Source of the DNA: Eutreptiella sp. 'Long Island Sound 2002'
Taxonomy: Eukaryota > Euglenozoa > Euglenophyceae > Eutreptiales > Eutreptiaceae
Reading direction: 5' to 3'
Length of the DNA: 64,000 nt
Assembly (NCBI GenBank): GCA_964036045.1
Contig: OZ038392.1
Coordinates: 17,505,612-17,569,611 of the forward strand
Both the position numbers and the translations under genes were made by a program. Shown piece by piece: positions 1 to 64,000 of this stretch; positions within the stretch are counted from its first letter, which is position 1; every line of letters starts with the position of its first letter. Below the pieces are notes generated by a model. The model was not told the DNA's origin, did no database searches, and was given only the letters and a program-made list of their open reading frames with translations.

Positions 1-880
1 CGCAGTGGGGTTGGTGACGGGTCCCCACGCCCGCATCCCCCCACACCCACAGCCAGTGGGTAGTGGGCCCCGGCCGCACGCCCAGAGGGCGAGTGGTCGG
101 GGGTGGGAGAGCGCCCGACACCAGGCGCCCCACACCCAGGCAAGAGGCGCCCCCCCCGGGCGTCCTCGTGCCGCCCCCACAGCGCGCAAAGCCAGCTCGC
201 AAGAGCGCGCGCAGTGGGGTTGGTGACGGGTCCCCACGCCCGCACCCCCCCACACCCACAGCCAGTGGGTAGTGGGCCCCGGCCGCACGCCCAGAGGGCG
301 AGTGGTCGGGGGTGGGAGAGCGCCCGACCCCGGACGCCCCACACCCAGGCAAGAGGCGCCCCCCCCGGGCGCCCTCGTGCCGCCCCCACAGCGCGCAAAG
401 CCAGCACGCAAGAGCCCGCGCTGTGGGGTTGGCGACGGGTCCCCACGCCCGCACCCCCCCACACCCACAGCCAGTGGGTAGTGGGCCCCGGCCGCACGCC
501 CAGAGGGCGAGTGGTCGGGGGTGGGAGAGCGCCCGACCCCGGACGCCCCACACCCAGGCAAGAGGCGCCCCCCCCGGGCGTCCTCGTGCCGCCCCCACAG
601 CGCGCAAAGCCAGCTCGCAAGAGCGCGCGCTGTGGGGTTGGTGACGGGTCCCCACGCCCGCACCCCCCCACACCCACAGCCAGTGGGTAGTGGGCCCCGG
701 CCGCACGCCCAGAGGGCGAGTGGTCGGGGGTGGGAGAGCGCCCGACCCCGGACGCCCCACACCCAGGCAAGAGGCGCCCCCCCCGGGTGTCCTCGTGCCG
801 CCCCCACAGCGCGCAAAGCCAGCTCGCAAGAGCGCGCGCTGTGGGGTTGGTGACGGGTCCCCACGCCCGCACCCACCCCA
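1..880. repeat. 209-bp tandem repeat array, just over four copies
   Basis: A GC-rich unit recurs every 209 bases: identical landmarks lie at 63, 272, 481 and 690. Copies differ by a few substitutions. The array decays after about 877. Open frames through it are products of the repeat and are not genes. The left edge is cut by the window. Confidence 0.93.
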
Positions 881-1790
881 CAGGGAGCGCGCAGCCCCAA
901 GCCAGGTAGGGGGAAACGGGACCGGGCCGTCCCCCCCCCAAGCAAGCCAAACGGAGCACGGGACCGAGGCAGGACACGCGGAGGGGCACGGACCGAGTGG
1001 AACGGCCCTACCAGCGCCCAGCACAGGGACCGCGCGAGGTGCGCGCGCCACACCAACCCGGGGAGGGGGGGGGGGGCGCGGACGCCGCGAGAGCGCGAGC
1101 GCACACAAACACAAAGGACACGCGGGGAAAAACAGAAGGGCAACCGGACCGAGCCCGCGGAACGCACAGACCGCATGGAATGGCGTACCAGCGAGCGAGG
1201 ATAAGGGACACCCGGACGGGACGGCCCGCCACACACAAGCGCAGGAAACGCGGGGCGGGCAGGGGGAAACGGGGAAGACACAACACCAGGCACCGGCCCC
1301 AACCCCCCCCGAACCGGCCGCGAGCGCCGCGCGCACACGACCAGGGCACTGCACCAGCCAAGGCAGTAGTGGCGCACTGCGCCACGCACCAGCCCCAAGG
1401 CTAGGCAGCCTCCGCGCCAGCCCACGGGGGTCCCACTGGCGACAAGCCAGTAGCACGGGCCCGGCAGCGCCGGCACCCCGGGCGACCACGCATTAGGGGG
1501 GCGACGCAGTGGGTAAGCGCCCGCAGCCACGGCTGCAATTTGATGCACTGACCGGGGAGTGGCGAAAAGGGGAAGCCGGGGAGGGACGGGGCTCCGAGCC
1601 CTGTGAACCCGGGGGACTCCGCCACCAGGCAGGAGGTGCGTCTTGGAGGGCCCCCCACTAGGACCCGGTGGGGAGGATATCACCTGGCCCGACCAGGTGG
1701 CCCCCCCGGGCCGAAAGGCGTCTAGTACCCGCAAAATCAAACCTCAAACCTCAAACCTGTTGTCGAAGGGGTGGTGGAGGTGGTAGTTCC
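881..1790. other. GC-rich sequence without a supportable gene
   Basis: Very C/G-rich sequence between the 209-bp array and the first convincing ORF. Short open frames on both strands have low-complexity Arg/Pro/Gly/Ala composition. A small CCTCAAA tandem lies near 1741-1757. No promoter, RNA gene or conserved protein is seen. Confidence 0.5.
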
Positions 1791-4700
1791 TCATGGCCTT
1801 GGCCTGTTTGACCCAGGCCTCCGTGGGTTCCGGTGTGTCTGGGCCGTTGGGGGACCCTTGAGCCCAGTAGAGTGCTGTGTGGAGGGGCCTGTGAGGGTGG
1901 TGGCCTGGAGGAGTCGCTGCCGGCCTCGTGGGGGGTCTTCCGGGTCTATCTCCGGGGTGTAGGCCTGGGCCGCCATGAGGACTCCGTGTGCCCAGTGGAG
2001 GACCCACCACTGGGCGTCCGCTTTGAGGATGTGGATGGCGGACTGTTTGGGGGGTGTGTCCAGGGTGTCCCACGATGCGATGGCTAGTTCTTTCCTGGAG
2101 GGGTGGTGGTGTGGGGTGGCCCTGCGGCTTAGGAGTTGATCGATGTGGAGGGGGGTGACGGGATCGTTGGGGCCTTGCGGTGGTGGGGGCATCGCTGGGA
2201 TGGCTGTGGGGTCCCAGTGGTGTTCGTGGGCGGCGAGGGTGTATAGGGCCGCGGTGATGATGTGGTGGGCTTGCCCCTCCAGGACGATGTGGCGCTCCGT
2301 GCCGAAGTCCTTTGGTAGGTGGGCTGTGGGGTGGACGGTGATGTGGGCCAGGGCGCGTTGGTGGGCCTTTTTTCCCCCGTCTGGCGCCTGCGTCCGTTTG
2401 TCCCCCGGGATGTGCTGCTGTTGGTGTTTCGGCGGGGGCGGTCCCAGGGCGAGGGACTCTACTCCGTGGAGGGGGATGGCATGTTTCCTGGACCTGTTGG
2501 ACAGGATGTATATGCCCGGGTCCCCCGGTACGGTGCCCAGGTACATGTTGCCCGTGATGGTGGGGGCCGGGAGCGGTTGGCGTAGGGGCGAGGTGCATGG
2601 GGTGGAGCAGGGCGGGTCATGGTGCTCACACCGGGGGTGGTTGATGCCGTACGGGGTGATGTGCACGGCGAAGGGTCCGACGGCGCGCTGGAGTTTGTGG
2701 GGTTGGATGTTGTTGAGGCGCGCCACCGCCCGTGTGTGGGAGCGCCCTTCGCTCATCCACACGGCGTCTGTCCGTGACGCCGCTGGGTTCAGGCAGTCCG
2801 TGATGATGCCTGTGATGGTGCGGTTGTGGGTGGCATCAGACACTCTGGCGGGGGGGGCGCTGATGCGGGGGATGGTGTGGTCGTCGTGGAGGGTGCGGGC
2901 CTTGCGCCTTGCATCGTGTCGGTGCTGGGCCTCCTGGGCGGGGGTGTGTACGCCTGTGTGTTTGGGTTTCTTATTGGGGCGGTCTGCCGTGTGGAAGGGG
3001 GTGGGCCAGGAGGGGGCGTGATGGAGGGTGGGGTGTGGGAGGTCCTCCCGTGTCGTCCACGTGTACAGGGTGGTCGCGGCGGCCCCCTCCGCCTGTATGG
3101 TGTATCGCTCGTCGTGTCGGCGATGGGTGACGAGGACGTTGGGGGCCGTCAGCTCATACACCTGTGTGGTGTGGGGGAGGTGGCGGGTGATGGTGATCTT
3201 GGCGGCGTCGTTCTTGCGGCTGGTGGTGTGGGGGATGATGTAGTGGGTCGCCCATTCGTCGTGGGAGGTGTGCTCCTTCGTGTCCAGCTTGAGTGGGGGG
3301 TGGAGTGGTTTCGGCGATGGGGGCTTTTCTTGGGCTTTCGCGTGGGGCGCTACTTTGGTTTCGACCAGGTATTGCGGGCTCCAGGTTTCCGGGGCCCCTA
3401 CCTGGGTGGCTGCCGCTGCTGCGGCCTCGAGGAGGGCGGTTGTGTTGGTGTCTAGGGGGGGCGGGCCTGGTTCGGGGGTGAGGGTGTCGTGATCTTGGTA
3501 TGCCCACCAAATGGTGTAGCCTCGTTGGGTGTTGCGGTGCGGGGTCTGGGTCTGGGCTTGCTGGATGGATAGCGCGGTCTTGATGTCCTCTGCTGCTTGT
3601 GGGTTTATGGGTGTGGCGTACGCCCATAACCCGGGGGTGTGTATGCCGTGTGGTGCTTGGCCTACTTCTCGTACCGGGTGGAGGGTGTGGTGGGTGCGCG
3701 TGAGCCCTAGGTGTTCCTGGAGGAGGTCCCCCCGGATGTCCTCCCACCGTTGCTTCCAGGTGTGTGTGTGGTCGTTGGGGGTGGGGTAGGTGATGACGAT
3801 CGCTTGCCATGGGGTGGGGCCCGGATGTACCATCATAGGTGCCGACGATGGTTGTGGGGGTATGTGGACGGCGTGGGTGGGGGCTGCTGTTATGGGGTCT
3901 CCCTCCGTTGGTGTGATGGTGGCATCCCCTTGGACGGTGGGGAGGCGGTGGTGGCGGTCCGTTGGTAGTGCCCAGGTGGTGGTGGGTTCGGTGATCGAGT
4001 GGAGGCGGATGGCCTGGAGCCCCGGTGTGATTTCGTCCCATCGGAGTGAGCCGTTGTGGACCGCCCATTCCCGTGGCAGGTCCCGAAACCCGTTGCGGTC
4101 CGGGGTAGTGCGGTGCTGTGGGGGGAGCTCCATTGTGGTGATGGGGTGGGTGAGGGGCTCTGTGCGGGGGCTTTCCTGTGTGGTTGGTGGGGATGGTGCC
4201 TGGGGCATCTCTTCGTCCGTTTGTTGTGGGGCTTTCGCTTCCTGCAGTTCTGCGCTGATGGTGGCGAAGATGTCTGGGAGGGTGGGGGAGGCGGGGGGGT
4301 GGGGTGCCGGATCGTTCCAGGTGATGTGGTACTCCTCTGGGTTCTCGGGGTTTTGCTGTATGGTGATGGCGGCGGTGGCGTCGTCTTCAGGTGTCCATCT
4401 CTGTGGATTGTGGTCGAGGGGGTGGAGGGTGATGGTGTGGCGGTGTTTCCAGCTGTGGAGTGCTAGGAGGCCCTGGAGGCCGTGCCTGGTGTCGCCGGGC
4501 GGGCGGGGGTAGGTTTCGGCTGCTGCTTCCAGGAAGGCGTCCATGGTGCCTTTCCAGGTGTCTTCCCAGAGTAGGTCTTCCTCCGTGCCCCACTCGTTGT
4601 CGTTCCGTTTCTCCTGCTTCCACCCCTGGAGGGTCGCGTGGTCCTCTGGAAGGTCTCGTTGGATGGATTGGTAGTACTGATCGGCGTCCATGGGGGGTAG

Positions 4701-4835
4701 GGTGCCGGCCAGTGTGGCGTAGATGTCCTTTGGGGGGGGGGGCGGTGGGGGCGTGGCGGCGTTGTCGGGCTCCTCTCGCTGGTGTTCCGCGTTCTGGTCT
4801 GCGGTGGACGTGGGGGATATGGAGCGTGGTGGCAT
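1791..4835 (-). CDS. 1014-residue hypothetical protein, paralogous to the ORF ending at 14661
   Basis: Single uninterrupted frame from a true ATG at 4835. The composition is protein-like, with many Trp, Tyr, Phe and Met, unlike the Pro/His/Thr frames that nearby repeats give. The N-terminal half has a proline run (about residues 29-35) and long polar stretches. The C-terminal half shares a block order with the plus-strand ORF ending at 14661. First comes a stretch with AAEDIKTAL (AADAIKMVL in the other). Next comes a beta-rich stretch ending APNVLVT (VPNVVVT in the other). Last comes a Cys cluster, roughly C-x6-C-x3-C (minus strand, near 2640-2568). I do not recognise the family. The second copy lies directly upstream of a retroelement gag region, so an accessory retroelement protein is possible. 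No catalytic motif, signal peptide or membrane segment is evident. Third codon positions are strongly C-rich. Confidence 0.7.
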   Translation of the reverse strand: MPPRSISPTSTADQNAEHQREEPDNAATPPPPPPPKDIYATLAGTLPPMDADQYYQSIQRDLPEDHATLQGWKQEKRNDNEWGTEEDLLWEDTWKGTMDAFLEAAAETYPRPPGDTRHGLQGLLALHSWKHRHTITLHPLDHNPQRWTPEDDATAAITIQQNPENPEEYHITWNDPAPHPPASPTLPDIFATISAELQEAKAPQQTDEEMPQAPSPPTTQESPRTEPLTHPITTMELPPQHRTTPDRNGFRDLPREWAVHNGSLRWDEITPGLQAIRLHSITEPTTTWALPTDRHHRLPTVQGDATITPTEGDPITAAPTHAVHIPPQPSSAPMMVHPGPTPWQAIVITYPTPNDHTHTWKQRWEDIRGDLLQEHLGLTRTHHTLHPVREVGQAPHGIHTPGLWAYATPINPQAAEDIKTALSIQQAQTQTPHRNTQRGYTIWWAYQDHDTLTPEPGPPPLDTNTTALLEAAAAAATQVGAPETWSPQYLVETKVAPHAKAQEKPPSPKPLHPPLKLDTKEHTSHDEWATHYIIPHTTSRKNDAAKITITRHLPHTTQVYELTAPNVLVTHRRHDERYTIQAEGAAATTLYTWTTREDLPHPTLHHAPSWPTPFHTADRPNKKPKHTGVHTPAQEAQHRHDARRKARTLHDDHTIPRISAPPARVSDATHNRTITGIITDCLNPAASRTDAVWMSEGRSHTRAVARLNNIQPHKLQRAVGPFAVHITPYGINHPRCEHHDPPCSTPCTSPLRQPLPAPTITGNMYLGTVPGDPGIYILSNRSRKHAIPLHGVESLALGPPPPKHQQQHIPGDKRTQAPDGGKKAHQRALAHITVHPTAHLPKDFGTERHIVLEGQAHHIITAALYTLAAHEHHWDPTAIPAMPPPPQGPNDPVTPLHIDQLLSRRATPHHHPSRKELAIASWDTLDTPPKQSAIHILKADAQWWVLHWAHGVLMAAQAYTPEIDPEDPPRGRQRLLQATTLTGPSTQHSTGLKGPPTAQTHRNPRRPGSNRPRP

Positions 4836-5099
4836 GGGGTGGTCGGGCTCCTGCGGTTCCGTGGGTTGCTGGTGGGCTTGTGGGCGCGGGGCCGTGGCTG
4901 CCAGTAGGTGTCGGATGGCCGGGAGGACGTCGTAGTCGTCGTCCCAGCAGTGGGCTGCAGCGCACGTCCTGTCGGGGGAAGGGGGGGGGCGGTGTGGCTG
5001 CGGTGTTGCGGAGCGGTGTACGATAGGGTGGGCGACGCGTGCGGGTGGTGGCGTGCTCGCTCTGCTGTTCCGTTCCCCGCGAGCCCTGGCCCTTGGGGG

Positions 5100-8000
5100 T
5101 GGTGGTGATGTTGGTGGTGTGGGTGTTGGAGTGGATGATTGTGCCGCTGGCGGTGCCGTTGGTGAGGGCGGTATAGGCGTTAGTGTAGGTGAGGTTGGTG
5201 CAGGGTTCGCGTTAGTTGATGGTGACGTTGGTGGGTCAGCCAGCCACTGTTGTCGCTGTCGCCGTCGCCGGTGGTGTTGGTGCCTCTGGTGGTGTCGTGA
5301 ACACTGATGGTGACTGACGGTGGTGGTTCGGTTGGTGATGGCGAGGGTGACGTATGGGGCGTCTGTGGTGGTGCCGGTGGCGTCGATGGTGAGGGTGTTG
5401 TCTCTGGCCTTTGGGGGCGTAACGTATGTGGGCCGGACGTGGCGGTGGTGGCGAGGGTGCTGTAGATGACGGGTGGTGTGGCCGATGTCGCCGCCGGCGG
5501 TGGAGGTGTGTTAGGTGCTGTGGTGGTGAGGGTGGTGTTGGCGACGGTGGGGTGCCGCGGGTGGTGTACTGGTTGATGGTGGTGGAGCTGTTCTTGGTCT
5601 GTGGGTAGACCCCGTCTGGTGGTGGTGGTGTTGGTGGTGTCGACGTTCGTTGAGGTCGTTGGCGATGCCAGGCTCCTGGCTTTGCGTGGGGTGGTGGTGG
5701 CGCTGGTGAGTGCTGGTGGTGCCATGGGCGGCGGTGCCAATGACGGCCCGGCCGGGTGTGCTGGTAGTGATGCCGACGGCGTGGGTGCGGTGGCGGCAGT
5801 GATGTGGACGTTAGTTCATCGAGGTTGGTGGCGGTGACGGCGAGGGCGTTGTGGGTGTCTTCCCGGGTGCTGCTGGTGCTGATCATCGTCTTCCGGCCCT
5901 ATCGGTGTTGGGTGGCCGTTCCTGGTGGAGGGTGATGTCGCTGGTGCGGTTACCGCGGGTGTTGCTGCAGGTTTCGGGTGTAGGTGTGTCTTAGGGTGCG
6001 GCGTTGGCGTCGTCGGTGGCTGGCGCCGACGGTGGCTGGCGTGGCTGGTGGTGGTGGTGCTGGTGGCAGTGGTAGTGGGGGTGCCGGTTGTTGGTGAGGC
6101 TGCCGGTGTTTCAGTTGGTGCTGGTGATGGTGTCGCTGGTTGTGCAGATGGTGGGGGGTGTAGACGATGCCGTTGTTGTTCGTGGGAGGGGGGATGGGAT
6201 GGGGGTACCGTGTCCAGGTGGTTCGTGAGGGTGATGTGGCCGTCGGTCGATGGTGCCGCTTTCGGTGGTGTTGTTGAGGGCGGTGCGGGTGTTGGCCGGG
6301 AGTGTTGTCGGCGATGTCCTGGTTGTTAGTGCCTGCGCTGCGCGGTCGCAGGTGGTTAACCGGGCTATGCCGCTGGTGAGGTTGGTGCAGGTGGTGTCGG
6401 TGACGGTTCGGCTGATGCCGTTGGTGCGGGCTGTGTGGTTGTCGTGTCAGGCGTCGGCGGGGTTGGTGACGCTGACGGTGGTGTGTTGGGGGTTGGTGCC
6501 GGTGGTGGTGTTCCGATGGTGAGGGTGCCGGGGGCGCTTGGTGCGGCTCCGCGCTGTCGGGTTATCTCCTCGCCACTCCTGGCGGAGGGTGCCGCTGGTG
6601 TCGCTGCTGGTGAGGGTGGTGGATGTGATGGTGTTGTTGTGGTTGTTGGTGCTGCCCGGGGTGGTTGTTGACGATGCTCCGGGTGATGTCGATGCTGCGG
6701 GCGGTGATGCGAATGGTGAGGGTGTTGTAGGTAGGCGGTGTGTTGCCCTGCGGTGCAGTTGGCGTTGATGTTGGTGGGTTTAGTGCGTGCTGTTGCTACC
6801 CCTGGGTGGGGGCCTGGTGGGTGGCGCTGGTGGCGTTTGTTCGCCTGTCCTGCTGGCGTCCTTGGTGACGCCGACGGTGGGGGCGCCGTAGGTGTCACTC
6901 TGTGCCGGGGTCGTGGTGGTGATGGTAGGGGTGTTGTAGGTGACGTACCTTGGCACGTCGTTGCTGGGGTTGGCGGTGGTGTGGATAGTGCCGAGGGTGT
7001 TGGCGTCGCTGGTGTTGCCGACGGTGAGGGTGTCACAGGTGATACTTGGTGGTTGGTGTGTCTCGTAGTGGTCTGATGGTGTGGGTGTTGTTGGTGTTGG
7101 TGCTGGGCGTGACCTGCGCTTTGCTGATCGGCGGTTCCGGGCGTGCCACTCGTGGCTGGTGGTCGGTTGGCTTGCGGTCCTGGTGGTGCCGGTTGTCTCT
7201 GGTGTTGGGGTAGTTCCTTTGGCTGTCTTTGGGTCCGTAGTTGTAGTTGTTGCACCGGTTGTGGTCGTGGGTGTCGATGCTGTGGGTGGGTGGTGGTGTT
7301 GCTGTGTTGCCGCTGTCGGTGGTGCTGGTGACGTTGTTGGTGAGGGCGTCGCCGGCGGAGCTCCGGGTGTTGGCGCCGCCGGTGATGCCGATGGCGAGGC
7401 CGTTGTAGGTGATGCCCTGGTGGATGGTGGTGTTCTGACGGTGCCGTGGGGGTGGGACCTCGCCACTCCTGGCGGAGGTTCCTGTGGGCGTTGCTGGCCG
7501 GTGTGTTGGCCCTGGCGGTGTTTGCCGTGCCCGCGGAGCCCCCCTTGGTGTCGTTGATGCCGATGGTGTTGCAGGCGTTGTACCAGGTGGTGTCGCCGTG
7601 GTGGCTGTCGTTGACTCTCCGGGTTGCTGTCGCTGAGGTCGCGCTGTCGGTGGTGCTGTTGGTGATGCCGGTGGCGAGGCCGTTGCGGGCGCTGCTATGG
7701 TTTACGGCGTCTCTGATGTTGCTGATGCTGCTGGTGGTTGGTGTGGGTCCGTGTGTGGGCGGTCAGTGGCTTGTGTTCGGGGGCTGGCTGGTTCCCTTGG
7801 CTCTGACAGGGAGGGTGTGCAGTAGGTGGTGTGGGCTGCTGGCGATGCCGTTGGTGAGGGTGTTGCAGGCGATGCCCCGTGTGATGTCGTGGGTGAGGGT
7901 GGTGTTGGTGGCGCCGGTGGTGTAGGTGCCGCTGGTGACGGTGTAGTGGATGGCGTCTTGTGCGATGCTTTGGTGGCGAGGGTGTTGTTGTTGATGGTTT

Positions 8001-8650
8001 TGCGCGTGTGCCTTCGCCTCCTCTGGCGGAGGACTGGTGGTTTGTTGGTTTACCGGTTGTGGTGGCGTTGGTTGCCTCTGGTGCCGGAGGTTGTCGGTGG
8101 CGACGCTGATGGTGGGGTGGTGCTGGCGATGGTGCTGTTGATGCCGTTGGCTTGGGTGGTGTGGGTGTTGTACCTGGTGTTGGTGTGCGTAGGTGTCGTA
8201 GGCATCGGTGAGGACGACGGCGCCGCCGGTGATGGTGATGGTGGGGGTGCTGTGCTGGCATGCTTGTTGGTGGTGTTGGTGTGTCCGATGGTGTGGATGC
8301 TGGTGGTGGCGGCTCTGGGTGCGGGTCGATGGGTGGCGCGGGTGTGGTCGTTGGCCGGTGTTGGGTGGCTTCTTGTGTTGCTTTGATGTTGGCGAGGGTG
8401 TCTTAGGTGTTGTGCTGGGTGCTGGGGTTGCTGGTGTTGCCGACGGTGAGGGTGCCGTTGTTGATGTACTGGGTGTCCTTGCCGCCGGTGTCTCCGTTGG
8501 CTCCGGGTGTTTCCGCTTATGTGGGTGTTGTGGCGTTCGGTTCGGGTGGTTTTGGTTTGGGTGTTGGTGGCGGTGCTGGTGTGGGTGTCGCAGTTACTGG
8601 TCCTGGGCGTGGGTTTGGGCGTGGCTGGTTGTTGGGTGTTGCTGGGTGTG
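5100..8650 (-). pseudogene. Decayed repeat-rich coding-like region (TLTVGNTS-type peptides)
   Basis: No long frame survives, but minus-strand translation in shifting frames repeatedly gives a short Thr-rich peptide: NTLTIDATG near 5390, GTLTIGT near 6520, DTLTVGNTSDAN near 7020 and GTLTVGNTSNPS near 8440. YVTYNTPTI and ITYNGLAIG occur nearby. Third positions are mostly C, as in the ORF at 1791-4835. This looks like an extracellular-type repeat protein broken by frameshifts, or a minisatellite that encodes such a peptide. Three copies of the hairpin motif of the 9.8-12.2 kb array (CGCCACTCCTGGCGGAGG type) are scattered in it near 6570, 7458 and 8656. No start or splice structure could be fixed. 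Confidence 0.35.
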
Positions 8651-9779
8651 GGCGCTCGCCACTCCTGGTTGAGGGCTTGGTGGGCGGTGCTGGTTGGTCT
8701 ACCCTTGTGTCCTAGTGGTGTTTCTGGGGCCCTGCAGCTCCCCTGGCGAAGGGTTGCTGGGTTCTTGTTCGTTGGGTTTTCCTGTGTTGTGTGCGTTTGT
8801 GGTGCGGGCGGTGCTCGCGCTTTGGTGTGTTGTGTGCGTTTGTGGGGCTCGTGTTGGTGGCGGCTGTGGCGGTGTGTGTTGTGTGCGCGCGCGGGCGTGT
8901 GTGTGGTGTGTTGGTGGTGCGTTTGGGTGCCCGTCCTCGCCTCTCTGGGCTTGGTTTGGCGGCTGTGTGTGGGTGCGGGGGCTGTGTGTCGTGGCCTCTC
9001 TCCCGCCCTGGCTGTGGGGCCCGGGTGTGGTTCCCCGCTTCCCCTGGCTGGGGTCTGTTGGTGGTGGTGTGTTCCCCCGCCGCCCCCTTTGGGTGCCCCC
9101 CCTCCTCTTTCTTTTTGCCGCGTCGCTTGGGGCGCTGTTCCCCTGGTGTGCCTTGCCCGGGCCTACCCGGGCTGTGGTGGGTGTGTGGTGGGGCTGGGTG
9201 GGGGGGGGTGGAGGGGTCCTTGACGCTGGGTCGGGTCCCTTCCCCTGGTGTTTCCCCTTGGGGGGGCCGATGCTTGCACTCCCCGTCAGGGTGTAACTCT
9301 GTTGTACGGGCCGTCCATTTGTACCCGCTCGGTACAAATGGACCTGCTCCGTAGCCAGGTACTCCAGCCGTTCCCCACACCGGGGTCGGGTACACTGTGG
9401 GTCGCAGGGGAGTCCTTGCGGGACAGGCGTGTCTCTTGCCTGCCCCGATGGGCGGTGTGCCCTACCCGCAGCCCCTCGCTGGGCCCGAACCGCAGTACGT
9501 GCCGTGGGGAGTGCTCTTGGTCAGGCCCATTGGTCACCCCCCCAGGCCGGTGCCACCGCGGGCCGCTGACCAACGGTCCCGGGCGTATCCCACCTTATTG
9601 CGTGTGCTCAGGTGGGGCCGATACCGTCACCGGGGGGGGCCCCAAACCCCTGAGGTTTGGTCCCTCGCCTGCTTCCCCCGTGGGCCCCTTTCGTCCGGCC
9701 CGCTCCTTTCGCTGTGTGGGTTGTGGTGGTGGGTTACCCGTTTCTCCTGGGTGGGGTGGGGTGGTGGTGGTTGGGGGGC
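8651..9779. other. G/T-rich and GC-rich intergenic sequence
   Basis: GTGTG/GCGCG simple sequence lies at 8770-8990. About 9250-9650 is less repetitive and contains a perfect hairpin (separate entry). Short open frames on both strands have no recognisable domain. Confidence 0.5.
9313..9343. repeat. Perfect inverted repeat, 12-bp stem, 7-base loop
   Basis: GTCCATTTGTAC at 9313-9324 and its exact reverse complement at 9332-9343 flank the loop CCGCTCG. The stem is AT-rich inside a GC-rich surround, so it stands out. No U-run follows on either strand, so it is not a bacterial-type terminator. Role unknown. Confidence 0.85.
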
Positions 9780-12210
9780 GGCTCCTCGCCTCTCCTGGCC
9801 GTTTTGCTTGTGTGCGTGTCCCCGCCACTCCTGGGTGTGGCTCGCCGCCGGTGGCGGCGGGTGGTCCCTCGCCTTTCCTGGCTGAGGGTCTTGGGTGTGG
9901 CTCCCCGCCACTCCTAGCTGGGGTCCTCTGGTGTTGGTGGGGGGTGGGCCTTCGCCTCTCCTGGCTGAGGTCCGCCGGTTTGTGGGTCTTGGGTGGGCGT
10001 TCCCTCGCCACTCCTGGCTGAGGGCCCCAATGCGGTCCCCCGCCACTCCTGGGTGGGGGCCCGCTGGTGTTGGTGGTGGGTGGCCCCTCGCCACTCCTGG
10101 CTGAGGGTCCTGGGTGCGGTTCCCCGCCACTCCTGGCTGGGGTCCGCTGGCTGCGGTGGTGGCCGTTTCCACGGGGTTTGGTGGGGGGTTTCCCGTGTTG
10201 CGTGTGTTTGTGGCGCGGCGCGTGCTGGTGTGCGCGTTGTGTGTTTGTGGTGGTGTTGTGGGTGTGGGTGTGACTTCCGTGTGTGTTGGTGCGTGTGTGG
10301 CGTGTGGCGGTTTGTTTCCCTGGCTGGGCTTGCTGCTGGTGTAGGTGTGGGTGTGGGTGTGGCTGGTGTGTGTTGTGGGCGGTCCCTCGCCACTCCTGGC
10401 GGAGGTTCCTGTGTGCGTTTTCCCGCCACTCCTGGCTGGGTTTCGCTGCCGGTGGTGGTGGGTGTGCCTCGCCACTCCTGGCTGAGGGCCCGGGGTGCGG
10501 TCCCCTGCCACTCCTGGCTGGGGTCCGCCGGCGGCGGTGGTGTGTGGCTGCTTGCCTCTCTTGGGTGTGGTCCTGGTTGCGGTTCCCCGCCACTCCTGGC
10601 TGGGGTCCGCCGGCCACGGTGGTGGCCGTTTCCGTGGGGTTGGGTGGGGAGTTTCTCGTGGTGTGTGTGTTTGTGGCGCGGCGCGTGCGCGCGTGGTGTC
10701 TATGCTGGTGTGTGTGTTGTGTGTTCGTGGTGGTGGCGTGGGTGTGGGTGTGTCTTCCGTGTGTGTTGGTGTGTGTGTGTGTGTGTGTGCGTGTGTGGCT
10801 GGGGGCGGCTGGGGCTTGCCGCTGGTGTGGGTGTGCGTGTGGGTGGTGTGTGTCGTGGTTGGTCCCTCGCCACTCCTGGCGGAGGTTCCTGAGTGTGAGT
10901 CCCCGCCACTCCTGGCTGGGTTTCGCTGCCGGTGGTGGTGGGTGCTCCTCGCCACTCCTGGCTGAGGGCCCCGGGTGCGGTTCCCCGCCACTCCTGGCTG
11001 GGGTCGGCTGGCGGCGGTGGTGTGTGGTCGCTTGCCACTCCTGGCTGCGGGTCCCGGTTGCGGTTCGCCGCCACTCCTGGCTGGGGGGTCCGCTGGTGGC
11101 GGTGGTGGGTGGGCCCCTGCCACTCCTGGCTGAGGGTCTCGGGGGCGGTTCCCCGCCACTCCTGGCTGGGGTCCGCCGGCCGCGGCGGTGGGTGTTCCCG
11201 TGGGTGTGGGTTTCCCGTGTTGTGTGTGCTTGTGGCGCGGCGTGTGCGCGTGGTGTCTGTGCTGGTGTGTGTGGTGTGTGTTCCTGGTGTCTGTGTTGGT
11301 GGTGGTGCGGGTGTGGGTGTGCCTTCCGCGTGCGTTTGTGTGTGTGTGTGTGTGCGTGTGTGGTGTGTTGGTGGCGTGCGGTTGCCGGCCCTTGCTTCCT
11401 CCGGCTGTTGCTGTGTTGGTGGGGGTGTGGCTGGTGTGTGCTGTGGTAGGTCCCTTGCCACTCCCGGCGGAGGTTCCTGTGTGCGGTTTCCCGCCACTCC
11501 TGGCTGGGGTCCGCCGGTGGTGGTGGGTGTTCCTCGCCACTCCTGGCTGAGGGCCCCGGGTGCGGTTCCCCGCCACTCCTGGCTGGGGTCCGCCGGCGGT
11601 GGTGGTGTGCGGCTCCCCGCCACTGCTGGCTGGGGCCTGCCGGTTGCGGTGGGGTGTTTCTTGGGTGGGGGTGTCCCTTGTTGTGTGTGTTTGTGGTGTG
11701 TGTGGCTGCGCGCGGTGGCCGTGCTGTGTTGTGTGTTGCGTGTTTGTGGTGTCCGCGTTGCTGGTGGTGTGGTGTGGCGGTGCGGTGGGTGTGTCTTCCG
11801 CGTGCGCTGGTGTGCGTGGTTGCGTGTGTGTGGTGTGCCGGTGGTCCGTGGTTTGTTGTCCCCGCCTCTTTTGGTTGGGGCTTGGGGCTGGTGTTTGTGT
11901 GATTGTGGTTGGTGTGTGGTGTGGGTCCCCCGCCACTCCTGGCTGAGGGACCTGGGTGCTGTGCCCCGCCACTCCTGGCTGGGGTCCGCCGTTGTGCGGT
12001 GGTGGTTGGTCCCTTGCCACTCCTGGCTGAGGGGTTTGGTTGCGGGGCCCCGCCACTCCTGGCTGGGGTCCGCCGCCGGGTGCTGTGGTTGGTCCCTCGC
12101 CACTCCTGGCCGAGGGCCGTGGGCGTGGTTCCCCGCCACTCCTTGCTGGGGTCCACTGGTTGTGGTGGTGGGGGCCCGCTCGCCACTCCTGGCTGTGGGG
12201 CCCGGGGTGC
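9780..12210. repeat. Array of short hairpins around a constant ACTCCT loop
   Basis: Some thirty copies of a ~21-base unit, often in alternating pairs spaced about 35 bases. One form has arms CCTCGCC and GGCTGAGG around loop ACTCCT (for example 10087, 10469, 10949). The other has arms CCCCGCC and GGCTGGGG around the same loop (for example 10124, 10587, 10984). Each folds into a seven-pair stem with one bulged base. The third pair is T-A in one form and C-G in the other, so pairing is preserved. GT-rich spacers separate clusters at 10170-10380, 10620-10860, 11190-11450 and 11650-11920. Long open frames across the array, up to 965 codons, are repeat artefacts. Confidence 0.85.
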
Positions 12211-12699
12211 CCTTCTCTTTGGCCTTGGTGTGTGTGTGTGTGCTGTGTGGTGCTTCATGTTGGTGTGGGTGGCGTGCGGGGGTCGTGCGCGGTGTGGTTG
12301 CCGTGTGTGTGTGTGTGTGTGTGCGTGCGGTGTGTGGTTTGTGGGGTGTGTCATACCTTGGTTGGTTCTCGTCGTCGGTCGGCATGGTCGTGGCCAAAAA
12401 GCAGAAGAAAAGCAAAGAAGAGGTCCTGTAGACGTGTAGCAGAAATGCGTGTTATGCGTAATGTGAAATACACACCTCTCTATTTGTCCCACCGCGCAGT
12501 TTTCCCCCTGTAGAGAGAGAGCGTGTGCAGGCTTTTGGGGGGTTGGTTGGGTGTGGGGCGGTTGCGGCGGTCCTACCTCTCCTCTCGTGGTTCTTACCTT
12601 TGTTTTTTTTGTTTTTCTCGTGTTGTGCCTTGTGTCTCCTTTTTTTTTTTTCGTAGCGTCTTCCCTAACATACCTCTTTGCCTTGTGTTTTCCCTATAG
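12211..12699. other. GT-repeat tail and T-tract region, no gene seen
   Basis: GT simple repeats run to about 12360, followed by mixed sequence. A T tract lies at about 12638-12650. CCTCTCTATTTG- and CCCTATAGAGAG-like segments lie near 12475 and 12690. A longer T tract (about 12719-12734) lies at the start of the next frame. No LTR matching the right-hand end of the downstream retroelement was found here. Confidence 0.45.
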
Positions 12700-14661
12700 A
12701 GAGGGCGTGCAAGGCGCCTTTTTTTTTTTTTTTTCGGTAACATACTTGCCATACCTTGTGTAGGAAGAGGACGGGGCAGAGTCCAAAAAGGAGGAGGAAA
12801 AGGCGATGGGGGTGGAGTTGGCAGAAGCAGGTCCGGAGAAGGGGGAGGAGCAAGGAGGGCGGACGGAGGAGCAAGTGTGGCAGGATGTGCATCAAATACA
12901 GATCCAGGGGAGGGGAGAGAGGTGGTGGTACCAGGGACAAGAGGGTCCCGGGAGGGAGAGGAGGGAAGTGGGGGGGGGTACAGCACGAGACAGGAAACTA
13001 CGGGCAGGATGGGAAGGTGTGCTAGGAGTGCAGGTGCAGGAGATGGAGTATGTGGAGGTGCCAGAGGAACGGGGAAAGGTGAGTGGCAAAGGAGGCAGGC
13101 AGGGGGGGTGGACGTGTGGGTCTCTGGAGGGGGAGAGGCGGTGCTACAGCTGCAGCACAGGGATGATGTGGGCACCGGGTGGGGGGCAGAGAGAGCGGTC
13201 CAGATGCGAACGGACCGAGCGGTGTGGCTGGAGCCGGGATGGAGGGGAAGGTACAGAGTGGAGGCGGGGGGACAACGGTGGTGGGGTTGGCATACGACGT
13301 GGCAGGCGGACAAGGGGGAGGGGGTCCCGGTCAGGAAGGAGTGGGGAGGGGAGCTGCCAGGAGGAGGACAGGATGCGAGTGGGGTGCGAACACAATTCGC
13401 TAGGGCAGCATTGTCTCCAGCGCTCACGACGCAGGGACACCGAGGGCAGGAGTTGGTGTATACGTTCAGTGAGGAGATGACACTGAAGGCGGCGGACGCC
13501 ATCAAAATGGTACTGGACGAGGGGGCGGCATGCATGGCCAACCGCACGTACCATGTGCACCCCCACACCGGGGACACGTGGCATTACGCGTTCCCGGGGG
13601 ACGACGGCATGGAGAGTATAGCGTCACTGCCGGAGTGTGAGAGGCAAGGCACTGAGATATGGGCCCTCGCCAGAGCGGCGGAGGAATGGGTGCGGGAGAC
13701 GGGAGGAGAGGAGCACGGGAAGTGGGCAGTGGGGGCCATTCGGCATGCGAGGTATCGCAGGGGAGAATGGATGACGCGGGAGGACACAAAGGCGATATTC
13801 CCCGTGGCGACGAAGGGGCCAGCGGCGGCACAGTGGAGGGGACAGGCAGTCCACATCATCCTCCCGGATGACAGGGTGGGAGGCAGGGGGATGGTGGAAG
13901 TCGAGGTACGCCACGGGCAAGGGGCACGATACCAGTACGATGTGCTGGTGCCTAACGTGGTGGTCACCGCAGCAGCGGCGGCAGGTATGGAGGTCCGGAT
14001 TGGACTCAACCGGGAAGGACAGGCGGTACAGGTGTACACCATGGGACACTGGGAGGGACAGCCGGAAATCCAGTGGACGGCAGAGCCCACGTGGAGGGAG
14101 CCGCTGCATTCGGAGGGGAAGGTGGGAAGGGGAAGGCTCGATGGGAAGGACGCTGCGGAGCTTGACAGAGCAGAGAAAGAAAAGGAGAGACGCCAGAAGG
14201 AGGCAGCGGCGGAGGGGCTGGACATGCCGGGGGACGGAAGGGACAGAAAGGACATGCTACAGAAATGGGCACAGAGGCTGAGGGGGAAGGCGACAGCATG
14301 GCAGAATGTCTTGATAGAAAATGGAGAGGCGCAGCCGGGGCTGGAAGAACGCATCAAGGGATGTAGGGGTGAAGACTTACGGCAGACGGTGAGCAAGGCC
14401 AGGTACCACCTGAGGGCCAGAGCGGAGGCGGTGGAGGACAAGTGCAGGCCGGAATGCACGCGGGCCAGGTGCCTGTGCAGGCTGGATGGACCGCAGGAGC
14501 CCAAGGGAGGATACCATGGGATCAGAGTACGGCAGCCCAGGAGACAAGGGCCCATGTGGCTACAGATGGGGGAAGATGGTGGGGCGCCGCTGGTGTACTT
14601 CCACCAAGTCAAGCACATGTGGGTGGGATATGCGGATGGAGAAGTTCAACGCGGGTCATGA
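12700..14661 (+). CDS. Hypothetical protein, paralogue of the 1014-residue ORF; ORF preceding a gag region
   Basis: The frame opens after a stop at 12697 and closes with TGA at 14659-14661. No early ATG is in frame, so the true start or an upstream exon is unresolved. Convincing sequence begins around 13430. Three blocks match the 1014-residue protein in the same order: AADAIKMVL followed by an HPHTGDTWHYAF stretch; VHIILPDD through VPNVVVT (13849-13969); and a Cys-rich C-terminal segment with C-x4-C-x5-C-x-C (14438-14485). Between them lies a charged, probably helical stretch (14160-14300). It overlaps the next ORF, in another frame, by about 175 bases. Proximity to the gag and pol ORFs suggests it belongs to the same retroelement, but no LTR pair proves that. 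Function unknown. Confidence 0.5.
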   Translation, partial: RGRARRLFFFFFGNILAIPCVGRGRGRVQKGGGKGDGGGVGRSRSGEGGGARRADGGASVAGCASNTDPGEGREVVVPGTRGSREGEEGSGGGYSTRQETTGRMGRCARSAGAGDGVCGGARGTGKGEWQRRQAGGVDVWVSGGGEAVLQLQHRDDVGTGWGAERAVQMRTDRAVWLEPGWRGRYRVEAGGQRWWGWHTTWQADKGEGVPVRKEWGGELPGGGQDASGVRTQFARAALSPALTTQGHRGQELVYTFSEEMTLKAADAIKMVLDEGAACMANRTYHVHPHTGDTWHYAFPGDDGMESIASLPECERQGTEIWALARAAEEWVRETGGEEHGKWAVGAIRHARYRRGEWMTREDTKAIFPVATKGPAAAQWRGQAVHIILPDDRVGGRGMVEVEVRHGQGARYQYDVLVPNVVVTAAAAAGMEVRIGLNREGQAVQVYTMGHWEGQPEIQWTAEPTWREPLHSEGKVGRGRLDGKDAAELDRAEKEKERRQKEAAAEGLDMPGDGRDRKDMLQKWAQRLRGKATAWQNVLIENGEAQPGLEERIKGCRGEDLRQTVSKARYHLRARAEAVEDKCRPECTRARCLCRLDGPQEPKGGYHGIRVRQPRRQGPMWLQMGEDGGAPLVYFHQVKHMWVGYADGEVQRGS

Positions 14662-15955
14662 TGGTGATTCATCAGAGGAGAACTTCAAGCGGGACAATGG
14701 GATTCCATCAGAGGAGAACTTCAAGCGTGACAATGGGATTCCATCAGAGGAGAACTTCGAGCGGGACAGTGGAGACCCATCAGAGGAGACATTCGAAGCG
14801 GGCCATGGTGATCCATCCGTGGGGCAAGCGGGCCAAGCGGGGACTCAAGCGGGCCAAGCGGGGACACAAGCGGGAACTCAAGCGGGCCGAGCGGGGAGTC
14901 AGGAAGAAGAAGAACAAAGAAGGGCAGTGGCAGCGTACAGGGAAGCATGGAGTACGTGGCGACTGATCCAAGAGAGGAGGGAATGGGAAGAGCGGGAGCG
15001 GGCACAGCGACTGCTGAGCTGCGTGGAGACGGATGAGGAGACCGGGGGTGAAGAAGAGGAAGACCGCCATCACCAACAAGCGGGATATGGGGAAGAAGAA
15101 CAAGAAGTCCGCCACGGGTCATGGGGAAGACATGGTGAAGGTGAAGACCATGATGGACACGAATGGGGAGATCAAGAACGACGCCATGAACGACGATGGG
15201 GTGAAAGCCGTCCAAGCATGGAAGAAGAAGGGCAAGCGGGACAAGACGATGGCTGGGGAAGGAGACCAGCAGGGGAGGACATGTCCGGCTGGATCGAAGA
15301 CGCCGTGAGGCGCAGTGCTGTCGGCTATTTGGCAGCACTGACCAGCAAGTTGGAGGACCTGACAACCAACCAGCAGCTCCTGAGGGACATGGTGCTGCAG
15401 CGGGTGCATTATGCCGATGCACACGCCATGGAGCAGCAGCTGCGGGTCGACCTGCAGTCGTATCACGACGTCATCGTGGACTTGCAGGAGCGTCTGGGTG
15501 AGCACGAGGGCGAAATGGGCGCGCTCACCGATGTCTGCCACGGGCTGGAGTCCGAGACCGCCAAGTTCAGACTCGACAGGATGGACTTCGTGGACTGGCA
15601 GACGAAGGCGCAGGTCTCCAACGACGTGGATACCACCATCCGGGTGACAGACGACCACATGGACGAGATCCAGATCGACTGGGCGGGAGGCAATCCCTGC
15701 CCAGTCTACCCGGATGGAGGTGAGACCGATGAGGACTCAGACGAGGGGATGCCCCCTTTGGAGGACAGCAGTGACAATGAGTCCTCTGCCCCCAAGGTTC
15801 CACGGAACAAGGACATGTCCAAGAACACGAGCGGGAAGAAGAAGAAGATGGGCTGCATCATGGACGCCAGTGTGGGCCGGGGTGCCCACATGGCCACGCG
15901 GGGCCGAGTACACAACTGCCTGGAGCTGAGCCGAAAGAAGAAGCCAAGGTCCTGA
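14486..15955 (+). CDS. Gag-like coiled-coil protein, 5' part of retroelement 1
   Basis: Convincing sequence starts near 14640. First come tandem SEENFKRDNGIP-type repeats (14670-14800), then QAG/TQAG repeats (14820-14900). Charged Glu/Arg-rich stretches follow, then a helical region with heptad-like Leu/Val spacing (about 15285-15590), an acidic stretch (EDSDEG...EDSSDNE) and a basic KKKK cluster. The frame stops at 15953. The adjacent frame 1, open from 15724, carries the helical sequence that runs into the transposon junction at 16193, so a frameshift near 15.85-15.95 kb is likely. Read as the N-terminal structural part of the Ty3-like element, because the frame interrupted at 16193 resumes at 23057 and pol lies downstream. 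No zinc knuckle is seen. Confidence 0.5.
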   Translation: MDRRSPREDTMGSEYGSPGDKGPCGYRWGKMVGRRWCTSTKSSTCGWDMRMEKFNAGHDGDSSEENFKRDNGIPSEENFKRDNGIPSEENFERDSGDPSEETFEAGHGDPSVGQAGQAGTQAGQAGTQAGTQAGRAGSQEEEEQRRAVAAYREAWSTWRLIQERREWEERERAQRLLSCVETDEETGGEEEEDRHHQQAGYGEEEQEVRHGSWGRHGEGEDHDGHEWGDQERRHERRWGESRPSMEEEGQAGQDDGWGRRPAGEDMSGWIEDAVRRSAVGYLAALTSKLEDLTTNQQLLRDMVLQRVHYADAHAMEQQLRVDLQSYHDVIVDLQERLGEHEGEMGALTDVCHGLESETAKFRLDRMDFVDWQTKAQVSNDVDTTIRVTDDHMDEIQIDWAGGNPCPVYPDGGETDEDSDEGMPPLEDSSDNESSAPKVPRNKDMSKNTSGKKKKMGCIMDASVGRGAHMATRGRVHNCLELSRKKKPRS

Positions 15956-16193
15956 TCCCCAAGGCGGAGGACAACAAGGACGAGGTGAACAACGGCCAGC
16001 TACCAGCCGGAGGTTCCGGCCACACCCCAGACACCAGAAGACCCAGGCCTGCCGGCGAGCAGTGGGTGGAGGTGCGGGGTGCAGGAGCTGACCATGCGTG
16101 TTGCGACACTCAGTGGCTTCGGCTGCTGGGTGCCGCGGTGGATCAGCTCCAAAGGGTGGCCCGAGACGCCCAACAAGATCACCTGGCCGACCA
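15722..16193 (+). CDS. Gag-like reading-frame segment ending at the transposon insertion
   Basis: Frame 1 is open from 15724 to the insertion point, ending in a helical Gln/Leu/Ala-rich stretch. After the transposon and one copy of GACCA are discounted, the same frame continues without a stop in the ORF from 23057. This makes it one coding sequence split by the insertion and not two genes. Confidence 0.6.
16189..16193. repeat. Target site duplication GACCA, left copy
   Basis: GACCA directly precedes the left terminal inverted repeat. The matching copy is at 23052-23056. Confidence 0.85.
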
Positions 16194-16216
16194 CTTAGCC
16201 CACGCAAACTGCACCC
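16194..16216 (+). repeat. Left terminal inverted repeat (23 bp)
   Basis: Starts CTTAGCCCACGCAAAC and is an exact reverse complement of 23029-23051. Similarity beyond 23 bp is limited to a subterminal A/T block. Confidence 0.92.
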
Positions 16217-16849
16217 CCTTTTGGAAGAGAAGGACCTAAAAAATGACTCCCCAAAAAAGTATTTTTTTTGGACATTTGCAACACACATGACCCAGATACC
16301 ACCGAAAAAATACAATTTTACCCAATTTGCTGCTTTTTTCCACTTTTTGTTTATCAAAATAAACTATTATTTTGTCTGATTTGAGGGGTGTGTTTTACCA
16401 ATCTTGTCGTTTTTGTATTTCAAAAGCCAACTGGTGCGTGCCTGTTCGGGAGCTCATTTTCAAAATATGACATTCTGCGGGTCTCCAGTTGCACCTATGT
16501 TTGTCCTGCGAAAAAAATTGCTGTTTTGTGTACCTGAGTGCGCGAGGCCTCGCGCACTCAAGGTCATGGAAACAATTGTGTACAGAAGGCAACAAAAACA
16601 GGACACGAAGTGCACAACGTACAAACACTGAGATAAAAGCTCGGCAAAAATGTACAAGCCCTTAAGGGCATATAATTGCATTCGCGTCGAAGGCGAGTGC
16701 GCGAGCCCTCGCGCACTCATGACTGCAAAAAGAGGCGAAACACTTGGGTGAATCGTGACTTACTTCTTCTTCGGTCCAGCAACCTTAGCCAACCTGGAAC
16801 CCAGGCTTCTTGCCGCCAAACTTGTCCCACTTGGAGAGGCAACGGTACC
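16217..16849. other. Transposon 3' flank: A/T hairpin and two palindromes
   Basis: No complete gene. An A6/T8 near-palindrome at 16251-16271 mirrors one at the other end of the element. Palindromes lie at 16538-16557 (flanks extend it to 26 bp) and 16697-16716 (central-base variant). The frame of the upstream gene continues past its TGA for 32 codons to a Lys-rich end and a stop near 16753. Confidence 0.6.
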
Positions 16850-19713
16850 TCAAGACGGCTGGGCACCAGAACGCGAGGGCGGCTTGAACTCTGCACTAGC
16901 ACTGGCAGCAGTCTTCGCTTTCTTCTTCGGCTGTTCCTTACCAGATTCAGGGCTTGCATCGAAGTGAGCGGCGGATGCCCGCTTGCGCTTCTGCTGGGTC
17001 TCCAGTACTTGCTCCGGATCGTCTTCTTCTGACTCCTCGTCAGCATCGTCGTCGTCTGATTCCGCGGGCTTGTCCGATTCCTTCTCTTTCCCTTTTGCTT
17101 GCTTCTTGCTACTCGAGGGTGTTCCTTTTCCGGCTGCAGTACCCTGAGTTGGTACAACTTTGGCAGTCTTCTTCACCTTGGCTTGCATTGGCAAGGTAGG
17201 TGCAGGAGCACCAGGCTCAGTGTCGTCAGCGGGGGCCTCAGTCACGACATCTTCCTGGACGGCTTCTGCAGCATGCACCTGCTGGTGCCCTTCATGCCCT
17301 CGTTTGCTGTCCAAAACCCACAGTGGAATGCCACGCTGGAGCCACTCTTCTTGAGTATCCCAAGGTGCAGCTGTTGCTCCCTGCTCCGTCTGATCGGCCT
17401 CCAGCATGTACCGCATGACGATTGCATGCTGCAGAGCACCTCCAACGGCATTCCCTAGGTCCTTTTGCTTGATCGCTGACACAGCCAGAAACGCCACTTT
17501 AGTTCGGACGTCAGACATCGCAATCTTTGCGGCCATGGCAGGCGTGTCATCCACAACAACCACTGCATCAGGATGCCCACTGCACAAAAGGTATTTGTCC
17601 AGGTACCACAGCACGTGAATCAGAGGCATGAAAACCACCGAGGTTCTTCTCCTGCATCTCTTCGAAATGTCCAGCGGAATACGACACATAGTTCGGCAAC
17701 TGTAAATGTGATGAATATAGACGAAAAACGGAGGCAGCAGTGCGCGAGGCCTCGCGCACACAACGGCATCGTAACAGTCGAAAGAAGCAGATATACCTGC
17801 TTATCCCAGCGACTCGTTGTTCCGATCCACATACAGTGCTCGTCGAACTGATACGTACTGCTGGTCACGGGACCCGATAACCAAGAGTACACCGGCAACC
17901 GAACATGGTAGAATGGCACTGTGGTTGGATCCTTGTCCTTCTCCACACGCCATAGCCTCTGCATGTCGCGGCCAATACGGTGCACAACATCAGCCTCGCC
18001 ATAGAAAATGACGTCTTTCCCCAGCATCATCACATCGAACAGCCACCTGGGAACAAATCCTGCAGAGTCATATTCAATGAAAAGGTCAGCGTTGATGATC
18101 CACAACGGGTACTGCAGATCCCGGAAACGGCCTGGCGGTGTCTCTCCAATATCCTCAATACGGCAGGCTGTCAAAGCGAATTTGCTCGCTTGCTCGTCCT
18201 GCTTGGAGACATTGATCACATCGCCATTACTCAGCTGTGTCTGTGACGGTGCCGATGATGGTGCCTCAGTCTTCCTTTGCAGTTGTTTCCGCACGGCCAA
18301 CGTCTGTGGTAATGGAGGTGCGCCCTTGTCCCCAGTGCGCCACAAAGGTGCACTGAGCAGCGTCTTCCATTTTGGCCACGGCGACCGAAACTTCGTACTT
18401 TTTGCGTCCACCCAATAACCCCAATTTCCCAGCCCAATTTTCAGTTGCGGTGTGCCCAGTGCTGCGACTTCTGCTCGGATCTTCGCATCGGCAGCTGTAC
18501 GGATATGAAAAAGGTGGTGAAGTGCGCGAGCCCTCGCGCACTGCAGCTGCGACACTGACGCATACCTGCGGTCTGGTTGACATACTGCTTATTGTCCGGA
18601 TTGTCAAGATGGAAAATAACCCATTGTTCCGTAATCTGCACGTCAATGCAGTTCTGGGTGGTCTTTAAGGTCGAGTCCTTCAGGTTCATGTGCGCACAGA
18701 CTTTCTGCAATAGGCTCGGTAGATGCAGCCCCTCCAGCTTCTTGAAGGCATTCCTTGTAACTTCGTCTTTCCTGCTCTTACTCTCGAGGTTCCTCATACC
18801 AGTAACCGCCTCACGGCCACAGTAATACGCCAGGGAGAAGATGTCCCTCCAATTCTTGAATGTCGAGTCCTGCGGGGTAAAACAGTGTCATGGAGTGCGC
18901 GAGGCCTCGCGCACTGTAACCGTGCGATACACGAATACATACTGTATGTCCTGCTTCCTCCAAAGTCTCGGGTGCAAGAAACGCAGAGTTGACGGCAGCC
19001 TGGACAACAGCAATCTTGAACCTCTCAAAATCTTGTGGCTCTTTTTCCCGCTTCTGGTCCTCAATGTACAACAACATGTTGTCCAGCGCCTCGGACAGCG
19101 GAATCCACGTCACAGACTGGCTGCCAGCTTGTTGCAATCCTGCAACCTTGGCACGGATCCTCCAAGGCGTTTCGTACTTCAGAATGTCAACGTAGCAAAA
19201 CTCCTGCCAATCCTCTAATTCTTTGCCTTCTGCGAGACGCAGTTGCTGAATCTTTCTGCATGTTTCTGTGCCATGTTGACCATTCAGAACGTAAAGGGAG
19301 CCATCTGCAAAGCAAATCATGTACCGAAGCAAAGAGAAGAAACGTCTTCGATCGAAAGCGAAGCGAGTCATACCACTATCCTCCCACGCCGTTACGCGCA
19401 ACGGTCCAGCTGGTGGCAGTGCTTGGTATCCGGTCACTTTTCTGGCAACGTCGTCATAGTTGATGGATCGGATCTGTCCGCGCTCCTTGGTCTTGTCAAT
19501 TCTCAAATCAGCAATCTTTACCTTCACGGCTTTACCATTCTCCTGCCGCAGCCACTGTGCCACTTCGACTGTGAGCTTCATCTCCGGTATTGGCTTCTTC
19601 TCACCCTTCTTCTTGCGTCCTTTCTTCGGCGTGTCCCCTTGGTCGGTCCCTGGTGACGACTCCATGGCCTCTGCGTCTGGTGCTGAACGTTCTGGCGACC
19701 CTGGTTCACTCAT
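16850..19713 (-). CDS. Transposon gene A: ~839-residue protein, possible ParB/sulfiredoxin-like domain, five inferred exons
   Basis: ATG at 19713. Inferred exons: 19713-18943, 18869-18566, 18494-17797, 17699-17683 and 17579-16850. They sum to 2520 bases, in frame. All four donors read GTAT and all acceptors CAG. The N-terminus is charged (KKGRKKKGEKK, residues 30-40). Residues ~60-160 carry KIADLRID...RSINYDDVARKVTGY, then LYVLNGQHG (GQH at 145-147). This arrangement recalls the ParB/sulfiredoxin-like fold with its G-x-H signature; I have not verified it. The middle is globular, with no motif I can name. The C-terminal ~120 residues have Lys-rich, Asp/Glu-rich (DDDDADEESEEDD) and KRKR/KKKAK clusters, suggesting a nuclear protein. 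The fourth exon (17 bases) and intron 4 are the weakest parts; without them the frame stops at 17568. An in-frame TGA at 16852-16850 is followed by an open frame ending AGPKKK. Likely a DNA-binding partner of the transposase. Confidence 0.65.
17580..17682 (-). other. Inferred intron 4 of gene A (103 bp, no palindrome)
   Basis: GTATTC donor at 17682 and TTTTGTGCAG acceptor ending at 17580. It is needed to join intron 3's acceptor frame to the long C-terminal frame. It leaves a 17-base exon upstream, so it is tentative. Confidence 0.4.
17700..17796 (-). other. Inferred intron 3 of gene A (97 bp) containing a palindrome
   Basis: GTATAT donor at 17796 and TTTACAG acceptor ending at 17700. The 20-bp palindrome lies at 17740-17759. 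Splicing follows ...WDKQ in phase 0. Confidence 0.65.
18495..18565 (-). other. Inferred intron 2 of gene A (71 bp) containing a palindrome
   Basis: GTATGC donor at 18565 and CCGTACAG acceptor ending at 18495. The palindrome (central-base variant) is at 18522-18541. Splicing joins two frames into an uninterrupted protein-like sequence. Confidence 0.75.
18870..18942 (-). other. Inferred intron 1 of gene A (73 bp) containing a palindrome
   Basis: GTATGT donor at 18942 and CCCCGCAG acceptor ending at 18870. The palindrome is at 18895-18914. Reading through the intron leads to a stop shortly afterwards, whereas splicing continues in frame for more than 100 codons. Confidence 0.75.
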
Positions 19714-19962
19714 GATGCCAAAAAATACCTGAAAAGGGCAAATGGCATGACATGAAACACGGTCATTTGAACTCTGAAATCAGTCGAAACGGTATTTTGC
19801 AGGTGGTTTTCGCAAATCTGTTCCACAACCGTCTTTGTTGTGACTTAATCCACGGCACTTAGCGAACTACTCAGTGCGCGAGGCCTCGCGCACTCACATC
19901 GCATTACATACCTGTTTTTCATAACGTTTAGTGCGCGAGGCCTCGCGCACTGCGGGTGTCAG
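19714..19962 (-). other. Spacer between genes B and A with a possible 5'-UTR intron and two palindromes
   Basis: A CAG|GTATGT donor (intron from 19911) and a CCTTTTCAG acceptor (ending 19729) could form a 183-bp leader intron ending 15 bases before the ATG of gene A. The palindrome at 19874 would lie inside it and the one at 19931 just upstream. The GTAT donor matches the coding introns. Tentative. Confidence 0.45.
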
Positions 19963-21960
19963 TTACCGCAAGCGTTGCCGCACGTTGCGTGTTGCTGCTT
20001 CCTGTCTGTCGGCATCCATATCTGTTCTCCGTCCCACAACAGCATCAAGTTTCCGTTTCAGTTGGTTGGTGGGATTTGTTTTCTGGTCAATGAGGGCATC
20101 TAGTACGCTGTGACCAAGTAGCCGGTAGTGGTCGTAACCGAGGGGTGGTGTAGGTGAGGGTGGAAATCTCGGTAACCTCCGCGGCCAAGAAGGTGCAACG
20201 GTGCTTACTCTGTCCGACTCCCATTCCACATAGGCCATGCAAATCCGGTCTGTCGCCAAAAATCTGGTCAGTCGTTGTCGCATCCTGTGTACCAGGTTCT
20301 TGGGAACGTTTTGCACCCCAACGCGTTTTCCACCAGGACCAACCTTTAGTAACAAGTAATGGTTTTCCACCTCCTCAACAGTAACAGAACCCGTGTTTCT
20401 CGCCTTGTCCCGCACCAGCTTGCTCAACATCCCTTCTCCAAACTCCTCTGAGGTCGCCTGACCGGGCAGGTCCTGGTGCCACTTGCTGTTGTACAACAAT
20501 GTGCACATGATTGTGCGTTCGTACTTCAGTACGGTGTCACACGGTCCTCCACGCAGCCTCCGCAACAGACACAAACTCAACTGCAACACCTCCTGAGCTC
20601 GTGTCCCTGTAGCGTTGTTTTCCCCCGACCAGTTGCACTCCCGTACCAGGTGACCCAAGTACAACAACAACGGGCACCATTCCGACAACAAATGCAAGAC
20701 TGCGTTTGCCACTGCTGCCCTGTTGGCATGCGTAGTGTCACGACCACTGATCGCGGTTGCAGCTTGTGCCTTGCGCCGATACGGGCGTAGTATTCGGGGT
20801 GTGGCAAGCATCAGCGCAGCAATAGTTTTTTCCATAACTATCAGTTTGGGGTATGATAGTATGGTGGAACCAGGTCGTAGCAGACATTTCCGTAGGTAGG
20901 TTAGAATAGGCCAGAACACCCGAAAAGTATGAGTAACAACGAACTTGTAGGCATGCCAGACACCGTAAACTACAGGCACGTAACGCAGGTATGCACGCAT
21001 GTTCCATCGTTGGTTCTTGGCACCGTACAACAACTTTAGTACCCTGTAGTGTATGTTTTCGTCAACCAACAGCGGTAGAACTCTGTTTGTCTGTTGTGCT
21101 ACGTCCCTTGCAAAGTGTAACAAGTTTAACAGACCAACACCACAAGTTACCTTCTCTTTTGACAGGGCAAACGGGCGCCACACCGGTGCCTGCACAGTCC
21201 TTGCATCCCTCCTCACATCCAACGGCGCTCTCACGTTTCCAGTGTCTGGTGCACACCCATCTGCATACCCCATGTCACGCAATGTCTGGTGGATTCTCCG
21301 TTCACGCTGTTGCAGAGCCCTTGCGACTGTCGTTATCCGTGCTGCCAGGTCCTCAATGGCTGGATGTCCTGCCCAATACGTGGGCCTCTGTTTCAGTTGA
21401 AGTACTGCCATTGCAGTACAGTTTTGCGACCGGTCACTTTCGTCTGGGTGTGTCGTGTATTGTGCCCGGTACAAGTTGTCTATCCACAGCACGCAACACG
21501 ACGAGAGCACCAGTGACCACGTTGCTTTAAGTGCTGCTGCTGCCTGTTCGTCCACTGTATCTGCGGCAGCGTCTGCTTGCCCGAGTCGTACTTTTGTTCG
21601 TCTTTCTGTTTGCGTTAGGTACCCTGTTGTGTTTCCCGGTTTTTTCCTGTTTGGTACTGCCCGTTGACGCATCAACAGGTACAGGTTCCAGCCCTCCTGT
21701 CGCAAAATGCGCACCCAGCGCTTGTCCTCCTGTCTTTTAGCTGCTGGTAAACTGTGGCGCGTTCTTTTGTTGAACCTGAGTCGCTGTGCAAATGTTAACA
21801 CCAGTTGCGCCGCCAGGTCGTTCCGTTTCAGTCCTTTCCACAGGTCATCTGCTGTTTGGTATGCTGGTTCTGCCGCGCATGCCTCTCGTAGTGCTGCTGC
21901 TCCTTTGCTTACTTCTGCAATCATTCGATGCGTTACGGATTTTCTGGCTCGAATTGGCAT
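19963..21960 (-). CDS. Transposon gene B: 665-residue candidate transposase of unrecognised family
   Basis: Uninterrupted frame from ATG at 21960 to TAA at 19963, with no introns. Basic throughout; the N-terminal ~130 residues are Arg/Lys-rich (RFNKRTRHS, RRTKVR), suggesting DNA binding. Conserved-looking blocks: CCVLWIDNLYR (155-165) followed by NCTAMAVLQL; LPLLVDENIHYRVLKLLYG (295-313); and YVPVVYGVWHAYK (327-339), then aromatic/helical sequence. A D-N block, then a V-D-E block, then P-V-x-x-G-x-W-H recalls from memory the order in fungal and algal DUF6589-type proteins, which are linked to mobile DNA. I could not verify this. No zinc knuckle, RNase H DDE spacing or tyrosine recombinase box can be asserted. 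It is the only large intact protein with a plausible catalytic role between the TIRs, so it is the best transposase candidate. Confidence 0.7.
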   Translation of the reverse strand: MPIRARKSVTHRMIAEVSKGAAALREACAAEPAYQTADDLWKGLKRNDLAAQLVLTFAQRLRFNKRTRHSLPAAKRQEDKRWVRILRQEGWNLYLLMRQRAVPNRKKPGNTTGYLTQTERRTKVRLGQADAAADTVDEQAAAALKATWSLVLSSCCVLWIDNLYRAQYTTHPDESDRSQNCTAMAVLQLKQRPTYWAGHPAIEDLAARITTVARALQQRERRIHQTLRDMGYADGCAPDTGNVRAPLDVRRDARTVQAPVWRPFALSKEKVTCGVGLLNLLHFARDVAQQTNRVLPLLVDENIHYRVLKLLYGAKNQRWNMRAYLRYVPVVYGVWHAYKFVVTHTFRVFWPILTYLRKCLLRPGSTILSYPKLIVMEKTIAALMLATPRILRPYRRKAQAATAISGRDTTHANRAAVANAVLHLLSEWCPLLLYLGHLVRECNWSGENNATGTRAQEVLQLSLCLLRRLRGGPCDTVLKYERTIMCTLLYNSKWHQDLPGQATSEEFGEGMLSKLVRDKARNTGSVTVEEVENHYLLLKVGPGGKRVGVQNVPKNLVHRMRQRLTRFLATDRICMAYVEWESDRVSTVAPSWPRRLPRFPPSPTPPLGYDHYRLLGHSVLDALIDQKTNPTNQLKRKLDAVVGRRTDMDADRQEAATRNVRQRLR

Positions 21961-23028
21961 TTTGCGTCTTTCTCTGTGAAATTAAATTTGCGCACATATG
22001 TTGGTTATCGTTTCGCACAGCGACCTTTAAAAAAATGTCCTTGACAACATCTGGCCTTTTCCTGTCGTCATTTCTGGTGCGCGTGCTGTCGCCGCAAATT
22101 GGATTTGGTGTCTGCGTGCGCTCCGTTCCCAGTAACCGAAAACCGTTTTCGCAACCACAATTTCCTGTTCTGTGTCCGTCTTTAAACCCAGTTGGAAAAA
22201 AAAACCATGTCTATCGGGCAGCGAAGGCTACGCCGCTATTAAAACCGGACACGTCTGCCATCGAGTGGCTGTTGGAAAAAAGCAAATCATTCCCCTGATC
22301 CCCTGAAAAATATGACGAAGGTTACCGATGTATAATCGACTGTCACAGGTGGTAGCCGTGAAGGGGAATGTAAATACCGGTGTAGCCTGACCTGCCTGCT
22401 TTTTCATTTTCTTCCGTCGTTTAAGTGCGCGAGGCCTCGCGCACTGATTGTTTCCGTGGAACAATGTTCTATACCGTGTTATATCTGATCAACATGGTGT
22501 CTACACACACATACACCGGAAAAATCAAACGTGTTTGTCCGTCTCGTACTGTACCTGCAATTGTACGCGTCACATCCATTCTGAAAATTCAATACATAAC
22601 GTGACCTGAGTGCGCGAGGCCTCGCGCACTCAGGTTGCCTAAATTTGTATTTTGTTTTCACTTTACAGTACATGTGTTTTCCCTAACATGGGAAGTCCGA
22701 CAGTCATACACTTCCAATGCTCCTTGGTCAACACAATCCTACTTTTAATACCGTGTGGGAGCTGCGTTTTTCCGCAAACGCCAGTCCTTACGGGTTGTTA
22801 CGTTTCGTGACAAGCTCTGCTTTCGATATCTTGAGTGCGCGAGGCCTCGCGCACTCAGAACGCCAGAGAAAAGTAAAAAACGTCACATTGAGGAACACGG
22901 AGTTGCACAACACTAAAAAAGCAATTTAGTTCACTACGTCTAAAATCACGTTCATGAAACATCCAAAAAAATAGTTTTTTTGCCCTGTTGCGAACCGGTC
23001 CTTTTTTGCGCGTTCGGCGCGCAAAACA
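21961..23028 (-). other. Upstream region of gene B with three palindromes; no assured exon
   Basis: About 1 kb between gene B and the right TIR. Palindromes lie at 22425, 22610 and 22835. On the minus strand several CAG acceptor-like sites follow them, for example ATTTTCAG ending near 22583 and TTTTTCAG near 22310. A 26-base ATG-containing segment at about 22582-22557 is flanked by acceptor- and donor-like sites. This may be a leader with small exons or a third gene too short to model. Confidence 0.4.
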
Positions 23029-23051
23029 GGGTGCAGTTTGCGTGGGCTAAG
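23029..23051 (-). repeat. Right terminal inverted repeat (23 bp)
   Basis: Exact reverse complement of 16194-16216. A GC-rich hairpin (GCGCG-TTCG-GCGCGC type) lies immediately inside it at about 23007-23022. Confidence 0.92.
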
Positions 23052-23056
23052 GACCA
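23052..23056. repeat. Target site duplication GACCA, right copy
   Basis: Directly follows the right TIR and matches 16189-16193. Confidence 0.85.
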
Positions 23057-24134
23057 GCTGGCCGTGGCTGAGATGGGGCATGACCTCTCTGTCATGGGGA
23101 CGGAGGGGAAAAGTCTCGGGCAGACGTTGGAGAAGAACTTCGAGGACCTCGACGCCAAGATGTTGGAGTCTGGCATCTGGAGGGTGCCAGGGGAGGTCCG
23201 AGAGGTCCAACGAGCCCTGGAGTCCGCGAAGAAGGCCATCAACGACGTGCAGGGGGCGCTGGGTGGGCATACAGCAGCCCACAACCAGCTGACCGAGAAG
23301 TTCAAGGGCCAGGAGACCAACCTCCGAAGGGTCAACGACGAGGCCAAGCAGGAGTTTGCTGTGCTGCGTGACTCTGTGCAGGCAGCACGGAGTCAGACCC
23401 AGGAGCTCTATGAGGCCCTGGACGCCAAGTTGGAGAACAACGGCAGCCTTCAGAAGCAAGCGTGCCAGCAACGGGCCAATGGGATGGAGACCGAGCTGGC
23501 AGTCTTGAGGGAGCGTTGCCGCCAACTGGAGGGTCGCCCCCTGGGCACGGAGGAGGCAGGCCCCAGTTTGGGGGACCTGACCACGGTAGGAGTGGGGCTG
23601 CAGGCCGTCGAGGGCAAGATGGCCGGGGCGTGTATGAAGGTGGAGCTGGCGGATGCAGTGAAGGGATTAAGGAAGAAGATCGGGGAAGTGGAGACGGGCA
23701 GCAAGGGCATGGAGGCCCGAGTGCAGGGGCAGTGGGCGACGGCGCAACAGCGCATAGCCCAGGTGGAGACGGCCGCCACGGCGTGGGATGGGTGCCAAGT
23801 GCACCTTCAACAGTTGGAAGCCCGCCTGGCGCAACTGGAAGACGTCTCCATCACGGCGACCTCACAGCAGCTAGTGGATCGGCTGCAGGGGTACGACCAG
23901 CGGCTCCAGGCCTTGGAGGCCGGGCCCCAAGCACCGGCTGCACCGGAGGATGAGCTGCTGCAGGAGATGGAGTCCATGCAGAAGGGGATCGCGGACGCCG
24001 CCCTCCAAGGACAGAATGCCCAACACTCCAGCGAGCAGTGCAGTACTGCGATCGGGGAGTGCAGGGTACGACTCCAGTGGATACTGGACAACTACATTAG
24101 CAGGAAACCCGGAGGGCGGCAATGGATTGGGTGA
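23057..24134 (+). CDS. Gag-like coiled-coil ORF, continuation after the transposon
   Basis: The frame actually opens inside the transposon, but its retroelement part starts at the TSD. It encodes a long, mostly helical protein rich in Glu, Gln, Ala and Leu with repeated heptad-like spacing. It has no Cys knuckle. It ends at TGA 24132-24134, and the next ORF's ATG (24122) overlaps it by 13 bases in another frame. The overlap suggests coupled expression or a frameshift between the structural segments. Confidence 0.65.
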
Positions 24135-26080
24135 ACGAGCACCTGGCCAACCTGCAGCGAGAGTGGGACGCCTGGTCGCCGACGGATGCCGACGAGTCAG
24201 GAGGGGGAGGGGCAGGGCATACACGGGGTGTGCCCTGTGAAGACCCTCGATCGGAGTTCGGCGTGAGGTCGGACGATGAAAACGCGGCGGAAGCGGATGT
24301 GGAAGCCGACCCCACCAGTCCCACCAGGCCCAGAAGGGAGAAGAAAGGGAAAGGAAGAAGGGCAAGAAGAAGTGACGGAGGGTGAAGCGGAGGGTCAAGC
24401 GGAGGGTCAAGAGGCGGTTCAAGCAGTGGGAAGAAGCCAAGGAGTGGCCCAAGCGGGAGAAGAGCGCCGAGCACAAACAGTTCAAGCGGGAATAAGAGCA
24501 CGACGAGCACCACAACAAGACGAAGAAAGGGAAGTGGTGGACCACCGTCGAGCTCGCCAAGCCCATCGCCTCCGCCCAGTCGAGCCACCAGATCGCCTGC
24601 CTCGAGTTCGAGGACGTCGACATGCCCTTCCAGTCAGTGGAATCGACTGACTGAGAAGAGGATTCGGCACAAGTTGCCGATTGAGACCAGGCGGCGAGAA
24701 GACGACTGGGAGCTCTACAAGAAAGAGCACAAGGAGGAGCCCACGCTAAGAGCCGGGGCCTTCCAGCACGACCTGACCTTGGCCACACTGGAGAAAGGCC
24801 CCGAGCCGCCCAAGCTGGCAAGGTGGGAACGTCAAGGCTGGGGAACGTACAAGGCAGCGTGGACTGCGTACACGGTAGACATGCATGCCATGCACTACCC
24901 CCACCTGGACCGTATCATGCAGCTGGGGATACCGGCGGGGAAGCTGCAGGAGTGCAGGAGACTCCTGAGGTACAGGAAGTACCCTGACGGTTCCAGGGGG
25001 CCCAGCAAACCCACAGCAGCTGAGCTGTGGGACTTGATGTATGGGCTATGGGAGAAGAAAGAAGTGGGGGTATCGCAAGTGGACTGGAGAAAGGTGAGGC
25101 CGGCGCAAGGGAAAGATTCGGTGACAAGAGCCGACTGGGAGGAGTACATCCGTAACCTCCAGCGGGAACCGGGGAGGAGTCCCTTGGTCAGGGAGTCTGA
25201 TATAATCCCCCACCTGCAGACCTACATCCCGGAGTGGATGCAGCGAAAGGTCTTGACCAGTCTGGCCAAATACGAGACCCACTTTAAGGCGGTCAACCTG
25301 ACGGGGATCGCCACAAAGTACCCGTCACTACGACGATTGAGGGAGGGGCTGAGGAAGTATGACATCGACGCTGAGGTGAACCAGTACGATGCCCACTCAG
25401 CCTGGCTTACCATGCCGGCCACTGACATGGAGTCCTATGCCGCTGTGAAGCGGTGGGACGGGAAGCCGGCGGGGAACGATCTGGAACTGCACGTCCGGGA
25501 CGCGCAGGTCTTTCCCCCCTGGACCAAGGTCTCAGGATGGATCCTGGAGCACCTCCGGGTCTCGGACACCGAAAGGTTGATCAAAGAAGGGGACAAGGCG
25601 GAGAAGAAGACGGTGGCGGCAATGAAGGGAAAGAATACCGACCAGAAGGGGTCGAAGAAGAAGAGTTCGTCACAACAGCCGCAAGATAAGAAAAAGACGG
25701 GAAAGAAGGACGAAAAGAGCTGCAAGAAAGAGGAGAAAGCGAAGCAAGCAGGCGAGGAAGCCGGAGGGAACAAAGGAGTTATCGGGTCTGAAGTGTATGC
25801 GGTGAAGGGTAAAGGCAAGAAAGGCAAGGGAGGTCCGAAGGACGGCCAGTACAACACGTACGCTGCCAAGGGGCAAGGAAAGGGATCCACCGGAGGTCCC
25901 GCCCAATGGCAGGGCAGCCCCAACCAGCAAACAGCTGGAAAAGGACCAGCGGGGCCGTATCAGCCTACCTGGTACACCTCTGGAAAGGGTGGCCAGGATG
26001 GACGTGGTCGAGGAGGTCAGCAGTCCGCAGCCTGGGGTCAGCCACAACGGGGACCCTTCTATGGCAAGGGACAACACTGA
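24122..26080 (+). CDS. Gag (capsid-like) ORF of retroelement 1, with an in-frame TGA
   Basis: ATG at 24122, then an acidic stretch and a Lys/Arg-rich stretch (RREKKGKGRRARR). TGA at 24383 interrupts the frame. The same frame then continues with a Ser/Gly-rich linker. From about 24640 there is a globular, Trp/Tyr-rich domain running to ~25560, with the spacing of a retroelement capsid (for example LRRLREGLRKYDIDAEVNQYDAHSAW). A basic tail rich in Lys, Gly and Gln (25600-26060) resembles a nucleocapsid without a CCHC knuckle. It ends in TGA at 26078-26080, and pol follows in the same frame. Assigned as gag by position and composition, not by a signature motif. Confidence 0.55.
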
Positions 26081-26218
26081 AGAGGCCAAGGCGACCGGTG
26101 GGCCCCGGGAGCCTGGCTGAATGAAGAAGGCCCTATCCCGACGGGGAACTGGGTTCAGCCAAGCCACCCCGGCCTGGAGTGCAAGCGGGAAGAATGGGTA
26201 AAGCGGGAGCGGCCGGAT

Positions 26219-28369
26219 GTGACGAAAGAACGGATGGAGCAGGAGTTGCAAGAAGCGGCGAAGCGGGAAGAGCGGGTGAAGCGGGATATAATCCCAAACT
26301 CCGTCCTCAGGGTCAGGGGGATTGACCCCCGCCTGCAGATGGTCCTGGAAGGGGTACTGGTCTTCACCGATGGGAGATCAGTGACCGCCAAAGTGCTGGC
26401 GGACCCCGGATCGGAAAGCAGCCTGATCCGGATGGGTTGGGCTGCAGAAGAACTCATGGTGGACGCGAGTAAGCCGAAGGAGTTTTTCATGGCGGACGAC
26501 ATGTCCAAGCTGCCGGGCGGCAAAAGGGTGGCCCCCTGCAAGCTCAAGCTGGCTGGGTACTGCAAGCAAACAGCTGCAGCCCACAACGCAGCGCTGCCCC
26601 TACGGCCGTATGAGGCCAGGATCGGTTATGATCTGATCCTTGGGCATGAGGACATGTGGGCCCTGGGAGTGGGCCATAACGTGGGGATGGAGACCTTGGA
26701 GCTGGAGAACGGCCACGACGCGATGTGGCTCTATGATTACGAGGACAGGCTGAAGGACATGCCGACTCTCGAGATCGAGCCCATCACGGGGGATCAAGTC
26801 CGGATCCCACAGTGTTTCCTGGACAAGGGACACGCCGCCTGTCCACCAAGGGTGGCGGCGCAACGAGAACGTGGTCTTCTCCGAGAGAAGAAGCGGGCGC
26901 CGCCGAAGGCAAAGGTGGGAAAAGTAAGCGGGGTGGTGCTCACGCCATATGAGCCCACTCCGCCGAAGTGGGTCAGCAAGAGCGTGCATCGGCAGCGGCA
27001 GCAGCACTCGGACCGGTTCTACAAGAACACCGAGTGGGGGATCGTACCTGAGATGTACGACCTCGCCTGGAGGACGGCAGGATGGGGTGAGCCCGATTGG
27101 GACCCATACCTGCGTTCCCCTTCGCTGCGCAAGACCGTTGGGTTCCTCCCGATGGGAGAAGACGCACACTCCCACTACTGGGGTACATGGAAGCTGCTGT
27201 GGATATGCGGGCCGTATGACAAGATGTCCACGACCGTGCAGCAGCTGACGACGGATAAGGTCAAGGCCTTGGTCGTCGCCCCAGAGTGGACCAACCAGCC
27301 ATGGTGGGACACCCTCAACCAGATCGCCGTGAAGGCGTGGGTGTTCCCCGATTCCAGGTCAGGATTACACCTGCACCAGGACGGGGACGGCAACAGACTC
27401 CCTCAGAGGGAGTGGAGGACTGTGCTGTTCGCCGTGGACACCACCGGACTGGACGACCCAGATCGACCGGAGGTGCCCACACTGGCTGGAGTACATCGCA
27501 TCAGCAGCCGGGAGGCCGTGCGGTGGAACCGGTGCTGCACCCTTGAGATCGGATGGGATGAAGAAGTGGTGGCGGAAGTGTCGGGGAAGATTCGGGAAGA
27601 AGAAAAGCGGGAAGAAGACAAGACGGAGGCCGTTCGTGGACAAGCGGGTTATACAAGCGGGCGAGTACAAGCGGGTCAGGAAAGCGGGCGGGTCCACACA
27701 GTGGTGTTCAGCGACGAAGGGAAGTTGAAGACCGGGCCCAAGGTCACGGACTGCAAGGAGCGATTGAACAGGGAGTTCAGCTCCGACGTGCTGAGTGGGA
27801 AATTGTTCCTACCAGCCGACCCCCACATTCCAGTGAGGGGAGGGGAGCACGTAGGCTTGGCCAAGATACAGGATCTGGCCAACGCCGTAGCCAAGCGCCA
27901 AAAAGGATTCCGTCTCGTGGGACAACGAGAGGCCATACTCAAGGAGTTGGTCGAGGACTTCCTGGCGCAGGGGATCATCGAGCCCTGTGGCGATGGTCCC
28001 TGGCTAAACAATGTCTTCCCGGTCGCGAAGAAAAGCGGGAAATTCCGGATGGTCGGGGACTTCCGGTACTTGAACACCCAGACGGAGCCCGACAACCACC
28101 CAATCCCAAAAATTGAGGAGATGATCGAACGCTATGGTGGAGACCAGATCTTCACGATCATTGACCTCAAGCAGGGATTCCACCACGTCCCGTTGGACAG
28201 GAAGAGCCGGATGAAAACGGCCTTCAAGGTGGATGGGCAGACATACCGCTATCGGGTCATGCCCATGGGTATCAAGCAGGCCCCAGCCACATTCCAACGA
28301 ATGATGGACTGGGTGCTAGGGGACATGCCCTTCGCCACCTGCTACATAGATGACATCCTGATTGGATAA
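26219..28369 (+). CDS. Pol of retroelement 1, part 1: protease and N-terminal reverse transcriptase
   Basis: Same frame as gag and open from 26081; the GTG at 26219 is only a nominal start. The aspartic protease motif is ADPGSESSLIR (residues 61-71), with LIL-GH (YDLILGHED) about 75 residues later. A long connector follows. The reverse transcriptase then begins near residue 580: QGIIEPCGDGPWLNN, VGDFRYLN, ITIIDLKQGFHHVPL-type palm, MPMGIKQAPATFQRMM and the catalytic YIDD at the C-terminal end. TAA at 28367-28369 comes four residues after YIDD and cuts the RT; the frame resumes at once. Enzymatic roles are inferred from family motifs. Confidence 0.88.
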   Translation: MTKERMEQELQEAAKREERVKRDIIPNSVLRVRGIDPRLQMVLEGVLVFTDGRSVTAKVLADPGSESSLIRMGWAAEELMVDASKPKEFFMADDMSKLPGGKRVAPCKLKLAGYCKQTAAAHNAALPLRPYEARIGYDLILGHEDMWALGVGHNVGMETLELENGHDAMWLYDYEDRLKDMPTLEIEPITGDQVRIPQCFLDKGHAACPPRVAAQRERGLLREKKRAPPKAKVGKVSGVVLTPYEPTPPKWVSKSVHRQRQQHSDRFYKNTEWGIVPEMYDLAWRTAGWGEPDWDPYLRSPSLRKTVGFLPMGEDAHSHYWGTWKLLWICGPYDKMSTTVQQLTTDKVKALVVAPEWTNQPWWDTLNQIAVKAWVFPDSRSGLHLHQDGDGNRLPQREWRTVLFAVDTTGLDDPDRPEVPTLAGVHRISSREAVRWNRCCTLEIGWDEEVVAEVSGKIREEEKREEDKTEAVRGQAGYTSGRVQAGQESGRVHTVVFSDEGKLKTGPKVTDCKERLNREFSSDVLSGKLFLPADPHIPVRGGEHVGLAKIQDLANAVAKRQKGFRLVGQREAILKELVEDFLAQGIIEPCGDGPWLNNVFPVAKKSGKFRMVGDFRYLNTQTEPDNHPIPKIEEMIERYGGDQIFTIIDLKQGFHHVPLDRKSRMKTAFKVDGQTYRYRVMPMGIKQAPATFQRMMDWVLGDMPFATCYIDDILIG

Positions 28370-30922
28370 TCAGGCAGGAACGAGGATGAGATGCTGGCCA
28401 ACCATTACCGGGACGTTCGACGAGTCTTGCTACGACTCCGAGAGTACCACCTCATTGCGGAGGTAGACAAGTCCGGGTTCTTCACGGAGTCCGTGGAGTT
28501 CTGTGGCCACATCCTCGAGAAGGGCGAGCGCCGGCCGGCCAAGGGGAAGTTACTGGCCATTGAGGCCTGGCCGAGACCAAAGGTGCTGAAGCAGCTCAGG
28601 GGATTTCTGGGGCTATGTAACTTTTATGCCCAGTACATCCCCAAGTACGCGTTTATCGCGGAGCCCTTGATGTCCCTGCTGCAGACCAAGAGCCGAACAG
28701 CCGAACAGGCGAGGACGATCATGCTCAAGGTGGAGTGGAACCCGGAGGCCGAGCAAGCCTTCCGGGAACTCAAAATGGCCTTCTGCCGGTACGTGCCATT
28801 GACCCTGCTGGATAGCACCAAGGGCTTTGGCATTGAACCGGACGCCAGCAAGCTGGTGATCGGCGCCGAGCTGTTCCAGTGGGATAGCGATGGCTGTCGA
28901 CGGCCTGTGGCTTATCTGAGCCGCAAGCTGACTGGGAGCCAAGTGAATTGGCCAACCCGGGAAAAGGAGGCCTACGCCATCATAGCCGCCCTGGAGAAGT
29001 GGGAGGGGTACATCGGCTATGGGGAAGTCAATGTCTGGTCTGATCACCAGACGTTGCAGTCTTGGTGGAAGGAAAATGTGAAAAGTCGCCAAGGCCCCAC
29101 GGCAAGGCAAGCCGGATGGCACCAGTACTTGAGCAGGTTCGACATCCACGTGCATTACAAGCCTGGGGAAGAACAGGAGGTTGCCGACCCAGTGTCCAGG
29201 CTTGACCCAGATCGCTTCGAGTTCACATACCCGAGCGACAAGGGTCTCTTTGACGTCAGCATCCACGGGGATGCTAAGACGACCGCCCAGGTGGAAGACT
29301 TGAAGCAGTTGGAGCGGGAACTCGAGAGGAACTGCGTCTACACCGTCGGGCGGCGGCCATATTGTCCAACCATGCGGGGACAGCCGAAGAGATGCACGTG
29401 TGTTCCAGTGGTGGGGCGAGCCTTGGGACCCTTTGCCAGGAATTGGGGAGAAGAGTATTTGAAGGATGTGAAGTGGAGGGGAAGATGGGAAGAAATGAAG
29501 AAGGGAAAGTTTGAAGGATATCGACTGCATGACGGGAAGATTGTCAGTCCGCGGGGAAAGTGGGTTGTACCAAGAGGGCTGGAAAGGGAAGGGATGGACT
29601 GGCTCCACGACCTGTTTCATGTGGGCATGCAAGGGGAAGATCGACTACGTGCGGTCATCGGGGACCGCGTGGAGATGGCTGGGCTGGATAAGTGGAATCA
29701 CATCCTCACGGAGGGGTGTGCCCACTGCCAGGCCAACAAGGCCCGGAGTGCCCTGCCCAAAGGGCTATACCAACCCATGCCCATCCCAGACAAACTCTGG
29801 GACGCCGTCTCCATCGACTTCTTCTACTTTGACCGGGTGTCCAACCCCGATGGTGAAGGGAGACTCGACCAATTGTATGTCGTGACGGACATGGTCACCA
29901 ACTACTGTGTGGCCATCCCGGTCGACTCTGAGGGGTTTACCTCAGAGCAAGCAGTTCGCAGGTTCGTGGAGGCCATTGGCGATCAGTTGGGCGTACCGAG
30001 CACTATCCGGACCGACCGAGGACCTCAGTTTGTGGGGGACTGGTTCTGGGAGTACTGCCAGCTGCAAGGAGTGCAGCATCAGCTGGCTCAAGCAGGCCGA
30101 CATCACTCCACTGGGAAGGTGGAGATCATGGGTCGACAGCTGAGGAAGGCTATCAACATGGCATTGAGCCTACGACCCAGCAGTACGTGGGTGGAGCTGG
30201 TACGTCCCTGTGTGCAGGCCTTACACGCCGCACCAGGACCAACGGGACTGAGTCCCTATGAGTTGGTATACGGGAGACAGCCGGTGTTTCCAGGCTGCCC
30301 GCCCGCCGTTGGCGGGGCAACTGATTGCCAAAGGTTCGTGCGAAGAAGAGCCCAGGTTCAACGCCTTGCTCAGACAGCCTGCCGCCGTCTACAAGTCCAG
30401 TACGCCAAGAGGTACAACAAACGACGGCTGGCGGCCCCCCAGTACGCCGTGGGAGACGGGGTGTGGAAGAGAAGACGCACCGGATCCAAGCAGGGCCCGT
30501 ACTGGGATGGACCCCTGGAGGTTGTAGGGCACGTGGGCCCAGACATGTACGTCGTGGGCGTGCCCAGTGACAAGGACTCCTTTGAGGAAGTCCATGCAGA
30601 CAACCTCCACAGCTATGTGAAGCTGAAAGGGGATGTCTACCCTCTGCAGTACACGAGGGAATGGAAGAGGGCGAATGAGCAGGCCGCCAAGTTCCCGGAG
30701 TACACGGTGCGTGAAGTCAAGAAGCACCGGAAGAACCCCCAGACAGGACAACTGGAGTTCCTGGTGGCATGGGAGGGGTTCACCCGCAATTGGGAATCCT
30801 TGGAACCAGCCAGCAGCTTTCTGGCGGAGGTCACCACCAAGTTCTTGAACTACGTGGAGCGCAAGAAGTTGAAGGTGGACCTGCAGATGGCAGCCGGTCG
30901 ACAACGTGTACTGAGACAATAG
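28370..30922 (+). CDS. Pol of retroelement 1, part 2: RT thumb, RNase H, integrase, chromodomain
   Basis: Same frame as part 1, directly after the TAA. Numbering is from the internal Met at 28391. The RT thumb/connection includes GFLGLCNFYAQYIP. RNase H begins at GFGIEPDAS (about 146-153). The integrase zinc-binding region is HDLFH...CAHC (about 405-440). Its catalytic core has D in SIDFF (~474), D in TDRGPQF (~540) and E in GKVEIMGR (~576). A C-terminal chromodomain (YTVREVKKH...LEFLVAWEGFTRNWESLEP, about 770-820) is typical of chromoviruses and may steer integration to marked chromatin. It ends with TAG at 30920. Apart from the TAA the frame is intact, so the copy may be recent. Confidence 0.92.
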   Translation, partial: SGRNEDEMLANHYRDVRRVLLRLREYHLIAEVDKSGFFTESVEFCGHILEKGERRPAKGKLLAIEAWPRPKVLKQLRGFLGLCNFYAQYIPKYAFIAEPLMSLLQTKSRTAEQARTIMLKVEWNPEAEQAFRELKMAFCRYVPLTLLDSTKGFGIEPDASKLVIGAELFQWDSDGCRRPVAYLSRKLTGSQVNWPTREKEAYAIIAALEKWEGYIGYGEVNVWSDHQTLQSWWKENVKSRQGPTARQAGWHQYLSRFDIHVHYKPGEEQEVADPVSRLDPDRFEFTYPSDKGLFDVSIHGDAKTTAQVEDLKQLERELERNCVYTVGRRPYCPTMRGQPKRCTCVPVVGRALGPFARNWGEEYLKDVKWRGRWEEMKKGKFEGYRLHDGKIVSPRGKWVVPRGLEREGMDWLHDLFHVGMQGEDRLRAVIGDRVEMAGLDKWNHILTEGCAHCQANKARSALPKGLYQPMPIPDKLWDAVSIDFFYFDRVSNPDGEGRLDQLYVVTDMVTNYCVAIPVDSEGFTSEQAVRRFVEAIGDQLGVPSTIRTDRGPQFVGDWFWEYCQLQGVQHQLAQAGRHHSTGKVEIMGRQLRKAINMALSLRPSSTWVELVRPCVQALHAAPGPTGLSPYELVYGRQPVFPGCPPAVGGATDCQRFVRRRAQVQRLAQTACRRLQVQYAKRYNKRRLAAPQYAVGDGVWKRRRTGSKQGPYWDGPLEVVGHVGPDMYVVGVPSDKDSFEEVHADNLHSYVKLKGDVYPLQYTREWKRANEQAAKFPEYTVREVKKHRKNPQTGQLEFLVAWEGFTRNWESLEPASSFLAEVTTKFLNYVERKKLKVDLQMAAGRQRVLRQ

Positions 30923-32640
30923 GACCCTTTGATTGGAGGCCCAGTCTAAGAGGTAAGTTCGCACGAACATGTGAAGAAGGGCGAGCCGCTGTATCTGTGA
31001 ACTGTGAGGGTGACGAGCTGCAGTTTCGGGGACACTGAGGTTGACAAGCAGCGGTATCACGAGGGCACGGAGCAGCGGTACAACGAGAGGCTGAAGCGGG
31101 GCCCTGAGAGGCCAGGGGGGGGGGTGGGGAAAAGGGGGAGAGAGAAATGGGGTGGGGGGGGGGGGCAAACAAAGGGGGGGGGTAAACCAAAAACAAAACG
31201 GGGGGGGGACGGGAAAAGGGGGGGGGGTAGGTGGAAAAGGAAACCAGTGCTTGTATGCCGGGGGGGAACCAGCCGGGGGGGGTCAGCAGGCCGAGGCCTG
31301 CTGGAATGCAAGAGGACACCGAGAACGAGCAGCAAATTGAAGGACTTCGAGCAGACGGACGCTGGCAGCTGGCAACCGAGCCACGAGTCTGAGAACGCAA
31401 CATGAAGGAGGCGGGAGGGCCCTGAGAGGCCTGGGGGGGGGGGGTGGGGAAGGAAGGGGGGGAAGGAGATTTTGGGGTTTTGGGGGTCAACCACGCATGC
31501 CTATGGTGTGCGTCTGACACGAGTGGAGGTGTGACCCCGGGAGGGGGGTGGGGGGTTACTATCTTCGTCGTCAACGCCATGAAGATCGCTTATCGTGGGT
31601 TCGGTACGCACTACCACGCCAGCTACGCCAGTTGCCGCTGCTACGTGAAGTGCTTCGGGCTCATGCTGTGTCGTCACCACTGCCATACGCACACTACGTG
31701 CCGTGCTGGGTGATGAGCATACGTCCTCAGGGCGTCAGCCCAATTTCTGCATGGGGGGCAGCCATGTATATAATATATAACAATCTGTTATGGCTACAAT
31801 TCGTAGCTTTGTACATGGCTGACCCACCCCGTTTGCTGTTGCATTCCATTTTATGGGAAGCATGGACAGAGTTTTTCAACTTAGTCCAGCTCTCACTTGC
31901 CTGTATAATATTTTGGGGTAATTCAGGGGGGTAGAACCAGGGGGGGGGGGAGGAGAGGAGGGGGGGGGGGCAAAAGAGCCAAGGCAAGGGCGATGACAGG
32001 CCTGATGGCCTGGGAGACTGCCCACCGTGGGTGGGCAGGCTCCAAGGAGGGGAGAGTAACCCGGGATCAGGCTTGGACTGATCCCCGGCTGGGGAGAATC
32101 GCCAGTAGGGTTAGGCTGGCGCTGGGACCAGTGGCTGCAGTATATATACAGTTCAGCCAGGACAGGCTAGTAGGCTGTATGGATGGCCCGGCGCCGGGAT
32201 AGATCACCCGGTGCCGGGATAGATCAGATTAGTAGGGTTAGCCGTGTCGGTTAACCCCCTCGCAGCCAAGTACTGGGTCCCATGCGACCAGACCGGCACA
32301 GGGCCCGGTAAAAATCCATAGTTTAAAGTACAGGATTTTTACATGCATTACAATTTTCATTGTAAACAGTCCCTGTGTTCCCTCCTCATTGCCTTAGGCG
32401 ATTTGTTGTAGGATGTCAATGATTATGGAGTCACAACTTACTGATGAACGCCAACGAACCCAGCAGTGTATCCTTCCTTCCTCTTGCTTGTGCTTGTGCC
32501 CTGCGGGTGGTGGGTTGAGCAGTCTGGGTAGTTTTTCAGTAGGAGCCTCAGGTAGGGACCAGAGGGGTAGCTACGGGGGAAAACGGGGGGAGTTTTGGTG
32601 AAACTGGGGAAATTGTATTTTACTCTGCTTTTTGAAATAT
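30923..32640. other. 3' region of retroelement 1 and following sequence; G-runs, TATA-like sites, hairpins
   Basis: No gene. G-rich polypurine stretches lie at 31105-31230, 31430-31470 and 31930-31975; the pieces near 31090 and 31415 are partial duplicates. Part of this may be the right LTR, but no left partner was found. A TATATATA motif is at about 32143. Hairpins: 32018-32038 (9-bp stem), 32308-32342 (10-bp stem GTAAAAATCC) and 32348-32365 (TTACAA stem). A 20-bp tandem pair with palindromic CCCGGCGCCGGG starts near 32188. Confidence 0.5.
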
Positions 32641-32919
32641 AGCTACACCCTCCCCTACGATCCTGGACTCCCAGGAGTGTATTCCTGAGGAGACCCCTAT
32701 GGGTGTCCTATCGGGTAGTGCTGGTAGGACGTTTTTCCCCTACCCTAGGGTTAGGGTAGAGGGACTAAGACCCTCACTACAGGCCATGTACCGCACCCCG
32801 CACCCCATAGTCGAAACTCCACACGCCAGATATTATGCCACATCGAAAAGTATACACAGGTTAGGTTACCCTTCCACATCCCACATTCCACATCCCACCG
32901 GCCACAGCCGTCATCCGTG

Positions 32920-33690
32920 TCCTGATGTAGGCCCGCGTCTCTTGCACTACAACCCCGAGTCCTGCTGTACGACCCCGTGTCCTGTTGTATGCCCCCATGT
33001 CCTGTTGTACGCCCCCGTGTCCTACTTTTACCCCCCTTGTCCTGCCGTACGACCCCGTGTTCTACTGTACGCCCCGTGTCCCGTGTAAGCCCCCGTGTCA
33101 TGTTGTACGCCCCCGTGTCCTGCTGTACACGCCCCTGTCCTGTTGTACGCCCCCGTGTCCTGCTTTTACCCCCCTTGTCCTACAGTACGACGCCGTGTTC
33201 TGCTGCACGACCTCGTGTGCGGCTGTGGGCATCCGTGTTCTGCTGTACGCCCCCGTGTCCTGCTGTACGCCACCTTGCTTTGCCGTACGCCCCCGTGTAT
33301 TGCTGTACGCCCCCGTCCTGCTGTACGCCCGCGTGTCGTGTTGTACGCCCCCATGTTCTGCTGTACGACCCGGTATTCTACTGCCCACCCCCGTGTCCTG
33401 TTGCACGCCCCCGTGTCCTATTGTACGTCCCCGTGTCCTGCCGTACGCCCCCCTGTCCTGCTATACGCCCCCGTGTCATGATGTACGCCCCTGTGTCCTG
33501 CTGCACGCCCCGGTGTTCTGTTCAACGCCCACGTGTGCTACTGTACGCCTCCGTTTCGTGCTGTACGCCCCCGTGTTCTGTTATACGCCCCCGTGTTCCG
33601 ATGTACGCCCCTGTGTTTCTGCTGTACGCCCCCGTGTTTTGCTTCACGCCCATGTGTCCTCCTGTAGACCCCCGTGTCCTGCTCTGCGCC
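32920..33690. repeat. 20-bp minisatellite, block 1
   Basis: Degenerate head-to-tail units of the type GTCCTGCTGTACGCCCCCGT. A 20-base unit without stops leaves all three forward frames open, giving spurious Cys/Pro/Val-rich ORFs of up to about 250 codons. These are not genes. Confidence 0.92.
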
Positions 33691-34085
33691 CCAACCCGCG
33701 CACATGCGAGGGGAGGGTAATTCACAAAGGATGAGGCCACATGTTTATAGTAGAGTATCGAGCCTACCTTCACCCGGCACCGCCACTTCTGTCCCACATG
33801 GTCAGGTCCTCATCACTAACAACACATCCTTTTTCACTCCAACTGCACTGCTGTCAATGATCATGATGCTCGAAGTCCCAACCCTTATCCCAAAACCAAC
33901 GACAATCCTGACTGTCATCTTAACCTTATCCCCAACCCACTGACACCACATGTCAAACTTCACATATCACAGGCCCTATCCCGCAACTCGCACGCCATAG
34001 TCTAAACTCCACTTGCCAGATATCATGCCGAATCCAAGAGTATACACACCGCATCCCAGATCCCACATCCTACATTCCACCGCCC
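33691..34085. other. Unique spacer in the minisatellite, with a duplicated block leader
   Basis: No gene. 33985-34100 resembles 32790-32925: both contain CGCCATAGTC/CCCATAGTC, a CCAGATAT run, TATACACA, and end in CCACAGCCGTCATC(C/T)GTGTCCTG. A block comprising this leader plus minisatellite was therefore duplicated. Confidence 0.65.
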
Positions 34086-35973
34086 ACAGCCGTCATCTGT
34101 GTCCTGCTGTACGCACCCGTGTCTTGCTCTACGACCCCGTGTCCTGCTGTACGACCCCGTGTTCTGCTGTACGCCCCCATGTCTTACTGTACGCCCCCGT
34201 GTTCTGCGTTTACCCCCTTGTCCTGATGTAGGACCCCGTGTCCTGCTGTACGCCCCCGTGTCCCGCGTGAGCCCCCGTGTCATGTTGTACGCCCCCGCGT
34301 CCTGCTGTACGACCCCGTGTCTGGGTGTACGCCCCCGTGTACTGATGTACGCCCATGTGTCTTGTTCTACGCCCCCGTGTGTTGCTGTACGCCGCCGTGT
34401 CCTATTGTACGCCCCCATGTTGTGCTGAACGCCCCCGTATCCTGCTTTACGCCCCCGTGCCCTGCTGTACGCCCCCCTGTCTTGTTGCACGCCCTTGCTT
34501 CCCGCTGTACGCCCCCGTGTCTTGTTGTATGCGCCCGTGTCCTTCTGCACGCCCCCGTGTCCTGCTGTACGCCACCGTGCCCTGCTGTTTGCACCCGTGT
34601 GCTGTTGTACGCCCCCGTGTCCTGTTTTCCGCCCCCGTGTTCTATTGAACGCCCCCGTATCCTGCTTTACGCCCCCGTGTCCTACTATACGCCCCCGTGT
34701 TCTGCTGCACGCCCTTGCTTCCTACTGTACGCCCCCGTGTCTTGCTGTACGCGCGAGTGTCCTTTGTACGCCCCCTTGTCGTGCTGTACGCCATTGTGCC
34801 CTGCCGTAGCCCCCGTGTGCTGCTGTACGCCCTCGTGTTCTGCTGTACGCCCCCGTGTCCTGCTGTAGGCCCCTGTGTCCTGCTGAACGCCCCCGTATGC
34901 TGCTTTACGCCCCCGTGTCCTGCTGTACTCCCCCGTGTTCTGTTGCACGCCCTTGCGTATTGTTGTACACCCTCGTGTTTTGCTGTAGGCCCCGTCTCCT
35001 GCTGTACGTCCTTGTGTCCTGCTGTACACCTCCTGCTGTACGCCCCCGTGTTATGGTATATGCGCGTGTGTCCTCTTTTATAAACCCGTGTCGTGCTATA
35101 CCACCACGTGTCCTGTTGTACGCCCCCGTGTCCTGCTGCTTTAACGCCCAGAGTCGTGTTGTACGCCCCCGTGTCCTTCTGTACGCCCCCGTGTCCTGCT
35201 GTACGCCCCCGTGTCCTGCCGCTGATCAGGATCGCCGTAGCCGTACTTAGGATCGCGAAACACTTCTTATTTCGTCGCGGTTCTGCGAGCGGTTACGCGC
35301 GTTACCGCTTCGCCAGTTCTGCAGCTGCATGCCAGGGCCAGAAATCGGCGGCATCCGCGGCTGTAGGGCACAAATCCGGATGCGCCTTGAAATTCCGCAT
35401 CGGAATTTTCCGATTTTCAGGAAGAAATCCTGCAGATTCTGAAGATTCCTTTTCAAACCCTTCTGGCAAAGGCGCATCGCTGGCAGCGCCGCTGCTGGCG
35501 CCGCCGCCGCCTGCCGCTGAACCACCGCCGACAGCCGTCATCTGTGTCCTGCTGTACGCACCCGTGTCTTGCTCTACGACCCCGTGTCCTGCTGTACGGC
35601 CCCGTGTGCTGCTGTACGCCCCTGTGTCCTGCTGAACGCCCCCGTATCCTGCTTTACGCCCCCGTGTCCTGTTGTACGCCCCCGTGTTCTGCTGCACGCC
35701 CTTGCGTACTGTTGTACACCCTCATCTTCTGCCGTATGCCCCCGTGTCATGCTGTATGTCCTTGTGTCTTGCTGTACGCCTCCTGATGTACGCCCCCGTG
35801 TTCTGCTATATGCCCGTGTTTCCTCTTGTACGAACCCGTGTCGTGCTATACCACCACGTGTCCTGTTGTACGCCCCCGTTTCCTGCTGCTTTTACACCCA
35901 GAGTCGTGTTGTACGCCCCCGTGTTCTTCTGTACGCCCCTGTGTGTTGCTGTACGCCCCCGTATCCTGCTGCT
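34086..35973. repeat. 20-bp minisatellite, blocks 2 and 3, with an embedded unique segment
   Basis: Block 2 runs about 34086-35221 and block 3 about 35528-35973. Both begin with the same ACAGCCGTCATCTGTGTCCT sequence and the same order of variant units, and both end in CTGATCAGGATCGCCG. Higher-order duplication of several hundred bases is therefore evident. Confidence 0.88.
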
Positions 35974-36164
35974 GATCAGGATCGCCGCAGCCGTACTTAG
36001 GATCGCGGAACATTTCTTATTTCGTCGCGGTTCTGCGAGCGGTTAAGCGCGTTACCGCTACGCCAGTTTTGCAGCTGCATGCCAGGCCCAGAAATCGGCC
36101 GCATCCGCGGCTGCAGGGCACAGATCCGGGTGCGCCTTGAAATTCCACATCGGAATTTTCCGAG
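35222..36164. repeat. ~190-bp segment present twice (35222-35415, 35974-36164)
   Basis: Both copies start at GATCAGGATCGCCG, continue through TTCTTATTTCGTCGCGGTTC and end near CATCGGAATTTTCCG. Divergence is a few percent. The first copy carries about 120 further bases before block 3. Confidence 0.85.
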
Positions 36165-36179
36165 AGCAAATTTTCCACA

Positions 36180-38665
36180 AGCAATCACCGTCGGTAATCG
36201 GTAATCACTATACGAATTTACTATAAGGAATCACAATAAGCAATCACCACAGGCAATCGGCACGGGCAATCACCATAGGCAACGACCACAAGCAATTACA
36301 GTTAATCACCATTTGCAATCACCATAGGCAATCAGCAGGGCAAGCATCACAAGCAATCACCACATGCAGTCACGACATGCGATCAGCACAAAGCAGCACC
36401 ACAGGCAGCCTTGCAATAAAGTTGCATTGTCCATCTTTCAGGGTTTGACAAAAAATGGTAACATTTGCAAATCTATACATGCAACATAAAAAAAAAGCCC
36501 TCATGCAGCATCAGAACTCCCGTGATCAGCTATGTGATCGTGAGCAACTACGCGATCCATCGCAGCTTCCAGCAGCACCTACTCAGTTGCTGCAGGAAGT
36601 GCACCGCGGCTCACTTCCTGCAGGCACTGCTGGAGGCCAGACGACGCCGTCGGCGCCGCCGCCAACGCCGCCAACAACAACAACAACAACTAGCATCGGG
36701 CCCGCTCACATGAGCGGACAACACCTTCTATTCCCACTCATGCTCCACAAGCAGGTATCACAAGCAACCAACACAACTCATCACCACAAGCAATCACCAC
36801 AGGCAATCATCACCATCAGTAATCACTATAAGCAATCACCATAAACAGTCACCACAGGCAATCACCATAGGCAAAAACCACAAGCAATCACAACGAATCA
36901 CCATTTGCAATCACCAGGACCAGCACCACAAGCAATCACCACATGCAGTAACGACATGTGATCACCACAAATCAAAACACGTGCAATCTTGCAATAAAAT
37001 TGCACTGTACGTACGTAGGCAATCACCATAAGCAATCACCATAGGTAATCACCACGGGCAGTCACCATGGGCAATGACCACAAGCAATCACAGTGAATCA
37101 CGATTGGCAATCACCAGAGGCAATCACCAGGGTAAGCGCCACACGCAATCACCACATGTGGTCACCAGATGTGATCATCACAAATCATCACCACAGGCAA
37201 TCCTTGCAATAAAAATTGCAGTGTCCATCTTTCAGGGTTTGAGAAAATATGGTAAGATTTGCAAATCTGTACATGCAACAATAAACAAAAACCCTCATGC
37301 GGCATCTGTACTCCGGTGATCAGCTACGCGATCGTGATCAATGGCAGCTTCCAGCAGCGACTACTCAATTGCTGCAAGAAGTGCGATGCGGCGCACTTTC
37401 TGCAGGCACTGCTGGAGGCCAGACGACGCCGCCGGCAACGCCGCCAACAACAACAACAGCAACTAGCAACGGGCCCACTCAAATGAGCGGGCTATTCCTT
37501 CAAGTCCTACTCATGCTGCATAGGCAATCATCACAAGCAACCACCACACCCAATCACCACAAGCAATCACCGTCGGTAATAATCATCATTGGTAATCACT
37601 ATACGCATTTACTATACGCAATCACCATAAGCAATCACCACGGGGAATCACCATAGGCAATGATCACAAGCTATTGCAGTGAATCAGCATTTGCAATCAC
37701 CATAGGCAATCATCAGGGCAAGCATCACAGCAACGAACAGACGCGCAGCCACGACATGCGATAAGCACAAATCAGCACCACAGGCAACGGGCCCGCTCAA
37801 ATCAGCGGGCTACACGCTCAAGTCTTACTCATGCTCCACAGGCAGTCATCACAAGCAGCCACCACAACCAATCACCATAAGCAATCACTGCAGACAATCA
37901 CCAAAAGCAATCACCATACGTCATCACCACGGGCAATCACTGTAGGCAATGATCACAAGCAGTCACAGTGAATCACGATTTGCAATCAGCAGAGGCAATC
38001 ACCAGGGTAAGCACCACAAGCAATCACCACATGTGGTCACCAGATGTGATCAGCACAATTCATCACCACAGGCAAGCCTTGCAATAAAAATTGCAGTGTC
38101 CATCTTTCAGGGTTTGAGAAAATGTGGTAAGATTTGCAAATCTGTACACGCAACAGTAAACAAAAACCCTCATGCGGCATCTGTACTCTGGTGATCAGCT
38201 GCGCGATCGTGATCAATCGCAGCTTGCAGCAGCGACTACTAAGTTGCTGCAGGAAGTGCAATGCAGCGCACTTCCTGCAGGCACTGCTGGAAGCCAGACG
38301 ACGCCGCCAGCAACGCCGCCGCCGCCAACGCTAACGCCAACGCCAACAATCACCATAGGCAATCACCACAGGCAATCACCATAGGCAATGACCACAAGCA
38401 ATCACAGCAAAACACCATTTGCAATCACCAGGGCCAGCACCACAAGCAATCACCACATACAGTAACGACATGTGATCACCACAAATCAGAACATAGGCAA
38501 TCTTGGTATAGAATTGCACTGTACGTACGTAGGCAATCACCATAAGCAATCAACATAGGTAATCACCACAGGCAATCACTGGAGGCAATGACCACAAGCA
38601 ATCACAGTGAATCACGATTGGCAATCACCAGGGTAAGCACCACATGCAATCACCAGACGTGGTCA
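36180..38665. repeat. Complex satellite: CAATCACCA short repeats with a ~290-bp module, left part
   Basis: Short units of the type GCAATCACCATA/GCAATCACCACA are interspersed with a module that starts near TTGCAATAAAAATTGCAGTG. The module continues through CATGCAACAATAAACAAAAA and GGTGATCAGCT.CGCGATCGTG to CCAACAAC. Modules start near 36412, 37203 and 38078. A second small module (AAAATTGCACTGTACGTACG) recurs near 36995 and 38510. ORFs of up to about 130 codons across it are repeat artefacts. Confidence 0.85.
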
Positions 38666-38670
38666 CCAGA
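38666..38670. repeat. Target site duplication CCAGA of retroelement 2, left copy
   Basis: Matches 56447-56451. The satellite sequence on both sides rejoins to the unit seen intact at about 37150-37190 and 57270-57310. Confidence 0.8.
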
Positions 38671-39481
38671 AGAAAGTTTTAGATGAGTTCTTTCAGACTC
38701 TTCTTGTGTCTCTCCTGCTGCTTGCTGCTGGTGTAGGGTTCCTGCTGCTTGGCTGCTTGTTTTTGATGGAGAAAATGTTTTATTGTTGAAATACAACCTC
38801 CACAGGATAACCCAAGCCAGAGATGAGCAAGGAGAAGACAAATAGGATCAAAGCATGAAGGGCTGCAGTCACAAACAGTGATATGGAAAGAGATATCAAC
38901 AACAGACCACAGCGATAGACAATAGATGCAACTTAGATTGAAATACTAAAGATGCTTGAGAAAAATAGATAGAAAAACTGCCCAAAGGTCCCACACTCAG
39001 CACTGTGCCATCCAGAGATGTGCACTCATTGTTTTTGGTCCCATATGTGCTGAGGTGGCATGGCATGTGGCGATGAGGTCACTGCCATGTCACATGGGAT
39101 CCTCCTACTTCTTACTTAGCTGGGCTGACTGAGGATTGAACCCATGTCCTCTCAAAAAGAGGCATTCCCATCCCAAGGGTGCATACCCATTGGATAGCTA
39201 AGAATTGCAGAATTAACAAAGATAAATCTATAGGCTTTACCCCAGTATGTCAGGGACTGTCAGGGCCTCAGAATACACAGGAAAAGATGTTTTAACACAC
39301 ATGGCTTGGGGATTAAGGGGTCCACACAATATCCCGATTTAGTGTTTGATTCTATAGGTCAAAATGTGTTATCACCCATTTTGGTTAGACCAATACTAAG
39401 ATAAAAATGCAAGTATGCTTAGTGTATCTTTAATACAACTAAAGTCTACCCTAAAGCACTGGAAAAGCACTTTTTCTTACT
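38671..39481 (-). repeat. 3' LTR of retroelement 2 (811 bp)
   Basis: Near-identical direct repeat of 55647-56446, differing by small indels (a 7-bp CTTCTTA-type insertion near 39110 and 4 bp near 39405) and scattered substitutions. On the minus strand it is preceded by a G-run (39482-39487) that fits the polypurine tract. A CAATAAAACATT polyadenylation-like signal lies near 38780-38790. Confidence 0.9.
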
Positions 39482-40682
39482 CCCCCCTTGTGCTGTGGTG
39501 GCCACCACTGTCGCATTCTCAGGAAAAAGGGAATTTTTCTTGGCCTTTCCTTGGTTTCCACCTTTACTTTAAAATACCTATAGCTTCCCTTACACTGGAA
39601 AAGGGCGCATTACCATGGCCAGCGCCTGTTGCTGCATCATCCATGACCATCTCACTCAGACAATCAAGCGCTCATGGCGCTGCAGACGTCTCTGGGGCTT
39701 GGTTGGGTTAGATTAGGGTATGCAAAGTCCATATGCATATGCATCCCTCCCTCCAAGCTGCAGCGCGACGCAACCCAACGCAAGACACTCATTGGACGTT
39801 CGCTCTGAGTCAATCGAAACCTGCCGGCGACACCTGTCCTGGTCTTAAGGCGAGGGGGCGCCGTAGAAAAAAGAATTGCCCCTTAATGGGGTCTTGGATT
39901 CAGTTCAGTCTCCTGGCTGTAAGTTTTCGGCCAGAACAGCGGCTTACTCAGCGACACTTCGCGAGGATATCTGTACCAACAGGAATGGGAGGATGAGGGA
40001 CGAATCCACGCAAACGCGAAGCGGCAACACCTGAATCCGTCAAATGACGGCCTGGAATTTTTCTGAAAACACACACCTGTACAGAATTCCAACGTGCATC
40101 GGATGCACATACTTGTAAAATTCGGGGTCATCGCCTGAATTTTTATTTCTTGAAATTTCTACGCAGACAATCATGGCGCGCCGGAGCGCATCCTAACGAA
40201 GCGCCGGAAAAGAAGGAATAATAAGATTTAACGACGTATGTTACGTGTAATGACGGAAATGACGAGACAAACATAAGTAGATGAATAGCAAGGTTCCACC
40301 CATGCTTCCAGGATGGATCAATAATCACAGAAACAAAGAAGTCACGAAAAGACCTCGATAAAGCCAATATAAACAACAGGTGTGCTCGTCCTGTATGCAG
40401 CATGCACATTGCTTGTCTCGAGTTTCCGTGTCCGCGCCGTGTAGCATCGCTAACACACGATAGAGGGATAGATTAGGAGATTGCAGATGATTAGAGGGAA
40501 GTTCAGGGTGATTAGACATACAAACGTATGCATTGCGTTTCGTTTTTGCTTCGCTCTCACCTGCTTGCGCGATCTTACGGTGAGTATGGTAGGTAAGCCC
40601 AGATGGGTCCGCCCACTGGTGGAGTCCAGGTCTACTCCTTCCCCTATAGTGTAGGAGGTCGTAGGATTATGGGAGGGGACCC
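39482..40682. other. Non-coding 3' region of retroelement 2, distal part
   Basis: Nothing coding is visible. Mixed-composition sequence lies between the 3' LTR and the retroposed insert. The C-run at 39482-39487 is the minus-strand polypurine tract candidate. Confidence 0.5.
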
Positions 40683-40700
40683 AAGGACCCCAGGATTACT
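40683..40700. repeat. 18-bp target site duplication of the retroposed insert, left copy
   Basis: AAGGACCCCAGGATTACT, repeated exactly at 42761-42778. The first two A residues could instead belong to the A tail at the other end. Confidence 0.85.
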
Positions 40701-42760
40701 AAGCGTATTTAAATGTCGCGTCGCGTGTTCGCAGATCCGGCTGTGGCAAATACCACAGAGAACTATTTCCGATGCAACAGCAAGTATGCAACTCAATTGG
40801 ATGCCCCCGAAGATCCGCAATCCAAAAATGGCGCCGCCCGGGCGTCCGGGCATCCCGTCCTTTCTGCTGCAGTTACTGAAGACATAGTCACCTCAGCGCT
40901 TCAAACATTCCGCCACGATCTGCAGCGAAAAATACTAGAGAGAGCGCATACTGAAGAACTGCTCCAGAATCTCCACCTCTTTCCGCGCAAACCACTTTCC
41001 CTCTGCCAGAGAACATGCACCTTGCAAACAGAAGGGCCAACCAGTTCTGAGCTCCGCCCAGTTCATGCCGCGGACCTGACCATTGACGGGCGTTACAAGC
41101 CGCCACCGAAGATCGATGATTCTGCCCAAAACCACCCTCAAGGGAGAACTAACCCCAGGGACTCCAACGCTGAGGACTACGCTTCGCAACGACACGCAGA
41201 CCGTCCACCGCTGTTGGATGCCGCCTTGTTCCTTTCGTTGATTGTCTCCTTCTGCAGTTTTATCAAAGTCCTCCACAGAAACCTACGTTGGCCCGTGCAG
41301 CCCAAAGTGCCACGCCGTCACGCGCATCGCGCAAAACGTCCCAAAAAACGAATTCGTCTTCGTAAAAAGCAGCAAAACCGTGTCTATTCCCTTGCCGCGT
41401 TTCTTGGTCACCATGCCAACCAAGCCGTCCAAGCACCCATAACGGAGTCCGAAACGGTTCCAGAAACTTTCTGCGCGACAGCAATTGCTTTCAACATCAC
41501 GACTACTACGACCACGCTAGACTATGGGCTGACGACTGGAGTGACCACTCACCAGATATATGACGCACGCGGCCTTCTCAAAACAGATTGGAGATGTCCA
41601 TGTGGGTATCTGAATTTCGAGTCACGACAAGAGTGCCGCGTCTGCTCGACGCCCAAGTGGAGACCGCCGCCGAAACAGAAGACAGAACCTCTTGGTCAAC
41701 AGCCGTCGTGCCTCCTGCAGTAACGTTTATTCAAAGTGTGATGATGACAACGTGGACGCCATTCACCACAACTGACAATCACGTGAAGGACACTGACGCG
41801 CCCTCTTCTTGCACCATACAGTGACTTGGGCATCTCAGCAACAGCATGTGCCTCAAATGAGCTGAATGTGAATTTCGACTTTGCCACAAGCAGTCGTATC
41901 CTAACTTTAAGTTTATATTTTGTCTCAATTTGGTGCATGGACGCCTACCCATGCTTTGCTTTCTGCCCATGTGCCACCATACCTTCGTTTTGCATATATA
42001 TCAGTACGAGCCCTAATATGTCCTGAGCATCTATATGCAACCGTGACCATACTTGCTGTGGTCAGCCAATGCAGACACCTGCGTTACACCTGAACAGTGA
42101 GTTACAGCTTGACACATTGTTCGCACTGCTCTTGTATTTGCTTAACCTCCTTTGGGTTATAGCCAACACATGGGGCAGCACTAGCTCACACCATCATGTC
42201 TCAGGCACCACGCCGGTCAACCAACCTCAGCACACAACACATAAACTGATATGCCGCTTTTCTGGCACCACTGACACACTAACACACTACACACCCGGAC
42301 ACACTACCATCACAACTCGTCCACTTTACTGATTGACCAGTCTGCTTTGTGGCAGAAAGCAGACACCCCCAGCAGCCTGAACTTCATTTCTGCAACCAAG
42401 TTTCACTTTTTGAATATGCACCCATCAATTCAACCACCCTTAATCTATGTAGCTTTTTATATTCAGCCGATCAATTTCTTTTTGAAGTGGAAACACTTCA
42501 ACACAGCTGGCAAAGAGAGTTTTGTTGTTTTTACAAAACAAACTTTGACTCGTTTGAGATATTGCATATATCTCTCCCTCAAGTGCCGGCGAACGCCCTA
42601 AGGATCTCGAGGCGCCGAGCACACGAAATTGTGCTGACCCATGGGCAAAAGAGGCAGCCATTGGATGGCTCTGCCTATTGGGCTCTACTGTAAAGTAGTT
42701 TTGCAGTGTAATTTCGTTTCAACTGTCTTCACCGGATCTAAAATGTGTCTACGTGCAAAA
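40701..42760 (+). mobile_element. 2.06-kb retroposed insert (A tail, 18-bp TSD)
   Basis: The right end is GTGCAAAAAA directly before the second TSD copy. An A tail plus a long TSD is the signature of LINE-type target-primed reverse transcription. There is no reverse transcriptase inside, so this is either a processed transcript or a non-autonomous LINE-mobilised element. It holds an ORF at its 5' end (next entry), then about 1 kb of untranslated-like AT-richer sequence. Confidence 0.75.
40713..41723 (+). CDS. 336-residue ORF with a RanBP2-type zinc finger
   Basis: Starts 12 bases after the left TSD, at the first ATG of the insert. Features in order: a polar N-terminus; a hydrophobic stretch LLDAALFLSLIVSFCSF (about residues 170-187) that could be a membrane or buried helix; a strongly basic cluster (RRHAHRAKRPKKRIRLRKK, about 201-220); a Thr run; and near the C-terminus W-R-C-P-C-G-Y-L-N-F-x6-C-x2-C, a RanBP2-type zinc finger (W-x-C-x(1-4)-C-x3-N-x6-C-x2-C). 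Such fingers bind RNA or ubiquitin in known proteins. Being full length in a retroposed copy, it may be a captured host gene or an ORF1-type RNA-binding protein. Expression is unknown. Confidence 0.55.
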   Translation: MSRRVFADPAVANTTENYFRCNSKYATQLDAPEDPQSKNGAARASGHPVLSAAVTEDIVTSALQTFRHDLQRKILERAHTEELLQNLHLFPRKPLSLCQRTCTLQTEGPTSSELRPVHAADLTIDGRYKPPPKIDDSAQNHPQGRTNPRDSNAEDYASQRHADRPPLLDAALFLSLIVSFCSFIKVLHRNLRWPVQPKVPRRHAHRAKRPKKRIRLRKKQQNRVYSLAAFLGHHANQAVQAPITESETVPETFCATAIAFNITTTTTTLDYGLTTGVTTHQIYDARGLLKTDWRCPCGYLNFESRQECRVCSTPKWRPPPKQKTEPLGQQPSCLLQ

Positions 42761-42778
42761 AAGGACCCCAGGATTACT
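42761..42778. repeat. 18-bp target site duplication of the retroposed insert, right copy
   Basis: Exact copy of 40683-40700, directly after an A tail. Confidence 0.85.
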
Positions 42779-42823
42779 CGTTCAGGTGCGTAGTGCGCAC
42801 ACAGGTGTGCGAAAGATGCAAGG

Positions 42824-43051
42824 CCCGCTTGCAAAAGTGGGTTCTGGCCCCGCTTGCAATAAGTGGGGCGGGGTTTCAGCGCAGAAACGTTGGCCCTTGA
42901 AGACAGACTACGATAAAAAGTGACGGGGGGGGCGCGATGTCAATAAGCCGCCTCATGATCTGTACTATAAGAAGATTGGCCGCTTGCAAAAGTGGCCTTG
43001 AAATGATGTCAAAGCCAGGCTTGCAAAAGTCTGGTGTCTAAAAGTAGACAC
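42824..43051. repeat. Cluster of five hairpins; four share a GCAA-capped core with covarying arms
   Basis: The core GCTTGCAAAAGT folds as CTT-GCAA-AAG with a G.T pair below. Outer arms differ but always pair: CCC/GGG at 42824-42841, GCCCC/GGGGC at 42847-42869 (loop GCAAT), GGCC/GGCC at 42978-42997 and CCAG/CTGG at 43015-43034. A fifth hairpin, GTGTCTA/TAGACAC with loop AAAG, follows at 43034-43051. GCAA is a GNRA tetraloop, suggesting RNA-level structure in the 3' untranslated region of retroelement 2. Confidence 0.85.
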
Positions 43052-43685
43052 ACAAAAATAGACAGATGTAGGATAACATACAAACAAAAAGGGGAGGTGT
43101 GCCCTGTCACAAGACGCCCTCCTACACACAGTGACACTTAGGAAGGGGATATGTGCCCTGTTAAAAGGCGCTGCCTGAAGGGGATATGTGCCCTGTTAAA
43201 AGGCGCTACCTCAAGGCTTGCTTGTTTAGGCCTCTCATGACACATCACCTAGTGATCTCTCTAGGTTAGTACCTGGGCTAATTAGTTTGCGACGAATCAA
43301 CGCGTGTGCAGCGTTTTAAAAACTCCAAAATGGAGTGGGGGAACGCTGGAACTTCTGGGATTGTCCAGCCCATTCCCCTTTTCAAAACCGCGTTCGTGCA
43401 AAAACAACAATGTCCAAGCTTCCCTGACTCGTAAGTCTTCACAGAGATAGCAAGTGTCCCGCAGGAGTGGGGTCAGGGAACGTGTGACATTCCATGATAC
43501 TTCTTCAACCCCCTCCCCCCTGGTATGCAGGTATGGGACCCAGTACGGTTAGATGTTCACAGGTACTAAAACCCTAACCCTAACCTCAGGCCCAAGGGAA
43601 TAGGAGTGTTGACGGGAGTAGGATAGGTAGGGATCAGTCCCTAGCTTTGGTCTTGGAGGCAAGCGTCTCAGCGAGCCTCAGCAAC
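43052..43685. other. 3' untranslated region of retroelement 2: tandem repeat and telomere-type run
   Basis: A ~39-bp unit (GGGGATATGTGCCCTGTTAAAAGGCGCT) is repeated at about 43145-43215, with a diverged copy before it. An ACTCCAAAATGGAGT hairpin lies near 43321. (CCCTAA)2-type telomeric sequence is at about 43571-43584. No gene. Confidence 0.6.
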
Positions 43686-44210
43686 TCACCAACGTTGTTC
43701 TGGGACAGGTAGTCTACCAGAACTAAGTTTAGGCATCCCTCCGATAGCACAAACGCGGAGAAGGGCTCCCAGGTGGCCTCTTCGACTCCAAACCCTTCCC
43801 ACAGGGTGAGGAAGCGCCAACCCTGTCGGTAGCGGTGGCGGAAGAATCGACTTCACAAGGTAGAAGCCCTCCTTAGCCATCTCCTCGGCATTCATGTCGG
43901 GGAGTTCTCCTTCAACCTCCATAGGGCTGGCAGCGCCCTGTAGGTCCAGAGCGGTGATCTCGTCGTCGTTTAGTTCCCACTCCTCTCCACACAGGTCTTC
44001 AGGGTCATGGTAGCGCTTTAGGTGCTGAGCAGCGCACACCAAGGTCCCCCCTAGTCTGGGAGAACATCGGACTGTGATACGGTGTCCATCCACAGATAGG
44101 ATCTTGTAGGGCCCGAAGTAGGGGTCATCACTGGTAGACCGTGGCCAGGCGGGCAGGCGGCTGTGGTGCACCAACACCCAGTCCCCTTCTTGGTAGGAAG
44201 CAGGCAACTT
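43686..44210 (-). CDS. Integrase C-terminal fragment of retroelement 2 (GPY/F region)
   Basis: About 174 codons. It begins with YQEGDWVLVHHSRLPAWPRS, then YFGPYKILSVDGHRITVR and LVCAAQHLKRYHDPEDL. This is the SH3-like integrase tail carrying the GPY/F signature of Ty3-type integrases. An acidic tail and a non-conserved end follow. It is the missing C-terminus of the pol ORF ending at 48394; the two pieces are separated by the tandem repeat insertion 44211-48393. Confidence 0.8.
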   Translation of the reverse strand, partial: KLPASYQEGDWVLVHHSRLPAWPRSTSDDPYFGPYKILSVDGHRITVRCSPRLGGTLVCAAQHLKRYHDPEDLCGEEWELNDDEITALDLQGAASPMEVEGELPDMNAEEMAKEGFYLVKSILPPPLPTGLALPHPVGRVWSRRGHLGALLRVCAIGGMPKLSSGRLPVPEQRW

Positions 44211-47200
44211 GTAAGGGAACCAGTGAGCGAGGGTCGGAGGGAGCGAGCGAGTGAGTGAACGATGGGCGAGGCGTAGTGGAGCCCGAGTGAGTGAGAGAGC
44301 GAGCGAGGAAAGCCAGAGCGAGCACGCGCACGCGCATACAGAAGGAGATCGGAGGAACCAGAAATTTTGCGATTCTTCGTTGTCTCGTGCTATGTAAATG
44401 TTATGTTATGCTATGTTATTGGCGTTACACTATGTTTTGCAATGCCTTCCTTTGTAGGGTGTTGCCAGCCTGAATTGGCTCTGTCCAATGGCACTGTGCA
44501 TGTATTGTTTCATGTATTGACGTCGTGGAGACTATCAGTGGACTATCTCAACAACAGGGTTTCATGGTCTGGTGCATTGCATATGCTTTGCTTGCATTTC
44601 TGACTACTGTGAGATTTTACTATAAAACTTCGTCGGATTTTACAACTACTGCCCAAGGACTTTGCCAATCAGTGGATACACACACCCGTAGTAGACACTA
44701 CGCAGTTACAAGCCTGTTTCTGCAGTTACAAGCCAATTCAGTAGTGCGATCAGTATCTCTGGGCTTGGTATGGATCCGTCAGCTCCCCGACGAGAAGGCC
44801 CCTCACCTCGCAAGTGCGATGGCAGGAGGGATCAGAGGAGAACTGATGTTTCCTTGCAGTCTCTCTTTATCAGCGGATCTTGAATACCCGACGGTCTGTG
44901 ATGTGGAGACACCTCTAAAATTGTCCAGGCATCAAAAAAGAAAACAGCGTCGAGGTAAACACAGCAAAAAGGTGACACTGTCAGTGGCCAGCACACCGAA
45001 CGATGAGGTTGACTTAGTGGAGAAACAGCGCGTCGAACGCCGCCGCATGTTGGAACACCATTGAAAAGCTGCCGAGTCTGAGCTGTGTACTGTTTCTAAC
45101 TCCAGCCCAAAAGAAATTTGTGGAGACCCTTCCCTCTCGTGTATGTCTGGTTCTTCGCCAACAACGAAATTGGCCAAGATCCATCCTTTTGAAGCTAATA
45201 CCCTGGACTGTTGTCTCAACGAAACAAAATTTAAATAAGTCTGGGGAGACGTTGAGAGCGTCTGGGAATGATGCGACTCGACGCGAGACGACGCCAACAC
45301 GGGCGACGACAACGTCGGAGAGCGACCAGCGCCAACAAGGGCGACCGCCGCCAACGAAGGCGATGGCACGTCAATGAGGGCGACGGCGACGCAAATGAAG
45401 GCGCCGCACGTCAATGAGGTCGACAACTACGCCAACAGGGGCGACGGCGACACGTTGAAAGCGTCTGGGTTGTCTTGCCTCAGACGCGACTCGACGCGAG
45501 TCGACGCAACGACGGCGACGACAAGAAGGACGCCAGCGAGCGGCCTTTTTACAATGGTTACAATCTTTTACCCTATTCACAGCTACAAACAGTCATTTTG
45601 GTTCAGGTCAAGGTTCATTTTTGAAGTTTACTGTGTGTTGATTCATGACAGTTTACACAGGTTGACAGTTAGTGGTGTTTGCAATTTGTTTGCAGTTTTT
45701 GTTCAAGTGGAGTAGTTTCGACGTGTTCATAGTGGCTGAAACTGAAAGTTTTCGGTTTATGTCTTATGTTGTATATATCCAACAGCTTCAGTACTGTTCT
45801 TTATTGTGCAGTTTTTGAGCTCCGGTCAGCAACCATAGCCATTCGCTGCATGTAAATTACACAGCCAGCAGAAGCAGCCAGACAGGACACCCAGAACAGA
45901 AACCAAACAGTGGACCACTATCACGGACCACAGCAGGCAGACAGAGCTTAATTGCCACAAGTCACACCTGCAGTCAGGAAGTTTTCGCCACAAGTCAGTT
46001 AGCAAGTCAGAACGTCCAATGTGTTGAAGGTTAACAAAGGTTGATAGGTTTACCCAGTCAGTTGGTCCAAAATTGCTGTCATGATTCCATCAGTTTTCCA
46101 GTGGGTGTTCAGAATTTCTGTTACAGTGTTAGAGTTGTGTCCGAACAGAGTGTCTCAGGTGCCAGAGTTACATCTCAGTTGGTCAGTCCCGCACAGGTTT
46201 TTCTTTCCTTACTGTGTGTGGGTCATGCAAGTCCAGTTTCCGCACGGGTCTTTTCAGTTTCTTTTACCGTGTGTTAGGCAAGCTCATGTTTTTCGCCTGT
46301 CTACCAAGACCTGCCACCACCGGTGACCGCTCACATGTGTACATTCCCCTTTAGGAGAGCCTAGTGTTGTGGGGAACCAGGCGTCTGAAGCAGGCGCCAC
46401 TAAGATGTCAAGTCACAGTAAGGGGCAGTGTGACAAGGGTGAGAGTGAGTGAGCCGAGAGTGTAGCGACTAGTGACCAGAGACCACAGACCACAAATGAG
46501 TGAACAACCAGAGCAGAACAGGGAGGAACTGCGAGGAACAACAAAACACAACACACGAGTGACGGCTTCAGTGACGCCTCAGCCACCAACACCCCCACAC
46601 GGACCCACAACAGAGAAGACATAAAGGGAGGACGGAGCACGGACCAGGGAAGCCAGGAACAGCCAGACCAGCCACAAGATCTTTGAGTTTCGCACCTAGA
46701 TAGGCACAACACAACCTCAGGGACAGACACCACACTGACAGTGAGCGACAGTTAGCTGATGCGACCCGCAAACAATTTTTTTGCCAAGTCTGAGTCACGG
46801 TTGGGTCATGTCGTCAATTTGATTTACTGTTCACTTCAGAGTTCCCTGGCGGATTGGAGGCGCAAGCCTGACGACGACCAGTGGTTGACATGGTCAGTTC
46901 TGTGCGTGGTTGATACGCTCAGTTCTGCAGCCACCATCTGTCTTCTTTCCAATTTTCTATTTTTTCATTCTGATGCATGTCTAATGCCTCCGAGCAAGCT
47001 CTCCGGCATTAGGGGAGAGTCGCTGCGCCACTCCCTACTTTTTTACATTGTGCTGTACAGTGTATGGCACTTACTAAGTTTACAGGTACGCTGGTCCTTT
47101 TGGGACAGACAGTTTTTATTGCCGCCGCCCGCCCCAACCATCCTCACCGCCCGGCTTAGGGGAGTGTAAGGGAACCAGTGAGCGAGGGTCGGAGGGAGCG

Positions 47201-48393
47201 AGCGAGTGAGTGAACGATGGGCGAGGCGTAGTGGAGCCCGAGTGAGTGAGAGAGCGAGCGAGGAAAGCCAGAGCGAGCACGCGCACGCGCATACAGAAGG
47301 AGATCGGAGGGACCAGAAATTTTGCGATTCTTCGTTGTCTCGTGCTATGTAAATGTTATGTTATGCCATGTTATTGGCGTTACACTATGTTTTGCAATGC
47401 CTTTTTTGCACTGAACGGCGCCTTTTGTGGCTGGCCAGGCCGATGTATGTTTTGCAATGCCTTCCTTTGTAGGGTGTTGCCAGCCTGAATTGGCTCTGTC
47501 CAATGGCACTGTGCATGTATTGTTTCATGTATTGACGTCGTGGAGACTATCAGTGGACTATCTCAACAACAGGGTTTCATGGTCTGGTGCATTGCATATG
47601 CTTTGATTGCATTTCTGACTACTGTGAGATTTTACTAGAAAACTTCGTGGGATTTTACAACTACTGCCCAAGGACTTTGCCAATCAGTGGATACACACAC
47701 CCGTAGTAGACACTACGCAGTTACAAGCCTGTTTCTTTTTTACTTTGTGCCCTACAGTGTGTGTGATCAACCACTGGCACTGACAGAGTACTTGTACACT
47801 GGATCCTTTTGGGACAGACAGTTTTTATTGCCGCCGCCCGCCCCAACCATCCTCACCGCCCGGCTTAGGGGAGTGTAAGGGAACCAGTGAGCGAGGGTCG
47901 GAGGGAGCGAGCGAGTGAGTGAACGATGGGCGAGGCGTAGTGGAGCCCGAGTGAGTGAGAGAGCGAGCGAGGAAAGCCAGAGCGAGCACGCGCACGCGCA
48001 TACAGAAGGAGATCGGAGGAACCAGAAATTTTGCGATTCTTCGTTGTCTCGTGCTATGTAAATGTTATGTTATGCTATGTTATTGGCGTTACGCTATGTT
48101 TTGCAATGCCTTCCTTTGTAGGGTGTTGCCAGCCTGAATTGGCTCTGTCCAATGGCACTGTGCATGTATTGTTTCATGTATTGACGTCGTGGAGACTATC
48201 AGTGGACTATCTCAACAACAGGGTTTCATGGTCTGGTGCATTGCATATGCTTTGCTTGCATTTCTGACTACTGTGAGATTTTACTATAAAACTTCGTGGG
48301 ATTTTACAACTACTGTTCAAGGACCTTGCCAATCAGGGGATAAACACACTCGTAGTAGGCACTACGCAGTTACAAGCCTGTTTCTGCAGTTAC
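44211..48393. mobile_element. Head-to-tail trimer of an unknown element inserted in integrase
   Basis: Three units start with GTAAGGGAACCAGTGAGCGA: 44211-47165 (2955 bp), 47166-47874 (709 bp) and 47875 to about 48393 (519 bp, cut). Units 1 and 2 share an end of the type CACCGCCCGGCTTAGGGGAGT. Unit 2 is an internally deleted form keeping about 600 bp of left end and 120 bp of right end. Unit 3 is truncated within the left part, where it shares a short stretch with the flank. No TIR or clear TSD is visible. A non-autonomous element arrayed in tandem or a satellite seed are both possible. Confidence 0.7.
44525..45064 (+). CDS. Doubtful 179-codon ORF in the full-length unit
   Basis: ATG at 44525. 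The first ~65 codons are shared with units 2 and 3 and include a hydrophobic stretch. The rest, unique to unit 1, is hydrophilic with a basic cluster (RHQKRKQRRGKHSKK) and a charged end. No recognised domain. It may be a fragment of an element protein or chance. Confidence 0.25.
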   Translation: METISGLSQQQGFMVWCIAYALLAFLTTVRFYYKTSSDFTTTAQGLCQSVDTHTRSRHYAVTSLFLQLQANSVVRSVSLGLVWIRQLPDEKAPHLASAMAGGIRGELMFPCSLSLSADLEYPTVCDVETPLKLSRHQKRKQRRGKHSKKVTLSVASTPNDEVDLVEKQRVERRRMLEHH

Positions 48394-51300
48394 ACACCCG
48401 GTGCTTGTTCTTCTTGTTCCACTGCCGCTCCCTCACTCTCTGGAGCATTGCCTTGGCCTTGTCCAGCTTCGCTTGTTGTTCTTGGACCCAATTACCCACA
48501 GTAGAATGGGTATCCTCTGGATAGGGGGCATGTAGGAACCACGCCGGCCGCCCTAGGAACAACTCATGGGGCGAATAGCCAGTTGCCGAACTCTCTTGTG
48601 AGTTCATCATCAAGGATATGACGGGGAGTAGTCTCACCCAGTCTCTGGTGCGTTCAGTCTTGCACCATATCCTCTTATTCTCCTTGAGGACACGAATCTG
48701 TCGCTCACAGAGGGGATTGCTAATGTGCGAGTAGGGGATCCCCGTAGACACCTGGACATTGAGGGACCTCAGGACTCTCCTGTACCAGCCGGTGTCAGAG
48801 CGTACTCGTACGTCCTCATCTGAGTTGATCTCCTTGGGCGCCCCATAGACACAAAACCACTCCTCCAGGAGTATCTTGATAGTCTCCTCCCCGGTAATGT
48901 GCTTGGTACATGGGAACACCCTGGTAAACCTGGTCAACCCACAGGTTACCACTACAGCGAAGTCGTAGCCTCCAAACTTCGGCATCTCCGTGTAGTCCAC
49001 ATAGAGAACACTGTTAGCACAGTGGGGGATTGGCAGGGTCGAGTAAAGACCTCTGTCCCTGACATCCCCAGGTTTACAGGACCTACACGGGCACTTGTCC
49101 ACGATAGGCTGGAGGGTTTTCCGCAGTTGGTCGTCAGTCCACGTAGTGTGGAACCACTGCTTGAATAGCCTCAGGGTACGATCAGCACCCACATGACCAC
49201 TGGACTCATGGGTCCACTTCAGTAGCGCCGGGACTCTGTCACTGGGTACCACAATTCGGTCCTCGTGCCAGAGATAGCTCTTGTCCCTCTTCCACTGCTC
49301 TTGGTTGACCAGGAGGGGTTCCAGGCGTTTCTCCGGGCGCTTACAAATATCCCCAAACTCCTTCAGGTATTCCACTTGTTGGAGTCCATCAAGGGGTCGT
49401 ATCATAGTCATGTTGAGGTCCAGGTGGACATCCATACGGCTGAATGCCTCCTTAGCTAGCGCTTCAGACTTGGCACCAATCAGGGTGTCCAAGTTGTTGC
49501 GGCTGATGTAGTCAGCGCACTCGTTCTTGACTCCTTGGATATGGTGTACCGTCAGCCGTAGTTGGCTGAGGTATGTCCACCAGCGTCGTAGCTTCGCCTT
49601 CTCAGGTCGGCGTCCCTTCTGGAAGGTGCGAACGGGCTCTTGGTCGCACAACCAGACCACAGGGTTACCCCCCAACAGTCGTGCCTGAGAGGATAACACC
49701 AGCATACCCGCGAGCAATTCTTGCTCATAGGTGGAGTAGTTCCCCCTGGCCTGGTTCCATTTCCAGTTCCAGTGGCCCTGAGGTACTAGGACCCAGTTGT
49801 CGTCCGGGTAGCTGTGTTTGAGGGTTCCATCTCGGTTGAGACCTTCCGTCCCCCATTGGGAAATGGCCGAGTCGGACTCCTCCTTCTCTAGTGCTTGCCA
49901 TTGGAACAACGTTCCACCACCGCCCACGTTGCTGGCGTCGTTCACCAGAATCGTCTCACCTTGTGCCCTAGGCACGCCCAAGCACTTAGCGTTGGCCACC
50001 TTGTCTTTGAGCTCGTCAAACGCTTGCTGTTCTTGCGGGCCCCAGCGCCAGGTAGTACTCTTCTTGATTAGGTCCGTCAGGGTGGCGCTGGTATAGGTGA
50101 AATTCTTTATATGGCGGCGGTAGAAGTTACACGCCCCAATGAAACTGCGTACATCAAGGAGTCCTTTCTTGGGGTCTTCATGTCGTACCTTAGCATCCAT
50201 CAGGGGTTTGGCTTTAGAAGCCGCTGGGGTCCACCACCCATAGCCAATGTCAAACCCCAAGTACTGCATCGTCTCCTGCATGAACTCACACTTCTCCAGC
50301 TTGAGTCTCCTGTGGTTCTCCTGGCAGACCGCAAAGAACTCACCCAAGAGGATGAGGTGATCCTCCTGGGTATTGGTCCCAAGGCACACATCATCGATGT
50401 GCGCCTCCATCTGGGCACCACGAGCTATGAGCTCTTGCACCTTGGGTCTCCGTCGTAGGATGGACAAGATCTTGTTCATCAGCTCTTGAAAAAGAGCGGG
50501 TGCGCTGGCCACGCCAAAGGGCATGACCTTCCACTTGAACACCCTCCCCTGAGGGGTGATGAAGGCCAGGAGTTCTTGGGCGTTGGGCGCCAAGTCCACC
50601 TGCCAAAATCCACTCCTTTTGTCCATCTTAGTCTTGTAGCGACAGGAGGCTATCTTCTCCAGGGTAGACTCCATATTAGGAATGGACCCTGAGTGGTTCT
50701 GCGTCTTCTTGTTCACCTCTCCATAGTCCACTACCAGCCGTTTGGCTGTAGACCCAGGCTTAGCCACCAGGAAACAGGGGCTGCAGTGTAGGGGGTAGTC
50801 CCCATCCTTGTACTCCTGGACCAGGCCGGCGTCGATACACTCTTGTATCTGTCGCTCAATCTCATCAGCCTGCTCCTTGGGAGCCGGGTAGGGTCTCCTC
50901 CGTATCTTGTGACCCACGAACTCGGGCTTCAGCTTGAGGTCCATCTGTACCAGCTTGTCGCATGAGGCTGGGGGTGGTAGTTCCCCAAACACCTCCTGGT
51001 AGGTCCTTATAAGCTTCTTCACTCGCGGATCCAATAGCTTAATCTTGTCCTCCATATCCTCGTCGGAGTGTAGGTTGCTTGCCCCCTTAGTAATAGAGGT
51101 CGGGAGGTGGTCCTCAACCGGCTCTTCGTCCTTGGTCGTATCCTTCAACCCTTGGTAGGCGTATAGAAGGTCTCGTTCAACCATCTCCTTCGGGCGATGG
51201 CAACATAGGCACGCTCGAGGGGGTTCACATACACATTCCTCCGAGAGTTCATCATCCTCAGGGGTCCTCACATGGGCACCCCAGACGCTCTTCATGAGCC

Positions 51301-51562
51301 TCAGATCTACCTCCCTTTGCCAGGTGGTGATCTTCTGTTCGAGGTCCTCCTTCAGTTGGGATAGGTCTCCCATACGTCCTTGCTTCAGTGGCCACGAGCT
51401 GCGGGTAGGCTTAGCGTAGCATAGCTTTTTCGCCACCAACCTCCTCTTGGAGTCCACGTACTCCCTTAGCCTGGATCGGGGATCCAGCTCCTCATCCAAG
51501 GTTTCTTCCACCTTCATGGCGAGTAGAGGTTTCAGTGGGGCGACGTACTCGGCGTTCTCCAC
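48394..51562 (-). CDS. Pol of retroelement 2: reverse transcriptase, RNase H, integrase (interrupted)
   Basis: Same frame as the protease ORF, starting right after its TAA. RT motifs: VVDYGEVNKKT, MDKRSGFWQVDLAP, MPFGVASAPALFQELM and catalytic AHIDDVCLG (about 386-394). The last has His where Ty3 RTs usually have Tyr or Phe before x-D-D. RNase H runs from VNDASNVGGGG through NYSTYEQELLA. Integrase has HESSGH...CPCRSC zinc binding, then D in YVDYTEM (~854), D in INSDED (~912) and E in PLCERQIRVLKEN (~952). The last ten codons before the stop at 48362 belong to the inserted repeat. The true C-terminus is at 43686-44210. Active in its time, now broken. Confidence 0.9.
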
Positions 51563-52729
51563 TTAATCCACGCATGTCTGCATGAAGAAGGCGTCATGCT
51601 CAGTTTCGTCATCTGAGTGAATAGAGCTGGGAAGCTCGGATAGTCCACATTCTGAGACTCCATCGGGAACAGGTACACGGCAGGGAGAGTCGGGGGCATA
51701 GGCGTTGGTCACGGTGTATTCGTCTCCCCCTGGTTTCGTCTCAATGGCATCTTGGGGTCGTAGTCGATCCTTCAAGTCCGCCAGGGTGAGTCCATCACTT
51801 TCTCGTTGTATAGTCTGGACCAGGGTTGAGTCCAGGTCCTCCCAGGGGATAGAGGTAAGACTACCGTCTACCACGCTGAGCATACTTCCCCATCCAGGCT
51901 TCCCGATGGGCGTCTTGCGTCCCAGAGGCACGTAGATAGCCTCATCAGGTAACTGGACAGAGCTGATAGTCAGCCTGTCCAGGAGGGTTCGCCAGTACTC
52001 ATTTCCCCCATGCGCTCCCCAATCGGGGGAACAAAGGACCATACGGGAACGTTCCAGGGCGACCTTGGTCACAACCTTCCCCAAATCACTGAACCTGGGG
52101 TTCCCGTAGGCCATCCCGAAAGAGGGCCAGTAAAATTTGTAGCTGCAGTTTTTACCTTTGCTGCGGTGGAGGTCCAAGACACGTTGCTTGTCGCTGGCAA
52201 ACAACTCCACGCTCACGTCTTCTCTGGAGTAACCCAACTCCTTCAAACCCTGGTCTAGCACTTCCCCCAATAGTTGATAGTCTTCTGTCTTGGAGGCTGC
52301 CATCACGTTCGAGGGCTCCTTCCTTGATACTCTCAGGTAGCTCGAGGTGTGTTCAGACTGCTCCAGAGGCACGGACTCCCTGCCACTGCCGTGGTCCACG
52401 TAGAGGAGGTAGGGCGCTTGCAGCGTCAGGGATTGTATCTGGGTGTGCTGCACGAAGAAGTCAGTCCCCAATACGAAGTCGAAGGCCTCAGTGTCCATCA
52501 CATAGAACTGATGGGCGATAGATCGGGAGCCCATGGGTACCTCCACTTCACAGTCCCCGCGGCTGTGCACCACATGTGTGTCCCCCATTTGTATCGCCGC
52601 GGTAGGCATGGTTTTCTTCAAGCTCCCACAAGGTAAAATTTTCTTGGCCACTATAGATATGGTGGCCCCAGTATCTAGTACCCCCAGGTATTCTCGTCCC
52701 CCGAGTCGGATACGTACCCAGAACACCAA
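51563..52729 (-). CDS. Aspartic protease ORF of retroelement 2 (388 residues)
   Basis: LGVLDTGATISIVA (DTGAT at 19-23) and FDFVLGTDFF (~89-98) are the flap-side and Ile/Leu-Gly elements of retropepsins. A ~290-residue extension without a known motif follows and ends at TAA 51563-51565. It lies in the same frame as gag upstream (single TGA at 52757) and RT downstream, so the whole could be one polyprotein with two stops. The frame is open on its 5' side to that TGA. Confidence 0.82.
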   Translation of the reverse strand: MVFWVRIRLGGREYLGVLDTGATISIVAKKILPCGSLKKTMPTAAIQMGDTHVVHSRGDCEVEVPMGSRSIAHQFYVMDTEAFDFVLGTDFFVQHTQIQSLTLQAPYLLYVDHGSGRESVPLEQSEHTSSYLRVSRKEPSNVMAASKTEDYQLLGEVLDQGLKELGYSREDVSVELFASDKQRVLDLHRSKGKNCSYKFYWPSFGMAYGNPRFSDLGKVVTKVALERSRMVLCSPDWGAHGGNEYWRTLLDRLTISSVQLPDEAIYVPLGRKTPIGKPGWGSMLSVVDGSLTSIPWEDLDSTLVQTIQRESDGLTLADLKDRLRPQDAIETKPGGDEYTVTNAYAPDSPCRVPVPDGVSECGLSELPSSIHSDDETEHDAFFMQTCVD

Positions 52730-52756
52730 GTCAAGGGCCCCACCGGAGCGTCCCCG

Positions 52757-54631
52757 TCAGAACTCCGCGGGACATGTCACCTCGAACCCCTTGTTCCGCA
52801 GTTTGCGGGCCATCCTCATGAAACGGGTTCTCTTCTTAGCGTTGCCGTCATCACCACCTTCATGATCGCGCTTGGCCCCTTGCTCTTGCTGGGCCTGAGT
52901 CTGCGAGCGTGTAGTAGGAGCAGTCTGCCCTCCAGAGGGCTCGGTGTTCCCCCCTGCGTTGGGGTCACCTCCGTTCACGTCCATGTTCTTGTTGTCCTTA
53001 TCGGGCTGGCGATTAGCGCCTCCACCTCGTGCACCTTGACTCTTGTCTTGACCTTTCCCACGGCCTTTTGACTTGCCCTTGCCAGAGTCGTTGCCATTGC
53101 CCTTGCCATTGCCCTTGCCATTGCCCTTGCCATTGCCCTTGCCACCGCCCTTGCTAGGGACTTTGCCAGGATCATCACCTTTCAGCTTCGCCAACAGGCG
53201 CTGCTTATGGTAGCATTCATCTTCATAATGCTTCCTCTTCCCGCAGAATGCACAGGTGATAGTACACATGTAGCGATCCGGCATCTTAGGCTTGGCGCCG
53301 GAGTTGGTCTCCTGCTTCTTTCCTTGGACCACGAAGCAATCTCGATGGTCGCACTCAGGGGCGTGCTGCAGGTAGCCGTGTTCGTCTCGGGCGTCACACC
53401 AGAAGAACTCCTGTACTTGGTCCATGATACGGGCGTGTTTGGGGGTAGTCCCCTGTCCAGGTCCGGTCCCATGATACCCTTTGCCCTGGCTCCCTGAGCC
53501 TCCTCCTCCAGGACCGTAGGCATCCAAGTGCTCGTCGCTCTCCTTCTCTAGCGCTAGCTCCAGGAGGACCACAGACAAGTCCTCGTAGGTGAGGGTTCTT
53601 GCCTTCCTCTCTGCCGTGGCTCGGCATTCACCCCACACGGGGGTAGGGATCTTGGCAACCAGCCAAAATAGCAGCTCGTCACTGCCATATGACCCTGGGG
53701 TCAGCCGTCCCACCAAGTGGTCCAGGTCCGAGAGCAACTCTGTGATGCGGGCCGCCTTGGGGTTGTTGGGTAGCATTCCCAGGTTCTGGATCTCTGTCCT
53801 GAGGGAGAGGTCCGTCTCGTAGGAGGGGTACTGCCTCTCCAGTGCCACCAAGACGTCGGCAAAGGTGGCGGACTTGGTCAAGATCTGCTTGACCTGTTTC
53901 TCCAAGTGTTTTGTCTTGCAACACTGCAACAGCAGATTACACTTGACCCTGCCACTGGCATGGGCCTGGCCGGTCAATCTTAGGAAGCGGCCAAAGTTCT
54001 CGGCGAAGTTGGCCAGGTCCTTTCCAGTAAACTCAGGCAGGTTGACCACGATCTTCGAGATGGCCACCGCCTTAGTGTCCTTAGAGCGGCGTCTTCGACC
54101 CTTCCTCTTCTTCTTCTTCTTCCTGTCCTTCGGATAGTGAGGGTCATCAGGGTCATCGTCCTTAGAAGAGGAGCCTGACGAGAAAGAAGGTGGTCCATCA
54201 TCGGAGGGGTCGCCGCCAAGGTCACTGGAGCCATAGGGCTCAACATCCACCATGGCCTTCAAGGACGTAAGCCCTAGCTGGTCCAGCTCAGCTCGAGTGG
54301 AGTTCGTCACGTGGCTGTAAGGCGGCTGGGCGGTTCTCGGTACGAAGGGGCTTCTTGGTATTGCGGCAGGTGTGGGCATAGGCCGGCTCCTCACCCCTCC
54401 AAGGGTGTGGCTCAGCCCAGCCACCAGATGGTTCGCTTGCAAGCGATGGGGAGAGGATCCCATGGTAACAGTTGAGCCATGGGGCGGAATAAGGGCTCCA
54501 ACTTCGCCCTGATCTCCTGGGTGATGTCCCCAACCAGGTCGGCGGTAGCTCCACGTAGGGCTTCCCTCAGCTCTGACCTTGTCACAGAACGGTTGGATGA
54601 CCCCCTTGATCCTCCACTCTTGCTCCCACAC
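52757..54631 (-). CDS. Gag (capsid and nucleocapsid) of retroelement 2
   Basis: The convincing part begins near 54300. A Ser/Asp-rich stretch and a Lys/Arg-rich stretch (RKKKKKRKGRRRR) come first. A capsid-like region follows (VVNLPEFTGKDLANFAENFGRFLRLTG... to LALEKESDE; about residues 190-370). Next is a CCHC zinc knuckle, C-x2-C-x4-H-x4-C, in CAFCGKRKHYEDEC (about 457-470), then GKGN repeats (53075-53160) and a basic tail. It ends with TGA at 52757-52759. It overlaps the upstream ORF by 220 bases in another frame, so a frameshift, programmed or mutational, is needed to join them. Confidence 0.8.
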   Translation of the reverse strand: MWEQEWRIKGVIQPFCDKVRAEGSPTWSYRRPGWGHHPGDQGEVGALIPPHGSTVTMGSSPHRLQANHLVAGLSHTLGGVRSRPMPTPAAIPRSPFVPRTAQPPYSHVTNSTRAELDQLGLTSLKAMVDVEPYGSSDLGGDPSDDGPPSFSSGSSSKDDDPDDPHYPKDRKKKKKRKGRRRRSKDTKAVAISKIVVNLPEFTGKDLANFAENFGRFLRLTGQAHASGRVKCNLLLQCCKTKHLEKQVKQILTKSATFADVLVALERQYPSYETDLSLRTEIQNLGMLPNNPKAARITELLSDLDHLVGRLTPGSYGSDELLFWLVAKIPTPVWGECRATAERKARTLTYEDLSVVLLELALEKESDEHLDAYGPGGGGSGSQGKGYHGTGPGQGTTPKHARIMDQVQEFFWCDARDEHGYLQHAPECDHRDCFVVQGKKQETNSGAKPKMPDRYMCTITCAFCGKRKHYEDECYHKQRLLAKLKGDDPGKVPSKGGGKGNGKGNGKGNGKGNGNDSGKGKSKGRGKGQDKSQGARGGGANRQPDKDNKNMDVNGGDPNAGGNTEPSGGQTAPTTRSQTQAQQEQGAKRDHEGGDDGNAKKRTRFMRMARKLRNKGFEVTCPAEF

Positions 54632-55554
54632 GAAGGTGGGCCTCTCCTCAGCCCAGTCAAGGTAGTATACCCAGGGAAATCATGGTGATGGCTATGGTGA
54701 TGGTGATGGTGTGGCACTGCCGAACAATACCCATGTGGCATAGAGCTGGAAGCCCTAGGTTCACTGGCAGTGACTCTACTGGATAGCGCAGTGGCGGAAG
54801 TTTTAATACCATCAGCTGGATAGGCAGGGGTAGGCATATTAGTAAAGCTTGTACCCTCAGCCGTGGATGGGTCCACACCATAGGCAGGATAGGTAGGGGC
54901 AGGCATTCCAGTAAAGCCTGTCCCCTCAGCCCTCTCAGCCGTAGGCGGGATAGTCATGGGTGTGGATGATGTAGCGGCTGTGTCTGGAACTGGGAGTGTG
55001 GTGGTAGTAGCAGATGGTGACGCGTGGTGGCCAAAGGCGCTTGGTGCGCCCTCGAAGGGTGGCTCTCTGGTTGTGCTTGTTGCATGCAACGCTGGGTCTC
55101 GCCCATGTCCCACTCCTTCGTCTGCCATACCACCTCTTGCATCCTTCTCTTTCCCCTTTTTTCTCTTCACAGAGTCGACCTCCACGTCCCCAAATGAGAA
55201 GCCATTGAAGGCTGCAGCCAATCCGTCCAGCGAATCGTCCGTGCCGTCCGCTGGCCCATGAAAGGGCACCGAAGGTACAGCGCCAGGTTCAGATATTCCA
55301 GGCGTGGGCATAGCTGATGCTTCAGGCGGCGCTGGCATTGCTGGTGCCTCAGGCGGCGCTGGCATAGCTGGTGCCTCACGCGGCGTAGGCATAGCACATG
55401 CCTCCGGCGGCGCTGGCATAGCTGGTGCCTCAGGCGGCGTGGGCATGGTAGATGCCTCCGGCGGCGTTGGCATAGCTGGTGCCTCAGGCGGCGTAGGCAT
55501 AGCAGATACCTTAGGCGGCGCTGGCGTTGCTGGTACCTGCTCCTTTGTGTCCAT
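54412..55554 (-). CDS. Gag N-terminal ORF of retroelement 2 with 10-residue repeats
   Basis: ATG at 55554, 92 bases inside the 5' LTR edge. Begins MDTKEQ. About eight tandem copies of a ten-residue APAMPTPPEA-type repeat follow (55290-55520), a 30-bp coding minisatellite. A Lys-rich cluster comes next, then Pro/Ser/Thr-rich repeats (FTGMPAPTYPAYGVDPS and a related copy). The frame ends at 54412. A helical segment near the end (EALRGATADLVGDITQEIRAKLEPLFRPM) looks structured. Lack of stops and the position after the primer-binding site support a translated gag leader. Confidence 0.65.
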   Translation of the reverse strand: MDTKEQVPATPAPPKVSAMPTPPEAPAMPTPPEASTMPTPPEAPAMPAPPEACAMPTPREAPAMPAPPEAPAMPAPPEASAMPTPGISEPGAVPSVPFHGPADGTDDSLDGLAAAFNGFSFGDVEVDSVKRKKGKEKDARGGMADEGVGHGRDPALHATSTTREPPFEGAPSAFGHHASPSATTTTLPVPDTAATSSTPMTIPPTAERAEGTGFTGMPAPTYPAYGVDPSTAEGTSFTNMPTPAYPADGIKTSATALSSRVTASEPRASSSMPHGYCSAVPHHHHHHSHHHDFPGYTTLTGLRRGPPSCGSKSGGSRGSSNRSVTRSELREALRGATADLVGDITQEIRAKLEPLFRPMAQLLPWDPLPIACKRTIWWLG

Positions 55555-55631
55555 ATTCGCCCTTCTTGCTCAATACAGTCCTCGGTGTGCTGGATGTACG
55601 GTCCTGGGTTGCTGCCGGCACGCAGGGGCTG

Positions 55632-55646
55632 TGAGCCTTTGCTACC
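55632..55646 (-). promoter_or_regulatory. Probable tRNA primer-binding site of retroelement 2
   Basis: On the minus strand the sequence directly after the 5' LTR reads (T)GGTAGCAAAGGCTC. A TGG start fits pairing with the CCA end of a tRNA. The exact tRNA is not identified. Confidence 0.6.
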
Positions 55647-56446
55647 AGAAAGTTTTAGATGAGTTCTTTCAGACTCTTCTTGTGTCTGTCCTGCTGCTTG
55701 CTGCTGGTGTAGGGTTCCTGCTGCTTGGCTGCTTGTTTTTGATGGAGAAAATGTTTTATTGTTGAAATACAACCTCCACAGGATAACCCAAGCCAGAGAT
55801 GAGCAAGGAGAAGACAAATAGGATCAAAGCATGAAGGGCTGCAGTCACAAACAGTGATATGGAAAGAGATATCAACAACAGACCACAGCGATAGACAATA
55901 GATGCAACTTAGATTGATATACTAAAGATGCTTGAGAAAAATAGATAGAAAAACTGCCCAAAGGTCCCACACTCAGCATTGTGCCATCCAGAGATGTGCA
56001 CTCATTGTTTTTGGTCCCATATGTGCTGAGGTGGCATGGCATGTGGCGATGAGGTCACTGCCATGTCACATGGGATCCTCCTACTTAGCTGGGCTGACTG
56101 GGGATTGAACCCATGTCCTCTCAAAAAGAGGCATTCCCATCCCAAGGGTGCATACCCATTGGATAGCTAAGAATTGCAGAATAAACAAAGATAAATCTAT
56201 AGGCTTTACCCCAGTATGTCAGGGACTGTCAGGGCCTCAGAATACACAGGAAAAGATGTTTTAACACACATGGCTTGGGGATTAAGGGGTCCACACAATA
56301 TCCTGATTTAGTGTTTGGTTCTATAGGTCAAAATGTGTTATCACCACTTTTGGTTAGACCAATACTGAGAAATGCAAGTATGCTTAGTGTATCTTTAATA
56401 CAACTAAAGTCTACCCTAAAGCAATGGAAAAGCACTTTTTCTTACT
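55647..56446 (-). repeat. 5' LTR of retroelement 2 (800 bp)
   Basis: Direct repeat of 38671-39481. Minus-strand ends read AGTAAG... and ...CTTTCT, not the canonical TG...CA. The boundaries are supported by the flanking TSD and the adjacent primer-binding site. Confidence 0.9.
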
Positions 56447-56451
56447 CCAGA
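56447..56451. repeat. Target site duplication CCAGA of retroelement 2, right copy
   Basis: Matches 38666-38670. Confidence 0.8.
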
Positions 56452-57740
56452 TGTGATCTGCACAAATCATCATCACAGGCAATCCTTGCAATAAAAATTG
56501 CAGTGTCCATCTTTCAGGGTTTGAGAAAATATGGTAAGATTTGCAAATCTGTACATGCAACAATAAACAAAAACCCTCATGCGGCATCTGTACTCTGGTG
56601 ATCAGCTGCGCGATCGTGATCAATCGCAGCTTGCAGTAGCGACTACTCAGTTGCTGCAGGAAGTGCACCGCGGCGCACTTACTGCAGGCACTGCTGGAGG
56701 CCAGACGACGCCGCCAGCAACGCCGCCGCCGCCAACGCCAACGCCAACGCCAACGCCAAACGCGGAAAGAGTTGGGACTAGCAACGGGCCCGCTCACATG
56801 AGCGGGCAACACCTTCTATTCCTACTCAAGCTCCACAAGCTATTCCTACTCAAGCTCCACAAGCAGTTGTCACAAGCAATCACCACAATTAATCAGCACA
56901 AGGAATCACCACAGGTAATCATCACCATCGGTAATCACTATAAGCAATCACCATAAGCAATCACCACATGACCATAGGCAATGACCACAAGCAATCACAG
57001 CGAATCACCCTTTGCAATCACCAGGGCCAGCACCACAAGCAATCACCACATGCAGCAAAGACATAGCAAAGACATGTGATCACCACAAATCAGAACACAG
57101 GCAATCTTGCAATAAAATTGCACTGTACGTACGTAGGCAATCACCACAAGCAATCACCATAGGTAGTCAGCACGGGCAATCACTGTGGGTAATGACCACG
57201 AGCGATCGCATTGAATCACGATTGGCAATCACCACAGGCAATTACCAAGGTAAGCACCACAAGCAATCACCACATGTGGTCACCAGATGTGATCAGCACA
57301 AATCATCACCACAGGCAATCCTTGCAAAAAAAATTGCAGAGTCCATCTTTAAGGGTTTGAGAAAATACGGTAAGATTTGCAAATCTGTACATGCAACAAT
57401 AAACAAAAACCCTCACGCGGTATCTGTAATCCGGTGATCAGCTACGCGATCGTGATCAATGGCAGCTTCCAGCAGCGACTACTCAGTTGCTGCAGGAGGT
57501 GCGACGCGGCGCACTTACTGCAGGCACTGCTGAAGGCAAGACGACGCCGTCGTCAACAACAACAACAACAACAACGCCCACGGCAAACGCGGAAAGAGTT
57601 GGGAGAGACAAACACAACAATAACAACGCCCACGCCAAACCCGGAAAGAGTTGGGAGACGAAGCCCACGGCAAACCCGGAAAGAGGTGGGAGAGAGATAG
57701 ACGCTTGGTCCTGCTACCTAGTCCTGCATAGCCATTCACC
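56452..57740. repeat. Complex satellite, right part
   Basis: Continuation of the locus at 36180-38665. ~290-bp modules start near 56487 and 57328, the TGCACTGTACGTACG module is near 57118, and CAATCACCA units lie between. At 57580-57690 a CGGAAAGAGTTGGGAGA unit recurs three times. Confidence 0.85.
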
Positions 57741-57753
57741 TAAATCGCTAGGG

Positions 57754-58498
57754 GCTGAGGGGGGAGAATGAGCGACAATCTGAGAACTTTGGGGGGGAGA
57801 GGGGGGGGGTCCGGCGATTCTCATTCTCAAATCCGTCATCGGGACTGCCGGAAACCCAGAAACGACCCTCTGTGGCTCGAACTTTGCTCTTTTTTGCAGC
57901 GTGTTTGCCTGCTTGGAAGACGACGAATCAATAGATCAGCATCGTTGTGGTTCATTCAGCCTGTCGACAGTGTATATCGGTCATCTGATCCGTGCAACAT
58001 TTATGAATTTTGCACGTTTGTCTGTTACTATGTTCATTGTCTTAAAATTGCCTTGCGTTCCCGACCTGTTTCGGGAAGTTTCGGAAAAAGTCGTTTTTTC
58101 GTACTGTTTCTTGTGTAGCTCCAATATGTTAAAGTTCTTAGTTACAGGAAATGTATGACAAAGCTCGTAAAATTGAGGACAAGTTGGAAATGTATTGGTG
58201 TTTGAGTAACAAATGGCCGTTGCACTATGTGCCGGTATGTTTTCAACAATGAACACGACAAAGCGGTCCATAACCGCCTGAGGCACCCAAGGTCTCGGTC
58301 CCTCTTGAATGAGTAATCAATTGTGGTCTTCATGTAGTGCTTGTGTCTTGTCCTATGGGGGTAAAAGGGTGCAGGAGGGAGTGTGGCGCCACCGACCTGG
58401 GTTGGAGGGAGGGAGGGAGGGTTTGGGGGGGGGGGGGTCCGGCCATTCCTATTCTCAACCGAAAATTCTCAGATTGTCGCATATTCTCCCCCCTGAGC
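57754..58498. repeat. 745-bp segment flanked by 33-bp inverted repeats (possible MITE)
   Basis: 57754-57786 and the reverse complement of 58466-58498 match at 30 of 33 positions and contain GGGGGGAGAAT and GCGACAATCTGAGAA. Next to each arm, in direct orientation, is a G-run followed by GTCCGGC.ATTC. No convincing TSD or protein is present. Short frames in the interior are unremarkable. Confidence 0.6.
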
Positions 58499-59623
58499 TG
58501 CGACCACAGTGTTCTGCGCGGGCGCAACAGGGTCCTGCGTGCTTAAGCCGTAATCTTAGATTTGTTATTTGCCTGCATGCTTAATCGTACCCACTGACAA
58601 ATCTCATCAATCAAGGAAACATTGGCTTGCATTATTTCAGTCCCACCAAGTTAGTCCCACACGCATACGTGATTGGGAAAACTGTCCCTGCATTGATACT
58701 ACTTGTAGTTGTGTAAACAGCGAAATGCCCACACGTGCGCCTTGTTAACGCTTTGGTGCACCTGGCGGCCAGTGGCACCCGTAAACAGCGCCCGCTAGCC
58801 GCTTACACACGCGCAGTAAAGCCAAGAAGACGACCACAAATACACACGGCGGAAAGCAGAAAAGAAATTATTTGCGCGACGCATGGAAAGTGCCGATTCA
58901 TGTGTTCCCAATACAGTCGGTGAGTCCTATAGCCTCTGGAGCACACACAACTACTGCCGCCAGTGCAACAATCAATAATGCTATGTTGGGGCCGCGCAAT
59001 GTGGTGAGGGTATTGGGGTTCCTGTACGAGTACAAATCCTCCAGAAAGGCATGAAGCCAGCACCTCTTCTTTGTTCAGGCATGCCTTTTAATTCTTCGTC
59101 CCTGTTGTCGCCAAAGAAGGCTGGTCAGCCTTCTTTGGATGGCACAGACGTAATTGCTGGTTGGAACTTCGAGGCTTCCGACTACTGTCGAAAATATGAT
59201 AACAAAGCCACCTGTGATGGGGACGCGAAATGTTACTGGGTTACTACTGGGTTACTGAGCAATTGGGGTTCATGTACCTGGAAAAGGGAAGCTTGGTAAT
59301 AACGAAATGATGATAGTCCGTCATATCCCTGGCCCTTGTGCTTTGACCCAAGGAACATCCAGAGCCGCCTTCGATCGGGACCGAAGAGGTAAACCAGCTT
59401 GCCTGGCTATCAACGTATTGACGTTCCAGGCGCGACGGTGCATGCAAGTCTACTGCACGTCTGTTTTCATGCTTGCTCTGGCAGACATGCAAATCAGACG
59501 TGCACTACACCACCTACAGCAATGAGCGTTGGTGTTGTGTGAAACATCATTGCAGAAAAAAGGACGCGGCACTGCGATCTGGGTCTACCTTACTGTTACT
59601 GCGACTAGTGACTAGTAACAGCA
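58499..59623. other. AT-richer sequence; one small Cys-rich ORF, otherwise nothing assured
   Basis: The frame at 59051-59299 (82 codons) contains WNFEASDYCRKYDNKATCDGDAKCYWVTTG, a Cys/Trp-rich piece resembling a fragment of a secreted domain. It is too short to identify and may be an exon. No other gene signal. Confidence 0.3.
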
Positions 59624-59743
59624 GAGACACTGCTGCTCGTTTTCTGGAATGGTAAATCAATGCTTATATATCTTCTGTTTTTGGAGACACTGCTTCTCGT
59701 TTTCTGGAATAGCAAATCAATGCTTAAATATCTTCTGTTGCTT
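59624..59743. repeat. 60-bp direct tandem duplication
   Basis: Two copies start with GAGACACTGCTGCTCG and GAGACACTGCTTCTCG, with about five differences. The period is exactly 60. Confidence 0.9.
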
Positions 59744-62480
59744 GTACCTACTTTGACAAAGCAATTCTTGCATTTTTTCAGTGTGCATGTGAATTGTGCA
59801 TGGTTTGTCTGGAGCGTCGCTTTTCTGTCTTGTGAAACCCTTTTTGCCACATTCGAGCTCCTGTGCACTGTTGCCTGCTACATTGTCCATTGTACAGTGC
59901 TGAAAACGTGTCTTCAGATGAAGCACTGAAGCATGGGCTGTGCTGCAACGATGAGAGCGGTCTACAAATTCACCAATGGGTGCGGTCTAGAAACTCACCG
60001 CATTAATAGCAAAACAAGAAGGGCAACGCACTGCAGAAAATAAGGACTCTCATGGGTTCCAGAGAAATACTGAGCTAAACAAAAGTTTCATCTCAACCTG
60101 TGGTAACACCACACTTCGGAATGCATGCATAAAGATGGACCACATTTAAGAGAGGGGTTCCGCAGATTCCCGACAATGACCCCCAGACCCCCTACAAAGT
60201 CCCTTAAAATTACAAGACAAAAAATTAGCTAATAAAATGGCAGGTTAAAAGAGAACATATATGTAGAAAGCATATGTTGCATGCTGGATTTTGATGAGCC
60301 AAGGGCTAATCGTGCTTAGTTTTTGTTCAAGTCCTTCATTTTTTTGCGATGATAAATGAAGCATCCATCCTGTGTACTTAGGTTTTGAGTGGCTTGGATA
60401 CTGGTTTCACGCATGTTGACCCCCAAAGGGTTTTTTACCCGCTTACTTGTTGCAGCTGCTGCATCTTGATCAGACCCGTCTTTAGTGTGTGTCCTACCTT
60501 GGGGGGGTGGTTGGGTGGGTCGGCCGGAAATTGCTTCGAAGAGAGGTTGTTAGATCAAGTGCGGGCATGCGTGTCGTATACCCCCTGTTTTGGGGATCCC
60601 AGGGAGTCAAATTGTGCATGTTTTTTGGTGAATCCTAATCATTTGGTAATGGAAAACAAGTTTTGAAAAAACTTTCAATCCCCCCCCACACTGGGCACCT
60701 CCTTTTTTGGGGACCTTGGGGGGGGAGGAGGGACATCGATACTATGACAGTTCAAATTTAAATAACAGAATTCAATGCTTACAACAAATTCAAAGTTAAA
60801 CAATAGAATCAGATGATTACAATTGCGCGCAGCATGGCATGATTTTGATTTGATGTTAGTTGCATGTGAAGTAGTCGCGTTGGCTCGCACCAACCATGCT
60901 AGTGCTGTGATGCACCAACAATGCTAGTGCCATGATACATGCTCGCAACTTGAGTTTACCTTCAAAACACCTTTTGACAACTTTAGAGGGTGTGCTGACC
61001 ACTTCACGGCGCAGGAAGCTTTTGTTGCCTATGTTGTTTCCGTGATCTCCAGTTCTTGCAAGTGCAATTCTATAATTCAGATGTCATTTATCTATTGACA
61101 TGTTGCTACTTTTGTGTGCCTTGACAATATTGGAAGACTGCACTTTGGAACTGCTATTGTAGGAGTTTGCCAACAACTACTACAAGAGAGGGGGGAGACG
61201 TTGGGAAAAAAATTTAAAACTTACTTTCATATGGTTGCATGTTTGCCCTCTTCTCATGTGTTTTTGTGCTTGTTTTTGGAGAAATCAGTGCCAACCTTCC
61301 AAAGCACTTTGGCGCAGTCAAAGGGGATGGTGGTGGAAGGATCTCGAAGACCTTCCGCATCTTCTTGGTCATAAGGGAGTGGAATATTTTGAAACAAGGG
61401 GCACAAGTTCGGACACTGAGGTTGAAGCAAGAAATCTACGGGCGATTTAAGCCCCCCACATCTCTCAATCCCATTGTGGAAAAGTTGTTGAACAGTCGTT
61501 AAGGTGAACAACAAAAGCAAGGGAACACTCAAAGGTGGGGGCCTCAAGGATGCATTTTATGCGGTCTTCGAGAGAAACAGGTTAGATGGAATTAGCATTT
61601 CAAGGGAAGAGGTCCAAGAATTTCGAGTATTGGGACGGCATGTAGATAAGTTGCGCGACACTCCTCCTCGCATTGCTTTTCATGTGAACTTTTCCACTGA
61701 GGGTGGTACCATTGTCACTTAGAGTGTTATTATGAACTTGTGCCTCGTTTGAGCCGGTTCAAGCTCTTTGATGATTGTGTTGTTGAGACCATCAATTTAG
61801 CCACGAAATTGGCTGCATCATTCTGAGAAGTTTGGTGTTCTCCGACTGTTTAGCGAAGATTTTCATACATGCGCATCGGAATTGGAGCATGAGCTCCGGC
61901 ATGTGCATGCCACTCATCAAGTAGGTGTTGGTGCATTTGTGTGCCAAGGAGCTGCGGCTCTAGGGCACCAGAACAAAGGAGCTTGCCCTTCGACATGTTG
62001 GTGTCCTAAGACGCAATGCTTCTCATGAAGATGTTGTTGGTATTCCATTAGATGGACCATTAGATTTGGAGGACACTTGAGGTTTGGCTCTTGAGTACCG
62101 TTGTTCTATATTCCACGAAGAGCAGAAATGTTTAGTCTTAGAACGCTCGCTCTCCAAAAGTGATCAAACACGGTGATACGTTGCTTCGTAGGACATTGCC
62201 TTACTCTTTCACCGGTGTTTCTGTATGGGTTTACCCCATGTTCATTACCATGCTTGCCTGCAACTTGTTGCCCACTAACGAGACCATCACTCATTAACGT
62301 GTAATATTGAGCACTACCTCGGTTTGCAATCTCTCTGATGCATATTCGAAGCCTCATCGTAACTTGCTTATGCCTAGCAAGATTCCTCTCAAGAACCACT
62401 CTGTGGTGTCTGTTGCAACTTGCGAATACCCTGAAGGCGCAGTCGAGTCACTTAGCACCACTGGAGTTCACATTTCTGTT
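59744..62480. other. AT-rich sequence without a supportable gene
   Basis: Several G-runs and C-runs (60505, 60679, 60718). Weak coding-like pieces at 61114-61500 and 61504-61722 are short and out of register with each other, compatible with a decayed transposon gene. No motif is recognised. Confidence 0.4.
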
Positions 62481-62589
62481 TGCCGGTGTTGCCTTGTGCT
62501 TCTCCTTTGCCTTCACTACATCCCAAGTTGGGTTCCCTACGCGGACCAATCTTTCCATTCGTCATGTGCAAAAAGGGGTTGCTTGCCAA

Positions 62590-63528
62590 GGAAATGGCAG
62601 TCATGATGGTACTTCATTGGCTAACAGTCTTTGGCATCTCCCGTACTATTGGCAGTGACCGTGGACCCCAGTTCACTGGCGGCTGGTTCAAGGCTATTCG
62701 CTCCCTGATGGGAATATGCCATGCCAAGAGTGTCGCCTATCTGAGCCGGTCGAATGGCCAAGCTGAAGTGGCTGGGAGGCAGCTGTTTGAGAAGTTGCGG
62801 AAGATCCATCTCGGCAACAAGCGCCGAAATTGGTTCGAGGAGATGTGGCCAGCACTCCACGCCCATCATGCACCCCTACCCCTCACCAGATCCTATTCGG
62901 TCGGGATCCACTTTGGCGTAGACTCCCATTGTCTGACGAGGGCACGGCCATGGACACCAAGGAGTTCTTCGAGTGACAAGAGAGTACGGCGCGTGACCTC
63001 CGCGAGCAGCTCCAGAGGAAGCGGGTTGTGCATCAAAAGTCCGCCCCGAAATCAGAACCGCACAAGTTCAGGCTGGGGGATCCCGTATGGGTGCTGAGGC
63101 CTCGGCCCCTGGGCACCCACCGCACCAAGACCTGGTTCAACCCCGGAGAGGTGGTCCGCAGGATTGCTGAGGGCACCTACCGTATCAAGGTTGGCCCTGG
63201 TCAGTTCCGTGAGCGTCATGAGACCAGACCTGCGGGGCAAGCATGTGGCTCTGGACTAAACAGCCCATGAGGCTCATTCGGACGATGACTATGCCGAGCA
63301 GATTGACTATACCGTCGGCAAGATCCTGGGCCACCGTCGGAAAGCCAAAGTGGCTGGAGGCGTGGAGTTGTGGGTGAGATGACGCGGCTACAGCCCCTCT
63401 CATGATACCTGGGAGCCCGTCTCATTGTTCGCGCCACGGATCAACACTCCCTTAATGGAGTTCGTCCGCAAGCACAACATTCGTATCGGAGTGTCTGACT
63501 TGGAGGCACTCACACGGGCAATTAGCTG
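62590..63528 (+). pseudogene. Decayed integrase and chromodomain of a third Ty3-type element
   Basis: Pieces in order: integrase core ISRTIGSDRGPQFTGGWF through YLSRSNGQAEVAGRQL (62634-62790); then a frameshift into the C-terminal region HKFRLGDPVWVLRPR...TYRIKVGPGQF (63058-63215); then a chromodomain with DYTVGKILGHRRK and GYSPSHDTWEP (63305-63420). A TGA at 63380-63382 stands where chromodomains have Trp. It ends at TGA 63526. The upstream domains (RT, RNase H) are missing or unrecognisable. Non-functional. Confidence 0.8.
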
Positions 63529-64000
63529 ATCCGGCGATTGATCGCCGCCTGCAGCTCTCACTCACAGACTTTTCCTGGCGGAACGCAAATGATTTTGATT
63601 TATTTGCTGTTTGAATTGACCACTTCTATGTGGAGGTGGAGAGCAGAAGCTTGACTCCAGCTCCAGACTCACTAAAGTTGTGTGAGTGCGAAGAAGCCAA
63701 GCTTCTCCTTCTCTGACCAGGTCAGAGTTGAAGGAGCGCTTTGGCATCCCTCCTGGGCACGGAGAGGCGGAATGCCTCTGCCGGGATGCCATCGCCCACA
63801 GGTCGCACGCAGAGGGCAAGCTCACCAAAACTGTGTGGGTCTGAGTGCCCTCCTCACCATGTTTGTGTAAGTTATTGCTGCCTGGTGTCCCAACTCTGGT
63901 CCTGTTGAGGTCAGAGTTGGGGTGCCATTTTGGGATGACCCCAGGCATGGAGAGGCGTTGTGCCTGTGCCGGGATGCCGCAGCGAAGAGGTCGCATGCAG
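63529..64000. repeat. Diverged ~189-bp direct repeat at the window end
   Basis: TCAGAGTTG-GG(A/T)G followed by GGCATGGAGAGGCG/GGCACGGAGAGGCG and CCGGGATGCC recur at 63722 and 63911. These may be part of the third element's 3' region. The second copy is cut by the window edge. Confidence 0.6.

Follow-up and report, generated by a model that had tools for sequence, protein, structure and literature searches.

A two-gene DNA transposon was found at positions 16194..23051 of the window, the stretch of 64,000 nucleotides from Eutreptiella sp. analysed here. We consider it fairly likely that this element represents a transposon lineage outside the families tested, in which an array of palindromes provides putative sites for a dimeric element-encoded protein and is needed in cis. 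The palindrome is a stronger repeat than the subterminal A/T blocks pointed out in a previous sequence-only reading of the same DNA, from which the palindrome was absent; the A/T blocks are present and weak, one A/T word being common to eight of eleven short derivatives.

The element is 6,858 bp long and carries perfect 23-bp terminal inverted repeats (TIRs) at both ends. The left TIR, 5'-CTTAGCCCACGCAAACTGCACCC, is located at 16194..16216 (plus strand, exact match), and the right TIR, its reverse complement, at 23029..23051 (minus strand), and the termini read CTTAG..CTAAG, not CA..TG, which is given for most members of another transposon group in PMC12730594. The target site duplication (TSD), GACCA, is located at 16189..16193 on the left and at 23052..23056 on the right, and the perfect TIR with GACCA on each side, as described in the sequence-only reading, was confirmed in the letters. 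When the two flanks were joined over one GACCA, an uninterrupted frame of 496 codons was obtained. The joined flanks, used as query against the genome, matched two places only, the window site itself and another locus, on contig C17, at which flanks identical to those of the window site enclose an interval of 6,857 bp. Since no unoccupied site was detected by this query, the exact empty-site argument put forward earlier is an argument from the reading frame alone; its continuous frame holds, and its genomic counterpart was not found.

In the 2.28-Gb genome of the window, a search for the TIR with up to two mismatches gave 2,441 matches (1,230 forward and 1,211 reverse). The same search with the reversed-letter control gave 1 forward and 0 reverse match, indicating that the TIR is abundant beyond chance. 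For analysis of this family (family 1), a set of 34 copies was composed of the window copy and every inward-facing TIR pair (33 in number) contained in the list of 100 TIR matches; 34 of these 100 matches were unpaired and left out. In these copies, selected by TIR, the TIR was identical at both ends throughout (34/34), and an exact 5-bp TSD of varied sequence was observed for 32. Copy L011 agrees at four of five TSD bases. Inspection of the 34 TIR-selected copies for other termini or TSD length gave one exception, copy L017 with a 7-bp match in place of the 5-bp TSD, and did not refute the proposed borders. Two related families were also identified in the same genome, whose gene B shows about 46% and 32% identity to that of family 1, families 1 and 2 being the closer pair by gene B; in single complete elements of both families the TSD is 5 bp long, the ends are CTTAG and the two genes occur together. 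The earlier assignment as a DNA transposon with exact borders and a 5-bp TSD is supported by the 34 copies of family 1, and also by these single complete elements and one short derivative. Family 1 is a high-copy transposon, probably with recent activity. CpG changes were tabulated with respect to methylation, and gave no clear sign of it.

Gene B (19963..21960, minus strand) contains no intron and encodes a probable DDE transposase of 665 amino acids. All 665 codons are open in 10 of the 19 long copies, and both gene A and gene B of family 1 are under purifying selection. The candidate catalytic triad consists of D161, D300 and E509, and a GVWH motif is located at residues 333-336. In an alignment of 17 rows, D161 is nearly invariant, D300 is invariant, and E509 is present in the 13 rows reaching that position; the same alignment contains no invariant cysteine pair, another feature described in PMC12730594. 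The structures nearest to the predicted structure of gene B are those of the P element and Hermes, with modest scores and low model confidence, and no Foldseek match to the model was obtained at E <= 0.001. These structural neighbours support the probable assignment as a DDE transposase.

Sequence comparison did not place gene B in a known family. For 17 relatives of gene B, no match to any Pfam transposase family was obtained at E values up to 10, including the MULE transposase domain expected for MuDR and VANDAL and the rve (integrase-type) core expected for Ginger, IS3EU and IS481EU, for which the neighbouring retroelement does give a match, and none of the NCBIfam transposase families matched five gene B proteins. 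The gene B profile matched no PDB sequence at E <= 10, while the single sequence gave four weak and unrelated PDB matches (best E 0.028). No gene B relatives were found in viral contigs. As far as testable, the lineage appears to match none of the transposon protein families of Pfam and NCBIfam, with Repbase and Dfam outside the comparison. The previous description as 'no recognised superfamily' agrees with these protein family searches, but less well with the predicted fold, for which the closest neighbours are transposases of the P element and of hAT.

The TSD of hAT elements is usually 8 bp with variants of 5 to 7 bp, and that of the P element is 8 bp. The present element resembles hAT (Hermes) and the P element in that its transposase core is predicted to be RNase H-like and to contain an all-helical insertion, and in having short TIRs and a TSD of fixed length, but differs from both in the lack of any sequence match and in the presence of a 5-bp TSD, a second conserved gene and the palindrome array. 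Features expected for the P element are absent, as no Pfam match to the THAP domain was obtained for gene A or for gene B relatives, and the TSD is 5 bp instead of 8 bp. It is possible, but rather unlikely, that the element does not form a separate lineage but belongs, in strongly diverged form, to one of the known superfamilies having an all-helical insertion (hAT, P or KDZ), a reading which is compatible with the role proposed here for the palindromes. Besides the structural neighbours Hermes and P element, the GVWH motif of gene B and the reported occurrence of 5-bp TSDs among some hAT elements (hAT5, named in PMC12730594) argue for such an origin, whereas the failure of the above family and PDB searches argues against it, as does an invariant G at the C/D position of the C/DxxH motif in the gene B alignment. 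The KDZ group (Kyakuja, Dileera, Zisupton) is described in PMC12730594 as DNA transposons with an accessory gene, TET/JBP in fungi. An accessory gene alongside the transposase is shared by the present element, but its TSD is 5 bp in all three families against 8 bp for Zisupton (PMC12730594), gene A has no match to the TET/JBP family, and gene B has no match to Pfam transposases. In the accessible parts of the literature searched, with most subscription journals outside its scope, no description of the element was found (PMC12730594, PMC5735166, PMC12704722, PMC10045372, PMC10398659).

Gene A (16760..19713, minus strand; low end mapped from copy L012) is disrupted in its last exon in the window copy, and its frame is open in other copies. 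The element, previously called intact, is so in structure but not in this gene. In the open copy L012, the gene A product is 881 amino acids after removal of four predicted introns, all on the minus strand: intron 1 (19305..19373, 69 nt), in frame and without palindrome, and three GT-AG introns each with a palindrome inside, intron 2 (18870..18942, 73 nt), intron 3 (18495..18565, 71 nt) and intron 4 (17700..17796, 97 nt). A three-intron model was rejected because families 2 and 3 revealed the fourth, in-frame first intron, of which the predicted position is the same in both; the gene A frame of 904 codons includes this intron. Both genes are open in 7 copies, and copies L009 (903 codons) and L024 (902 codons), in which gene A is open, were left out of the full-length count. 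No Pfam or NCBIfam family matched gene A. A protein search gave at least 62 proteins, 47-100% identical among the matches listed. As even the family-2 homologue was missed by this search, more distant gene A relatives may exist.

Ten palindromes of about 20 bp were detected in the window element, none in coding sequence and three in introns. Two are located 3' of gene A, GTGCGCGAGGCCTCGCGCAC at 16538..16557 and one with a central mismatch at 16697..16716; those within gene A occupy intron 4 (17740..17759), intron 3 (18522..18541, with one central mismatch) and intron 2 (18895..18914). Two others are located in the spacer between gene A and gene B (19874..19893 and 19931..19950), two 5' of gene B (22425..22444 and 22610..22629), and the outermost at 22835..22854. 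The centre of this outermost palindrome is separated by 207 bp from the terminus on the gene B side, a distance which was 198-210 bp in 33 of the 34 copies. For family 1, the outermost palindromes are located about 207 and 354 bp from the two ends. Each complete element read contains 9-10 palindromes.

Conservation of the palindromes was observed both between families and in elements without genes. When complete elements of family 1 were compared with those of family 2, the palindromes were the only common 14-mers, and family 3 has a palindrome of its own. Gene-less elements of 1.2-1.7 kb have little in common with their parents beyond ends and palindromes; in eleven of family 1 and one of family 2, ends and palindromes are the only parental sequence, joined in eight of the eleven by the A/T word mentioned above. 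That palindromes are retained merely as the result of internal deletion of the parent was rejected for L029-L035 and L038-L041, and four other elements (L027, L028, L036 and L037) are such internal deletions. The palindromes are spacerless inverted repeats, three of them within predicted gene A introns, as might be expected if they formed hairpins in RNA or DNA (with a role in splicing, as a cruciform or as a small-RNA precursor), or were a hitch-hiking repeat of no use to the transposon. This possibility is nevertheless very unlikely, because exact letters, beyond complementarity, are kept across families having no other 14-mer in common, the palindromes persist in gene-less elements, and the centre variants GC, CC and GG leave both half-sites unchanged. 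Most likely, the palindromes are putative protein-binding sites on which mobility depends in cis.

As for the protein that would bind them, the gene A product is the probable reader. Internal repeats of the P element are known to serve as transposition enhancers, and the distances of the outermost sites from the ends are similar across families 1 and 2 and the majority of gene-less elements; both are in line with binding of the transposase (gene B) itself to the palindromes as internal or subterminal sites, with a different role for gene A. We regard this alternative as credible yet doubtful, since most of the ten sites are remote from the ends, within introns and spacers, and since the palindromes of families 2 and 3 are entirely different in spite of a common terminal CTTAGGCGGC, indicating that the specificities for ends and palindromes are not locked together. 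The latter argument is weak, because families 1 and 2, with the common palindrome, are more similar in gene B as well.

With the gene A product as the most likely dimeric DNA-binding protein on the palindromes, the following mechanism may be proposed. The product of gene B would be a DDE transposase of RNase H fold, built on a P/hAT-like plan in which the insertion is all-helical; it would recognise the TIRs and make target cuts staggered by 5 bp. The outermost palindromes, at near-fixed distances from the ends, would probably help to assemble these ends or to expose them. Interior palindromes in introns and spacers would cost no coding sequence, and the protein could coat the element, plausibly protecting it against silencing. 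VANC in Arabidopsis, the closest precedent found, suggests, by analogy, a link of the palindromes to silencing escape. According to PMC5735166 and PMC10398659, VANC is an element-encoded anti-silencing protein acting via a short family-specific motif, concentrated in intron, intergenic and terminal non-coding parts of VANDAL. The likeness lies in the placement of a short family-specific non-coding motif in introns and spacers; the VANC motifs are non-palindromic words of 8-9 bases in same-orientation tandem repeats (PMC5735166), while the sites of the present element are dispersed palindromes of about 20 bp.

A further, and improbable, proposal is that gene A encodes a nucleotide-controlled clamp of ParB/sulfiredoxin fold, forming a ParB-parS-like system. 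The clamp would load at the roughly ten palindromes of an element and spread from there, with a role either in anti-silencing or in bringing the ends together, and co-evolution of palindrome and protein would provide a family-private address. The parS sites of ParB are palindromic. Such sites are short (16 bp; PMC8494293), as are those of the element, and the gene A N-domain contains a G-x-H motif. The gene A profile of three families gave two PDB matches, the second being sulfiredoxin at E 1.8, which is not significant. In place of GxxR, the phosphate-binding box of ParB (PMC12704722), gene A contains GQHG in family 1, GQHS in family 2 and GAHI in family 3; unlike ParB, it thus lacks the arginine, and it gave no Pfam match to ParB.

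If the favoured reading is correct, a superfamily-level branch of high copy number and apparently recent activity would be added to the eukaryotic DNA transposons. Two families with one palindrome as the sole common word, together with gene-less derivatives keeping ends and palindromes, constitute a natural experiment, by which the cis needs of a transposon beyond its ends become directly testable. The system also raises the questions of a second protein as code reader and of introns as docking space for its sites. The palindrome was found in addition in one viral stretch (L065).

The element occupies 16194..23051 of the window (6,858 bp), with a 23-bp terminal inverted repeat (TIR) exact at each end and GACCA flanking it on both sides. 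When the flanks were fused across one GACCA, a single open frame of 496 codons was obtained, downstream of which lie the reverse transcriptase, RNase H and integrase domains of a retroelement. The TIR, the flanking GACCA and the joined frame all agree on the exact borders proposed by the sequence-only reading. The retroelement hosting the insertion covers 14486-16193 and 23052-30922. The same reading had offered an empty-site argument, of which the joined reading frame stood as the sole support: a genome search with a 200-nt joined-flank query detected no unoccupied insertion site and returned four pieces, two being the flanks at the window site and two lying on another contig (G000:C17:22692386-22699447). 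The latter flanks are 100% identical to those in the window and are spaced by 6,857 bp; because both flanks are identical and the gap is element-sized, this locus appears to be an occupied second version of that site, arisen by segmental or assembly duplication.

The window lies on contig C15 of a 2.28-Gb genome, judged eukaryotic by its size, predicted introns and retroelements. Matches to the TIR with two or fewer mismatches numbered 1,230 forward and 1,211 reverse in this genome, against 1 and 0 for the reversed-letter control. The 100 listed matches formed 33 inward pairs (17 of 6.4-7.0 kb and 12 of 1.1-1.25 kb) and 34 singles, and all 33 pairs together with the window copy were taken as the copy sample. 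Collection of further copies, suggested earlier as a check, upheld the 5-bp target site duplication (TSD), which was exact in 32 of the 34 copies, one of the others matching at 4/5 bases and one carrying a 7-bp match. The TSD sequences varied across copies, and a weak symmetric target preference was noted around the duplication, with C immediately before it in 23/34 and G immediately after it in 19/34, the copy L017 being counted as a 5-bp case. Among the 19 long copies, gene B (665 codons) is open in 10, gene A is full length in 9 and one or two codons short in two others, and both genes are open in 7. The mean pairwise identity of these copies is 94.7%, some being practically identical; the open genes and high identity suggest recent activity of the family. 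Between the window copy and L012, a family-1 copy with gene A open, dN/dS was 0.355 for gene B and 0.51 for gene A (last exon excluded), and it ranged from 0.12 to 0.65 across the seven copies whose identity to that of the window falls below 96%. As judged from these sequences, purifying selection is acting on both genes.

Two related families were detected in the same genome. Gene B of family 2 is 46% identical to that of family 1 (at least 67 matches scored, from 8,591 first-look candidates), and gene B of family 3 is 31.7% identical across 657 residues (at least 94 matches, 93 of 7,932 candidates being scored). One complete element was read for each. The family-2 element (L054:281-6673; 6,393 bp) carries perfect 23-bp TIRs, CTTAGGCGGCTCAAGTTGCATGG, and the TSD TCACA. 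The family-3 element (L063:101-6619; 6,519 bp) carries the TIR CTTAGGCGGCCCT(T/A)TACGCAC, its ends differing by one mismatch within the first 21 TIR bases, and the TSD AATCA. At the gene B end, CTTAG was observed in 12/12 family-2 and 7/8 family-3 loci, L055 having CTCAG. The TIR interiors differ between families. In both families gene B is close to one end, with a gene A homologue downstream. The 5-bp TSD is based on one copy for family 3 (L063) and on two for family 2 (L054 and the derivative L064).

Gene A lies on the minus strand, with its start at 19713 and stop at 16760 as mapped from L012, in which it encodes 881 residues; its last exon is out of frame in the window copy. Four introns of 69, 73, 71 and 97 nt were predicted from sequence. 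The first (19305-19373), recognised solely through comparison with the other families, has a position common to all three; it contains one of the palindromes described below in families 2 and 3, and in family 1 it is palindrome-free, in frame and stop-free. In the three-family alignment, GQxR, PP and GxH motifs are kept in the N-terminal domain. A profile of this domain gave only two matches with E ≤ 10 against all PDB sequences: a ribosomal protein (E 0.034), discounted as implausible, and sulfiredoxin, for which the alignment falls on the GGAH motif and the E value of 1.8 is not significant. Unlike in ParB, the arginine of GxxR is missing. A ParB/sulfiredoxin fold is thus a lead rather than a result; if true, it would be unusual, since in a survey of this fold sulfiredoxin is given as the representative most common in eukaryotes (PMC12704722). 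P0127, a 5,581-base metagenome contig from JGI, codes for a protein that matches part of gene A at 100% identity, and an environmental sample may therefore contain the host or an organism closely related to it.

The palindrome of family 1, GTGCGCGAGGCCTCGCGCAC, occurs ten times, eight exact and two with a single central mismatch, and was absent from the rest of the 64-kb window. In L012, none of the ten overlaps coding sequence although the non-coding share of the element is only 32%; three are inside gene A introns 2-4. Family 2 also has ten sites, none in coding sequence and three in introns, with the same 16-bp core and different outer letters, mostly TT..AA. Between the complete elements L012 and L054, the ten palindrome sites are the only 14-mers in common, and no 14-mer is common to L063 and either of these. 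Family 3 has its own palindrome, TTTGGGCACTGCAGTGCCCAAA, exact in 7/8 loci. In L063, nine sites exceeded a loose threshold, against 0 in 20 shuffles; the 14-bp core is exact in two of the nine, none is exact over 22 bp, one lies inside gene B coding sequence and one inside intron 1.

In seven diverged family-1 copies, differences from L012 were found at 38/1,385 palindrome positions, compared with 1,386/13,835 other non-coding and 2,448/32,031 coding positions; P values of this comparison are nominal, as the copies share ancestry. No such deficit was detected among near-identical copies. In the whole genome, the 18-bp core that families 1 and 2 have in common gave 10,135 matches (reversed control, 0). 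Among 50 sites listed by position, family-1 pairs account for 22; a further 4 are next to single family-1 TIRs, 5 surround a gene B of family 2, and the remaining 19 are elsewhere. In the viral collection, the core was found in one stretch.

The palindromes are also kept in gene-less derivatives. Eleven 1.2-kb copies (L029-L035 and L038-L041), ten of them 95.5-97.7% identical to L029, were compared with two long copies, the window copy and L012; the 14-mers in common are confined to the ends and the surroundings of the palindromes, apart from one A/T word in 8/11. Each has three palindromes, L038 two. The family-2 derivative L064 (1,709 bp; TSD ACTTA), reached via a palindrome cluster outside assigned elements, has no 14-mers in common with family 2 outside its ends and its four palindromes. 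L027, L028, L036 and L037 are ordinary internal deletions. In long and short family-1 copies, the outermost palindrome centres are 198-210 bp from one end and 350-356 bp from the other, with exceptions at one end each in L009, L036, L037 and L038; the distances are 206 and 358 in L054, 216 and 386 in L064, and 228 and 214 in L063.

The palindromes behave as a second cis-acting code, following family and not coding content. Across families 1 and 2 and their derivatives, the centre dinucleotide is GC, CC or GG and the half-sites GCGCGAG and CTCGCGC are unchanged, a pattern that binding by a dimer would be expected to leave. The simplest interpretation is that an element-encoded, dimeric DNA-binding protein, most likely the gene A product, recognises the palindromes; the outermost ones would help the ends to pair or to become accessible, and from the interior ones the protein would coat the element. 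Transposition itself would follow the ordinary model, in which the DDE transposase, probably gene B, recognises the TIRs and joins the transposon to target DNA opened by a 5-bp staggered cut. What the palindrome system affects could be either silencing or the transposition complex. The nearest precedent in the literature searched is VANC, a protein of VANDAL transposons, which is described as binding short motifs that lie in introns, between genes and in terminal non-coding sequence, and as inducing loss of silencing marks (PMC5735166, PMC10398659).

Taken as a whole, the element resembles in its workings a DNA transposon of the P/hAT type to which an accessory system has been added. It was rejected as a member of P, of Zisupton-type KDZ and of the CMCT clade, in each case on at least one tested feature. 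By Pfam, hAT, MuDR and integrase-type domains were undetected in gene B relatives, such non-detection being weak evidence against membership. No earlier description of the element was found in the literature searched.

Elsewhere in the window, a second retroelement lies on the minus strand at 48362-54631, with protease, reverse transcriptase, RNase H and integrase domains. Tandem arrays are located at 1-882, 32915-35971, 36229-38657 and 56871-57320, and consist of a 209-bp unit, an approximately 20-bp unit CCGTGTCCTGCTGTACGCCC in three blocks, and a 13-bp CAATCACCACAAG-type unit in two places.
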